A DNA stretch of 64,000 nucleotides from contig JAKTTT010000031.1 of the NCBI GenBank assembly GCA_030581615.1, positions 1-64,000 on the forward strand. Reading direction: 5' to 3'. The translations under genes were made by a program, and so were the position numbers. The notes under the pieces are model-generated. The model was not told the origin of the DNA. It saw nothing but the letters and a program-made list of their open reading frames with translations, and did not search any database. Source of the stretch: Alloascoidea africana (taxonomy: Eukaryota > Ascomycota > Alloascoideomycetes > Alloascoideales > Alloascoideaceae). Shown in pieces: positions 1-64,000 of this stretch. Within the stretch, counting starts at the first letter, position 1, and each line of letters opens with the position of its first letter.

Positions 1-1310
1 TGCGAACAAACAGACTGTGGATACTAAAACCAGAAGACGTCACAAACAACATGGTGTTCAATACCGAAGTTCATCGTGATTCTCATCTTGATTTGATATC
101 CGCTACCCATCTGAAGTACGGACATGCCTCGATCAACCAAATGCAATCGCTTCTCCCGGATTCCAAGGTTTCTGAAATCAAAAAGGTACTGGAACAATGT
201 GAAACTTGCGCCCAGGTAGTTGCAAAACCCAAGCACGCGAAGCGAACAAATGCAACTGAGGACTACGTTCTTGGAGAAATGATCTGTGCAGACGTCATCG
301 GCCCCATCAACGGTATTTATGGTCTCATCTGTACCGAGCGAAAATCTGGCTACGTTATTGGCAAGATTCTCAAGTCGAAAGCCGAGGTTTCGGAAAAGAC
401 TATTGAAGTTCTGAAGATCTATAAGAATTTACTATCAATTTCACGCAAATCTATTTGCTATTTGAGAAGCGACAATGAATTTGATACAAGAGCATTGAAA
501 TCGTACTGTTCTTCAGAAGGTATAATCCAAGAGTTCACCGCCCCACACAGCTCTTTCCAAAATGGCTTTGCAGAGAACATGAACGGACAGATCGAAAAGA
601 AACTAAAATTGCTACTGGTTCAATCGAATGTGGACAACAGCTTCTGGAATTTTGCGTTTCATCACACTATTTTTCTTCACAATTACTTGCCTGTCAACAA
701 GTCCACTATGAGCCCTTGGGAGGTGTTGAGATCTTTAAAGAAGAAGCTAGGCAGTATTCTTCCATTTGGTTGTCGGATCTATGCTCAGAATGAAGAAAGG
801 TACCAAAAGATCTTTCAAAGGGATACTTCAGGCACATTCCTGGGATATCATCGAACTTCGAAAATTGCTATTGTGTTGGAAGATATATCTGACAGAATCA
901 TTCGTACTTCAAAGTTCCGAGGAGTAGAACGAGTGTTCCCGAAGAAAAACTCTGGCAATGTTGTGTCAGACAGCTCCGATGGTCCTGACGTTGTCGGCGA
1001 TTCTGAAACTTTTTCCACTGGTTATTATGGCACTCCTGCCGATATCGACTCTGCTGATTCCCCTGTCCCAATTCCTGGCAATGAAAATACCGAGGACATG
1101 GAAATGGTAGACCAAGAGTCTTCTTTTGAACCTTCTTCAGATGATCAAACAATCGAATGCAAAGAGCAGGCTGGGGACATGGAAATGGTAGATCAAGAAT
1201 CCTCTTTTGACCCTTCTTCAGATGATACAATGACTGAGCACAAAGAGCCAGTGTGAAATTTTGTGAAATTGTAACTTGTGAAATTGTAACTTATTAAATG
1301 GATGAAGATC
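1..1310 (+). mobile_element. Ty1/copia fossil, integrase part of Pol
   Basis: An open stretch at 51-1256 reads as copia-type Pol: a GAG-pre-integrase zinc-binding region (HLKYGHASINQM and CETCAQ), then an integrase core (ICADVIGPI, LRSDNEFD, SSFQNGFAENMNGQ). The C-terminal part carries two tandem copies of an acidic segment of about 27 residues (around 1095-1160 and 1170-1230, each containing DMEMVDQESSF). The left part runs off the window. No reverse transcriptase follows, because the sequence passes into LTR-like repeats at about 1311. It is a broken fragment of an old element. Confidence 0.85.
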
Positions 1311-2262
1311 AAAGGAATAGCTATGACTAAGAATTATGACTAAGGATAATGACTAATGGATAAGAGTAATAGATAAGAATAATAATAGATAATAGTAACT
1401 TATGATGAATGAAAAATTAACTGTCTTGTGATGATAATTTGATAATTTCATATACCCCTTCAAATTATAATGTTGGGTTAAAGATAAGAGATAATAGAGA
1501 GTTAAAAGTGGTAATGTCAACGGCTTTGGTTAGAATGTCAGCGACATTGGTTTTTGTTGAAATTATGAATGTGTGATCCAAATTAGATAGCCGAGAGGGG
1601 AAAGGCGGCTATGTGTCTAAGAAGAGGCGACGGCCTCCGAATATAAATAAGGAGGCCAATCCGCCAAAAGAGGAGGATTTTAGAAGGAGTTTTATTTAAT
1701 TAATTTATTAATTAACAAGTGAATTTATCTCTCTCTCTCTCAGCATGTCCTTCTCAGTTACACGACTTCAACAATGAGGAGATAGAGAAAGAGTAGAGAG
1801 AAAAGATAAATTCACTTGTTAATTAATAAATTAATTAAATAAAACTCCTTCTAAAATCCTCCTCTTTTGGCGGATTGGCCTCCTTATTTATATTCGGAGG
1901 CCGTCGCCTCTTCTTGGGTTGTCATCGCTATTCTTAGACACATAGCCGCCTTTCCCCTCTCGGCTATCTAATTTGGATCACACATTCATAATTTCAAAAA
2001 AAAACAATGTCGCTGACATTCTAACCAAAGCCGTTGACATTACCACTTTTAACTCTCTATTATCTCTTATCTTTAACCCAACATTATAATTTGAAGGGGT
2101 ATATGAAATTATCAAATTATCATCACACGACAGTTAATTTTTCATTCATCATAAGTTACTATTATCTATTATTATTCTTATCTATTACTCTTATCCATTA
2201 GTCATTATCCTTAGTCATTATTCTTAGTCATAGCTATTCCTTGAAGTCTATATAAAGGAAAA
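1311..2262. repeat. Large inverted repeat of copia Pol tail plus LTR
   Basis: Positions about 1311-1735 reappear as reverse complement at about 1803-2240, with a pyrimidine/purine-rich spacer of roughly 70 bp. Each arm holds the end of copia Pol (the NVADILTKAV signature that closes copia RNase H), a purine-rich tract (GAAGGGG near 2093-2099) and an LTR beginning TGAAATTATC (2104; inverted copy ends 1450). One arm has a short extra segment near 1918-1935. The arms are close to identical by eye, so the duplication is fairly recent or is kept similar by conversion. Broken element. Confidence 0.8.
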
Positions 2263-2265
2263 GAT

Positions 2266-2451
2266 TCTTTTATATAGACTTTAAGGAATAGCTATGACTA
2301 AGAATAATGACTAAGGATAATGACTAATGGATAAGAGTAATAGATAAGAATAATAATAATAGATAAGAGTAATAATAGATAAGAATAATAGATATTAACT
2401 TATTATGAATTAAAAAATTATCGGTCGTGTAATGATAATTTGATAATTTCA
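2266..2451 (-). repeat. Third copy of the copia LTR, inverted
   Basis: A further inverted copy of the LTR seen in the preceding palindrome. It shares the GAATAGCTATGACTAAG block and the terminal GATAATTTCA. At 2241-2290 it abuts the end of the previous LTR, making a short perfect-looking palindrome around TATATAAAGG/CTTTTATATA. Old LTR; no internal region is attached. Confidence 0.65.
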
Positions 2452-2474
2452 TAGTAGCGGGAACGGTGGCCATG

Positions 2475-2702
2475 ATAAGGAATATTGACTTGAAATCTGT
2501 GAAAAGAGATCAAGAAAAGAATATAAAGTGGTATTGATAAGTAAAGATAAAAAGTAGATAAAAGTGGTAGGTAAGTGGGATGGAGGTCGAACCCAAGAAG
2601 TGGGAATCGACCTCCTTATATATTCTAGCCATGGGCGGGTAAACTCCTTAAGGTCAGCACAACAATAAATTAGGGCTTAGCCAACAAATGATTTGTCTTT
2701 CA
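2475..2702 (+). repeat. LTR-like repeat, family B copy 1
   Basis: This segment matches the reverse complement of 12021-12235: both carry the block around CGACCTCCTTATATATTCTAGCC and end GATTTGTCTTTCA. It contains a TATA-like TATATA. Boundaries are approximate and I found no target-site duplication. It sits directly against gypsy reverse-transcriptase sequence at 2703. Confidence 0.55.
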
Positions 2703-3670
2703 AAATTGGATACTCTCAGGAAGTACAATCTGATTGCAAAGGCAAAGAAGTGCCTATTCTTTATGAAGAAACTATATTTCCTTGGCTTCGTAATCTCAGC
2801 TGAAGGAATTCTACCAGACCAAGGAAAATTGGAGGTGGTGAGAGATTGGAAAACTCCTGCTTGAGCAACTGAAGCTCGACAATTTATGGGTCTTGCCAAT
2901 TTTTATAGATTTGTGAAGGATTTTCATCAATTGCTCGCCCGTTACATTTATGTATCTCAGGGAAGGAAAAATGGGATAAGGAACAAGATACTTCTTTCCA
3001 AAACCTCAAAACATGTCTAGTGAACCCACCAGTTCTAGTAATCCCGAATTTACAAGAATCTAAAATGCTTGTTCGTACTGACGCTTGTGGTACAGCTCTC
3101 GGAGCAACCTTAGAAGAAATTGCAGAAGATGGAAAGACCAAGGGAGTAGTCGGTTACTACTCGCGAAATTTACAAGCTGCCGAACTAAACTATCCTATAC
3201 AGGAAAAGGAGTTTCTTGCTGTGGTTGCAGCATTTAAAACCTGGTTCCACTATTTAAAAGGAAAACCATTCATACTACAAACGGACCACCATTCTTTGAC
3301 GTACCTAAATACACAAAACAGTATTCCGCAAGGAAGACTGGCCAGATGACTCGGCCTGTTAAGCGAATTTGACTTTACGATTCAGTACATTAAGGGGAAG
3401 ACAAATACGGCTGCAGACGCACTAAGCAGATGCACACAGAAAAAAGATCAAAAAGAATTAATAACCTTGGCAGTAGATATTGTTAACTCAGAACTTCCCA
3501 GGGACGAACTGAAAATGAAATACCAACGTGACAAAGAATTAGGGACAATTTGGGACCTATTAAAACATAAGAAACCAATTCCAAAAGAACTTAACAACCA
3601 TATCAAACATTCTACGATAATTGATAATCTTCTATACTTCTCTACTATCATCGGAACTGACAGTTATAGG

Positions 3671-3815
3671 TGTAAGGGTTCGAGAAGGTTGGAGGCTACA
3701 AACACACTAGAATCGTTGATTGTCCCCCCATAAGGGGGGGCAGATGGGCTACTTATATAGACCTATCTAAGCCTCACTACTAGAGAGGGAGGAGATCACC
3801 CATCCGAGGCTAACA
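3671..3815 (-). repeat. Solo LTR, family F copy 1
   Basis: A 145-bp insertion inside the gypsy integrase region, starting TGTAAGGG and ending CTAACA, flanked on both sides by the 5-bp direct repeat ATAGG (3666-3670, 3816-3820). Read as reverse complement it begins TGTTAGCCTC and resembles 12290-12423, including a GGTCTATATAAGTAG-like TATA block. The paired duplications mark a clean integration later reduced to a single LTR. Confidence 0.75.
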
Positions 3816-3951
3816 ATAGGCTATGTATTCCTAAAGGAAAACCCCGACAAAAGTTGTGTTGTTGTATGACTATCACGAGGCCGAATTAGCAGGACATCCT
3901 GGATCATTCAAGACTTACGAATCGATCTCAAAGGAATATTACTGGAAGAAC

Positions 3952-4506
3952 TGCCATGATGATGGCTGAACCACGAGCACTTACCTGTAACCGGGCTTTT
4001 ATATAAATACTCTATTACATATTTACTCTCTTTTAATTAACTTTACTTTTGGATTGATATACTACAATTAGCTTAGACCTACACCGTCGGATCTACGGAT
4101 TCAATAGTCTGACTTCCATCTGTCCTACACCAACAGTTGCAGACTCACAACTTGTAGATATATCAAGAACTTGAACTCAACCAAGACTCATGGCAAGGAT
4201 TCCAAGACATCCTGCACATCAACCTTCAACTATGAGTGCATCATCTGAACCCAACAATAATCAGATCGATAATCTTCAGACTTGCCTAGACAGCATGTAC
4301 GAGAAGATATCCAAGGAAATCAGTCAACTCCGTTTAGAGACGACTGCTCGCTTGGAGAAGATTGAAAGTGATACGAACCTGGCAAAAGAAGCAATTGAGA
4401 GTGTTCAAGATCTCTCAGAAACGATCAACGAGTTCTTCCCAAGGGATGATCAGGGACAACGTCGTGATTCAAGAATTCTGCCAGAGACGGGGTCAGACAG
4501 CTTACA
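3952..4506 (+). repeat. Solo LTR, family A copy 1, with internal ORF
   Basis: A 555-bp unit starting TGCCATGATG and ending CTTACA, flanked by AGAAC on both sides (3947-3951, 4507-4511), inserted in gypsy integrase. It has a TATATAAAT box near 3998. From 4190 an ORF starts MARIPRHPAHQPS and continues as a predicted coiled coil (ISQLRLETTARLEKIE) to FPRDDQGQRRDSR, still open at the LTR end. This resembles Ty1, whose Gag frame starts inside the LTR. Two more copies lie at 8652-9209 and 9255-10916. Confidence 0.8.
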
Positions 4507-5740
4507 AGAACATGTTCCGTCAAGTCAAGAAACATGTCAACGCTTGTCCAGTATGCCAACAAGCCAAAACTAGTAAAGAACTAACTCAAGGACTACTCAT
4601 GCCACTACCAATTCTTGCCGGCCGATGGAACTCAGTAAGTCTCGACTTTATCATGCCTTTACCAGAAACGCCAAATGGGTTTACAGCTATAATGGTCGTT
4701 ATAGACCGCCTCACTAAAAGAGCTCATTCCATTGTGACTACTACACACGTTACCGGTGAAATTGCAGCACATCTATTTGTTGACAACATTGTAAAACTAC
4801 ACGGTTTGCCTCAATCCTTAATCTCAGATAAAGATCCACGATTTCTCGGAAAGTTTTGGAAAACTGTTCATTCTCGCCTAGGTACTAAATTGGAATTCTC
4901 AACTACAAACCATCCAGAAACAGATGGACAGACTGAACGAGTAAACCAAATCCTGGGTCAACTACTACGAGTTTATGCACAAAACAATCCTACCTGTTGG
5001 GAAAGATACTTGTCTATGGCAGAATTCGCTTATAATAATGCATACCAGGAAAGTATTAAAGCAACTCCTTTCTTCGCTGACTTAGGTTATAATCCTACTC
5101 GACCTTGCTTTAATCCTCTTACAAATTGGAATACTTACTCCGATCGCGGCAGTGAATTTGCAGCCAGATTAAATGCTATTCAACAATTAGTACAAGATAA
5201 TATGGTACATGCGTAGCAAAAGCAAGAAGGATACTACAACAAGAAACATAGGCACACAACATACGAAATTGGTCAATATGTATTACTTCGCAAAGATTCC
5301 TATATCGAAAGAGGACGATTTCACAAACTCAAACCTATTTATTTTGGTCCCTTTAGAATTGTAAAGCGCTGTGGAGAAAACGCTGTGGAATTAGACTTGC
5401 CCAGTATAACCAAGAAACACAGAATTGTTAATAAGAAATGGATTAAACCTTTCGTCAAATCAACTGCTTATCTTAATGATCTGCCTAACACAGAACAGGA
5501 ATAACTCGCAAGAATTAATGAAATGAATGCGATGTTAGGAATCAACCGAGAACAAGAATTCGCTTATGTTACCTGGTCTGAGTGCGATCCGACTCTCGTT
5601 ACAAAACTACCTTTGTGGATATTCTCACAAGCTGACTCTAAAATCTTGAAAAACCTTTCTGACCAGTGGAATTCTTGGGTACAATCTTCATTGGTTAACG
5701 ACCAAGTCGAGGACGACTTGGAAGAAAGGGGGGAGAAATT

Positions 5741-6008
5741 GTGACGATTATTGCTCTGGCGTCTCTATACTTTACCTTCTTTTACAAACTATTTCCTTTA
5801 TTCTCTTCATAACGTTATACTATATCTTTTGTTCTTCTTAACGTTATACTTCTTCTTTTCTTTTTAGTTACTTTATTGCAATCTTGCGATGATTACTCTT
5901 TATTGTTATTGAATATCTTTTCTTTCTTAATTGCTATCAAGCTATATTCTTTTCTTGCTAGCAATAATCTGTTATTGACACGTTTACGTATACAATCTTT
6001 ATTTATCG
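5741..6008 (+). repeat. Probable 3' LTR of the plus-strand gypsy element
   Basis: The sequence begins TGTGACGATT immediately after a purine-rich tract, the usual start of a gypsy 3' LTR, and the upstream Pol frame ends at this point. The right boundary is uncertain; gypsy sequence of the opposite strand starts near 6016. No matching 5' LTR is present in the window. Confidence 0.5.
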
Positions 6009-6015
6009 TTGAAGT

Positions 6016-8657
6016 CTATTTTCGCCACTTTTTAATATAAGAATTAACAAGTTTTTCTTCTAACTCACTACTGTGATTTAATTCCAACAAATTGAAGTTC
6101 AATATGAGCAGTTTGGTGTATTTTGCTGATCCAATGTTGTTGTTTTGCAGTAAGGGTTTCAGCGTTAAACAATTGTGCCAGCGGTTTGTGACCTGATTCG
6201 ACGACAACACTTCCTCTCGCGCTGAGATAATAAGACAATTTATCTAGACCGAATGTAATAGCGAACAATTCTTTTTTAAGAATAGGCCAATTTAATTGGA
6301 ATCCATTGAGAGTTGTCGCACGAAATCCAATTGGCATCCACTCACCTTTCGATGTCTTTTGTAGCAATGCAGCGCCAACACTTTTGTTGGAAGCATCACA
6401 GCATAGCTTAATTGGAAGGTGTGGATTGAACGTCGTTAAAGCTACGCAATTCTGGACTGCCTTCTTCAATTGTTCCCATGCTTTGACATGTTCGTCGGTA
6501 AAATCATATTTGACGTTCTTTTTGAGCAACATGTAAAGTGGTTCGGCGATTTCTGCATACGCTGGAATATGAGCGGAGATATATGTTGTTAAACCAAGAA
6601 ATCCCTGCAATTTTTTTCTTGTTGCTAGGCTACAGTGTGTTATTTACTACTTCAATCGATCTGTCGCTTGGGTCTACTATTACACTATTACAGTGTTGTT
6701 AGAAACACCAAGTTGATGATCCAAACATTGGATTCTCGATTGAAAATTTCACACTTGTATTTATTAACATGTAGCTTAGCATCTTCTAACGTTTGCAAAA
6801 CACCCATCAAGTGTTTTTGTGTTCATCCATGTCGTTGCTAAATATTAGTACATCATCAACCTCGATCCTTATATAATCTGCGTACTTGCGGAGAATCTTG
6901 GCGATTGCTCGGGAAAGGATCTCGGGGGCATTCTTGAGTCCAAAGGGAAGCACTCTAAATTTGAAAAATCCGCTTGGCGTCTTAAACGTAGTGAAGTTTT
7001 GTGATTGATCTGAAAGTCTTATGTGATGGTAAGCATTTGTAAGATCTAATCTAGAAAATATGTTTCCTATAACTCCCGCAAATAGATGCTCCCAGCTTTC
7101 GAGCGTCGTAGATATAGTTGAAGCGATTTAATTTAGCTGTTGGTAATCAATAACCACTCTTCTCTTCTTCCTAGTGACAACGAACGGGACGCTGTGGGCT
7201 TCTGTGTAAGGAACTTGTTGAATAAAACCTTTAGCCAGTAAACGGTTAACTTAATCGTTTAGAACTTGTTGATCCTCAAGACTCATTTTGATTAGTGGCC
7301 TTGGCCTTATCGTTCTAAACGGTTGGGTTGAGTTTATATGATAGTGGAATTCACTATGTTCAGGCAAGGTGAACTCTCCTTCGTATAACTTTGGTACAAC
7401 ATATTGCTGGATGAGGTTTTCGTATCTTTCTTTCGACCTCCTAGCGTGATATACGTCTCTAAGAGAGTCGACATTAATTTTAAACTTGTGAAAAAAGTCT
7501 TCTCCTAAACCGATCTAACCATCCATGTCTTCCACAGCGAATGCGTGAGTAAATACCTTGTTACCGTAACCGTTAATCATAAATGACAGTGAACACTCGT
7601 AGTTTGGTTCAATCGCTGGTTGTGATCTCACTGTTTCTATCGGACTTGTGCGCCCAGAAGTTGTTTTGCAAGCAGAGACATACCTTCCTCGACACTGAAA
7701 GAAGTCTTGGACGAGCTCTGGGAAGGAGGTGAAGGATATGACGAATCTATAAGAGAAGATGATCAAAAAATTAAAGAAAACGAAAGAGTTTGTATTCAAT
7801 AACCCTAGAAATGATGGGAAATATATCACTATTTATACATCAATATCTATGAGTAAGAAACAACCAAAAAGGCTGCAAAAGGCCGCAAAAGAGAAAAGAA
7901 AATAAAACCAAATGGTGCTTTGTGCATTCATGGTTATTACCAACGAAGGACCGAAAACCAAATGATTCTTTGTTCATGTATGTCTATCACCAACAGTTTC
8001 AATACATCTCATTGAGTTCTCAGGATCTTGGATGATAATTGTTTCTAAGTCCTTCAAGAGATTTCTACTGATAACGCTTTTGGAAGCTCCGGTGTCGACT
8101 AACGCCGTTAATTCCTGTCCATTTTCAAACTTGAGAAGAACGGTTGGGATAGTGGGACTTTCCTTTTCGAATTTTGCATGGTTAATTTCGATTTTTTCAG
8201 AAAAGGATCTGTTCCCATTATGTCTAAAGGTAATATCCTTCCAGTTGCAATTGTAGATCATACTTCTTGCCAGATCATTCACATCTAGATGTGAAAAAAG
8301 TGAATGATCGTCAATGAATCTCTTGATGGACTCTTTAGACCTTCTGTCTCTTAAAGGTCCAATATCAAGAAGGCTGGCAAAGAAGATTCTGGCTTCTCTA
8401 AAACACAAGTAGGGTGTTTGTTCTAAAAATTTTTTTACATCTTTAACGTTTTTAACTACCGGGTAGTTTAGAACGTTTTCTCTAGCTTCGACACACATCT
8501 TATCTACCTTTCCACATTGAAGGTTTTCTTTGAGAAATATCTTTTTAAATTGTTGAATGGTAGTATGTTCTGATAACGAAAGCTCTGTAAGACGTTGTAT
8601 AAATTTTGCGATATGATCACTGCCGTACAGTCGATAATAGAGAGTTTGAAGTGTCAT
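6016..8657 (-). mobile_element. Ty3/gypsy fossil on the minus strand (Gag, protease, RT, RNase H)
   Basis: Reading leftward: a Gag-like region with an aspartic protease motif (LTALVDTGASKSVIS, within 7974-8657), a reverse transcriptase region (about 7500-6850) and RNase H (6068-6610, FLGLTTYISAHIPAYAEIAEPL and IKLCCDASNKSVGAALLQ). Integrase is missing at the left end, where the plus-strand gypsy LTR begins. The Gag side is split by solo LTRs at 7638-7995, 8652-9209 and 9255-10916, and gag-like sequence continues beyond 10921. It is broken, with several breaks. It differs clearly in sequence from the plus-strand gypsy copy. Confidence 0.85.
7638..7995 (-). repeat. Solo LTR, family E
   Basis: A 358-bp insertion in the minus-strand gypsy protease/RT region, flanked by the 5-bp repeat GTTTC (7633-7637 and 7996-8000). 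On the minus strand it begins TGTTGGTGATAG; its other end is degenerate (TA in place of CA). The flanking duplication supports an LTR-type integration. No second copy was found in the window. Confidence 0.65.
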
Positions 8658-9209
8658 GATGGTGGCTGAACAACGAGCACTTACCCGTAATCAGGCTTTT
8701 ATATAAATACTCTATTACATATTTACTCTCTTTTAATTAACTTTTACTTTTGATTGATAAAACTACAATTCACTTAGACCTACAACGTCGGATCCACGGA
8801 TTCTCTAGTCTGACCTTCATCTGTTCTACACCAACAGTTGCAGACTCCCACAGTGTAGTACTATCAAGAAGTTGAACTTTCACAGTAAGACACATGGCAA
8901 GGATACCACGACATCCTGTTCCTCAACCTCCAACAATGAGCGCACCGTCAGAATCCACAGCTCGCAAATCGATAACCTACAGACTTCTCTTGACAGCATG
9001 TACGAGAAGATCTGTAAGAAAATCAGCCAGCTTTGTGTGGAGACAACTGCACAACTGGAGAAGATCGAGACCGAGGTGGAACAAGCGAAAGAAGCCATGG
9101 ACTGTATTCAAGATCTGTCGGACACCATCAACGAGTACTTTCCGTTGGACGATCATGGAAATCGATGTGACTCCAGGATATCACCTGTTGTTGGTTCTGA
9201 TGGTTTACA
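8652..9209 (+). repeat. Solo LTR, family A copy 2
   Basis: A 558-bp copy of the family A LTR (TGTCATGATGG to TTTACA) flanked by TGAAG (8647-8651, 9210-9214), inserted in minus-strand gypsy Gag. The internal ORF starts at 8894 with MARIPRHPVPQPP. By eye it is moderately diverged from copy 1, so the family was active over some time. Confidence 0.8.
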
Positions 9210-9254
9210 TGAAGAACCTTGCTGGGTTGGAATGCTTTGGTTCGAAGTTCCTTC

Positions 9255-10916
9255 TGTAAGCTATCGGAGCCCGTAACAGGTGAAAGTCTAGAGTCACGTC
9301 GATTTCCTTCATCATCCCGGGGAAAGAACTCATTGATTGTCGCCGACAGATCTTTAATGCTGTCAATAACTTCTTTAGCTAATTTCATTTCGCTCTCAAT
9401 ATTCTCCAATCGAGCAGTCGTCTCCAAGCGGAATTGACTGATTTCCTTACAGATCTTCTCGTACATGCTATCAAGAGAAGTCTGTAGATTGTCGATTTGA
9501 GTACTGATGGAGTCCGATGACGCACTCATTGTGGGAGGTTAAAGGGCAGGATGTCGTGGTATCCTTGCCATGGGTCTTGCTTGTAAAGTTTAAGTTCTCG
9601 ATAGAACTACAATGTGGGAGTCTGCAACTGTTGGTGTAGGACGGATGAAAATCAGACAAGAGAATCCGTGGATCCGACGGTGTAGGTCTAAGTGAATTGT
9701 AGTTTTATCAATCAAAAGTAAAAGTTAATTAAAAGAGAGTAAATATGTAATAGATGTAACGTGGTTCACAAGCGAGTTGATCATACAAGCGAGCTGATCA
9801 CTTTCCACAATTCTACAAACGCTTCATTTAAATATTAATTTTTTTCTGCCACACAACATGTATTCAAATTCTAAAGAAGCCAATCTTCTCCTTGTCATCC
9901 AGGCTATCAAACAAGATACAAAACTCAGCATCCGGAAAGCTGCCCAGATCTACCATGTTCCCTATTCAACACTATACACTAGGATGAATGGAACAGCTGA
10001 TATTCCTGCCAATTCGATGCGGTTGACCCAGATAGAAGAGGAGACTCTAGTCAAGTTCATTCTTGACCTTGATGCCAGAGGATTTTTTCCCCACCTCTCT
10101 AGTGTTGAAGATATGGCAAATCTCCTGCTTGCGCGGACGCGTCGGGAAGCACTGGGCTACACGCTTCGTCAAGCGACAACCAGAGCTCAAGACACGCTTT
10201 AATCGCACATACGACTACCAGAGGGCTAAATGCGAAGATCCAGACGCGATAAACGTGTGGTTTCTGCTTGTGGTGAATATGAGAGCCAAGTATGGTGTGG
10301 CTCATGCGGATTTCTACAGCTTGGGTCTCTTCGACACCACAGACCCTTCCACAAGCCGCTTCACAGTCTGCCTACACCAAAGATCGAATTTCCCGACACC
10401 AGAGCAGCTCTCCAACATCAATTTATAAAGCTGTTGATAAGATTGTTAAAGGAACTCAGTCTTTTATGCACCAGGTGGCCCTCCTGCGTGCTGAGACCAA
10501 GTCACTTCGCGAGGCTAATGAGAGACTTAGCAAGCGCCGGAGGACCAAAAAACAGGCATACAGCTAGGAGGAGTCCTTTAGGTAGGAGAAGGTCAAGACT
10601 TTATAGCTCAGAACGAGGTGGATAAGCAGGCAGCTCATGAAACAAGGCAATCTGGTGGTCGGTCGAGGCGAGCTATGGCGACTGTTCGGCGATGCCGTAC
10701 TTACGGGAAAACTGGTCATAATTTGCGGACATGTAAAAAAGATGTAGAAATGTCTCGAGATTCAGATAAGGGTAATAGCGAGTAGAGTTTTATTGTGGTA
10801 GTGTTTTAATTGTCTGTTACATTAAGATAGGTTATGGAAAGTGATCAGCTCGCATGTGAACCACGTTATATAAAAGCCTGAATATGGGTGACTGTGGTTC
10901 AGCCACCATCATGACA
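9255..10916 (-). repeat. Solo LTR, family A copy 3, split by a pogo element
   Basis: An inverted family A LTR flanked by CCTTC (9250-9254, 10917-10921). Without the 1,108-bp transposon at 9759-10866 and its extra TA, it is 552 bp, matching copies 1 and 2. It lies only about 40 bp from copy 2 and faces it in opposite orientation. The internal coiled-coil ORF runs leftward from the ATG near 9570 (MSASSDSISTQIDNLQ) and is open to the LTR end. Confidence 0.8.
9759..10866 (+). mobile_element. Pogo/Fot1-type DNA transposon, core deleted
   Basis: The ends are inverted repeats beginning ACGTGGTTCACA: 31 bp at the right (10836-10866) and 48 bp at the left (9759-9806), the left carrying an extra 17-bp copy of its inner part. 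TA flanks both ends (9757-9758, 10867-10868), the usual Tc1/mariner-pogo target duplication. The coding part starts at 9858: a psq-type helix-turn-helix (SIRKAAQIYHVPYSTLYTRMNG), then a CENP-B/Tc5-type region that shifts frame near 10140-10160 and continues to HADFYSLG. The DDE core is missing. The tail keeps SLREANERLSKRRR and a decayed zinc knuckle (GKTGHNLRTC, about 10695-10740). Non-autonomous and dead. Confidence 0.85.
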
Positions 10917-10959
10917 CCTTCCAGATCTTGTTCCAAACTTCCACCCTATTGTTTAGATT

Positions 10960-11550
10960 TTATATTTCCCTTAGTGGGAAGTAATAAAAAAATTCGGCTT
11001 CTTTGTCTGTTTTGAGCAACTGGGGGACGTGGGTTCGATTGGTGTATACGATAGCCTTGGGTGGCTCTTGCCAGTGGAAGGATTGCGCGAGGTTGACCGT
11101 CGCCCGAGGGGACCATTCCTTCTTGTCCTTTCTCTTCTTGAACCTTTGTCTGGCATAAGCAAGTATACTAAGGCCTAAGAGAACGAAGCACACTCCTTCT
11201 CGCACTGTCAACGGTTGTCCTGCAAAAACGCTATGCAGGAACCGGATGCCCTGCAGTACCCGTGAAATTACGGATAAGGAAACTTCTGCGTATGGCGTCA
11301 TGGTCTGACGAGTCAACGAAATCCCGTAAGAAAGATATTGAGGGATGGTACTGACAATGACTACCGTAGCGGATAGAAAGTCTTTGACAGTGTTTGGGTT
11401 TTCCGAGAGATAATTTGATTGGTGTTGTGTCTTCCCTTCAATCACAAGCCTGGTGGATGATGGCCCAATTCCAGCCAGGTAATTTTGGTTGGCTACCAAC
11501 CATCCCAGGAGAGTGCAAAAAAGATAGAGAAGTTTTGGCACGAGCTCCAT
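10960..11550 (-). CDS. Unidentified membrane-protein ORF (196 aa) next to an LTR
   Basis: An uninterrupted 196-codon ORF with an ATG at 11550. Three hydrophobic stretches are visible: about residues 7-20 (LLYLFCTLLGWLVA), 59-80 (FLSATVVIVSTIPQYLSYGI) and 120-136 (GVCFVLLGLSILAYA). The last is followed by a basic run (RQRFKKRKDKK), as in a membrane protein with a cytosolic tail. The arrangement faintly recalls the C-terminal half of a nucleotide-sugar/DMT-type transporter, but I cannot confirm homology. It begins 7 bp from a probable LTR (11557-11775) in the same orientation and ends just before gypsy gag-like sequence, so it could be the first ORF of that element, a captured host fragment, or a pseudogene. 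No function is assigned. Confidence 0.35.
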   Translation of the reverse strand: MELVPKLLYLFCTLLGWLVANQNYLAGIGPSSTRLVIEGKTQHQSNYLSENPNTVKDFLSATVVIVSTIPQYLSYGISLTRQTMTPYAEVSLSVISRVLQGIRFLHSVFAGQPLTVREGVCFVLLGLSILAYARQRFKKRKDKKEWSPRATVNLAQSFHWQEPPKAIVYTNRTHVPQLLKTDKEAEFFYYFPLREI

Positions 11551-11556
11551 ATTATA

Positions 11557-11775
11557 TGTTAGGGTTATGTCTTCAATGTAGAATCTGGTTTGTATTCTTA
11601 AAGTACAAATAACAGTCTAAACTGAGCTTGGCCTTCTCACTAGATGGGGACAAGTCTTCCTTATATACTCGTAACTATCAACTAAACCTTTGCTTTTGTT
11701 CTAGTCTGTATGCGCTATGCGACTTTGTAGTCTTTGTGTGACTCAAAGTATCGTGCACCTAGTAACCTTATAACA
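11557..11775 (-). repeat. Probable LTR (TGTTATAAGG type)
   Basis: On the minus strand it starts TGTTATAAGGTTAC, has a TATA box (GTATATAAGG, near 11668) and ends CCTAACA. The flanks do not match as a 5-bp duplication (TTATA versus TCTAT), so it is not a clean solo LTR and may be the 5' LTR of the minus-strand element extending leftward. Confidence 0.45.
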
Positions 11776-12020
11776 TCTATTATCTTTGCAAGTTATAAAT
11801 CATTTATTATCATTTTTTAAATCTTCTTTTTATTTTCTCTTTATCAGTTTCTCATCATTTCTTTACCAATTTATCCAGTCTCTTATCAACTACTTATGCA
11901 TTTATTATCTATTCTTATCGATTTATCATTATCAATTCTATATTCTAGGCCATGCTAATGAGGTTTTATGGCGTCTTTCTCGGTTTTATTATGGATTTAT
12001 GAGAACATTATTTGGAGTTT

Positions 12021-12235
12021 TGAAAGACAAATCATTTATGTGTTGTGGCCTAATTGTAGTGCTGGGCTTAAGGAGTTTGCCTGCCTATGGCTAGAATATA
12101 TAAGGAGGTCGATTCCCACTTCTTGGGTTAGATCTCCATCCATCTTGCTGACTACTTTTACATCTACCTTTATCTATATTTATCAATACAATTTCTCTGT
12201 TTTCTTATTTCCTTACGAAAGAAACCTGTAACAAA
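12021..12235 (-). repeat. LTR-like repeat, family B copy 2
   Basis: Reverse complement of 2475-2702, sharing the block around CCCAAGAAGTGGGAATCGACC and the terminal TGAAAGACAAATC. The outer boundary is approximate. Upstream, 11776-12020 is AT-rich with no recognisable gene. Confidence 0.55.
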
Positions 12236-12289
12236 ACAGAACTTCTTTCCCTAAATAACGGCTCCAGATCATTAAGAAAACATCGTTGT

Positions 12290-12423
12290 TGTTAGGACTC
12301 AGGTGATATCCATTCCGGGTAAGCTCGGTCTATAGCTATATAAGTAGTTAGATCCCTATTCTATAGCAATTCAGCAGCTATGTGTGTGAATCACTGACCC
12401 CTAGCTTCCTTCCGGACCTAACA
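12290..12423 (+). repeat. Solo LTR, family F copy 2
   Basis: A 134-bp unit with mirrored ends TGTTAGG and CCTAACA, flanked by GTTGT on both sides (12285-12289, 12424-12428). It resembles the reverse complement of 3671-3815, including the TATATAAGTAG block. A clean solo LTR. Confidence 0.75.
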
Positions 12424-12428
12424 GTTGT

Positions 12429-13720
12429 CATGGACTGCTCTAGACAGATCATTTGGGAACTATGCGCTAGCTTCGAATGACCTACCTTCTGGGTTGCTCA
12501 TCCTAAGGTTCAAGCTGTTTGATTAAGTGGTCTATATATTGAGCCCTTGTGCCACTCTTGGAAGAGCAAGCTATACAGGAACGACTTTCTGTGTTATTAG
12601 ATTAGAAGATTAGTGGAATACACGAATTGATCAACCTAAGACGCGTAACAGTCGTCGATCTGAATTTCCGAAAACAATACTTTGTACACTTTCATTTTTC
12701 TTCCCTTACCCTTTATCATTTTTTCCATCTAAGGCCAGTATGTTAATTCTTGACTCCTCAGACCACATCACCCTTTCCAAGTTGCCAACTGGTCAAGTTT
12801 TGGAGTTTTCCGCAATGCCTGGTTTTGCGTTGTGTGCCCGATCTCTCATGTTCATGTCCAGGGATCTAGTTAGTACTGGGTGAATGGGTACACTGCTGGC
12901 AATACAATTAAATAGATTTATCTGAATCTGAACGGTGTTGCCTTCTTTTCGGGAACTGATTAGTCTTGTTGCCAGTTTGAGAAAGGAGGAAGAAGTGCTG
13001 ATCTTCTCCCGATTGTTAACTTGCCACCCCTGGAATTCAAACTTTTTGGAATATTTGATTTCGAGAATAATGTTAAACCTGTTTTACTTAATATCTCTAT
13101 TGTAGTTAAACATTCAGATATAAATGATAGAATTCTTCGCAGAACCGGATGTTAGTTTCATCCATAAGAATTTAAAAAACCCCATTTTTTTTGACTTGGC
13201 TATAAAAGTACACATATGATCTAGTTGTCCACCAAAAACCGAATGGTTTGAAGAACTAGAATAGATCTTAGAGATTAATATATAGGATTACATATAACTC
13301 CTTTTGTTCCGCAGCAAAATGAATGCTCGGTCAAAAAAAAACTTTCTTGAACAAGTCACCATTGAACATCAAAACCAATTCAAATTTACTACAGTATAAT
13401 CTTAGATCCATAGGCTATGCTATTAGACTAAAAGCACATTCCTGGTTATAGAAATGGAGTGGCGGCGGCTCAAGAAAACAAAGCATTTGAGCAGTTTGCG
13501 GGACACTGTTTATTATTAGCAAACTATTTTTCTTTTTACTTCATACCACCTTCATGGGAACAATTCCTAAGTATTTGAAGAATAAGAACATGTTTGACCT
13601 TCAAATAGGTCTGAGTTGTCATGATTCACAACCAAAGTTAGAATATTATTGCCCGACCGGGAATCTATCCACAATCAGAAGGTCATTACATAGAAGAAAA
13701 CCGATGTGGGTACGGAGGAG
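12429..13720 (+). mobile_element. Heavily decayed element sequence, possibly copia
   Basis: No intact gene is visible. Short coding-like islands appear, the most telling around 13285-13330, which resembles the copia integrase block that precedes the catalytic Glu (ITPFVPQQNE). Everything else is too decayed to assign. Many breaks; an old fossil, tentatively copia-like. Confidence 0.3.
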
Positions 13721-13724
13721 GCCA

Positions 13725-14745
13725 TGGAAAGGTAAGGAGTCCAGTATCCCGATGATGTGGGTTTATAGAGTGGTCAGTAGCATGATGGCAATGACTGATC
13801 CATAGAGGAGAGTAGTATAAATAGAGAGATAAGTAGCTTGCGAACGCAAAACCGAGTCTCCAGATTCTCTCTTAGTGTCACAACCAATTCCGTTTTGATC
13901 AATAAAAGATATACGCTTTAATCTATTGATTGCTGGTCCATTGACATTACACAAACAACTTACATCTATTATCGAGCAGAGCGAACTACCGACAAAACAA
14001 ATTCAGTTGTAAATGTGGAAGATCAGCGCCTTTTCCTTGATCGCCCAGTATTGCCGCTCTTCTCCTTCCATCCTTTCCTGCCGGAAAGCATCTGTCTCTA
14101 ACTTCATCCACGATGTCCTTGACTGTTTCCAGTTGCTCAGCCACTTTTTTGAAACGAGTCCTTTCACCTTCAATGTCATTCAATATCTCAGGTGTGAACT
14201 TCTTATGGTCCCTAAACTCTGCCCTGAGCTCAGATACATCGGTTGAGAAGATATTCAACTTGTGAAGGATCTCCTGAAGCGTATCTCTTAAGGATGACTC
14301 AGCTCCATGTCCTCTTGCCATCTCATGTGTTGGATAAAGGAGATTACAGTGGAATTTGGTTCTTTAGTCGATCGTTCTGTTCAACAATAGATATGGTTTG
14401 TTTGTACGATGCCAATGGGCTACAAACTAAATGATCGATGGATCAATAATCAATGGATTAAAGCGTATATCTTATATTGATAAAAACGGAAATGGTTTCC
14501 TTCTATGTAATAACTGTCTTCTTATTGTGGATGTATTCCCGGTCAGGTATTCATATTCTTGCCTTTTTTGTGAATCATCACATCCTTTTAGAGAAGTGAA
14601 GAAGAATTTGGAAACTGCCTAGGACTTTGTGGATTGAGTTGGAGAGAGATACTTTCCGACAGGAGAAGATGGAAAGAGAAGAGTTGCATTACTGGGCAAT
14701 CAAGGAAAAGGCGCTGACCTTCCACATGAGTTCAATAAAAGAGAT
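13725..14745. repeat. Nested inverted pair of LTRs, family C
   Basis: A plus-strand copy (about 13725-13990, resuming about 14545-14725) is interrupted by a minus-strand copy (about 13990-14520). They share the stretch around AAGATATACGCTTTAATC and the end GGCGCTGA-CTTCCACA. The minus copy holds an ORF (14321 leftward to 13986, starting MARGHGAESSLRD). Its coiled coil and FPAGKDGRRRAAIL motif parallel FPRDDQGQRRDSRI of family A, so A and C appear to be related LTR families that both carry an ORF start inside the LTR. A TATA (AGTATAAATAG) is at about 13814. Boundaries are approximate; both copies are old. Confidence 0.6.
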
Positions 14746-14949
14746 ATATATTACAAATTTGGTGTATAGCTGCTGAAAATGAAAAGAAAAATAGGTCTAG
14801 GGATTGAATGAACTAAGCGGGAAGACCACCAAGCTCTCCTATAGGCGCAGGATTATTGGACAAGACTTATCGTTTCTAGCTGAACAAAAGCTGGACAAGT
14901 ACAACTAATAAGCAAGTATTTATAAAAAATATATAAGAGGAGATTTAAG

Positions 14950-15672
14950 CACCCAAGTCTTTAAGACGGTGCCAAGCTAAAATGGTCTGTGTTGAAACAA
15001 GTCCATCGCATGGCCTGTTTGGCCTTTGCAGAATCTTACAAGAACCAAACGTTTGACGGCGCCTGAAAAGAGTCGTTTGATCAGAGAGGTCAGGACAAGG
15101 TTAATGAATTGGGATCAGAGATCAGATGGAACAAATGGATTTGGACAAGAATTGGAGAACGACTGGGTGAAAGACCTGTACAAGGAAATGTGAGCTACGG
15201 TTCTACGATAATATAGGCATCTATGCCCTGGGACTTCGTTGGACCTGATCATGGGATTAGAAGCAATAACTGCGAATATTTGCACATAATTCTCGTAACA
15301 AAATCTTTCGGGATCATTGGCGAAATAATGAAAATAAGTGGAAAACGAAATGTGCCTACAAGACTACGATCCAAAGTGTACATCCGCCAAGACTAAAAAG
15401 TGGCTTGCAGCGCATCATATTAAGGTTTTATTATGGACTCCTCAGTCTCCTGATCTAAATCCAATTGACCATCTTTGGCAAAGTCTGAAAATGGAGCTAG
15501 GAGCATGTTTAAAACATGCCAGCTTCATCGACCTGGAAAGAACCGAAGAAATCCAGCTTCTATTGCCCAAAACCTGATAAATGCTATGCCAAAGGGATTG
15601 AAGCGATTTTGGAAGGGAGCTGTGGCCTTAAAAAGCACTGAAAACGATAATATAGCTTTCTCATTATTGTAG
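14950..15672 (+). pseudogene. Tc1/mariner transposase pseudogene
   Basis: The clearest part (15338-15577) reads QDYDPKCTSAKTKKWLAAHH then PQSPDLNPIDHLW, the Tc1 DDE_3 core around the second and third catalytic acids. There are 34 residues between the Asp of QDYD and the final acid, which is Asp (NPIDHLW) where Tc1-like enzymes usually have Glu. After about 15535 the homology moves to another frame (ASIAQNLINAMPKGLKRF, the usual LI.SMP.R motif). Upstream (about 14950-15230) decayed matches include NKWIWTRIGERLGERPVQGN, with stops and at least one more frameshift. I could not define terminal inverted repeats. Not functional. Confidence 0.75.
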
Positions 15673-16586
15673 CCTCTAAGCAAACCGAGTCAATAATCGT
15701 AAGAATGTATTATCTTCACACCCATGCCAAACACCAGAAACTTAGTGATTCCAGTTATGATATAAAACAAACTCACTAGACCTTGAAAACAAAAAAATTG
15801 GAGTGGTAATGGTTATTTGAAAGGGTAATGTGCTCTGGTATGTCGGTGAATTAGTGAGCCCTTGTGCTTCCAAAACCATTACATGGGGAACAAGACATAG
15901 ACAAGGGCTGCTGAAAGAGAATCAATTGGCGTAGCTTTAAATGCTTATAGAATACAAGTGTTACACGAGGACAAAAAATAACAAGGAAACGGGAAAAGCA
16001 CAATAAAGAATGGCCTTGTGCCCAATGCATATGCATTGTTTCTCACCCAGGAGAATATTTGTTTTTCATTCAAACAAGTATGATCGTATAGAGGCTCATT
16101 CTTTGGTTTAACATAGAACTATCGTATCTAATGAAAACAGTTGCGACAATGATGGCGTCCAGGAAGGATGCGCCGTGAATTCCTTCAATGCCCCTTGCTG
16201 CGTTAGACTTACTGTTTCTTATAAGCCCTTTACATAGAAATCATAGAAATTTTAGGCATTTTAGAAACACAACAATCACTAAACTTAAAACAGTTGACTG
16301 GATTCAAAATACCTTTGTAAATGACCAGATATACGCTTCAGTGATATGATCTACCGCATAAAAATTTCAACCAATCACAAAAGGATAATTACCATTTTTA
16401 TAGTCTGGTGTTGGACCTTTTCGAGGCTGATAACCTACTAGCAATTTGCAACATCAAAAAGGACCCCCGACGTTCTTCTGATTAATCTTCTTGGATTCAG
16501 AGACTTTTCATTGGTACCGCAGCACAGATATAGGCTGACAATCACCAGTTTTTTTTGTTTGCGAATCACCAAAGTGGATAATAGTA
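15673..16586. other. Intergenic region upstream of CYT1
   Basis: No gene is convincing here. The region separates the mobile-element zone from the host gene block. Its right part is the CYT1 promoter. Confidence 0.5.
16371..16377 (+). promoter_or_regulatory. CCAAT box (HAP-complex type) before CYT1
   Basis: CCAATCA lies about 210 bp upstream of the CYT1 start. In yeasts, CYT1 and other respiratory genes are activated by the HAP2/3/4/5 complex through CCAAT boxes. The site is seen; its use here is inferred. Confidence 0.4.
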
Positions 16587-17650
16587 ATGGTGTCTGGGCC
16601 AGTCAAGTCTGCGTTTAGCAGGCTCCGTTTTCCATCAAGGGCTTTTTCAACGGCTACAAAGAGTGTGAACGAAAGCTTAAACAGCTCAACCAAGAAGGTC
16701 ATTGCTGGATCTGTTGTACTTGGTTCCTCTCTTGGATACTATTACTATAGCTATGGTGTAACTGCTGATGCTATGTTTCCTTCGGAGCATGGTCTGCACC
16801 CTCCAGCTTATAACTGGAGCCATAATGGTAAGCTACAAAGCAAGAAGTTCACTACAATTTCAAGATGAATTTGCGGGATTTGATCCTTGGTTGTGCTTTT
16901 GGAGAAATATGAGACAACCGACAGGTTATTTCGAAGCTGTAAATCTAACCACAGGAGTTTTTAGGAATGTTTTCAACGTTCGACCACGCTTCGATTCGTC
17001 GAGGATATCAGGTATACAGAGAGGTCTGTGCTGCCTGCCACTCTATCAACAGAGTTGCTTGGCGTACCCTTGTTGGCGTATCACATACCAATAGCGAAGT
17101 TAGGGCATTTGCGGAAGAGTTTGAGTATGATGATGAGCCTGACGACGAAGGAAACCCAAGAAAAAGACCAGGAAAGTTGGCAGATTACATTCCAGGACCT
17201 TATGCCAATGAACAGGCCGCCAGATCAGCAAACCAGGGTGCTTTGCCTCCAGACTTATCTCTGATTGTAAAGGCAAGACACGGTGCCTGTGATTACATAT
17301 TTGCACTTCTTACTGGTTATCCTGAAGAACCTCCGGCTGGCGTTGTTCTCCCCGCGGGCGCCAATTACAACCCTTACTTTCCAGGAGGATCGATTGCTAT
17401 GGGCCGAGTCTTGTTTGATGACTTGGTGGAATACGAAGATGGAACTCCTGCCACAACTTCTCAGATGGCCAAAGACGTTACTACTTTCCTGAATTGGGCC
17501 GCTGAGCCTGAACATGATGACCGTAAAAAGGCCGGACTGAAAGTTATTATTGTCCTTTCCACCCTGTATTTACTCTCGGTCTATGTCAAGAAATTCAAAT
17601 GGACCCCTTTGAAGAACAGAAAGATTATCTTCAATCCACCAAAGAACTGA
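16587..17650 (+). CDS. CYT1: Cytochrome c1, heme protein of complex III (2 exons)
   Basis: Exons 16587-16827 and 16965-17650 give a 308-residue protein, the usual length of yeast Cyt1. The 137-nt intron starts GTAAGC and ends TTTTAG, with CTAAC at 16945-16949; splicing joins SHNG to MFSTFDHASIRRG in frame, as in Saccharomyces. Residues 1-60 are a bipartite mitochondrial presequence with a hydrophobic sorting segment. CAACH (residues 102-106) binds heme c. GGSIAM places the axial Met at about residue 226. A single C-terminal membrane anchor (VIIVLSTLYLLSVYV) precedes a basic matrix tail. The protein passes electrons from the Rieske protein to cytochrome c at the inner membrane. An alternative AG at 16953-16954 would break the frame. 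It converges with COX18, 160 bp away. Confidence 0.97.
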
Positions 17651-17810
17651 TCTAATTGCCCTTCATGTGGCTTTCTGATTAGAAAATATACATACATATA
17701 GCAAAAACGGAATAGTGTGTCAAATGCATTCTCTAGTTCATGGAAAAGTTACCTGTCCACTTACTCTAGGCTTTCCGTACTGATTTAGTTCTATTTACAA
17801 ATGTTTTCTA

Positions 17811-18875
17811 TCATGTACTTTGAGTGCTAGGCTGCTTTAAAAGCTTTTCAAATTCCTTTGATCTCTCATCAAGCTCCAGTTCGAGATTGCGTCTTTTTTT
17901 CGCATTCGGGGGAATGTACTTTGTTGGCAAATACCAGTCAAGCATTATATTCTGAACAGCCGAGAATGAATTTGACGAAACCCAATACAATGTGAGTGCA
18001 GAAGGTGCCTGGAAACTGAAGATCATGAATGCGATTGTTCCCATTCGGGCAACGTTAGAAATTGTCTGTGTAATATCATGCTGCAGAGGATTCTTAGTTC
18101 CGCTCAACAGAGCCATAGTTCTCATATTCCATTCGACGTTAAACAGTGTAAAAAGACCCAAAAGTATTGGAAGTCCGCCGTAAGGATCAGGTAGAGAGAG
18201 ATCGTTGAACCAAAAGATGCCCTGAGAAATTAGCGAGAAGTTACTTGGCGGTGCCAAACCCTCAACGCTGACACCTCCGCTCATAGCCCTAATAGTCAAA
18301 CTTAGAGCTATCCAAAGCGGAAACTGGACAAATGGTAATACAAAAGTTTTCCACTGTTCGCAACCGTATTTTTTGTAAAGAGCCTTGGCCCTCTTTTGCT
18401 GTTCTTGTCTCGATAGCAGTATTATTTGCTCATGTCCCAGTTGAGAAGGACCTGTTGCAGTTGACGATGTTTGTTCCGCTATTTGATTCACATTTTTTGC
18501 CAGTTTCGCCTTGAGCAATGGACCCGCTGCAGATACAAGGGGCTGTAGCTTGGCCCTTCGTCGGTTGAGAATTCTGACTCCAATTGCAAATGGCATGGTT
18601 AAGCATGTCCTAAAAGCGATTGTGCTGAGACCTATGACTGCCCACCACTGAAACCCAGTAGCTTCATGGACATAAGTCAGAGTGTTGAAAATTGGTTCCA
18701 CTACCGCTACAACCCCGATCCGCCGAGAAGGTGTCGTATGGAAGTCTTTCTCAAAGGACATTGGAAGAGCTTTATTAGGTTTACTTAAGCGGAGAACTTT
18801 ACTACTTCCTCTGGTCACTATAGACATGTTACGCATTTGAGCAAGCCGTATTGTCAAGGTCCATACTGAAGCCAT
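17811..18875 (-). CDS. COX18: Mitochondrial inner-membrane insertase COX18 (YidC/Oxa1 family)
   Basis: An intronless 354-residue protein. The N-terminus is basic and free of acids, as in a mitochondrial presequence. The family core is present: a first membrane segment after the TGFQWWAVIGLSTIAFRT block, a long charged matrix loop, PFVQFPLWIALSLTIRAMSGG, IFWFNDLSLPDPYGGLPIL, LFTLFNVEWN, and a final segment with ALTLYWVSSNSFSAVQN. The WFNDL..PDPYGGLPI and FNVE features fit COX18 better than OXA1. COX18 exports the C-terminal domain of Cox2 across the inner membrane during cytochrome oxidase assembly. The start at 18875 is the first ATG and begins the presequence. The gene is tail to tail with CYT1. 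OXA1 itself remains a less likely alternative. Confidence 0.85.
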   Translation of the reverse strand: MASVWTLTIRLAQMRNMSIVTRGSSKVLRLSKPNKALPMSFEKDFHTTPSRRIGVVAVVEPIFNTLTYVHEATGFQWWAVIGLSTIAFRTCLTMPFAIGVRILNRRRAKLQPLVSAAGPLLKAKLAKNVNQIAEQTSSTATGPSQLGHEQIILLSRQEQQKRAKALYKKYGCEQWKTFVLPFVQFPLWIALSLTIRAMSGGVSVEGLAPPSNFSLISQGIFWFNDLSLPDPYGGLPILLGLFTLFNVEWNMRTMALLSGTKNPLQHDITQTISNVARMGTIAFMIFSFQAPSALTLYWVSSNSFSAVQNIMLDWYLPTKYIPPNAKKRRNLELELDERSKEFEKLLKQPSTQST

Positions 18876-19080
18876 TTTGAAGAATCGGCGGTGGTGGTTG
18901 TGGTGATGGTGTAATGTTGAAAAAATGGTGAAGATAGTGTGAGAGGCCTGGCAACATGGTGAGAAAACATTTACAACTGGTGAGCTTCCCTTTACACTTT
19001 AATGCTTTTATTTCTTAACTCTTGTGCTTTCGAGTTCTATTGACATTATATATAATACAGTACACTATCAACGTATGAAA

Positions 19081-19539
19081 TCAGTCCGTTGCGCTTCCAT
19101 CTCGAGGTCGATATGGCACGCCTTTTGCTTCCAAATCTCCAATAACATCATGAGGAAGCCTGCCATTGACCTTTACCGCGTATAATCCAGGCTGAAAAGA
19201 ATCGATATGTAACCATTTTGCAACCCAAGACTCGTTCGGATCGCCTAGAGCTACCAGACCTTCAAACGCTATTGTTTATCTCTGTGAGCATTTTGGAAAA
19301 ATCAATTTCAAAAGAGAAGAAATGTTTATCTGTTCATACATGGACTTGTACAATCCTGTATTGTTGTCTCCTCCCCAGCAAAGGACAGTACTGATTCACA
19401 ATTTGGGCATCCATGGTTCACAAACTCCTGTTCATAAGCGTTAGCACTCTGATAATTAGCCATCCTCAGAAACAGGCCTTACCCGGAACGGTTGCACCAC
19501 GCCGCATAGCATGCAAGCTCTTTCTGATCTCACTGACAT
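19081..19539 (-). CDS. SPT4: Transcription elongation factor SPT4 (3 exons)
   Basis: Three minus-strand exons, 19483-19539, 19340-19427 and 19081-19268, give 110 residues (Saccharomyces Spt4 has 102). Exon 1 reads [19 protein letters not shown]. Exon 2 supplies GCPNC, completing the four-Cys zinc finger (C9, C12, C26, C29), and ends DCTSP. Exon 3 starts [19 protein letters not shown] and ends [11 protein letters not shown]. Intron 1 (GTAAGG to AACAG, with GCTAAC) is phase 0. Intron 2 (GTATGA to AATAG) splits a Ser codon. Spt4 pairs with the NGN domain of Spt5 to keep RNA polymerases I and II processive in the nucleus. The gene starts 205 bp upstream of COX18 on the same strand and is divergent from the alpha-actinin gene. 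No single exon exceeds 190 nt. Confidence 0.93.
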
Positions 19540-20073
19540 GTTTGCCAGGCAGAGAGCGAATAGTCGAAGATACTTCTGCACCAAGAAAGAGTGCTTGGGG
19601 GGTGATGAATATCGATAGATATTACCCGGAACAATATCTCAATTCGATACACCCGTACGCCTGCTGTTCTTTTTGACCAGGTTAGTCGTGTGAAAGTGAA
19701 GGTCTTTGCTGGTTTGGTCTCACACACAGTTTTGGGGAATTGGAAGACCATATAGTCAAGCCATCTTGACACTTTTTTTCTTTTTGCTCCCCCAAGATTA
19801 GTTAAAAGCAGCTATTTTTAGCCTCGGAGATTTTGGAAAAGTCTCTGGTGTAAGCATTCTGCCGTATCTACATTTGACCGAACCGGGTAATCCAGATCAG
19901 AATGACTTCCCAAACGTAAACAGACCAAAGTTTCGTCCCCCTTTCTTTCATTTTTTCCCACTCTGTATTATCTCTGTGCGGTAGTACTAGTTGCAATCTG
20001 AGAAAACCAAGTATCGGGCTTCTTGAACTGTACTTTTGTCCTATTTAAATCTGCGCCAAGCAGAGTACACACT

Positions 20074-20123
20074 GTAAGTGGGCATAGGTTTAAACGAACA
20101 TCTCAACAATCGTCAACACAGAT
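20074..20123 (+). other. Possible 5'-UTR intron of the alpha-actinin gene
   Basis: GTAAGT at 20074 and an acceptor CACAG at about 20119-20123 bracket 50 nt that lie between a likely transcription start and the ATG at 20165. Splicing would not touch the coding region. The signals are seen; splicing is inferred. Confidence 0.25.
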
Positions 20124-20164
20124 CTCAAGCCATTCTCTCCGAGCCGTCTGTATGCACTTTCATA

Positions 20165-22117
20165 ATGGTCATAATTCCTTCTAAAAGCGGTGATGAACGA
20201 AAGGCCTGGGTTGCTACTCAGCATAAAGCGTTTATGCGATGGATGAACACATATTTTGAACCCCAGCATTTGACACCAGTAGAAAATTTAAGGACAGACA
20301 TGAGCGATGGAGTAAAACTTATACAACTGTTAGAGATAATTGGTGGAGAAAGCTTAGGGAGATACTCTCCAAACCCTAAACTACGGGTGCAAAAAGCAGA
20401 GAACCTGAATTTAGCTCTTGAATTCATCAAGCATCGTGGCGTGCAGTTTATCAATATAGGGGCAGAAGATGTTATCGACGGAAATCTCAAATTAATTCTT
20501 GGTCTTATATGGATGTTAATTCTGCGGTTCACGATTTCGGAAATCAGTGAAGAGGGCCTAAGTGCAAAAGAAGGGCTGCTGCTTTGGTGCCAACGCAAAA
20601 CTGCGGGATACCCAAGGGTACGTGTTCAGAATTTTACAAATAGTTGGAATGATGGCTTAGCTTTTTGTGCTCTTCTGGATAAACATCGACCAGATTTGAT
20701 TGATTTTTCAGAGCTGGACTTGGACGATCACAAGGGAAACATGAAGTTGGCTTTCAAGATTGCATCTGAGGAGATTGGCATTCCCCAGCTTATCGATGTG
20801 GAAGATATCTGCGATGTTCCGAAACCGGACGAACGATCTGTCATGACCTATGTAGCCTATTGGTTCCATGCGTTTTCAGCTTTGGATAAGATAGAAACTG
20901 CAGGAAGAAGAGTGGAAAGGTTTTGCGAAATGACGAGCTCTGCGCTTACAATGCAGAATAACTTTGAAAAAAGAATGGCGAATCTTCTCAAGGCTATTAA
21001 GGAAAAGATTGAATCCTGGAAAACTGCTACGTTTACAGGCGACTACAGCCATGCAAAGGAGCAGGGGAGACTGTTTTCGAGTTACAAAGTGAAGACAAAG
21101 CGGGAGTGGATCACTGAAAAATCGGAGTTAAACTTTTTACTTGGGAATATACGGACGAAGCTCGCAACTTATGGACTGAAAGAGTATGTACCACCGGCTC
21201 ATTTGAGCCTCGCGACGATGGAGAAAGCATGGTTCCAACTTCTCAAAGAAGAAGGTGTTCGCTCGCATCAGATCAACGAAACAATAACTAAGATCAAGGA
21301 AAGGCTAAAAGAACAATTTGCTGAAAAGGCGAATTATATTGGGGAAAATCTGAATGAGGTGTCCATGAGAATAAGTCAATTGGATGGCGAACTGGAGAGC
21401 CAATTAATTGGCATTACAGAACTGAATGACCAAGTGAAGCCGTTAGATGCACATTTAGTGGAATTGAAAGTGCTGAACGATCAGTTAATAGAGGCAAATA
21501 TTGAAGAGAACGACCACACAGTTTATACATATGAGGAATTGGAGTATGAGATGGGGCTGGTCAAGAACAGTGTGATAAAGAAGCTATCGTTTATCGAGAA
21601 TCAGATTGTGGCGCGAAGTATGAACAACCTTACGCCGATACAGTTGGAAGAGTTTGAGTCTATCTTCCGATATTTTGACAAGAGCCAGACGAACTGTCTC
21701 CATATGAACGAGTTCAGTGGAGCACTTGCAAGTCTTGGGATTGTGTACTCGGAGGATGAGATGCAAGAAATTTTTGAAGATGCAAGCAATGGACAATCTG
21801 CAATCAATTTTGAGCAGTTTATCAATTTTTTGGTAGATGTTACGGAAGACCAGCAATCTTCAGAACAGGTTTTGCAATCGTTTATTGAGATTGCAAATGG
21901 GAAGCCCTACGTTACCGAGCTCGACTTACAAAACTCACTCATTTCCCCTTCCACATTACAGAAACTGGAAGAATCAATGCCTGTTCATGGTACAGAGGAA
22001 GGGTATGATTATCTTTCGTTCATGGCGGATTTGGCCGGATTGTCGCTCTCAGATGTCGATGATGAGGTGTACTACCAAGGCGAAGGGGAAGAAGAGGACA
22101 ATAGGGAGGACTCATAG
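20165..22117 (+). CDS. ain1: Alpha-actinin (actin cross-linker)
   Basis: A 650-residue intronless protein. Two calponin-homology domains form the actin-binding region: CH1 at about residues 10-120 (LRTDMSDGVKLIQLLEIIGG, GNLKLILGLIWMLILRF) and CH2 at about 128-240 (SAKEGLLLWCQRKT, WNDGLAFCALLDKHRPDLID). A shortened spectrin-like helical rod follows (about 245-490), then two EF-hand-like motifs (about 495-565, FDKSQTNCLHMNEF and a degenerate second loop). This matches fission yeast Ain1, which bundles actin at the cytokinetic ring. I chose the ATG at 20165 because residues from there match the family; the in-frame region upstream to 20078 has no ATG and includes a possible intron. Saccharomyces has no such gene. 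Confidence 0.92.
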   Translation: MVIIPSKSGDERKAWVATQHKAFMRWMNTYFEPQHLTPVENLRTDMSDGVKLIQLLEIIGGESLGRYSPNPKLRVQKAENLNLALEFIKHRGVQFINIGAEDVIDGNLKLILGLIWMLILRFTISEISEEGLSAKEGLLLWCQRKTAGYPRVRVQNFTNSWNDGLAFCALLDKHRPDLIDFSELDLDDHKGNMKLAFKIASEEIGIPQLIDVEDICDVPKPDERSVMTYVAYWFHAFSALDKIETAGRRVERFCEMTSSALTMQNNFEKRMANLLKAIKEKIESWKTATFTGDYSHAKEQGRLFSSYKVKTKREWITEKSELNFLLGNIRTKLATYGLKEYVPPAHLSLATMEKAWFQLLKEEGVRSHQINETITKIKERLKEQFAEKANYIGENLNEVSMRISQLDGELESQLIGITELNDQVKPLDAHLVELKVLNDQLIEANIEENDHTVYTYEELEYEMGLVKNSVIKKLSFIENQIVARSMNNLTPIQLEEFESIFRYFDKSQTNCLHMNEFSGALASLGIVYSEDEMQEIFEDASNGQSAINFEQFINFLVDVTEDQQSSEQVLQSFIEIANGKPYVTELDLQNSLISPSTLQKLEESMPVHGTEEGYDYLSFMADLAGLSLSDVDDEVYYQGEGEEEDNREDS

Positions 22118-24499
22118 AATAGTTAGGATTAATTTTCATGACAGAATTGTACATTCTTTAGAAGGAGAGAGAAACTTTTGTGAGTAGGAATGGTAGCCCC
22201 TCCACTGTTAGGCTTACTTGTAACCCTAAAAAGTGTGGTTGTCAGCGGTAATGAAAAAGGAGAGTTGTATCGGTTGTCAAAGCGTGATTAGTTGAGTTCA
22301 TATCATCGTTCTAAAAGAGTAAATGGCATAAGAGTTTTCAAGTAAAAGATTTTTTCTCTGAATAATTCACCGAAGAATGAGGCAATTCAGCAAAAATCTC
22401 TCACGTCTCAAAGAATTATTTTACTTTTTTTTTTGTTTTTTTTTTTGTTTTTTTTGCTTACCTGACGCAATTCTGTAATCAGAATGGCATTAAAGAAACC
22501 AGAAGAACTAGGAGTGGAATTTTACTTTCAGGGTACTTTTCCATAGCCTGGTCAACCCTCAACATATCCACAAAAGTATCTGGAGATGCTTAAGTTTTTC
22601 ATCTATGCGTAAGACATCGATCGTAATGTGATACACGAGACGCACCGAAGCAATCTGCTCCTTTACTTTGTGATGGAAGAGGTAGAGCATGTGGAGGAGA
22701 AGGTGGACGAAGAGGGGAGAATAAAGTTAAGAAGAAAGTTGGGAAGATTTTCCTCTCTGAGATTTGCTTCTACCACAGCATGCTGATTCTGGCCCGGACC
22801 CTACATTGAGAAAAGAAATAAGAGAAGCAGATTTTACAAGGATGAAATGTACAGGAATTATCATTCGGACTAGAGTACCAAAGTAAGAAAAAGAAGAAAG
22901 AGTTTCAATTTAATGGTCAATAGTAAAGAGTTGTTGTTGGAATCAGGTGTCCACATATGTATACACAGGAGACGTGAAATCTCCGTACAAGCGACGTGGG
23001 ATTGATTTATTTTACCTATCTTCTGGTGAGGAAGAGAAGGAGAAAGAGAAATAGTTTTGTGTGTCTGTATGATCACCCAGTAAGAGCAATGGTAGAAACT
23101 AAGTTTAGGCAAACAGATGATAAGGTCACGGTCCAGAGAAGCCAGAAATCACTGTAAACAAAAAATAAAAGGGAGAGAAGGTTTTTTTTCTCTTTTGTTT
23201 GTCAGTCCAAATATATGTAGAGTTAGCGCGATAGGAGGATAGCCTCGGCTGTATTTGGAAGATTGTAGATGAGAATTCATTGGAATTGGAGGGTGTCTTT
23301 ATTCCCACGTAACAAAACTTTTCAAGTGAAGACTTGTAGAAATAAAGAATAGAAGAATGCTATTCTGACTGTAGTTTTATTGTAAGATAGTCTACCCCAG
23401 CAAAGGCTTTGATCTCCTAAACTCGATTTTGTAAGTTAGCTCGTTTTTCCGTTTTGAACGAGGATGATGATGGACTGGCTTAGCCCTTTAAGTAACATCA
23501 ACATGGGAATTCTTGCGCTAATGCAATACTTTTTTTTTCCTTTTATTTTTCTTTTTCGGGGTCATGTTGTTCAAAGAGTGGATGAAAACACAGAAGATTG
23601 CTTTTCAATAGCTGTAAGAACGACGTGGTAGGCAATATAGGATATGGCCCAAGTTGGACTCTTCTTCAGAAGCAACACAGAAATGAGTAATTTCTGTGTA
23701 AAGTTTTCTGTTTATAGAGAAAACGGAGAGAATGTTTACTTATAAGATTGAGACATGAAACCCTCTCTCTGTTTGTACTATCGCCAGTCCAAGACGAGGG
23801 AAGAAGAGAATATAGGAGCTTCGAGATAACAAAAGCCACATTATGTATTTCTTTTGCATTCTCATAGGCTTGAATATTTGTTATGGCACTTTTCTAAACA
23901 CAGTTGTCCCATTTACATAGGAGATGGTGATGAGGGGACAAACGAGGAAGGAGTTTACATAGTATGCTAGACGATACACAGGCCCAGGCCAAGCCACTGA
24001 TAATAATCTTTAAACCTGTGGCTGGGATTTCCTTTCTCTTTTACCTTTATCTTTATCTTTACCTTTTCTCTGTTTCTGATTTTTTTTCTGACTCTTTTCT
24101 ATTTCGATTCTTGTAATACGCTTGTTTATGAATTAGTTTACGTGGTACGCTCCCCGACTCCCGACTCCTAACCGGCTCGGACCATATATTCCAGCTAGTC
24201 TACAAATAAAGAAGCACTTCTACACAGAGACCTCAGGTCTGGATTTTCGCCTAAGATTTCTGTTCTTTTTTTTTTTTTGTTTTCTGCTGCTTTTAGCCGG
24301 GAGCACCCTGATTTTCTGGTGGATGTTATGCGCTTTTCTCACTCTCTCACAAAGCACCAGCAGGCTTATAATACGCATTCTTACCGGATTTGTAGCGGAG
24401 CCCGGGTGCAAGCCAGAAATGGGGTGACGGTATTAATACCAGCTTCGCACACCATGTTCCACCGCAGCACAGCGGCATGGCGTTGCAATCTCATTGTGA

Positions 24500-24930
24500 T
24501 TTACGAGCCTTCCACGCCCACGTAAATCGGGCGGTTTTACGCGAGGACAATACCCGGCCCGCGTGCAGTCCCAGGCCCTCTGGCCATGGCCATGGTGCCG
24601 GAGCTGGCCCTGGCGGCTCTGTCCAGCGGTGCCAATTGGCAGGCCCGGATTCGAGGTGGCAGAGCGAGGACGAAGGCCCCAGAGAGGGCCCAGCGAGGGC
24701 CCAGTGAGAGCGAGGATTACGGGCACTCGCAAAGCAGCGGGAGGCAAGGCGGCAAGCGGGAAGCGGGAAGCGGGAAGCGGGAAGCGGCCAGAGGCAAGCG
24801 GTCACGGCCTGCTGCTGCGAGATGGGCCAGGACGAGGATCCAACGGCCCACGAGAAGCGAAAAAAGAGAAAGAGAAAGAGAAAGAGAAAGGGAAAGGGAC
24901 AGCTCACCTTGGCGCTAAGGTTGTCCTTGC
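24500..24930. repeat. GC-rich island with tandem repeats
   Basis: It contains about four and a half copies of a 7-bp unit (AAGCGGG, 24754-24787) and a GAGAAA hexamer array (about 24863-24890), in sequence much richer in G+C than its surroundings. ORFs in several frames here are an effect of GC content and show no domain. Confidence 0.55.
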
Positions 24931-27900
24931 GGAGGCCTTTGTCGTTATCCCGTATCCTTCCCTCCCGTGCCCAAGAGCAGAAATCACAATCAAAATCACA
25001 GTCAAATATTCCAAAAAAAAAAAAACGGTCAAAAGTCAATAATGTTTCAAACCCGTCTTCGCTGGCATCAATAGACGGACTCAGGCGACGGCAATACCAG
25101 TAAAAATAACCCCAATAATCAGTCGATCACTACAGATTCACAAGTGGGCATGGGCCGGCTGGCTAATGCGAATTTGTGAACTGTCAACTTGACCTGTCTT
25201 CTTCCAGCCGCGGAGGAACATCTCCCGGAAATCCTCTAGTAAGCGGATAGCGCCCGCCAGATGGGCGCTTGCTCCTCCTCGCACGGGCCCTCCACAGCCC
25301 ACTCTCCCAGTCTCCAATCTCCAGCTCCCTGGCCATTTCCCGCTGATTATTACCTATCGCCCGTCTCTTCTGTCACTCCTGCTCTTTCATAGCCATCCTC
25401 TTCGAATTGATCTGCGCCGGGTCAATTGGATAATAGAAGTGGTCATGCGGTCTTACCTGCGAGTCCTCGCTTGCTGTGGCTCTCGATTTCCAATCCTGGC
25501 TTCATGTCTGTGAAAAATTAAGGTCATAAAATCCATAACATTTCCCTCCCAACATTCTGGTCTATCTGACTAGACAAAAAGCGAAGCTAATCTTTTTCTG
25601 GCCTGAGGTGTTTGTCTAGTTACCAGCATTTTAAACCTCAAGTCGTACCACAGTTTGCCCCTCCCATTCTTCTTCTCTCCTATGATTTCTCTCGTCACGT
25701 CCCTTGGTCCCTTACAGTTGGCCCTACCTACGGTACCACTTTCCATGGTTCCATGGTAACGACTTTAAATTTGCAAACGTTTATTGTAATGCTTGGAAAC
25801 AAGTAAACTTTCGTATGCAACCATTGTTCTCATCTTCATCTCCTTCACTGGCAGATTGCTCTATTCTTGTTCTATCAGCCACAATACCGATAACGATAAC
25901 ACATGCAAGTACAATTTCAAGATTCTCCCGAGTGAAAACAGCAGATCCAGAAGAAAAAATGTGTCATTTGTATCTAAATATACATGTACAACAAACAATG
26001 AATTCGGATTAACACTGCTTCATTTCCTTGGGGTAGTTATCGTTGTTGTGTGCCAGCGTGTGTATACATGTGTGTGTATGAGTGTGTGTAGTTAAGCTTA
26101 AAGTTGGACTAAACGGGGCCAGGAACAAGAACAAGAACAAGAACAACAACTGTGTATGTGCACACTGAGTGTATCCAGACCACCAAAAAAGACAAAAAAA
26201 ACCCTATATGTGCACCACCCTTTTACGAAGATTCGCAACTAGCATGGACCTGTTCTATAATACTTGTTTTTGAAGATCCTTGGAGAAACTCGATGTGGGC
26301 TGTTCTGTGAAAAGATCCTGATACAAAGTCATCATCAGATTAGACATGTGCCCAAGACAGGGTCCTAAATGAGAACATGAGGAATGATATCACCTTCAAA
26401 ACTACAAGTATACCCGATTCCAGTATCTGCATCATTCTTATATTCACAAAACGGCGCTGGTGGAGAAAAAAGATTAGCGTTTCCTATTATGCTTAAAAGA
26501 AGAATGTGTTTAGTGGCGAGTCAACACAAACTCAAAACAAGAACAAGAGCAAAACCAAACCTAAAAAAAAAAGAAATCTCAATGTTATGTATCTCTAGGA
26601 ATTGAGTCGGAGTCTGATTAGAATTTTCCGGTCTTTTTCTTGTCATTATTGCTTTTTTCGCTGCCTACTCAAAAGCTCTATTTTTTTACACTCATTCCAG
26701 ATCTAAACAAGTAGAGGCAAGACAAGAAAATTGAGTCTATAAAAGATTTGGCTTGGTGTCTTGTTGTTAAATGTAACAGGAAGCCTCTTATCTTGCCATT
26801 TTGCAGTTAGTAGAGGCTTATTCCTAGTTCGAAAAGTGCCCCTGCATAATACATGCAGCGCTGCGATGCACCTCAGCTCCAGTAGCTAAGGGACGAAAAT
26901 AAAATAAAATCGTCCGCTACCCATTCTAAGGCCGAGTTGAAACTGACAGTCTGAGATGTACCCGTGGATAGAAAGACACTCTACTGATTATTAATATCGG
27001 ATTCAAAAATAAGAGGAGGTATTTTTGTTTGTTTTTGCAAAGTGTCCTTTGGCGAAACTCCGCTAGAATTGGAACTGATAGGTCTGAACCTGGAACTATA
27101 GAGATTGGCACTAGACAAAAAAAAAGAAAAAAAAGAATAGAAAACTGCTATTTTTCCCTAGATTATAGATCTTCTATTCTCGTGGTTTCATCAGTTATCT
27201 ATGAATGATCGTCATTACTTGCATAAAAAAAACACGCTCTGAGTAGTTTCGGTCTCGGTTTATTTACGTTTACAATTACATTCATACCATCGACTTCGAC
27301 TTGAGTTCAAGTGGCTTGACAAGAGAGCCAAAGCTAGAACTAGAACTAAGCTAATCTAAAATTTAGCTACAACAGGAATTAGAGCTAGCGCTGCTGATAC
27401 GATTAGCCTTTGGGAATGGAATTGGTAATCCTCTTTTACCGATATTTACTTGTACAAGTTGAGTTTTAACCTGGTTTTGTTCTTTTGCACTTGTAAATGG
27501 ACTGTTAAATGGCTTTCAAAATACAAGTACAAGGCAAAATTGGTTTTATTCAAAAAGAACGTTTGGCCAGGTAAACTTGGACTGGCAACATATGATAGAA
27601 GATGTCATAAATTGTATTTGAAACTTTAAAAAAATAATAAGATGTAGGGTGCGCTAAGTTTCTGGATTGAATTAGAAAGAGAGAGCATAATGGTAGAGAG
27701 CCCTGACAAAGAAGTCTAAAGCTTGAAAAGTAAAATGGTCCAAATGGGGTTGTGCTCGACGAACTCTATAAGCCCTCTCTTATTACCACAGATCCAGAGA
27801 CATGTTCAACTCTATTTCTTTTGGTGTAGTTTGTTCTGTTTTCATAGATAAACAGATCTCTGTATTTGGAGAAGGGAAAAAGCTTTTTGTTCAGTTCATA

Positions 27901-28078
27901 CTTGAAATACACAAAGAGAAAAAGATGGTGCACCATTCTACCTAAATTGGAGAAGAAAAAGTCTGGTGCTGTCCTCTACGAGATGTTTTTCGCTTTGTGC
28001 TTTTGTCTTGCCACTTGTACACTACTGTAAAGGGGGATGACTACCTCCACGAAGAGTTCAACAAGTTCTTCTGTTTGC

Positions 28079-28107
28079 ATTTACATTTACATTTACATTT
28101 ACATTTT
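28079..28107 (+). repeat. CATTTA hexamer microsatellite
   Basis: About five tandem copies of CATTTA about 1 kb upstream of the pogo-derived gene. Confidence 0.8.
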
Positions 28108-29030
28108 GTAAAGAGCAGATAATTCTCACGTCAGCAGTTGATAATAACTAGGGGGAAAAAAATAACAGAGCACGATATGACTCTTTTTTTTTTGTTTTTC
28201 GTCGGAGTCATTTTTTCACTATGCCATTGGCCAAAGCATGAAAAAGAAGGAGTGTTTTTGTCAACTCCAGTGCGTACCGGTGCATTCCTATACCAACAAA
28301 AAACAAAAGACAAAAACAGAATTAAATCGAAAGATCTGGCTCTGGCTGACAGCTGTATATCAGAAACTCGCATTATGCCTTCTGTTTTACGATGGTGTTG
28401 TCTCTGATAGGATATTCCATATTCAAGTAGCAGTAGAACAGCAGCAGGAAGTAAACGGTGATCATGAGTCGCACGCTGCTGATAGTGGTGCCGGACCGTG
28501 GGGGTTGTCAGCACGCTCAAGAATGCGCCAGGCCAGGCCAGGCCAGGCCAGTCCAGTCCGGTCCAGAATCTGGCCCGAGCGAGAGAGCCTGCCTGCGCTG
28601 GCCTCAGTTTTTGCGGCATCGCCCGCGCATAACATCGCATGTGTTGTTATGCACATGCGGGTCCCCAACGCCCATGCGTGCGTGTGCGTTGCCACGCATG
28701 TGCACGCGTCCTATTGTTCGGAGGACCCGCTCGCCGTATTAAATTAAATTTGGATCTGTCTTTGACTCTGCTTTCGTACCGCTCTCTCTCTTTCTCGCTC
28801 GCTCCCTTCCTTCCTTTCTCCCCTCTCCCTGGCGCTCTTGCTCTTCCTCGTCTCTAACCTCCTGCTCTCCTTCTCTCTCCATCCCAGGCTTTCACCAGTC
28901 CTGCCCAGACCCCATCCAGCCCCTTCCTCTTCCCCTAACACCACCACCACCATCCCTCTAGTCTGTCTGAGCACTCGAGCCCCAGCTAGAGCCCCAGCCC
29001 CAGCTTGCGTCTCTGTCTCTGTCTGTGTCT

Positions 29031-29062
<32 letters not shown>

Positions 29063-29165
29063 CTGCGTGCGTGCTAGTAACGTCCCACTCATTCACCATT
29101 AATACCAATCCCATCTCCCTGGTCCTCCCGTCTGTCACCCTTCAACCGCCTACTGTTCGCCGGTC

Positions 29166-31868
29166 ATGGGAAGACTATCACCCGAAGAGGAGGCCAAAGT
29201 CCAGAACGCTCTGGCCGACATCAAAGCCGGCTATTATGGATCTTTTAAAGCCGCTAGGATATATGGCGTCTCACGCTCAACTCTGGAAGCAAGGCTTAAG
29301 GGCCGATCCTCAAACTCGTCAAAAGCTGCCATCGCGGCTAGAGCTCGCATTTCATCTCTAGGGCTGGGTCTGGGCGCAGCTGGTATGTTGCCCTCTGCTG
29401 CCTTCTCAACTGCACTTTCAAAGGAGGCCCAGGTCCAGCTCGACCAATCCCTCTCTCCTGAAGACGAGGCTAAAATGTGCAAATACATCGAACAGGCCAC
29501 CCGTTGTAGCCCGACTCCTCTCGACCAACGAGTCGTCCATAGACTGGCCGAGGCTTTTCTAAAATCCAGGGTACAAGAGGGCACCCAGAATAGACCTGGA
29601 GATGCAAATACTCAACTCGATAGGAATTGGGTCCGCAGGTTTTTGAAGCGACATCGTCAGTGCTCTACAATGGTTTCAATCGATCCCGGCCCCCAGCCTT
29701 TTTCAGATGCGGTTAAAGAGAGCTTTTTCAGTTGGATCTATCACGTCCCAGAATGTATCCAGTCCGGCGTGCCTTTACAAAACGTCTTCTTCGTAGATGA
29801 GTGCGAGTTTTCACATGCAAAAGTCAAGAGAGGCCCTTTTGTCGTCGACACAATTAACTCGAAACTATCCTCCTCCTCAATCTCTGCAACCACCTCTGTT
29901 TCAAGTGCTGGCTCGGCTTCAACCTCTACCACAGGAACCGTTGGCTCTTCATCCGTGCCTGATTATGAACAACAAATGCCAAGCCTGGCTAAAGATGACA
30001 CAATTACAGTGGTTGAAGCTATAGGAACAGATGCTGAGGTCATTGGCCCTGTTGTTGTTTTCAAAGGAGACAAGGTAAACGATTCATGGATCCCGCCAAA
30101 TGTAGACCAAAACTTTGTCTTTACATCAAGCGCCACAGGCAAGTCAACCGCGAACGTGGGCCTCCAATGGCTCGACATCTTCAGCAATCGAACTGTCCAC
30201 AAAGTTATAAAAGGAAAACGAGCAATTGTGCTTAGTGCAGACTCGGTATTCATATCACCCCAGTTTCTGGACATCTGCGAGTATAACAAAGTAGAAATCA
30301 TCTTACATCCGATTTATCAGCGGTGGCTTTTCGATGCTGTTGAAATTGTCCTCTACAACTCGTTAAAACAAAAAATGGATGAGCTGAGCAAGCAGCATGC
30401 TATTAGCTATGGTGGCTCCTTAACAATTACAAAACCCCAGTTTGTCAACTATTTCCAGGAAGCTCGAGCGTACTCTTTAAACATGGCTTTGGACCCTTCA
30501 AGCCAGCTGCCAAACTCAAGAGCGTTAAAATCTTGGGAAGCCGCATGTCTTTATCCTTTAATCCCAACAAGACTAATCAGCAAAATTCAAGATTACAAAG
30601 AGTGTCCAGTAGAAAACAGTTCTGATGACGATTTATATGGTGGCCTGAACACGGAGGAGCTATGCATAAATGGATTTTCAAACGTGGTCCGGGCAGTATC
30701 AATGGCCCCAGAACATATCAGAAACGAAGCCCAACTCGAGCTTAAAACCCTTTTGACAATTTTGAACGAAAGATCCGCCAAGAACAAAGCTGAAAATGCC
30801 CTGCAACAACAGTCTCAACAAGCCTCTGCATCCTCAATTCCTTCGTCATCGGCCGCTTCCAACTCCGCAGCCTCCTCATCCTCAATTCCACCCATTTCAT
30901 TAATTCCAAAAACCTCCTCTTCTTTATCAACGCACTCTGCATCTTCAATTTTCTCAACATCAACGACAGCTTCCCTTTCAACTATTCCAATGTCTGGTAC
31001 TGCATCTGTAAGTGGAGTCACTTCTAACAAAATGTCTAATACAGGTCAAGATCAACAACAGCATAACCTATCTTCAAAGCTGCCGGTTTTGCCGTCTCTA
31101 GACGTTGCGAACTTGCAGTTACAATCACCTTTACAAGCTCAACAAGTATCGTCTTCAGCTGCTAGTGGTAGTGTACAGCGACTAACAAATCAAGCTTCTT
31201 TTTCGTCTGCTCAGGACACAAAACCCCACGCACAATCGTATTATTCGTTGTCGACATCAAATAATGTTTCGAACCAGTCGTCAACTTCACCACAATTCCC
31301 TGATACAGGCATTGATATGTATAGTAACAACTCTTTTTATTACCAGCCAACATACCAATCCCAATCGCAAGCCCCATCTCAAGTTCAGGCTCAACAGCAG
31401 TATCAATATGGGACAGGAATTGGAACAAACACGACCGGAGGAAATGGTAATAGTAGTAATAATGGTCTTGGATATGGTTCGTATCCATCGATGTATGGCG
31501 GATCCAACTCGAACTTGTCAAATACCGGCATCCAAGGCATAGTCGGGGGCGGAGTTGGTACCGGCAGCGGTTCTTCATCTGCAAATGCCAGCTCTGCCAG
31601 TGGAATTGCTGGGGGCTATGGCGCAAACGCTGCAATGCCAGGTTCTCTGGTTTCTGGAGGTGGTGGTATTGGAATGGTTCCAGTAAATGTCAAAAGTAAT
31701 AGTGGCAGTGGAAACTATGCTATCAGTGGAGGAATGACCCAACCACACCAACAACAGCAGCAGCAACAGCAACAACAACAGCAACAGCAGCAGCAACGGT
31801 TACCTCCTCCTTTTCAAAATGTCCCTCAGAGTGGAGGCAATATGAGATATATGTACTTTAACGAATGA
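29166..31868 (+). CDS. Domesticated pogo/CENP-B-type transposase with Ser/Gln-rich tail
   Basis: A 900-residue uninterrupted ORF. Residues about 5-50 form a psq-type helix-turn-helix (YYGSFKAARIYGVSRSTLEARL). About 95-165 is a CENP-B/Tc5 helix-turn-helix ending NWVRRFLKRHR. About 185-470 follows the DDE_1 fold, interrupted by a Ser-rich insert. The first acid is kept (FFVDECEF), but the DGH motif reads LSADSVFISPQF and the third position appears to be Glu (FDAVEIVLYNSLK), so cleavage activity looks lost. From about residue 540 the protein is Ser/Asn/Gly/Gln-rich, with about 16 consecutive Gln near the C-terminus, as in transcription factors. I see no terminal inverted repeats around it. Likely a host DNA-binding protein of unknown targets. 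A recent transposon copy is less likely given the intact frame and tail. Confidence 0.8.
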   Translation: MGRLSPEEEAKVQNALADIKAGYYGSFKAARIYGVSRSTLEARLKGRSSNSSKAAIAARARISSLGLGLGAAGMLPSAAFSTALSKEAQVQLDQSLSPEDEAKMCKYIEQATRCSPTPLDQRVVHRLAEAFLKSRVQEGTQNRPGDANTQLDRNWVRRFLKRHRQCSTMVSIDPGPQPFSDAVKESFFSWIYHVPECIQSGVPLQNVFFVDECEFSHAKVKRGPFVVDTINSKLSSSSISATTSVSSAGSASTSTTGTVGSSSVPDYEQQMPSLAKDDTITVVEAIGTDAEVIGPVVVFKGDKVNDSWIPPNVDQNFVFTSSATGKSTANVGLQWLDIFSNRTVHKVIKGKRAIVLSADSVFISPQFLDICEYNKVEIILHPIYQRWLFDAVEIVLYNSLKQKMDELSKQHAISYGGSLTITKPQFVNYFQEARAYSLNMALDPSSQLPNSRALKSWEAACLYPLIPTRLISKIQDYKECPVENSSDDDLYGGLNTEELCINGFSNVVRAVSMAPEHIRNEAQLELKTLLTILNERSAKNKAENALQQQSQQASASSIPSSSAASNSAASSSSIPPISLIPKTSSSLSTHSASSIFSTSTTASLSTIPMSGTASVSGVTSNKMSNTGQDQQQHNLSSKLPVLPSLDVANLQLQSPLQAQQVSSSAASGSVQRLTNQASFSSAQDTKPHAQSYYSLSTSNNVSNQSSTSPQFPDTGIDMYSNNSFYYQPTYQSQSQAPSQVQAQQQYQYGTGIGTNTTGGNGNSSNNGLGYGSYPSMYGGSNSNLSNTGIQGIVGGGVGTGSGSSSANASSASGIAGGYGANAAMPGSLVSGGGGIGMVPVNVKSNSGSGNYAISGGMTQPHQQQQQQQQQQQQQQQQRLPPPFQNVPQSGGNMRYMYFNE

Positions 31869-34800
31869 GATTGTTATAATTATTATTACTATTACTACCA
31901 TTACAATTACCATTTTTATCCGTGGCTTCGTTTTGTATTTGCTTTTTTTGTTTATCTTTTGTTCTACATTTTCTTTTTTTCTCATCTTTGACTTAAAAAA
32001 AGTTGTGGCTTGTGCAAAAAGCCTAGGGGATAATCTAAATTGATAAAAGAGAAGACATATCCAGAGAAAAAGACTGTCTACTACACCATTTTGCAATCTT
32101 AATAATATCTACCCTGGCTTGTCATTTTAATGCTACTTCTTGGGGTCAAAAGCATTGAAAATACGCACTTGATAAAAACTGATATGAGTTGGAAATTTAT
32201 ATCGGGGGATATCTATTTCAACGTTGACACGAAGAATTCTGAGAGTGTGAGAATATATCACTGCAAGACTGTGTCGCTAACTAATCCCTGTGATACCATA
32301 CTTGCTATTTCTCGATTAACATTTGCTTCATTTTTGTTGTTTTTTGGTGCATATGTTATCTAATGCTATGACTACTATTACCACTCCTGTTGTTTCTTTT
32401 GTGGGTTATGATTTAACACTTGTAATTTATTTTGTACCGAGCTTTTGGTTTAATCCCTGGGACAAATACATTTGATTGTTCTGGTCGCTTTCTAAATGGC
32501 TTGGATCGATTAGAAAATCAGTAGACATGTGTGTGTGCGAGTAAAACTGAAGGATGGACCACAAATGTCTCTGTTAAACAACGCACTACTAGAATACTGT
32601 GCTTGAAAAAGCTGGTTTTCTGGTTTCCAAGGGGATCAAAAGAGAGGTTTCTTTCATTTTTGCAAGAGATAGATAACCGACAGAGAGTGCTTTGAAAGCA
32701 TTTATGGAACAGATGTATATAATGTGTCAAGTTTTGTTTCTTCTCGCTTCGCCTCGTTTAGATGTTCTATTGAAGATCGTCGTCACTATTGTCCTTTTCG
32801 CTTCGCTCTGTTGTGTTAAGCTTACCTAAAGTATACCATAATGTTACAACTAGTAGTTTAGGAATATAGACTTTCTTTTTAGTTTTCAGATGCGTTTATA
32901 TCTAAGCTTGGAATCTCGTTGTAGAGGTCGGATCTTTTCTTCTTTTGCTTTCGCACCTAGAACGAGTAGCTCATAGAGAATGCATGTACTAGGCTGGTTC
33001 ATAGATGAGGATTAGATGGCATTACTTTTTCATTAGAACTAAAAAAGTAAAAGAAATTAATATTTGGTGGAGCAAAACTTTTCATCTCATAAAATAAGGA
33101 GAACCGTGCTGTAAACCTCCCCATTTTCCCACATACTAAGGCATAAATGACCGCTGTAAGGAAAGAAACCCAGGGATAAATGCTTAAAGCTCTTTGTTAC
33201 CAATGCTTTCTACTACAGCCAAAGCGGTCATCGATTTTTCGGTTCCTAGTCAAGAAAAGAAAAGAGAAATATTGAGATATATAAACTCACAAATGTAGTA
33301 ATTCTTCCCGATTATATGCTTCCCTCGGGTTGGGTCAGAGGATATTGGACAGAGCAGATCTACAACAAGTCTTAGCTAGGCATTGTTACCGAGATCTTTG
33401 AGTCTTCATCATTTGCAGTTATGGGCCAGCCAAAGTTGGTTTGGTTTTGTAAAAGTTAGAGACCAGATGGAAGGGAAGGTGCTTGACGACGCACATTGAT
33501 TGAATAACGACCTAAGAGCTACCATAACCATATGGATTACCCGACAACTCTTTAGTTTGATTAAAAGTAACATAGAGTTTCTTTTTCGTATTCTGGGTTT
33601 GGCCATTTATAAGGTGGAGGGGTATTTTGCATTAATCATCATGTTCCTGATTGTGGGTGGAGAGGTTATCTGCGGCATTCTTTAGTCAGGCTATTTCTAC
33701 TCAGGCCGCAAGATACAGGTACAAGACTGTATTCGTTTGCAACTCGAGCATTCCTTGGCCATTGAGCGTTTCGTCTGGTGAAATTTTGGTGTAAAAATGT
33801 CTACTCTCCAGAATCAATTTTAACTATTCTTCTAGGCTCTTAATATGGAAAAACGCATACAACACCTTTGACCACTTGAGTATGTTGAATATAAATACCA
33901 CTGAAAGATGCTAGGGTCGAGTTCTCGTCTTCTGGAAGTGGGAACAGCTGGCTTAGTTCTTTTTTTTTTTGCTTCAATATCCAGGAAAATTCATTGGCCA
34001 TGTATAGTGAGTTAATATAACCATGCTACACCCTGTTCAAGATCGTAAATATCAGCGATGACGTTTGTGCCACTGCTTTTGCCTTATTACCTAGAAGTTC
34101 GTCTTTACTTGAGTAAATGAACATGGGTAGTTTTAACCCGACCCCTACTTGCTTGCTCAAAAAAAGGTGCATAAAATCCTAAGCATTAAAAAAATGTGAA
34201 CCATGTCATCTGCTGAAGTCGGAAGATCCTACCTATTTACTTGTGTGACAAATGTTTTACAAACGAATAAAGTTTTTACAGGTCAAGAATTTTAGTGAAT
34301 CAGGTTAAAGCTGATCCAGAAGCAATCTCAGCCTTTGTAAAGGCTTCTTCAATACCATCAACCATATAGAAAACATTTTCAGGGGTTTTCCACCAGGATT
34401 TGTCTATACGTTATTTTCAATTGAACAATCAATACTCCGTTGTATGGGTAGTATATATAGATCGTTTTCTATTTATGATGGTCGGGTAGATATTTTTTTT
34501 GTGTCTTGTGAAATTTTCAAATTGATTCCTTTCGCCTTTCTTTGGATTTACCAAGTAGTCTGACTCTTAACTAGTGAGTACAAACTCATTAAGCATTCAG
34601 AGGAAAATTGCAAACTGGATTTGATTAATAGGAATGTATCTCTTTTCTAAAGTTCGAAAAGGGCATGATGAAAGCTGGTAATCGTCCATTTTGAAGATCA
34701 AAAACCGGATTTTTTTTCAGTAAGGTAATTTGAAACTAGTAGCAACTCACATTCAAGTTGAAAAGTTTAAGCAAAGTGTAATATGTGCCTGACAAGTTGC

Positions 34801-37800
34801 ATCACATTTGCTTTTATATCTATCTTATTTCTTTCTATGGTCTTAAACTTTATAGAGCATCATTCAAGAAGATGGGATTTTTCTAATGATGATCATGAGC
34901 AATTTATCTTTAATACACTTAAAATTACTAAAATAGTGCTCTCGTTCGTTACAAATGACTTCCCACCACAAGTCCTAGCACAGATGAGCATGTTAGATGA
35001 ATAGAGCTATACTATAAAGGAAGACACACACAGTGTACTCATGTTTTAGATAGAAATCAGAATCCTCGATTCGAGCTAGGTTAGATCTCAATGTTCCCTT
35101 TCCCCAATTTCAAACTACCAGCAATACGCTACACAAAGAATTGTTTTTAAAACGGCATTTGATTCAGTGTATTTCAAGTTCTAACACCTTTATGAAACGT
35201 ACGAAAGTAGTAATTTTGTGGTTAAAACAGCTCATTTGTGTGAATTTTGGACAGAAATTTTTTTAAAGGAAAGATATTGTTTTCCTGTCATTTTAAAAAA
35301 CCATTAATATTGTTCAGGCATCGGCGAACTAGATATTCACTTATAAAGATTCTGCCTCAGGCATTTATTAGCCTCTGCTCATAACTTTTCTTGTATCACT
35401 TTCCCCTGTATTGTTACGCAATTCTTTTATTTTGCGCCTGTTCTACATTTTTGTGGATAATACAAAAGGCCTAGAGAAGTATGTCCATGTATTTCCATTG
35501 AGCCAAAATTTTTTAGTTTTTACTTGTTTGAATTCAGTGGGCTGAATGATAATCAAGGCGAGAAGATCTTGCCCCTGTGTCCATTTTCAAAGAAAAAATA
35601 GACAATTACGCAGGGCAAAGTGTCTTCTGACTAGAATCTTCAAGAGCAAATAGGGGACGATATTCAAAACCAAAGAATCCACTATCAATGAAGATATGCA
35701 AGCGTGAAAAGATAAGGAGAAACGGTTTTTTCTCTGTTGTAATAATTACATGAAACTTGCGAAAAAGAACAAGAATTACAGCTCTCAAAGTCATTATTTG
35801 ATTCAAAGTTGGGGAAACTACGGAGAAAAGGATCGTGACCTTGGCATAGACTCTGAAGAGAGAGCAGCCTTATTTAGATGCAGCATGTTATTGCAAGACA
35901 AGGACTTGACGAAATTCAATTCGCGATGCACCAAACGTAGAAACTCGCCTACGAATTTACAGTACTAAAATAATTGGAGTTAAAACCGAGTTGAGCTTTT
36001 TGGTGTCACAAGCATCTTTCGCATTCTTGTATAAACGGGCAGGAGGAATAATGCGAAAATAGTGGAAAATTTTCCAAAGCGAACTCGCCAAACCTGGATT
36101 GTGAGATCCAGATCCGCAATAGCTGGCGCTGACCATTATTGTTGTGGGGTAAAAAAAGTAAGACAGCGAATGCCTTTATTAAAATGTCCCATTTTCCATC
36201 CCACTTAACGGAGAAGGTTTGACAAGACGAAGGGCATCGCCATAACCATTACGGGATTATAACGATCTCGATTTGTTCTCCCATGAAAACAGTATTATCG
36301 GATATGCAAAACCAAAGGTTCGGCTCGCCTTCTATCATTGTGTTCTCCAACAGTCAGTTTGGAGCAAAAACAACTGCCTCTACATATGATCCCTGTTGAC
36401 AGGAATTCTTTTCGTGTTTATATTTTGTTTCTAAATGTCTCGGCTTCGGTAGACAGGGTAGAAAGCACGAGTAGCGTTGATTCGATCTTACTCGACTGCT
36501 ATACACAGAAAGGGGAAAGTGACACACGATTTTCCTGAGACATTAACTTCTGCAAAGGGGGACTAAACGCCGAACAGCATCATAATATAGGGTAGAGATC
36601 ATTCCAGAAGCAAAGAAAAGGGAAAAGGGCTCCATTTGCTTTCATAACCAGAACATTTCATTTGATTTCGGCCATTCATTTCCAGGCGATTAGGCGCCGT
36701 GGTCCTGTAGCGCCGGCTACCTGCTCCCGCCGCTCAGAAAATCGGGTGCCTTCCACACGGATTAGGGTGCTCCATATTAAATGTGTTCTAATATCGGTTG
36801 CAAGGCACCGAACCTGGCGCTTTTGCACGCGCACTTTTGGACAAGCGGTTGCCTTTCACTTTTTACTTTTGCACACACTTTCAAATTTGCAAAAAACATG
36901 TATTCCCCTAGGGCCTGAAGCTGGAAAATTCCATCCGCAATCTATCGATCATGTCCATTCCCAATCGTGGCGATTCCGCTCTTCGCTTCTTCTCTATCAG
37001 CACGTGGCAAGGGACGAACCGAATCGAAACAAGTAACTATGCACAGGCTAGAGCGTGGTTAAAGGCTGTTTGGCACTCCGTTGGACAGATTCAAGTTGAA
37101 TAGGCTAGAATAGAGAATCCCATCTACTAACGGCGACTACCTTACCTCTTCAATATGGATCCTTTCAGGATCCGATTTCCGCCAGAACGGTGAATTCAGA
37201 TGACTGTGTGTAGTTCCAGTTTCTCCTTCTTGACGCCTAATAGGGGTTGAAACATTTCCGATGGGAAGGGGAGCGAGGGTTTAGGCCTCACCGGCAGTAG
37301 CCACGGCTCTCTGGCATGATTAGGTGCAGTATCAGGGCGACAAAGAAGGCGAGAAGAGAAGAATAGTCTAGAGGTGCTCCGAAAATATGGGGAACCCAAT
37401 TATCAGCTGCTGGAACCACACATTTTTAGCTTTTGTTTGTCAATTGGGGGGGGGATGAGTCAAAAGGACTATTTTTATTTACCATGCCGGATAAGAGTGA
37501 TTCCAAATGGTAAAGCCTGTGCTCATTTCTAAACGTGATCCAGCGCTTTGCCGGTCGCCCATTTGATAATCGATAACGAGATGGTTGGTGACCATGGTCT
37601 GATCACACATGGTGCCAAAAACGCCACACCCAAGAAATACGGAAACAATAAGGCCAAACTTGGAACGGGAACTGAGCCTGGAGGAGATGACCACAATGTG
37701 CTAGTATCACCAGCATCGCCAGTATCACTCAGCGCATGTACCGAGATCATCGGTTGGACTTTGCACGTTGAAACCAGACTTTAAGTTTTCGAATAGTGTC

Positions 37801-38899
37801 ATGGCTACATACTGCTGCTGGGCAAAGAATGTGTGTAGACGACGATAAGACTAAACACCAAAATTTCAAAAGATAAGAGGCCAAAAGATGATTGGACGAT
37901 ACACGATTAAGCCCTTTTGATGACCACCCAGTCCACACGGCGTCAAACGTCTGTACTTGTGGAAAGCCTGGCTTAAACATGCTATCAACTGTACAAAGCA
38001 TCGTTTAAAGTGCCATTTTGTGCAGGTCAAGAGAGAGGAAGAGGGACCTTTCCACCAGACCGAGCGCTAAATAAATTCCAGCCAGGGCAAGCATTCCCGC
38101 TCTTCCCCAGAGCACAAACAGCATTGTTTGCTCACACAACCCTCTTTCTCACCCCCAGGTGTCGTGACTTTATTCCGCTCGCCCTGATTCCCAGTCATTT
38201 GCTCTCGCCCCACTCTGGACCAATTGTTAGTGTTTGGAGCTAAAAGGGCCCCACATCGGGCCGCGATCCGGGTAATTTCCACCGAGCGGATCTTAAATCC
38301 GCCTATTAACGGCGTTTATATTGTGGAGAAGAATCAGGAGCAGAGATGGATAGATCCCGTGTTTCGGTCTAAGGGGCCCCGATTGACGAACAGAGCAATT
38401 TTCAGATCCTTTTTTTGCTCTTTTTCATATTGTTGTTTCACAAGACAATAGGAGCAGCCGTTATGACGGTTGCAAGGCCAATATAAACGAGCATTGCATA
38501 GCTTTGACAATGCTCTTGTCTTGACAGGTATCTGTAACAGGATCTCTTGGCCATGTAGCGTGGATCCCTACAGTGCTTGTGATAAATGTAGTACTACAGT
38601 CGGGTGAAGAGGGCGTTTTTCCCCGGTGGAGCGGAAGCCGTTTGGAGAGAGTGGGGTAAAATGGGGACCCTTTAGATTGGACTCACAAGACTTTGTAGCG
38701 TATAGCGGGGGTAAAGGTCTCTAGATCTTCAATGTTGCCTGTTTTTCCTTTTTTCGTGGAGGGGAGGAGGAGAAGCGTAGAGGGAAGCGTAAAACAGACG
38801 AGCCGTGTATAAAGGGGCCTCAATTCTGTTGTTCAATTGTTCTTGTGTTTTTCCTGTTTTATTTTCACTAAAGAGCATAACAAGACAAAGAATATCAAA
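31869..38899. other. 7-kb intergenic region
   Basis: Beyond the 3' UTR of the pogo-derived gene I see no supported gene on either strand; the ORFs are short and compositionally random. AT-rich, with no clear transposon ends. The right end (about 37000-38899) becomes less AT-rich and holds the ATO promoter. Confidence 0.5.
38706..38813 (+). promoter_or_regulatory. ATO promoter: GCGGGG site and TATA box
   Basis: TATAAA at 38808-38813 lies 87 bp before the ATG. GCGGGG at about 38706, with a CCCCGG upstream (38621), resembles the Mig1/CreA repressor core (GCGGGG / CCCCGC). ATO-family genes are glucose-repressed in yeasts. The sites are seen; repression is inferred. Confidence 0.35.
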
Positions 38900-39715
38900 A
38901 TGAGTAATGCCTATGATCTCGAGAAAGCAGCCGTTTCGGTGGATTCCAATGGCGAATTGCCAACGCAAACGCGATCAGGGTTGGCACAGGTGCAGTCCTC
39001 AGGCCCTAACAATGAAATAATCCATATCGGAGACATGAAGGTAAACAAGGACGACTTTATTCGAGCTTTTGGTGGCAGCCTTGTCCCGGGACTGATGCAT
39101 GCCCCTGTTCACAAGTTTGCAAATCCTGCTCCTCTGGGACTTTGTGCTTTCTCGTTGACCACTTTTGTACTGTCGCTGTGTAATGTTCAGGCAAGGGGGG
39201 TTACGGTGCCCAATGTTGTCGTTGGATTAGCATTTTTCTATGGAGGTCTGGTCCAGTTGCTTGCGGGAATGTGGGAGCTTGCTGTTGAAAACACTTTTGG
39301 AGGTTGTGCTCTTTCAAGTTATGGCGGCTTTTGGCTTTCCTACGGGGCGATTCAAACAGAATGGTTTGGCGTTATATCGGCCTATGGGGATGATAAATCT
39401 CAATTGCAGAGCGCTCTTGGTTTCTATCTTATTGCATGGTTTATTTTCACGTTTATGCTTGTGCTGTGTACTGTGAAATCAACAGTTGCATTTTGTTCGC
39501 TTTTCTCCTTTTTAGCTCTGACGTTTTTGATGTTGGCAATCGGAGAGTTCCAAAGCAGCATTGGATGTACAAAGGCAGGAGGCGTTCTTGGTGTGATTAC
39601 TGCTTTTATCGGTTGGTACAATGCCTACGCTGGTATTGCAAATCCTGAAAACTCCTACTTGGCCATAAAACCAATCTATTTGCCCGGTGCGGCGAAGCCC
39701 GAGAAAAAGGATTGA
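38900..39715 (+). CDS. Acetate/ammonium transporter, GPR1/FUN34/YaaH (ATO) family
   Basis: A 271-residue membrane protein. After a hydrophilic N-terminus, the family signature NPAPLGL occurs at residues 75-81, followed by about six membrane segments (LCAFSLTTFVLSLCN, VVGLAFFYGGLVQLLAGMWE, SYGGFWLSYGAI, FYLIAWFIFTFMLVL, SLFSFLALTFLMLAIGEF, GVLGVITAFIGWYNAYAG). The N-terminal cytosolic part has the GGSLVPG region seen in Ady2/Gpr1. Members carry acetate and other short carboxylates with protons at the plasma membrane, or have been linked to ammonium export. The start at 38900 gives the normal N-terminus and follows TATA by 87 bp; in-frame sequence upstream lacks an ATG. Which paralogue it is cannot be decided. 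Confidence 0.9.
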   Translation: MSNAYDLEKAAVSVDSNGELPTQTRSGLAQVQSSGPNNEIIHIGDMKVNKDDFIRAFGGSLVPGLMHAPVHKFANPAPLGLCAFSLTTFVLSLCNVQARGVTVPNVVVGLAFFYGGLVQLLAGMWELAVENTFGGCALSSYGGFWLSYGAIQTEWFGVISAYGDDKSQLQSALGFYLIAWFIFTFMLVLCTVKSTVAFCSLFSFLALTFLMLAIGEFQSSIGCTKAGGVLGVITAFIGWYNAYAGIANPENSYLAIKPIYLPGAAKPEKKD

Positions 39716-42700
39716 GTGGTGAATAGCCATCAATGAAAAAGTGTTTGCCTTTTCTTTATAGTTTTATATTTATTAATAATGCTACTAATTCTCTTTATTC
39801 TGTTATTGTATGTCTCGATATTTCTTTTAGTTGTTGAGGAAAAAGCAAAAAAGTATTCTCTGATTGCAATCAGTGAAATACGTAATGATCAAATATGTTA
39901 ATTGAAATTGGTGTTGTATGCAAGAGTTTCCCTACAATTAAAAGAGTACTCAAGATTAACATTTTTGATAAAAACGCTGGCGCTACACACACCATTCTAC
40001 AAGGAAATTTGCAAATTTTGCAAAAATGCACGAGGGTTCAAAAAGAAAATGGCGTTGCAAAAGAAAAGATCTTGTGGTTTTTTTCTCCATCCTTACAAGG
40101 GGTTACAAAGTGGGCTTCGATCCGATCCGACTACCACTACGTGTGTGAATGCAACTCTTGGGTTTATTTTTTCTCGCACACATCATCTTCCCAGCCCCCC
40201 CTGCTGTCTCTCTGGGGTCCATATATGCTGTTATATGGTAAGCGGTTGGTGAACCCAACCTAAGTTCCCAATGAGGTATAGAACTCTATTTGTTTCTCAT
40301 GTCTGTGGTGGGCGGTAATGGCTGGGAAGATTCGGAGCAGCAGCTCCCTTGCAGGAGGTTTATCCGAACCATGGGTGTGAGATTTTTTTTTTAGCTTTTC
40401 GGTGCTGCATTGCCAATGGAAAAATGCGTGCAGGCGTGTGTGCCCACCGCAAGTTTTTCCGCGCCGCGCCTTGTACGAATTGGAAAAAAGATTGGGATTA
40501 CGGGCTAACTAACCCAACTCTCCCATACTAGCAAAACCACACATGTGAAAGTGGAAATAAGAACACAGAAAAAAAGAAAAAGAGCGCATCAGAACACGCC
40601 ATAGGAAAAATGGAAATGGAAATTGGCGATTTTTCGCCAGGGATAGTTGTAGATCCACAAGGCCTATTTGTGTGGTCAAGGCCAAACACAAGAAGAAGAA
40701 ACATAAACGCAAAAACACAGACAGATTCTTTTCTTATGTAAAAACCCCACCCAGCGTAGCATCTCGTTGTTGAGGGTTTAGATGGCCACTTGTGTCTAGT
40801 TGGTAATGAGCGCCGAAATTTGACCGAGCCGGCCCAACAACGAAAAACACGTTATTCCGGGAGAAGAGTCGTAAAACTCGAACAATGCCTGTACGGGCGT
40901 GAACTTAATGTCAAGCTGATGAGTCTGTCCGAGTGAATACTTCAATTTTTTCTCTTTCTTGGTTCCTTGATTGGAATCACAACTCCAGCAGGCAAATTCT
41001 TACCATCATCACCGATTTGGTTTGATTTGATATAATTTAATCATGCAATTTAATAATAACATCCTCACAGAAATAGACCATGGCTAATTAAATACACAAC
41101 CTTTCTCTGAGTCAGGCAGCAGGCTCTTTGTCATTCTGTAGAGAGAGCCACGATACCGACCAGGGCTCGCAACTTTAGCGCCAGGGTTAACACTACTACG
41201 CTCCTATATATAGAGGAGATGGTATGGGGGTGGATGACTTGTAGAGAATTTAATACGACGGGGTGGCAAACAGCGAACAGACAAGAGCTGCTAGATCTTT
41301 CCATAGCCCTGTATTATATGGCATATTATTACCCCAGGTTCGTGATTATCTCCGTTCAGCTTTCATTTTCCAGAAAAGATGATGGCGATGTGGAAGAGAC
41401 GGAGCAGTCCATCACACTAGCTTGAAACCGGGGTGAGTATACCGCCTTTTCGCCCTGTCATCATGTCCATGACTTGCCTTGCGCGCCTTCCCGTGGAATC
41501 GAAACACGGTGAACTCGCCTTAGGTCTCCTTCCCAGAGAGCCCATCAAAGCCTAACCTAGGCTGTATGTGGGGGAGGGGGGGTTGTGAAGAGGGGACCAC
41601 TCAAAAAAGTCATGATATCGTCAAAGGCCCAAATGCTTGGCGATGCTCGTTGCTTTGTGTGTCGACTGTTGCACCCGTGGGAAGTGTGAATGGAAATTCA
41701 ATAGTGTATATATCCGACATCAGCTGGATTTCCAGGAGAAGAGTGTTAGGCCACTCCGATCACGCGCGCAAGCCTGGGTTGATGAACCAAGGGGACCAAA
41801 ACCGGACACTGGAACTCTGATTAGGAGCAAAAAAAAAAAAACAGAACTGATAGGGTTTCACTGGTCCTGATAACCAAAGGGTGGAAACACGTGTGGAACC
41901 AGTCCAGATTATTTGTATGGGGTTAGGGTCACACAGCTTTCACATTTCGTAGATTTAGGAGTCGGCGGCATATTGATAGCTGGCGGGATAGACTAGTCTA
42001 GATCTTAGGTTTCGCCCCCGTTTACGACCAGGCCAGGAGAGCTGTATCAGTATCAGAAACAAGAAGGAGAATAAAGGACGCCCAGCCTTTGCTTGCTAGC
42101 TGCGGAAATGCCTTTTTGCTCAAGCAAGTTTCCTATTCACGAGGAAAGGAGGTCAGCGTATTCTTTTTGTCCAGCCGACCCCGGATTTCGTGTTTGCGCC
42201 CAAGCTTGTTTGTGCTGACGCACACATCTAGAAAACTTTCTATATTGTGCAAATTATTAGACTAAAGAGACACATACTGAGCAAAATCCTGATCCTCATT
42301 GAAACATTGACCTCATCACCCACATTAGCCTGTTCCCGTTCAAGCCTACCTACTGTCCGCTTGCTCAGTCCAGACGTCATCATCGGGCTATCGGAAAAGA
42401 CTAGAAAGCAAAGCGTAGGGGGTTGCAGAATTCCATCTCTCCATTTCCCCATAGTGGCCTCCTATAGCCGGTGTCTGGTCTTGTCGAGACAGCTTGGGTC
42501 TGTGGTTTCGGCCACTGTCAACTTTGCGAAAAAAAAAGCACAAGCGCAATTGCCTTTCCGGTGTGTGTGTATAAGTGAATAAGAGAGAATAAGCGCGCTG
42601 TCTCGTTCACCACACAGAAACCAGTCCAGGAAGTCTCCCCCCGGTTTGTTCCTAGGTCTCTTGACCAGGATCCCCAACTTTCTTCGCTTTCTGTATGGAA

Positions 42701-43841
42701 GTGGCCCGCCAAAGTTTGAGTCAAAAGTGTATTCTCGCGTTCTCTCTGGTTTAGCCGACGGAGGCGGCGGAACTGCGTGTAGAACATATACCCCACATAT
42801 CAGCCTCAAGGGCCAGTTTGAGCGCAAAGTGACGGTTGGTTGGCCTTGGCCGTGGACATGGCGTGTTTCGGGAGACCTCCTACTACGATTAATGCCACTC
42901 ATTGTACACCACGGCTGTGCAGAGATAAGTTCGCGCCTCGGAACAGGATGTGAGGAAGCAAGGCAAAGCGAGGCACTCAGTCATGTTTTTTGTGTTTTGC
43001 AAAAGGGCCGGCCTCAAACGCCAACCAAGCGGTAACTTTTTTTTTGTTTGGCTTCTTTAGGCTCCAATCGTAACCCCCACATTAGCAAACCAGAACTGTT
43101 GCTGCGATAATAAATGATATGTCTTAGAGCCAAAATAAAAATATCAAAATAATACAAGAGAATACGCAACTTGTCGCACATTTGCAAAGTCCATAATTTC
43201 GCTGGAACGGAACTCAATGCAACAGCCATCATCCTTCTCGGGGGTTTCCTTTTTGTTCAATTTTTTCTTCCGTGATGACTCAGACCACCATCCTTCCCTC
43301 GTATTCGTTTACCCTTTACACACTTTTACTATTACTACAACGTTATCAAGCCAAAAAGCCCATTTTTATTTGAAATCTTTTTAAATGTATTTTTCTTTTT
43401 TAGTTTCCCCCAAAACTTATAGATTATTGATTTCGTCATCCATCCAAAATCCAAGTCCAAGTCCATATATACATAAGATTTGAAAAAAAAAAAAATTAAA
43501 AGGATAAAAAGCAAAGGGAGCATTAAACATGCAAAACATAACAAATGCAAAAAATAAGATAAACGAGAGAAGAAAAGAAAGATGGTGGTGAGAGACAAGA
43601 TAGTACAATATTATGTGATACATAAAAATAAGATGAAAACAGTAGGAAAAATAAGAATAAAGAATAAAGAATAAGAAAAATGAGACCGCCCATGAAAAAT
43701 GCTACTGCTAGTCCTCCTGTTTCCGTTGTTCCATTATTAGAGATAAAAGGCAAAAAAGTTGCATACACACATGATCATTTTGTTTTTTTTGTTTTATTTT
43801 AGGATTTTCTTTTGTTGTTTTTGTTCGTTCGTGATACCAGC
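39716..43841. other. 4.1-kb intergenic region between convergent genes
   Basis: The region lies between the 3' ends of the ATO gene and the REG1-like gene, so it needs no promoter for either, yet is over 4 kb. I see no supported gene. Overlapping ORFs at 42240-43035 on both strands show no domain. It might hold an RNA gene that cannot be recognised from sequence alone. Confidence 0.45.
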
Positions 43842-45629
43842 CTATGATTGGAACACGCCAACTGCATTGGCTAAAGTTGTGGTACTTGTTGGTGGAGAGT
43901 AATGCGCAAGTGGAGGAGAAGATGAGCCGGGGGACCAAACAATGGATTCCCACTTTGGTGCCGCTGTTTTAAATATAGAACGGTCTTCAACTACACTGGA
44001 GCTCGATACAGAGCTTGCCGAAGTTTCGTAATCGTTTTGCTGATGCTGATGCTGATGATGATGCTGATGCTGATGTCGATGCTTATGGTGTCGCTTCTTG
44101 TGGTGTCTGCGCTTCTTTTGCTGTTTTGAGTTTTTAGACTCGCTGTATGATGAAGAAGACGAGGGTTCGGTCATTTTGGAGCTGGTGCTACCTTCCGGGT
44201 AGTTTCCATAATACTGATCGTGATAATCAACAAGCGAGAAAGAATCAAACTCATCGTCATCTGTGCCCAGAGCAAAAGGCTCTTCTACATTGTTGTTCAC
44301 ACTGTTTGCGTGTGGGTGGTAAACCAGAGAGTTATAATCGTACCTGTAATCATAACCTCTGTATGTGTTTGTATTGTGGGACTGGGCATAGATTGTATCG
44401 TAAGTCACGGTGTTTGAATCGCTGAGAGTATCCTCTTCCATCTCAAAGTCGTTAATGCTGGAGACGGACACAGATCCCACGCTTGATGTGGAGGATTGGT
44501 CATCAAAGGACTTTTTCAGAGTGGTTGAGGGCAGCGCGCTGATTGTCTGAACCAGCTTCGATTGGCTTCTTCCTCGAGGCAGTTTCTCCGGTTTAGCGGA
44601 GAAGAAAAATCCCGCGTCTTCTTCATTATCGTAATCATCTTCTGATGAAGAGGAAGAAGAAGAAGAAGAGGAGGAGGAACCGGTGCTGTTGAACGAAGAG
44701 CGGCTGACGGTTCTGTAAACGTCGTCTTCACTAATTGCAATGCACTGTTCCACGGTTTCGTTAAAGTGGATTCTCTTCTGGGGTTTTGCAGAAGACCAGG
44801 CAGAGCTTGTGGTTGATCCGTAGGAAGAAGACAAGTCGCAGGAGTTGTTTGACCAGGAATAGTTTGAGGAGTAAGAGTTTGTTCTTGAAGTTAGAGAAGA
44901 GTGGGGGCGCTGGAGTTTTTCCAGAGTCAGGTTTGATTTCAGGATCATCATTTCAGATAGAGATCTTTTCTTTAGGATTGGCTTAGTTGGGGTTTCGGGG
45001 ACCTGAGGAGAGGCCGAAACAGTTCTTCTCAAAGGAGCATCGTACTGGATCTTTTCGGAGTACCTGTTTGGTTTCTGGAAGGATGGGCTGTTTGTGACAG
45101 TTGTGGTATTGTCATCATCATCATCATCATCATCGTCATCGTCTAGCAGGGATTCGTGGGATGAGTACAGAGGCCCGTAGAGCCAGGTTACATCCGAGTC
45201 CTTTGACCAGTTTACGGATTCGGGGGAAACAGTTCCCAGGTTGAACTTTGACTTCATCCAGGTTCGCCAGCTCGCGTTTTCTAGTCTTGAGGCGTTATCG
45301 ACCTCATCGCGATAGCTGATTACGTATTTCCAGGAGTTGATGATCTCTGACTCTTTCCACTTGTGGGAGAAGTAGTCGACGTGTTCCTTTGGCTCGTAGG
45401 CGATGGAGGAGTCGTCGAGGGGAGGCAGGACGAGAGGGAAGGGGGAGTCTGGGGGATCGCTTGACTCGGATGTGGAGCATGTGGAGAGCGGTGCCACGGC
45501 CAAGTCCATTTCGAACATGTTGTTTGAGTAGCAGGCAGGCATGTTTGCGGGCAGGTTCCCCGTGGAGGAGGACCGTCGCAGGTTGTGGTTGTAGTTGTAA
45601 GCTTGGTGTGAGTCTATAGCAGCCGTCAT
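43842..45629 (-). CDS. REG1: REG1-like regulatory subunit of protein phosphatase 1
   Basis: A 595-residue, largely disordered protein. Residues about 82-155 contain the Reg1/Reg2 block (HVDYFSHKWKESEI, SRLENASWRTWMKSK, SPESVNWSKDSDVTWLYGPL). KRIHF at 285-289 is the RVxF-type docking site for PP1 (Glc7), followed by NETVEQCIAIS, also conserved in Reg1. An Asp run (about 163-173), a Ser run and a His-rich segment near the C-terminus (KKRRHHKKRHHKHRHQ) are low complexity. Reg1-Glc7 dephosphorylates Snf1 and maintains glucose repression. I chose the ATG at 45629: TATATATA at 45713-45720 lies about 85 bp upstream and inside the longer frame, which has no ATG. Confidence 0.9.
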   Translation of the reverse strand: MTAAIDSHQAYNYNHNLRRSSSTGNLPANMPACYSNNMFEMDLAVAPLSTCSTSESSDPPDSPFPLVLPPLDDSSIAYEPKEHVDYFSHKWKESEIINSWKYVISYRDEVDNASRLENASWRTWMKSKFNLGTVSPESVNWSKDSDVTWLYGPLYSSHESLLDDDDDDDDDDDNTTTVTNSPSFQKPNRYSEKIQYDAPLRRTVSASPQVPETPTKPILKKRSLSEMMILKSNLTLEKLQRPHSSLTSRTNSYSSNYSWSNNSCDLSSSYGSTTSSAWSSAKPQKRIHFNETVEQCIAISEDDVYRTVSRSSFNSTGSSSSSSSSSSSSEDDYDNEEDAGFFFSAKPEKLPRGRSQSKLVQTISALPSTTLKKSFDDQSSTSSVGSVSVSSINDFEMEEDTLSDSNTVTYDTIYAQSHNTNTYRGYDYRYDYNSLVYHPHANSVNNNVEEPFALGTDDDEFDSFSLVDYHDQYYGNYPEGSTSSKMTEPSSSSSYSESKNSKQQKKRRHHKKRHHKHRHQHQHHHQHQHQQNDYETSASSVSSSSVVEDRSIFKTAAPKWESIVWSPGSSSPPLAHYSPPTSTTTLANAVGVFQS

Positions 45630-45882
45630 GACTGGGGCATGTGAAGTCGTGGAGTGTGGAAGAGAAACAGAAGAGAAAGAGACCAGAAGCTGAGCGGGCG
45701 GGTGTGCGACGCTATATATACGGCCCAGCGCCGGTATTATAATACGCAGCACCGTTCCGACGCATAATTATGCTGTGCTGCTGCACCGCTGCTGCGCTGC
45801 TGCGCTGCTGCGTCTGCGCCCATGTTTCATGCGCATGCAACGCGCGGGAGCGGAGCGCTCCTTCGCCGCCTTTAGCGCGGGT

Positions 45883-47186
45883 GCTCGCACTCGCACTCGC
45901 ACGCGCACTCGCACGCGCACTTTTGCGCCGCCCGAATGCGGCAACGGGGTTTCCGCTTTGGTGAGTGGCATTCCACAGCGGCGATTGTTCGCAGCGGTGC
46001 TATTGCCACTGCTACTGCTACTGCTATTCTATTGTCTCCAGTCTCTGGTCTATTGTCTGCTGTCTGCTGGCTATTGTGGAGACGGCTCTCTCTCCTCTCG
46101 TCCAATTCACTCTCGCAAACTCCGCCAGGCCCAAAAGGTTCTAGAAAGACTCCCACCTGGAATTTGAAGCGATTCACATCGCAGCTTCCGCTCCAAATGC
46201 TGGCTTGGGCTGTTTCTAGAAGAATGGCACTAGTACAGCGGCCCCCAGAAATCCCTGTCTTGGGCCCCATTGATGGCAGAGAAGAAGGACTCGTCTGCTC
46301 CGGTCAAGGCTTCTGATGCTGCTTGGCTGGAGGTGAATGTTGGTGGTACTTTTGTAATTCGCCCGTCGGATATGTATTTCCCAAACTCCACACACGCCAG
46401 CGATTATCTATCCATCTCTATATCTATCTATCTCCACATCTTCTCCTCTGGAGCTCTCAACCGCGACTCGGCTGAATCGCGCTGGGGTCTTCTTCGCCAC
46501 GTGTAGACTTGGACTGCGACGGCGACGGCGACGGCGACGGCGACTTCCCTTCCGGCAGCAGCAGCGGGCTGCGATGGTCCCCGTCCGCACCCAGGCTTCC
46601 AGTCTCTAGCGCCTACCCTTCTGATGTCCATGTTCTCCTTCATGCCCACACGTGCCGGCTCCGAGAAGGTTTGTGTTTGTGTTTGTGTTTGCGTGCTGGT
46701 TCGCGCACTTTTGCACACCGCTTCGGTACACCCCACACCCCGAGAAGCGAAGAGAAGAGAAAACGAAAACGAAAACGAAAACCTCCAGGCATCGGACCCC
46801 GGGAGGAGACTAACAATCGCCAGTCGAGAAAAGCCTGATGGGCCTCATTGGGCTTTGGGCTTTGGGCTTTGCCTCCCGCCTCAGTTCACGAAGGATGGTC
46901 ACTGCCAGAGCTAAAGCTCTGCCAAAAGCTCTGCCAAAAGCTCTACCAGACGGCCTTGGCCCATCGCTGCTCCACAAACTGCCACTGAGGCCGCTGGACG
47001 TCTCGCTCGGTTCCCCACAATCAGGAAGCAAACAATGGCAATACCTGGCTGTTCTCGCTCGTATTCGACTCTGACTCCGTCGTCGTAAATTCCGAAAATG
47101 TACCCAACTCCAACTCCAAGACGATGACCTCTGCGTCGAGGTCGTCCAGCTCCGGCTACAGCTCCAGCTCCAGCTCCAGCTCCAGA
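45883..47186. repeat. Cluster of short tandem repeats upstream of REG1
   Basis: Arrays include CACTCG/CACGCG (45883-45920), GACGGC (46516-46544), GAAAAC (about 46758-46782), GGGCTTT (about 46850-46870) and CAGCTC (47146-47186). Units are mainly 6 or 7 bp. They lie in a GC-rich island beginning just upstream of the REG1 TATA. Confidence 0.65.
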
Positions 47187-49756
47187 CCGCCGCCTCCACG
47201 GAGTCTCGTCTCGTATCGCATCGTCCCTTTGGGCCCGACTCGCTTTGCAACAGGCGCCGAGCCGAATTTCCTCACGGGAGTAAGGCCCGAATCCTAAGCG
47301 CTGCCGTTTTATTCCGCTCGCTTTCGTATATGCACCGACCAATTAATAAACGGCAAAAAATTCTTCTTCCGGACCGTGCCTTGCAAAAATCAGCTTTTGC
47401 CCGAAAACAAAGTTTTAATTTGATGCATCGCCGTTTTTTTTTCTTTTATGTTTTGATTGGAGAACAAACTTTACTGGTATAGTGTGGATGAGATCACATC
47501 TCTTCATTCTCCGTCCTTTGACGTTTTCCTTCTGTCAATGCATCCTCCGAAATAGAAGAATCATCCCAAAACTGTAAAAGCTGATATCCTCAAATGAAAA
47601 GGAGAGAATGAAATCCAAAATGTCCAAATGAAAAATTTAAACATCTCGCTTAATCATTACTCTCTTATCCATGTCAGCTTTAATTGGCCCAATGCCTATC
47701 CAGCCACAAGTAGCCAAACCACCCTCGTAATTTTACCTGCCCTTATAATCTGACTTGACCGGAACTTGAATCCCATTTCCATGGAATTGTTTAATAGTCC
47801 CTACACGAACCCCCCATTCCCGCTTGTATTCCTCATCCTGATATCTCTTCCTACTTCTACTCAAAAATTACTGGAAAGCTCTTCAATTGGGATATCACTA
47901 ACGTAATTATTAATTTGCTGGATAATTCCCATTTCACTCTCATCTCGTCCCCATCCAATCCCACAATGCATCCTATGCATGCACCCTGATTTTCTCAGAA
48001 TTGTGAAATATTCCTAAACATTACAATACTCCCAATCCTAAGTCAATCCAAGTGCTGTTCGCAATCACCTATATATAAATGTAACTAGCATGTTGATCCT
48101 AAGGTGAGTATTTTGGATAACCTGGTATACTTTGTGTCAGAAACTTTATGTATTTGGAAACGGGAATAATAGAATGAAGAATCCGTTCTTTTCCCCTAAT
48201 TTGGTTTAAAAATCAAACCAACGGTTACTTTACCGTTGTTCCTTGACCCACATAAAACAAATAATAATAATGGCAGTTGTTTGTCCTAGCAACATGTGTG
48301 AAAGAAAGAAAAAGCTTGAACATGTATATTTATACCAACACTCTGAGGTCCAATGGAAAAATCATTCCAAGGATAATCGGCTTATAATGGTTCGGTATGG
48401 CACATGTGTTCTAGTATTTTGCCTCTTGTCTTGGCCTCTATTGCTCTACCTCTTTTTTGGCTTGTTCGTCATCTTTATCTTTTTCTCTGTTATGTACCCC
48501 CAAAACATAATAGTCTGATCGTAGCCTAATCTTGTAAAACTCTACCAGCCCTATTTTCTTTTGAAAACTTGTCATTCAGGAACAACGTCAAACACGGAAT
48601 AATTAGAATCTCACAAAGCTCTAAAAAAAATTAAATGAAAGCTAATCTCAAGATTTTACTTTATAATTCCAAAATTATTGAAGCAAGGGAAACTTTTTCT
48701 TCCTGACTAGTAATTTTTCTATTCACTTTATTAAGACAACCGATTTATCAACATATTTTCACGCTTGGTGATTGCTTTTGATTAATGCGCAATTACAACA
48801 TCTATCTTTTATTTTGAGATCAGTTACATCGCATCTCGACTTGTACCCCTACTATCGCCAAAGTACAATGACAAATCGGATAACCAAGCCGTGTAAAAGG
48901 AAACATTAACACACACTATCTTTCGCTTGTAAACGTTTAAAAATTTTGTGTTAACATGCTGTATTTTAAGACTTTTCCACTAACCTTGGGGCAATGTATA
49001 AGTGTTATGCTTTTACTTAGCAATTCTACTCTGAAAAATGTTATTCAAGTATCATAAAATATCTCCAGAGTTTGAAACTATAAAAATCAAACCAACTTGG
49101 GTCCAATTCCACCTGTTGGTTTGTGGTTTCCTCCTCTTGCACTCGCACTCGCACTCGCAAAAACAAAAAACAAAAAAAGGTGTCTTGTAACTTGAAGTAT
49201 TCTCGGGTGAAATGAAACGAAATTTGTGTGTGTTATGCATAGAATTTTGGATCATTAGTCTAGAAATTCAATTAATTACTCCAAAACTGTATACATCTAT
49301 CTTATCAAAAAACTTTTTACACCATTGTCGTGTATAGAACCGAATAACTTGATCTTTCTAGAACCGAAAATATGCAAAATTTCAACCAGGATGTAATTGT
49401 CTCTATTTCAAATTCTTGTCTTACTTTGCAATCTTGTTGTAAACACTTTTCATATTCTTGCAATTAAAACAGATTATAAGCAACTTTTACCAACCCTTCT
49501 TTCACACACAAAAAACTACAAAGATATGGAAATGTAGGAACAATCCACTTTCTTAAAAACGCATCCATGCATCTCCATTTTTACTGTACTGCCAAAATGG
49601 TTGTTTCAATAACCTCCTATCCAGAGCTATTACCACCCTCGCTTATCACTTACGATCACCACCAACCATAAGAAATTCTACTGTTCGAATTTTTTTTTAA
49701 ACCCTTACTGTAAAATTGGAAAGAGATTGATTGCATTTCAAATTATTTGAAACAAC

Positions 49757-49766
49757 GAAAAAGAAA

Positions 49767-49798
<32 letters not shown>
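49757..49798 (+). repeat. AGAAAA microsatellite
   Basis: About five copies of GAAAAA ending in a poly(A) run. Confidence 0.8.
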
Positions 49799-50266
49799 TT
49801 GTTTGTTCTACTGGTAAGGAGGAGTAAACAAAATTGCGTTCAAAATCCATCGGTCGTTTAGACGCTCCCCGAAATACAACGCAAGGGTGAAGACTAACAA
49901 ACCGACCCCAAAACGTAACTAAGCGAATTTAAATCATTATGATCTTCAAACAAAGCAAGAGAGCGAGCAACACGAGCGGGTGTTGGGGTTGTGGGGGTCC
50001 CCCACACGCTGTGTCTCCAAATCTAAAGATCGCCTTCTCACCGTTTATTGCAGAATTTCACAGTCAGGTTTTCTTAAGCCTACCTTTGTTTCTCAAGCCC
50101 TTTTAACCAGAACTCCATCTAACGGTACAATCTTGAACCGTAACTAATGACTACCACCTATTTTTTCACTACATCTCCGGGTTTATCTCCGGTTCTTTCA
50201 ATCTTTTAGTTCCTTCATATATTAACACCTAATTTAGCACTCTATGGAAAACAACAAGATTGCATT

Positions 50267-51514
50267 TTACTCAATGTCCTTCTTAAGAGTACCCATAAAA
50301 GCGTGCTTCTCAGCAGGCGTCTGGAATCTACCTTTACCGAATTTAGAGGCTGTATCGATCCATTTGAGGTCAACCTTTTCCAAAGCACGTCTTGAGGTAT
50401 CCTTGTAAAGGGACTTTCTCAAAGTGAGAACTCTCTTCTTGATACCAGGAGTGCTTCCCTTCAAAATGACAAAGTCATTGTTGACGGCACCGTATCGGAC
50501 AAATCCACCCATGGGGGTAATAGTCTTCTCAGTTCGGTCAAAGTCCGTGGCACCATTGGACTTGTCATCACCCTTACCGATTCTGTAAATCTTGTGGTTG
50601 ATGGAAGTTCTGTGGTGATAACCGTTTTGACCAGCTCTTGCGACTGTTGTCTCAACGTGGGCTGGATGCCAGGCACCAATACAGGCAACTTTTCTAAGAC
50701 CTCTGTGTGTCTTTCTTGGGAGCTTCTTGGTTCCCCATCTGTGAGTAACACCCTCGAATCCGTGACCCTTGGTGACAGCAATGACATCAATCATCTCATC
50801 TTGGTCGAAAACAGCATCGACAGAAACAGTCTTCTCAAAGTGTTCCTTGGCCCAGTCAACCTTATCGGCAATGGAGCCACCGTTGATTTGAATCTCAGCC
50901 AAATGGGCCTTCTTCTGGGTCAATGGGGTCTTTCTAATTTGTGTATGGGCCAAAACACGGACGACAGAAGATCTCTTCTTGATGCTCTCCAACTTCTCCT
51001 CAATGGCAGCGGCGCCCTCAGCGTACTGAGCAGCATACTTGGTGAAAGCCTTCTTCTTGGACTTGTACCAATTCTTGTAGAATCTTCTCTTGACCTCGTC
51101 GGAAAGGTGCTCAGCCCACACAGTTCCAATGGATCGTAGACCACGGGGGGTCTCGGCATATCCAACAACACCAACAACAACAAGTGGTGGGGTGTCGACA
51201 ACAGTCACGGCCTCAACAACCTCTCTCTTGTGCATTTTGGATCCTGGTCTATCCAAATCACGGACAATTGTGGTCATACCGGCCTTGTAACCGAGGAAAG
51301 CAGTCAAGGCAACAGACTTGGACTTGTCATCTTTGGGGAAAGACTTGACCTTTCCTCTGTTTCTGGCAGCTCTCTTTCTTGGTACTGATGAAAAAATGGG
51401 TTAGAATTTGAAAACTACAGAAAAAAAATGACAGCCTCTCTTCTTTTGTTTAGCAAAGTACTTACAGAATCCAAGAGAACCATGTCTTGGGGCTTCGTAC
51501 TTTCTGTGGGACAT
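50267..51514 (-). CDS. RPL3: 60S ribosomal protein uL3 (2 exons)
   Basis: Minus-strand exons 51466-51514 and 50267-51384 give 388 residues (387 in Saccharomyces). Exon 1 encodes [16 protein letters not shown]; the 81-nt intron (GTAAGT to ATCAG, with TCTAAC) splits a Leu codon and joins to [14 protein letters not shown]. The family body is unmistakable: [38 protein letters not shown] (the W-finger area), [11 protein letters not shown]. uL3 reaches into the peptidyl transferase centre of the large subunit and binds the sarcin-ricin and A-site regions. The first ATG in exon 2 (51307) is internal, so reading only exon 2 would lose 42 residues. Introns early in ribosomal protein genes are common in yeasts. 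Confidence 0.98.
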
Positions 51515-51682
51515 TGCTATGTACTGAAAGTGATCCTAATAAAAGTTGTCGAGATAGGATTGCTGGTGTTGATGTGATGGGATGAAAATGTAAAGTGTTT
51601 GGTGTAACGATACAACTCAGAGTTCTTTGGATTTCCCAATTTGGAAATGTAATAATGATAGGGCACAAGCCCTGTTTACAAT

Positions 51683-51717
51683 CACGTGCCAATAATATAT
51701 ATGTATTTGTTACCCGG
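51683..51717. promoter_or_regulatory. RPL3 promoter: CACGTG and TTACCCGG sites
   Basis: CACGTG (51683-51688, Cbf1-type E-box) and TTACCCGG (51710-51717, Reb1-type core) bracket a TATA-like ATATATAT, about 170-200 bp upstream of the RPL3 ATG. Both factor types are known at yeast ribosomal protein promoters. The motifs are seen; binding is inferred. Confidence 0.45.
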
Positions 51718-52311
51718 ACTTGTTTGGACATTCTTCAGTTTTGCTCTAACACAAAGAAGTATTTTGTCGAATATTCATTTCCCGTGGAAGTAAAGTGACG
51801 GAGGGAAGAGATGATGGAAAGGAGGCGGTAGCCGGCTTGAGTTAGTTCAGCATGTTGGCCCATGGTGTAATATTACCAGTGTGTATATTTCACAAAATCT
51901 GGGGGTCGACTATTCTACAACCAATGCTCAAGAATCGCCTTAATTATCTTTTTTCTTTTATTGTTTTTGATTTCCCCGTTTGCACGTAGACTTTGCAGTC
52001 TGGCATTCTTTCTATTGTTCCTATTTTTTATCGGAAATTTTTCACTAGCTTTGAATGGCTATATTCAGTGAAGTACGTATTTGATAGTCATAGATCTGTG
52101 TCTTGACAAACAACAATCTGGAAAATGTATCCCGCACAGGGGTGTGAGGTTGGAATTATAGAGATGTAGGGAATTGTTTAAAGTATACACGGTTACATCT
52201 TAACAGGGCCATTACTATACGCATGCCAAAAACCTTATAACCTTTTTCTGTTTTCGTAGGTTATACTACCACACTATCGTTATGTATCTATGTGCAGGGT
52301 TCTGTGTCTCT

Positions 52312-52736
52312 TTACCTTGTCAAAGTCGTAAAGTAGATAGCAACGCTTGTATGCGGGTCAATTGTTTTCAGAAGATTAATCGTATAATCATAAAGGTATT
52401 CCTGGACTTTTGAATCTCTGACGTAGAAATTGAATGAAAATGTACAATATTTCATTCTTTGGCATTTTCTTCTTGTATTGGATAGAGCTCTTCGTATCCT
52501 CAACAAATTGCACAGTTACCTTATGACTTGGGTGACTCCTGAGATATATCACATTTGGGATACCGTAGTCGTGGTTCACATCGAGTCGTTGGATTAGTAC
52601 TTCCGCTTCTCTTTCTTTTGGAAAACTGTGCTAGATCCAGATCCTCAGACAAGATTCTACTACTGTTGGGTCAATCAGCAAGCTTATGTGTGTACTTATC
52701 ATGGTTTATCATGTATTCTTGATTGGTTTCCTTGTA
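52312..52736 (-). other. Coding-like stretch, unidentified, minus strand
   Basis: Two overlapping minus-strand frames look protein-like and not random: 52340-52630 (EVLIQRLDVNHDYGIPNVIY, then SHPSHKVTVQFVEDTKSS) and 52312-52440 (FYVRDSKVQEYLYDYTINLL to YFTTLTR and a stop). An ATG near 52719 could splice into the first frame through GTACAC to CACAG. I could not find a splice that joins the two frames, so it is a decayed gene, a gene with an unseen intron, or chance. Not identified. Confidence 0.25.
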
Positions 52737-53378
52737 CCATACAATTCTCTCATCAAACTTATATCAAAGAAAAATTGGGTTAACAATGTGTAAAAGCCTA
52801 CAAACGAAATTTATTCAGCGATAATGTAAAAGAAGCTACATATGTATATACTATATGACGAAGACAAAACAGTACTATCAACATTAATTACCAAAAATGG
52901 ATCCAAAACAAACAAACAAAAAAAAGAGAATAGTAACAAGAAGTAACCAGCAATGAAAATGATGATGAATATGATAAAGATGATGATAGGATTAGGCAAG
53001 GCAAAACAAAAATAATAAATGAAGTCGAGCAAGATGAATGAGCACGAGTGAAATAGGATACAAAACACAAAATCTTTCAAAGAGTCTCACTATTGACAAC
53101 ATTAAAGCATGGGTTAAAATTTTTATCTTTAGAAAATAAAAGTATCAAAAAGCAAAAGGCAAAAAAAAGAAAATAGTCATAGAATGATAAAAGCAAATTG
53201 GTAGAAACGAAAGAATAGGGGGTGAATATTATCTTTGCCATGGGGATAGGATAGCTCTAAGCATCAGTCAATAGCAATAAAGTATTGCATGTTTTCTTTT
53301 TTTTTTTTATGTTTTGGAGTTGAATATACTCTCCTATTCTCCAGGAACAAGAGTTCAAAGTGTAAAAGTAAATAGGCT

Positions 53379-55544
53379 CTAGGAAATGTTGATACAGGTG
53401 TTGAACCTGATAGCCTGTCTCAAAGCGAGTCTCGCATCGGTTGGGACTTGCAAAGCCAGATCTTCTTCCACATCGGTCTCATCCTCCGAGTAATATCTCG
53501 CTTCTTCCCTCGGTCTTGAACTCACATGTATGTTTGAATTGGCGACTGAGATAGCCTGAGATTTTGGATCCGCACCAGATACTCTCCTCCGCTTTGTGTG
53601 CAAATGTCGTGTCTCTATGCCATAGGTCGAGTCGCTATTCAACTGGTTCTGAAGTCTCAGCGCGGAACTCTGGACCCTTAGAGGAGAGATGAATCCACCA
53701 CCGGCCATTGCTTTACTAGGCGAAGGAGAGCCAGAGCCAGATCCAGATCCAGAGCCAGAGCCAGAGGCCTGTAGCAAAAGAGCATCAATAGAAGTTGGGG
53801 TTGTTGTTGCTGCTGCTGTGGAGGAAGAGGCCATTACCGCTCTCGCAGTGGCTACACTTTCGTCCCAATAATCGCCGCTGATACGGCCTGTCAAATCCCC
53901 AAAAACAGTAATGTCAACGTCCGAATTTGCAGTTGAAAGAAGAGGATCAGTGAGCTTGCTTGCGTTCCCGCGGGAAGGGCTGCTGAAGCACCTGACGCCG
54001 TTCTTCATTGTGATCTGGCTCAGAATATCGGAGGGTTTGGGGGGAGATGAGAGAACATTAGCAGCGAACGGATTCGATCTATGGGTGTTGTTGTACGAGC
54101 TGACGGGAGAGGAGGACTGGGCGTGGAAGACACGAGTCGGGAGTTCACCTTTTTGAGCCATCTGGCGCTGTTTCTGGTTCTTTGCCCTGTTCAATTCCGA
54201 GACAAGGTTTGTTGGCGTGTATCTGGAGGTTGAGTTTGACCTTTTCAAGTCCTCCACGAGGCTGGTGTTTGAGGCCGAGCTGAAGGGAGAGCGGAAGCCG
54301 CGGCCGGACTTTGATCTCGATCTTGTTGGCGAGAGCTGGTTTCTCTTGACGGGAGTTGTGAAATCTGGAGGAGGCTGGTTTTCCTCGTCCGAGCAGCTAG
54401 CAGGCACTTTTCTATTCACATTGGGTTCTTCCTTTTGCTCCACGCACGCTCTTCCATCGGGGCCCACGGAGAGTGAAACTTTCCGTCTCAGGTCGGCTGA
54501 CTGGGGAGTGGCATCGAGTTCCAAGCCGGAAGAGATTCTGGTGTGAGGACGGCGGTGACATTGAGAGGTAGGAGGAGGAGGAGGAGGAGGAGGCATCTGT
54601 TCAGCAGCCATTTCCTTGAGCCTGGAATTGAGGGACATGGGCTTGACAGAGAGCTTGACCAGGCGGTGGGACTCTGGCGGCGAGAGTTGCAGGTCTCTGG
54701 AATTGCTGCTCTGGGGCGAGACGTAGTAGCCATTGTAAAGCGGCGACGAGTGGATGATCGTGGAGAAGGTTTTCGGGGTCAGGGGAGAGGTGAGGAACTT
54801 GGACGGCGAGGACGAGTGCAGCAGGTCCACGGGGTTGACGTGCGAGGACGAGCTCGAGTCCGAGAGCCGCGGCGGCGGCGACGATGGAGGCAGCGGGCAC
54901 GGACACTGGCCATCATCATCATCATCATCATCGTCGTCGTCGTCGTCTCTGGCCGCGGACTCCCGGTGACGGCGAGGCAGGCAGGACGAGGACGAGGGAG
55001 ACGAGAGCAGGCCGAGGGCGCTGCTGAACGGGCTGGACGGCGGCAGACACGCCGCGGAGCCCAATGGCGGGCTGGAGCTGAGGTCGAGATACGGCGAGGG
55101 CGACGAGGGCAGCGGCCGCGGCTGCTGGCGGCGGCCAGGACGGTGCTTCGAGGACGAGGTCTTCATGGACGAGGTCTTCGAGGACGAGGGCAGCGCTGTC
55201 CTGGAGCTTCGGGAGCTCCTGGAGGCCGGCGTGGGCGATGGCGGCGGCGACGACGACTGTGACTGCGACCGCAATTGCGACTGCGACAGCGGCGACTCGC
55301 GGACTCGCTTGACGGGGGTCTTCACGAGGCCGTCGGGCGACACCGTGCAATGGGCCCAGCCTCGGACCTTGGGCGATGGATGAATTCGCGGCGAGCTGAA
55401 GTCTCTGGAGGGCAGCGAGGGAGGAGCCATAGGACTCGGACGGGAGCCTGTGCGGGAGCCGGTGCGGGAGCCCAGCGACGGCGATGAGGACGAGGACAAG
55501 GCGGCAGTGGCGGCAGCAGCAGGAGCAGGGGCAGAAGACTTCAT
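53379..55544 (-). CDS. Large low-complexity protein with CDK-type sites, unknown function
   Basis: A 721-residue ORF without introns; I do not recognise a family. The N-terminal third is very rich in Ser, Pro, Arg and Ala, with an Asp run (about a dozen) and an octa-Pro run; near the C-terminus is a Gly-Ser repeat (53735-53765). Scattered motifs suggest a regulated nuclear protein: many SP/TP sites, two TPVKR (full CDK consensus), SPTRSRSK, and a basic TKRRR near the C-terminus. A more conserved-looking core reads TPKTFSTIIHSSPLYNGYY and VKLSVKPMSLNSRLKEMA. It could be a cell-cycle transcriptional regulator, but that is a guess. The 5' half is much richer in G+C than the 3' half. The ATG at 55544 is the first in frame. 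Confidence 0.65.
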   Translation of the reverse strand: MKSSAPAPAAAATAALSSSSSPSLGSRTGSRTGSRPSPMAPPSLPSRDFSSPRIHPSPKVRGWAHCTVSPDGLVKTPVKRVRESPLSQSQLRSQSQSSSPPPSPTPASRSSRSSRTALPSSSKTSSMKTSSSKHRPGRRQQPRPLPSSPSPYLDLSSSPPLGSAACLPPSSPFSSALGLLSSPSSSSCLPRRHRESAARDDDDDDDDDDDDGQCPCPLPPSSPPPRLSDSSSSSHVNPVDLLHSSSPSKFLTSPLTPKTFSTIIHSSPLYNGYYVSPQSSNSRDLQLSPPESHRLVKLSVKPMSLNSRLKEMAAEQMPPPPPPPPTSQCHRRPHTRISSGLELDATPQSADLRRKVSLSVGPDGRACVEQKEEPNVNRKVPASCSDEENQPPPDFTTPVKRNQLSPTRSRSKSGRGFRSPFSSASNTSLVEDLKRSNSTSRYTPTNLVSELNRAKNQKQRQMAQKGELPTRVFHAQSSSPVSSYNNTHRSNPFAANVLSSPPKPSDILSQITMKNGVRCFSSPSRGNASKLTDPLLSTANSDVDITVFGDLTGRISGDYWDESVATARAVMASSSTAAATTTPTSIDALLLQASGSGSGSGSGSGSPSPSKAMAGGGFISPLRVQSSALRLQNQLNSDSTYGIETRHLHTKRRRVSGADPKSQAISVANSNIHVSSRPREEARYYSEDETDVEEDLALQVPTDARLALRQAIRFNTCINIS

Positions 55545-57630
55545 GGCTTCTTCCGAATGGCGGCGTCCAGGCTGGAAAACGAGGATGGGAGAGGAGGAAG
55601 AGAAGGATGAGAAGGCAAAAACTTTTGTCTACACACGCTTCCGAAGCCCCCCCATGCCGCCACAACGACAGCCCAGCAGCCCAGAACCGCCAGAAAGGTT
55701 GCCAGAAAGGTTGCCAAAACGGCCGCAGAAGCGTCCTCTTTGCGGCCGCGGACAGCAGAGCCAAACAGAGCCACGCTGGCCTGGCAAGAGCAGCCGGAAA
55801 GGGCCTATTGGCGTCGACTTGGGGAACGCGTGCGACGCGTTTGCTTTTCGCGTCGCGGATTGCCGTTTTGGGTAAGCATTGGGGCCGGGTAACAGCAAGC
55901 AGATAAGGTTCTGCTTCGTATCCTGGATCTTTTTTTTATAGAACAAGTCGATTGATTGATCAAGTGTTTAATCTGTCCAGTGTGTTCAGTGTTTGTTTGG
56001 GCACGGCAATCGCTGTGCAGATGAGTTGTTTCATATCTTTTGGTTCCTTTCTGCCCAGAGAAGCAGAATTGGCGAAACCGAATTGGCGAGACAGATATAA
56101 ATGGATGCACTTTGCTGGAAATGCTGATGTTTACAAAATAAAGTTGCATTTGAAGAGAAGAAGCGTGGCCCTAGTGGGGAAAAAAGCAAAAACATCGAAA
56201 GACGATTTGAAATAAAATGGAATAGAATACTAAAATTGAGACCCATTTTCTTCATCCAAAAGCTACGGGACAGGACCCAGGACCCCGTATCTTATCTTTT
56301 ATCTTACTCTTACTCAATGATGATTCCAACTTTACCACAAACTATAACTGCTATGTAAGACTCCCCTGGTTCGAGTTTTTCCAGCTTTCCCAACTTGGCT
56401 AGTTACTAATGTTGCTGGGAGACAACTAAGTTCCACTAGGCTGGCATCCACTAGGTTGGCATCCACTCACTCTGTATGCATTTTCCAAGTGTGTACGAAT
56501 CCGATACCTAATTGATTTCTTCTCGACCACAGTATAGCTAGAGTTTGTTGCACAATCACAATCGTGACATAGAGATAAATTGGAATGAGAATAATTGATG
56601 CTTTTCTGGCTGGATGTTTCTATTTTGACAGTTTTTGACAAATTGGTTTGGGTTTCTCCTCGGATGTACTTGCTAGTCTCTCTCCACCACTGCTCTAACA
56701 ACTAACTGGCTATGTTGTTGGCTCAGTAACAAATCCACAGTAGTATATTTCTATTCACCTACGAGAGCAATAGCGTCCTTGCTGCGTATTTCCCAAAGGT
56801 ATAACAGCAAAATCTACTCTCATCATCCCCTTGGGCGGCGACTTTTTGTCCACTCTTGTTTGGTCTGATTGGATTAGTTACGGCCCAAATTGAAATTGCT
56901 ACAAACCACTCCAAATGATGTGTCTTTGGTACTGACGCTTTTCTTTCCCTAACCATACAGAAGCGTGTATCGTATACAAGGAGACGAGAAGTGAAATTTC
57001 ATTATTTTTTCTTTTTTCCCGATGCTCTTGTGGGGAAGAGAGACATTCCCATCGCACTCTGTAATTGGCACCTTCTCGCTATCTCCCGTAGCAAATACAG
57101 AGGCCGCCGCCGGGCGCCTATCACGGGCCTCCAGACAACATTATCTTCTGATGATGACGATGGGGATGCGCTCAGACCCTGTTTCTTCGTCTCGTCAGCC
57201 CCAGTCGTGCTGTTTTTGCATACCCGGCCCGCTCCAATTGGCCTGCGCGGACGCTTCTATTAATCACCTCCCTCCAATTTGCAATCCCTTGCAAAACCCA
57301 ACCTCTGGCTGAATTAGACTACCCACTCCGACTCTGGCGCAGGCCCGAATTGGCAGGTGTCGATCAGAAATCCCCTGCGTGTGGCGCCGGCACCAGTACC
57401 GGCTGGTGGACTACTGGCCAGAGAGACTGTAAGAGACTGTAAGAGACTGTATAGGTAGATGTGATTCATATAGTGACCCCTATGCCCCATTTTTTCTTCT
57501 TCCCCCCCACCTCCCTCTCAACTTTCATACTCGTCCCATCTCCTATTTCCTGTTTCCTATTTCCTATTTTCTACATTCGACGCTTTACCCTTGGATATTT
57601 GGAATCACAAGTACTTGTTCCCTTATCACG
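55545..57630. other. 2.1-kb divergent intergenic region
   Basis: It separates the minus-strand gene at 55544 from the plus-strand gene at 57631 and serves as promoter for both. The left 300 bp are GC-rich. Small ORFs on both strands have no domain. Three tandem copies of GTAAGAGACT occur at about 57428-57453. No RNA gene seen. Confidence 0.45.
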
Positions 57631-59376
57631 ATGGATATCCAGGTCCAACTTTTTGTATGTTTGTGTCCATGGTTTGGCCCTGGGCCCGATCCACCATGAT
57701 AGATAGCATCAGATCGACAAAGTTTGGGTTAAAATACTAATAACAATCTTTAGACAACTCGCCTAAGCCTGATATCCATTCCATCCCACGCCTATCCGTT
57801 TTTCATAAACGGTATACTGAACCTGGTGCTGCGGACGTATAAAGAGAGCTACAACTACCAAAAGCTCAAGTCGCACTCGTTTCCCAACAATGGAGAACTG
57901 GACCACGAGGAGAAGAATAACAACGGCTCGCTATTGTCTCCAATAACCTCGAGCAATACCTCGAATGCAGTAAACAGTGGTAGCACGGATTCGTCGTTCG
58001 ATAACAAAAACAAAAACTCAACCTCAAAACCTTGCAGCGTGCGTTCCTCAGATCTCGCACCATCAAGCTGGGAGGTTTGCGATTATATCAATAACGACGA
58101 CGAGATTATCCACGTCTCGGTAACGCCGCTGGAGTGCTCGATCACACTTCCAACATGTTTAATACCGATCGTGTTCCCGGACGGGGTTCTCGACACGATG
58201 GGCAAGCAACTGGGGGTCGAAATTGTACCGAAAGAGTACTTGGCGCTTCAGATCAACGGCGATGGACTGGACGGCGGCAAGCGGGTTCTCGAACTGACTG
58301 CGCCTCTATCCAACGAGGGTATCAGTTTGTTTTTCATTACCACCTACTTTTGCGATTACGTTTTGATTCCGCTGGCAGAGAGACAAAAAGTCGTTCAGGC
58401 TCTGGAGAACCAGGACTTTGCGTACTCGGAGCTGACAAACAGCTACGTGCGCATACGGAAACAACAGCCTGTGGAAAGGGAATATGGCCATGGACTTGGC
58501 CATGGACACCGAAAGTCCCGTAAGCAACGCGGCGTCTCGAATCTGACCAAAGAACTGAACCTGAACAGCGGGCAATTTCAAGCCCAGGACCCAAGGTTGG
58601 AAATTACGGCGGCAGATGAGCCTTCGATATTGGATCCACAGCTGGAATCGGAAACGTTCCAACTGCTCGCCGACTCGGGGGTGCGGCCCGTGGTGGAACA
58701 GGGCACGGAGCTGATTCTGACGGGCGCCAGGTCGCTGTATCTTTCCAACGACCTGAACGAGGACAGTCTGCAACTGGGGCTCGTCAAGCTCCTGCTGTCT
58801 CAGCCCAAGTTCTTTGCGCTGACGATCATGAACGACGAGAACGAGGTCTCGCTGCTGATTGAAAAGAAGTACATTGACATTGGTCCGCGGCTGGACTCGT
58901 CAACATCTTCCCCGTCCTCGTCGTCCTCGTCGTCCTCGTCCGTGTCCACGACCGTGTCCACGACCGCCGAGTGCTCCCGCTATAACTACACGCCGCTGAT
59001 CCGCAAGCACCAGCTCATGGGCTCGCTGACCGACCACATCGTCCCGATCTGGTTCGACCTACGGCGGCTGCCGCTGGACTCGACGGGGATCGTGGCCAGC
59101 GTCGCGAGCCGGCTGGTCGGGCACTCGGAGGGCCGCACGCCCAGCGGCCGCCGCTTCGGCAGCCACCAGGAGCACATGAGCTACCTGTCGACGGCCAAGG
59201 GCGGCGTGGTGATGATCGAGCCCCAGAACGCGGCGGCCGCGCTGGGCGCGCTCGCTCTTGTTTCTGGCAGTTCTGGCAGTTCTGGCAGCTCTGACAGCTC
59301 ACAGCTCACGGCTCACGGCTCACGGCTCAGCCGCACGGTCGCGCTGCCGACGCGCTGCGGACGCGCGCTGACATAA
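57631..59376 (+). CDS. CASTOR-like ACT-domain protein (2 exons)
   Basis: Exon 1 (57631-57654) encodes only MDIQVQLF. A 99-nt intron (GTATGT to CTTTAG, with TACTAAT) is followed by exon 2 (57754-59376), starting TTRLSLISIPSHAYPFFING; total 548 residues. The N-terminal RLSLISIP start, a first ACT-like region (SWEVCDYINNDDEIIHVSVT), and EGISLFFITTYFCDYVLIPL are typical of the CASTOR/ACT_7 family. A second paired region lies at about residues 330-480, and a Ser-rich insert is at about 390-410. Animal CASTOR1 is a cytosolic arginine sensor acting on GATOR2/TORC1; fungal relatives are poorly known. Without exon 1 the frame has no ATG start. The 3' half is GC-rich. Amino-acid binding is inferred from family only. 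Confidence 0.75.
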
Positions 59377-59473
59377 GCTGACATAAGCAGCTGGCCGGGC
59401 GTGTTTCGTACCGCTGCTTTTTCACCACGGTCTCTCGCTCTCTTCCTCCTTCTTTCGTCCCGCCCTGCCCAAC

Positions 59474-61645
59474 ATGCCCCCGACCTTCACGACCCTGCCC
59501 AACTTCCTCACGGACAAGCGCTCGCCCGGCCTCAAGGCCACGCGCAACTTCGACAGCCCGTTCCCGCCCCTGGACCCCAAGGCCCGCACCAGAAACGTCT
59601 ACGAGCGAGCCGGCTTTGAAGTAAACAGAGCCATCAGAGAACGAGAACGAGATCGAGAACGAGAGCGAGAACGAGAGCGAGACCTCCCCAGAGAACGAGA
59701 ACGGCGCCCTCCCAGATCCTCCTCCTCGGCCAAAAGCCCTGTCGTCCGCACGCCGCCGCCGCTGTCCCAGCAGCCGTCGTATAGGTCCACGTCCTCGGCC
59801 TCGTCCGCCGCTTCCTCGCCTACGAGCTCATCAAACCCCCGTCATCCGTCGTCCGTCCAGAAGCTGGTTTACAACCCGACTTACAAGTCCTCCCCTCAAT
59901 CGCCTCAGCTGTCTAACTACATCGAAACCGGGCCCGCGTGCTTCTCGCCCACCGAGAACAATGATGTCTTCCACAATCACAATCCTGAGGCGGATCCCGT
60001 ACTTCCCCCACCACTCCAAGTCCACGCGAGCTACAAAGACAAGCATCTAATGGGCATCCCGGTTGTGTCCAAGGCCCAGATCCAGGTCCTCGCCGGTTCC
60101 CATTCCCAGCAAACAGGCTCTCCTTCTCCTTCTTCTTCTTCTTCCTCCTCCCCAGGCCCGCTGAGGATAGACACCACACTCGCAAACTTCCACCCGTTGA
60201 ATGCCAAGTCTCCTTCCAACTCTTCCGCTGGGTCCCCAACCCCAGCCTCCATGGATGCTCTGCTGCTGGTAAACGAGGACAAACATGAAACCCCAGACTT
60301 ACTCACTCCAGCCTCTCCTTTTTACCACAAGGACACAAACACCCGATCCCATGACGAATTTTCCCCAAACCTGGCTCGAGCAAGCCCTTCCCTCACGCAG
60401 CCTGTGCCCATCAGCAAGACAGCTCCGCAAGCTGATGACACTAGTAATAGCGGTGCTACGCAGAGCGAGTTTAGTCTGACCCCTAACGCGAACCAGGACC
60501 TGAACCAGGACCCGAACCATGAGAAACTCGATATCAAACAGAAACACAACTCTACCGCCAGTTCCATATACTCTAACGAATCATACGCCCCAGATCTGGA
60601 CTCCACCACTGTATACGAAAACGTCCAAGACTTTGCCCACCAGAACCTGAATGACCACAACCGAGACTCTAATGTAGATGGATATCTGTACAAAGAGCAT
60701 GACCGAGACATAACCCCCCATTCCTCAACTTCTTCAAGAGGCAGAGACAGACCGATCCAAAAGGAACCCAAGAAAAGAGATGATAAGGATAACGACTATG
60801 ATGACGACTACAACCGTGAAGACAATATGGACTCGCCCATCACCGATTACGGTGATACTTACAGTGTCCAGAGTATGACGAACGGGACAAATTCTCTTCA
60901 TATCGGCTCCTTGGAAACGCACCGTGAGGATAATATATCCACCACAGACACATTCCAAAATATGCACTCCACCAATAGCTCTCAAGCTCAAGCTCAAGCT
61001 CATGATCATGATCATGATCATGATCACCATCCAATAGCGCCAGAACAGCAACAACCAATTGTGGACCCCAACGCTTGCCGTGGGTGCGGGAAGCCCATAA
61101 AAGGCAAGTCTGTCTGGTCCCGAGATGGTTCTCTCACTGGGAAATGGCATCGCAAATGCTTCTGCTGTAGTTATCCAGATTGTGGCCATCATTTCCCGCC
61201 TCGAGCAGAGTTTTACATCTGGCAAAACTTACCTTATTGTCAGACACATTACCACCTCCTGAACAATTCCCTTTGCACCGTGTGTGGCAAACCAATAGAA
61301 GGCGAATGTCTCGAGAACTCAAAGCAAGAGCGGTTTCATGTCCGTTGTCTCACCTGCTCCAGGTGTCACACCCTCATATCTGGAGACTATTACGTCCTTG
61401 ATGATCTAACACTATGTGAAACCCATGGTTTGGAAGAAATTGAGCTGGAAAAGGCTAGACTCCAGAGACAAGCGAGCGGAAGAACTCCTTTCTACAACAA
61501 CAACAACAACAATGATGATGATATCGATGACCAGTTTAGACAAGCTGGTGGGGCAAAGCGAAGAACTAGACCAAATGAATCATGGGATGCCAATAGAATG
61601 AGCAAAGTCGAAAAACGACAAACAAGACTACTTTTCATGTCTTGA
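59474..61645 (+). CDS. PXL1: Paxillin-like LIM-domain protein
   Basis: A 723-residue protein, disordered for its first 530 residues, with two C-terminal LIM domains: about 533-598 (CRGCGKPIKGKSVWS, WHRKCFCCSYPDCG, YCQTHY) and about 600-650 (CTVCGKPIEGECLE, FHVRCLTCSRCH, LCETH). Cys/His spacing fits two zinc fingers each. The N-terminus (TTLPNFLTDKRSPGLKATRN) and a position of LIMs at the end fit yeast Pxl1, which recruits Rho1/Cdc42 and myosin functions at polarised growth and the division ring. No RhoGAP domain follows, which argues against Rga1. An Arg-Glu repeat (about 55-75) and a His-Asp repeat (about 508-518) are low complexity. It starts only 97 bp after the previous stop. The first ATG is used. 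Confidence 0.75.
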   Translation: MPPTFTTLPNFLTDKRSPGLKATRNFDSPFPPLDPKARTRNVYERAGFEVNRAIRERERDRERERERERDLPRERERRPPRSSSSAKSPVVRTPPPLSQQPSYRSTSSASSAASSPTSSSNPRHPSSVQKLVYNPTYKSSPQSPQLSNYIETGPACFSPTENNDVFHNHNPEADPVLPPPLQVHASYKDKHLMGIPVVSKAQIQVLAGSHSQQTGSPSPSSSSSSSPGPLRIDTTLANFHPLNAKSPSNSSAGSPTPASMDALLLVNEDKHETPDLLTPASPFYHKDTNTRSHDEFSPNLARASPSLTQPVPISKTAPQADDTSNSGATQSEFSLTPNANQDLNQDPNHEKLDIKQKHNSTASSIYSNESYAPDLDSTTVYENVQDFAHQNLNDHNRDSNVDGYLYKEHDRDITPHSSTSSRGRDRPIQKEPKKRDDKDNDYDDDYNREDNMDSPITDYGDTYSVQSMTNGTNSLHIGSLETHREDNISTTDTFQNMHSTNSSQAQAQAHDHDHDHDHHPIAPEQQQPIVDPNACRGCGKPIKGKSVWSRDGSLTGKWHRKCFCCSYPDCGHHFPPRAEFYIWQNLPYCQTHYHLLNNSLCTVCGKPIEGECLENSKQERFHVRCLTCSRCHTLISGDYYVLDDLTLCETHGLEEIELEKARLQRQASGRTPFYNNNNNNDDDIDDQFRQAGGAKRRTRPNESWDANRMSKVEKRQTRLLFMS

Positions 61646-63661
61646 TTTTGTGCAACCTCCTCTTCTCTTTATCCCCACCATCTTTGATATTAATACTCTG
61701 GACATTCCGTATTTATGCCTGTTTTGATTTTTACCAACTTCATTCTACATTCTAGTGTCTAAAATGGTAACCGCCATGGTTTGTTAAAGAACTCATTACA
61801 ATCAAAAAAAAACAAAGAAACCAAACTAAAATTCTCATAATTCATCCGTTTTATAGGCATTGGTATTACCCAGCATGTTTGCTTTTTGAATTTCTAGAAA
61901 ACACGCTTTTTTTATTTTTTGTATTTTTCAAACCTGTAATTTTTTTATTCTTAAAAGCTAGTTTGATTATTACTTTTTTTATTTTTTATTTGTTACTTGT
62001 TTTGTTAGGTGATTTGTGTCTTGTCTGTTTTACTGGCATCACAACCGTTTTTTTTGTGCCTTATGTTGGGTAAATGTGGACCAGACAAGTGTAGTTCTTA
62101 ATGGATAAAAATTATATAAAAGATTTGAAACAAAAATGCAAATGCACACTGGATTCCGCTACTCATGTTCATTCTCGAAATATTTATGGTTTTTGTAAGA
62201 TGGTGTGTTGTTTGTACTGTTCGGGATGAATTGTATGAGAGAAGACACGCGCTCCATGACGTAACTGGATGTAGAAAGCCATGTGTTTTAAACCGCAGGT
62301 TTGAATGAACCAAAGATTTAATACATCCTAAATCATGTTCATGGTGTTTACTACAGATGCAGAAATGGATATCAAAGTAATATCAGTAGTATGTTAGGAT
62401 TCAAGCGTTACTCTTTGCTAACAAGGTAAAAAGGTAAAGGAGTCTTTGGAAATTGAGATAAATTCTTTTCCCTCATACTACTCAACCACCATTGAAGACC
62501 AAAAAAGAAAAAAAAATCAAAATTCTAGGAGTATTGGAGTATTTTCAGGTATATCACAAAATCTTTCCCCGGTGATCTGCTCCTAGGTGTTAGAACAGAG
62601 ACGCCTAGTTTTAAGTGAACCAAAAAAGAAGCTTTCCCTTTTCTCTTAAATTGTAATAATAAACTATGCTGTTTTAGTGAGAAAGACCACCATAAACGTG
62701 TATTTATAGTACGAAAAAAGAGGTCTGAAAAAGGAATGAAAGAAATACTACCCAAAAAGGGAAAAAAGTTCACGATATTCTAAGACATGTGTAAACAGGG
62801 AACAATCTCACACAAATTTGCCGCCATTAATGCTATAGAAGAAGAGTGTGCTATTTTGATAGTGATAAGCCTTACAGAAATGCTACGTTCAAGTGCTCAA
62901 ACATTGATTAATCGACAATCTATTCGATGAAAAAACTGTCTTCCTTTAGAACCCCCCAAATTAACTTTTAAAGAAAAAAGTCAATTGGAAGAATTTCAAT
63001 GTACTAGAAAAATGCATTCTTTCTTTTCTTGACAATTCTGTGTCTTTCGGCACTTGCTTACTTTGTGAAGCATCCGACATAGTGATGAATGTTATCCTGT
63101 TTGCTCCCTTGTCATATATTCTCAAAGGGTTCGACCTCCACGTATTCGCTAAATGGGTGTTCCAGTTAGGGATACAAAAAGTGATGAGCACAGATAAAAC
63201 TTTTACATTGGTTGAGTAATTAGAGAGGTGATAAGTCCACTGTTGATCTATGCCAACTACAGGGTCTTGTGTGTGCACTCATGAGCTAATAGTCACAGTT
63301 ACAATGAAAATTCAGTTTGATCTCCTTTCCAAATTGTGTGGGAAATGATAGAACAAATTGGAAAAATTGCAACACGCTATAATGGGTTGTTGCATGTCAA
63401 ACCTTGACCAGTTTAGTCCAACTCGTGGTTTGCGTCTGGCAAGAGTGAATAGCCATAGTAATTCGTTCTTCACAGATTTCTTTGGACCAAATAATGAACT
63501 CTCTTACCACACCTATTGTGAGCAGCATATGTAGACGGTCATTTCCTAGACTGTGAAACAGGACAAATTGGAGAATGGACTAATAAACTTTCGAGTTTTT
63601 ATTCTATTTCTTGTTGTTTCTAAGCTTAACTTATTAGCTTTGAGAAGTTAAAAAATACCTT
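61646..63661. other. 2-kb intergenic region between convergent genes
   Basis: 3' regions of the LIM gene and the right-edge gene. AT-rich with poly(T) runs near 61910-61990. A minus-strand ORF (about 63079 leftward, MSDASQSKQVPKDTELSRKE) is not recognisable. No RNA gene seen. Confidence 0.45.
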
Positions 63662-64000
63662 TCAACCTTGGATTCGCAAGGATTCAAGGGGAGTGACAGG
63701 GCTCTGAGAGTTTAGGATCGAAGAGCGATGATCAGGAAAGAGAAAGTGGGTGGAAATAAGCTCTATGTATTCTTCTACGATATCTTTCCTCTTCGGGGCT
63801 TTCTGGGGGTAAAACCCGGGGTTAGCCTGGAGCTTCGTTCCACCAGCATATACAGTACCATCATTGTTGTGCTTTTCTACAAATTTTAATCTGTCTTTAG
63901 ATTAATCCCATTACTTGTAACCGGCAATTCTATTAATATAGCCTGTAGGGGAGGTTTTGCTCACCCTGTTTCTGGAATATAAACAATAGCTCCGTTTTGT
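63662..64000 (-). CDS. Unidentified spliced gene, C-terminal part only
   Basis: Partial: the gene continues beyond the right edge. Minus-strand exons 63965-64000 (reading QNGAIVYIPET) and 63662-63890 are joined in frame across a 74-nt intron (GTGAGC to GACAG) that splits a Gly codon. The last exon reads LKFVEKHNNDGTVYAGGTKL, then QANPGFYPQKAPKRKDIVEE, and ends ESLRIQG before the stop. The composition and the exact phase match support a real gene. I do not recognise the family from these 87 residues. Confidence 0.55.

Follow-up and report, generated by a model that had tools for sequence, protein, structure and literature searches.

Introduction

In the fission yeasts and the Dipodascaceae, Cbp1/Abp1, Cbh1, Cbh2 and Cbt1-Cbt7 are pogo transposases that have been domesticated and whose catalytic sites have degenerated; they carry two helix-turn-helix (HTH) domains. 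The source of Cbp1 and Cbt1-7 is the Lemi elements, which carry HTH_ABP1_N and Tc5 domains, and the source of mammalian CENP-B is the pogoR elements (PMC10085805). The Fot/Fot-like elements have a DNA-binding part composed of psq and Tc5 domains and a DD35D spacing, and Fot is listed for the Pezizomycotina and Basidiomycota (PMC7386202). Fotyl of Yarrowia lipolytica is a reported Fot1-type element of a budding yeast (PMC5014426). In fungi, psq has been listed among the domains of transcription factors (PMC5415576). For the psq proteins of Fusarium, the status of bona fide factor was left for study, and psq was absent from both of the yeasts compared there (PMC10056406). A kingdom-wide screen described a higher rate of co-option in the Saccharomycotina and names CENP-B and Abp1/Cbh1/Cbh2, and its main text does not contain the words psq or Pdc2 (PMC10799480). 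Among the matches listed in the open-licence literature, there was no report of a psq- or Fot-derived regulator in budding yeasts.

Pdc2 has a pogo origin; its N-terminal half contains a pair of HTHs together with a DDE core. In work on its function, the N-terminal 485-494 residues of Pdc2 bind DNA and the disordered C-terminal half activates, and both are required (PMC10246790); the words transposase, transposon and CENP do not occur in that text.

Here, we describe a pogo-derived single-copy gene in a window of 64,000 nucleotides, the whole stretch of DNA that was analysed. We consider, with a probability of about 0.68, that a Fot/Fot-like transposase, present as a single copy and minus two catalytic acids, was domesticated into a predicted DNA-binding protein that is likely a transcription regulator.

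Results

Domain organization of the focal protein

The focal ORF (29166..31868, forward strand, including the stop codon) is uninterrupted and encodes 900 amino acids, as described in the initial annotation of this DNA, which had also claimed two HTH regions and proposed a profile search. That search against Pfam detected HTH_psq, HTH_Tnp_Tc5 and DDE_1, all above the curated cut-offs, so that both HTH regions were found. HTH_psq (29208..29309; residues 15-48) lies in the part that is near-invariant in the alignment with the homologue P0002. HTH_Tnp_Tc5 (29463..29660; residues 100-165) exceeded its cut-off of 22.2 bits by 0.1 bit (22.3 bits), and the scores of both psq and Tc5 are modest. The predicted fold of the Tc5 region matched the second DNA-binding domain of CENP-B in a second Foldseek comparison; in the first comparison, with the HTH model, none of the 37 matches reached E <= 0.001. 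Neither listing included a psq or pogo structure, which carries no weight for or against the assignment. A PDB sequence search with the focal protein gave no match at E <= 1, and NCBIfam gave none for the focal protein (P0001), P0002 or one Pdc2-like ORF.

The DDE_1 match (30006..30377; residues 281-404) covers a predicted RNase H-type core, which is mariner-like in the structure prediction, with moderate model confidence outside part of the core. A Ser/Thr-rich linker (29850..29984; residues 229-273) is inserted in the core, as seen in the sequence, the alignment and the structure model. The C-terminal tail (30786..31865; residues 541-900) is rich in Ser, Gln, Gly and Asn (composition over residues 546-900) and of low complexity by sequence, and it is likely a disordered region that would bind co-regulators. 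Its longest uninterrupted stretch of Gln has exactly 16 residues (31749..31796; residues 862-877). This run had been noted as the end of the tail; its length was right, but 23 residues follow it.

From this domain layout, the gene appears to originate from a Fot/Fot-like pogo element, since the three domains that define the Fot/Fot-like layout (PMC7386202) are all present over cut-off. The pogo/CENP-B descent proposed initially therefore stands for pogo and not for CENP-B, the layout being of the Fot type with psq as the first HTH. Searching the genome with HTH_ABP1_N (PF18107) gave matches on contigs C57, C92 and C29 only, and the focal gene was not listed. Orthology to CENP-B or Cbp1 was ruled out by the type of the first HTH, which is psq, with neither CENP-B_N nor HTH_ABP1_N.

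Loss of the catalytic triad

The sequence was aligned with L017, an element remnant from the same genome that reads D-D-D, and the triad of the focal protein was assigned as D211-S357-E393. The first position is kept (D211 codon, 29796..29798), the Asp of the second is lost (S357 codon, 30234..30236, in the motif LSADS), and the third is Glu here and Gly in P0002 (E393 codon, 30342..30344). There are 35 residues between S357 and E393, in a stretch ungapped against L017, which is the spacing of Fot/Fot-like elements between positions 2 and 3. In the structure model, D211 is inside a predicted strand (207-216), and another predicted strand (352-357) ends at S357. The first two acids of the RNase H-type fold belong at such strand positions.

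The triad of P0002 is D-A-G; thus, position 2 is lost in both proteins and position 3 is acidic in the focal protein only. The eroded DDE core described initially, with the first Asp present, SADS at the second position and Glu at the third, corresponds to these three residues. An intact triad, which the initial annotation had named as evidence against its reading, is excluded by the sequence alignment together with the predicted strand positions. Catalysis was very probably lost, because the triad is D-S-E here and D-A-G in the only homologue found, and the prediction is that the protein can neither cut DNA nor transpose.

Copy number and ends of the gene

When the own genome (138 contigs, 23.18 Mb) was searched at the DNA level, 40 of 102 first-look candidates were scored. 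The 53 matches listed comprise one full copy, which is the focal gene, and 52 that align with nothing but its CAG tract (31736-31806). The best-scoring other protein match in this genome was 25% identical and covered part of the core only. Terminal repeats were searched in the flanks as ungapped repeats or short BLAST matches. The listed inverted pairs spanning the ORF have T/A-rich low-complexity arms, and a comparison of the 1.5 kb upstream with the reverse complement of the 1.5 kb downstream gave no match exceeding 17 nt (88%). No terminal repeats were thus found in the flanks, in agreement with the initial description, and multiple copies with terminal inverted repeats, the other evidence named against it, were not found in the own genome. 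A single copy without terminal repeats, one of the criteria of domestication used for Cbt7 (PMC10085805), is what we observed, and the acidic catalytic triad of a mobile Fot element is replaced by D-S-E. Copy number, ends and triad all speak against a mobile element, and this reading was rejected.

Remnants of elements were also seen in the window. Positions 9798-10785 contain a frameshifted pogo/Fot remnant that consists of a psq domain and one half of another HTH and finishes in a zinc-knuckle-like stretch; its frameshifted psq fragment, at 9798-10600, is part of the pogo debris of this genome. Short psq frames of this kind are scattered over the genome. Retrotransposon fragments are present at 51-8657, at the end of contig C31, with matches to SH3_retrovirus/gag_pre-integrase, integrase core, RT RNase H and aspartyl-protease domains.

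Uneven conservation between the focal protein and P0002

P0002 (854 amino acids) was the sole homologue among the matches listed when residues 1-560, residues 1-60 and a six-row profile were used as queries, with about 7990 candidates at most considered for two of the three. It has the same layout as the focal protein and is 41% identical to it over 834 columns. The identity is distributed unevenly: 47 of 49 residues are identical in residues 1-49, which contain psq (96%), and the other stretches are at 33-57%, including the Tc5 region (40/70), the core (66/137, 48%), the Ser linker (15/45) and the last 20 residues, 881-900 (11/20). The excess of identity in residues 1-49 against the core gave p = 1.9e-10 by Fisher's test with this one homologue. 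Because the psq stretch is so much more conserved than the core, DNA recognition would be the part of the protein under the strongest constraint and what selection keeps, as expected of a DNA-binding regulator.

Relatives in the same genome

Other proteins of this genome suggest that the host is a budding yeast. Its lipase L038 has only distant similarity to 1thg, the Geotrichum candidum lipase, and its cytochrome c1 and ribosomal protein L3 come closest to chains of Saccharomyces, Candida and Kluyveromyces; for cytochrome c1, the chain YALI0A17468p ranked below these.

By Pfam search of the own genome, DDE_1 was found at 21 places (20 over cut-off), psq at 54 (49 over cut-off, many in short or broken frames) and Tc5 at 22 (19 over cut-off). 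There are 16 long open pogo-derived frames, including the focal gene. The focal gene had initially been described as standing alone between two gene-free regions; in the genome, it has company from two further psq-DDE families with seven members in total, from three Pdc2-like proteins and from three proteins that carry psq but no DDE. We named the two families NSPREI and MSRRLS from their N-terminal letters. The NSPREI family has three psq-DDE genes (L002, L003/L036 and L004) with the triad D-N-D, and the MSRRLS family has four (L005, L006, L008 and L027) with S/T-D-K and a three-residue gap at position 2; the focal gene, also psq-DDE, reads D-S-E. The psq domain is over cut-off in all three NSPREI proteins and in two of the four MSRRLS proteins, the other two being one under cut-off and one unlisted, and the NSPREI genes are absent among the Tc5 matches of the own-genome profile search. 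L019 (1033-2847, minus strand, contig C29) encodes 605 amino acids from its likely start, occupies one locus and has the aligned triad D-D-D, with a Tc5 match just below cut-off.

Three frames with Tc5 and DDE_1 (L009, L010 and L011, on contigs C29, C92 and C57) are presumably Pdc2-like, and HTH_ABP1_N is over cut-off in one of the three. These Tc5 and DDE_1 matches would support a derivation of Pdc2 from pogo. In S. cerevisiae there is a single PDC2 gene. The three frames here possibly reflect an expanded control of thiamine or pyruvate decarboxylase. The cut-off failures of psq, Tc5 and HTH_ABP1_N in the genome are results against a tidy family.

Three psq proteins have no DDE_1 match. L030 (358-3279, minus strand, contig C40; 974 amino acids) contains six psq domains (Pfam E 2.9e-42), a case of tandem psq domains in a yeast. 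L031 (845-2527, plus strand; 561 amino acids) has two psq domains and a Tc5 match near cut-off, and L032 (359-1996, minus strand; 546 amino acids) has psq and Tc5. Both L031 and L032 contain Gln-rich stretches.

A tree of 15 rows was made from own-genome proteins and P0002, with no reference transposases. The Pdc2-like proteins and L015, a 430-amino-acid frame that is also one of the 16, were split from the remainder, including the focal gene, at 100/100. The focal protein and P0002 were joined at 100/100 with a stem of 1.93, and NSPREI and MSRRLS were supported at 98/99 and 100/99, respectively. Long-branch warnings were given, and the tree, which fixes no branching order among the psq groups and L017, would fit one domestication followed by divergence as well as several domestications.

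Locus and flanking regions

The upstream flank (22118..29165) follows a CH/EF-hand gene (20165-22117), and the downstream flank (31869..38899) precedes a Gpr1/Fun34/YaaH-family (ATO-type) gene (38900-39715). Neither contains an ORF of at least 220 amino acids, and the gaps from the focal gene to the next such ORF are 6988 and 6947 bp by a measure that misses introns and small genes. Five random 10-kb stretches were used for comparison, namely the first five out of 20 draws from contigs of known extent, with three stretches on C1. Their inner gaps reached at most 3330 bp, and their ORF cover was 35-95%. The isolation of the focal gene is real, yet it is not unique, because the window is ORF-poor overall (31% cover) and a single gap, that with the psq remnant, is longer still at 8258 bp. 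From the flanks of 2 of the 15 other pogo-derived genes, gaps of 1938 and 2241 bp were obtained for NSPREI_C12a, and of 3559 and at least 7730 bp for NSPREI_C1.

Rfam and ARAGORN found nothing in the window, and the flank ORFs 24586-24915, 28238-28744 and 28131-28640 (minus) had no Pfam match at E <= 0.01. The short flank ORFs 24396-24704, 24526-24915 and 37539-37781 had codon scores within the range of the known genes of the window. Because this codon-usage test is weak, short or spliced genes are possible in the flanks. The 7-kb gene-free flanks claimed initially thus correspond to about 7 kb on each side without an ORF of at least 220 amino acids. GC-rich or codon-like short frames occur in the flanks at 24396-25126 and 37539-37781, with a GC content of 0.53 at 24-25 kb. 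Farther downstream, a 595-amino-acid ORF with a GATA_AreA N-terminal domain (43842-45629, minus strand) is a regulator candidate about 4 kb past the Gpr1/Fun34 gene, and a 721-amino-acid ORF in a GC-rich stretch (53379-55544, minus strand) had no Pfam match at E <= 0.01.

Discussion

The focal gene is very likely a domesticated transposase. This is well supported, because the gene is present once, its flanks gave no terminal repeats, two catalytic residues are gone, and psq is near-invariant in a homologue that shares the layout. The initial proposal of a transcription factor built from a transposase thus holds for the domestication, by single copy and triad loss, and its regulator step is an argument from the layout and the parallel with Pdc2, which make a transcriptional role probable. 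The psq domain and the Tc5/CENP-B-type HTH would read a bipartite DNA site, the dead core may serve as a scaffold or dimerisation body, and the Ser/Gln-rich tail would recruit co-regulators. Isolated loci with long flanks are an arrangement likened to that of yeast master regulators, and the term 'master regulator' for the focal gene would draw only on its long flanks and this analogy.

The main rival explanation, which we consider unlikely, is that the protein, like Cbp1/Abp1, serves to defend the genome or to shape chromosome architecture, in which case it would bind and silence retrotransposon repeats and not control genes. Members of the Cbp1 family are pogo transposases with a dead core, and through binding to LTRs they repress retrotransposons (PMC10085805); retrotransposon remnants are present in this genome, some within the window. 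However, the first HTH of the focal protein is psq and not HTH_ABP1_N, the focal gene being missing from the PF18107 search, and the long Ser/Gln-rich tail would fit an activator better than a Cbp1-like silencer. A much less probable explanation is that the protein still cuts or nicks DNA for a host recombination task, with Asp359 replacing the second acid. Asp359, two residues past the old position 2, is kept in both the focal protein and P0002, D211 is also kept, and some domesticated transposases retain activity (PMC10085805). Against this, position 3 is Glu in the focal protein and Gly in P0002, so that P0002 at least is without a triad; a shifted role of Asp359 would be the sole remaining catalytic reading.

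It is highly improbable that the gene is a recent arrival or a still-mobile Fot-type element. The domain layout of the Fot family and the pogo debris in the same genome are in its favour, but no second copy was among the matches listed, the flanks yielded no terminal repeats and the triad has changed at two positions. A functionless drifting relic is just as improbable, since 900 open codons, and 96% identity in residues 1-49 beside 48% in the core, are hard to explain without selection. We therefore prefer the domesticated, probable transcription regulator.

Tentatively, and with somewhat less than even probability, the yeast may possess its own regulator family from Fot-type pogo elements, comprising eight psq-DDE proteins of three lineages with different triad losses and three core-less psq proteins, in which the focal protein would be a divergent lineage-specific regulator. 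If this is true, budding yeasts would gain a transcription-factor class unrecorded for them in the searched literature, and, as the triad was lost differently in each of three lineages of a single genome, one could test how frequently transposases become regulators and in which order this happens. A single-copy psq protein with a dead core and a near-invariant psq makes the question of whether fungal psq proteins are transcription factors directly testable. The known domesticated pogo transposases CENP-B and Cbp1 stem from other pogo families.

Compared with the described systems, the focal protein resembles Fot/Fot-like elements such as Fotyl in its psq and Tc5 domains and DD35 spacing, whereas these elements carry terminal repeats, and the focal gene has none found and two changed catalytic positions. 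It differs from CENP-B in having no CENP-B_N match at E <= 1 in Pfam. Like the Cbp1/Cbt proteins, it appears to be a domesticated dead pogo transposase with two HTHs, but their origin is from Lemi and its layout is Fot/Fot-like. Pdc2 of S. cerevisiae and Candida glabrata is similar in that its N-terminal half combines two HTHs with a DDE core and its C-terminal half is disordered. The first HTH of the Pdc2-like ORFs in this genome is of the HTH_ABP1_N type (one of three over cut-off), in contrast to psq in the focal protein. The overall plan would therefore be that of Pdc2, with a DNA-binding half and an activation half, but with a different first HTH.
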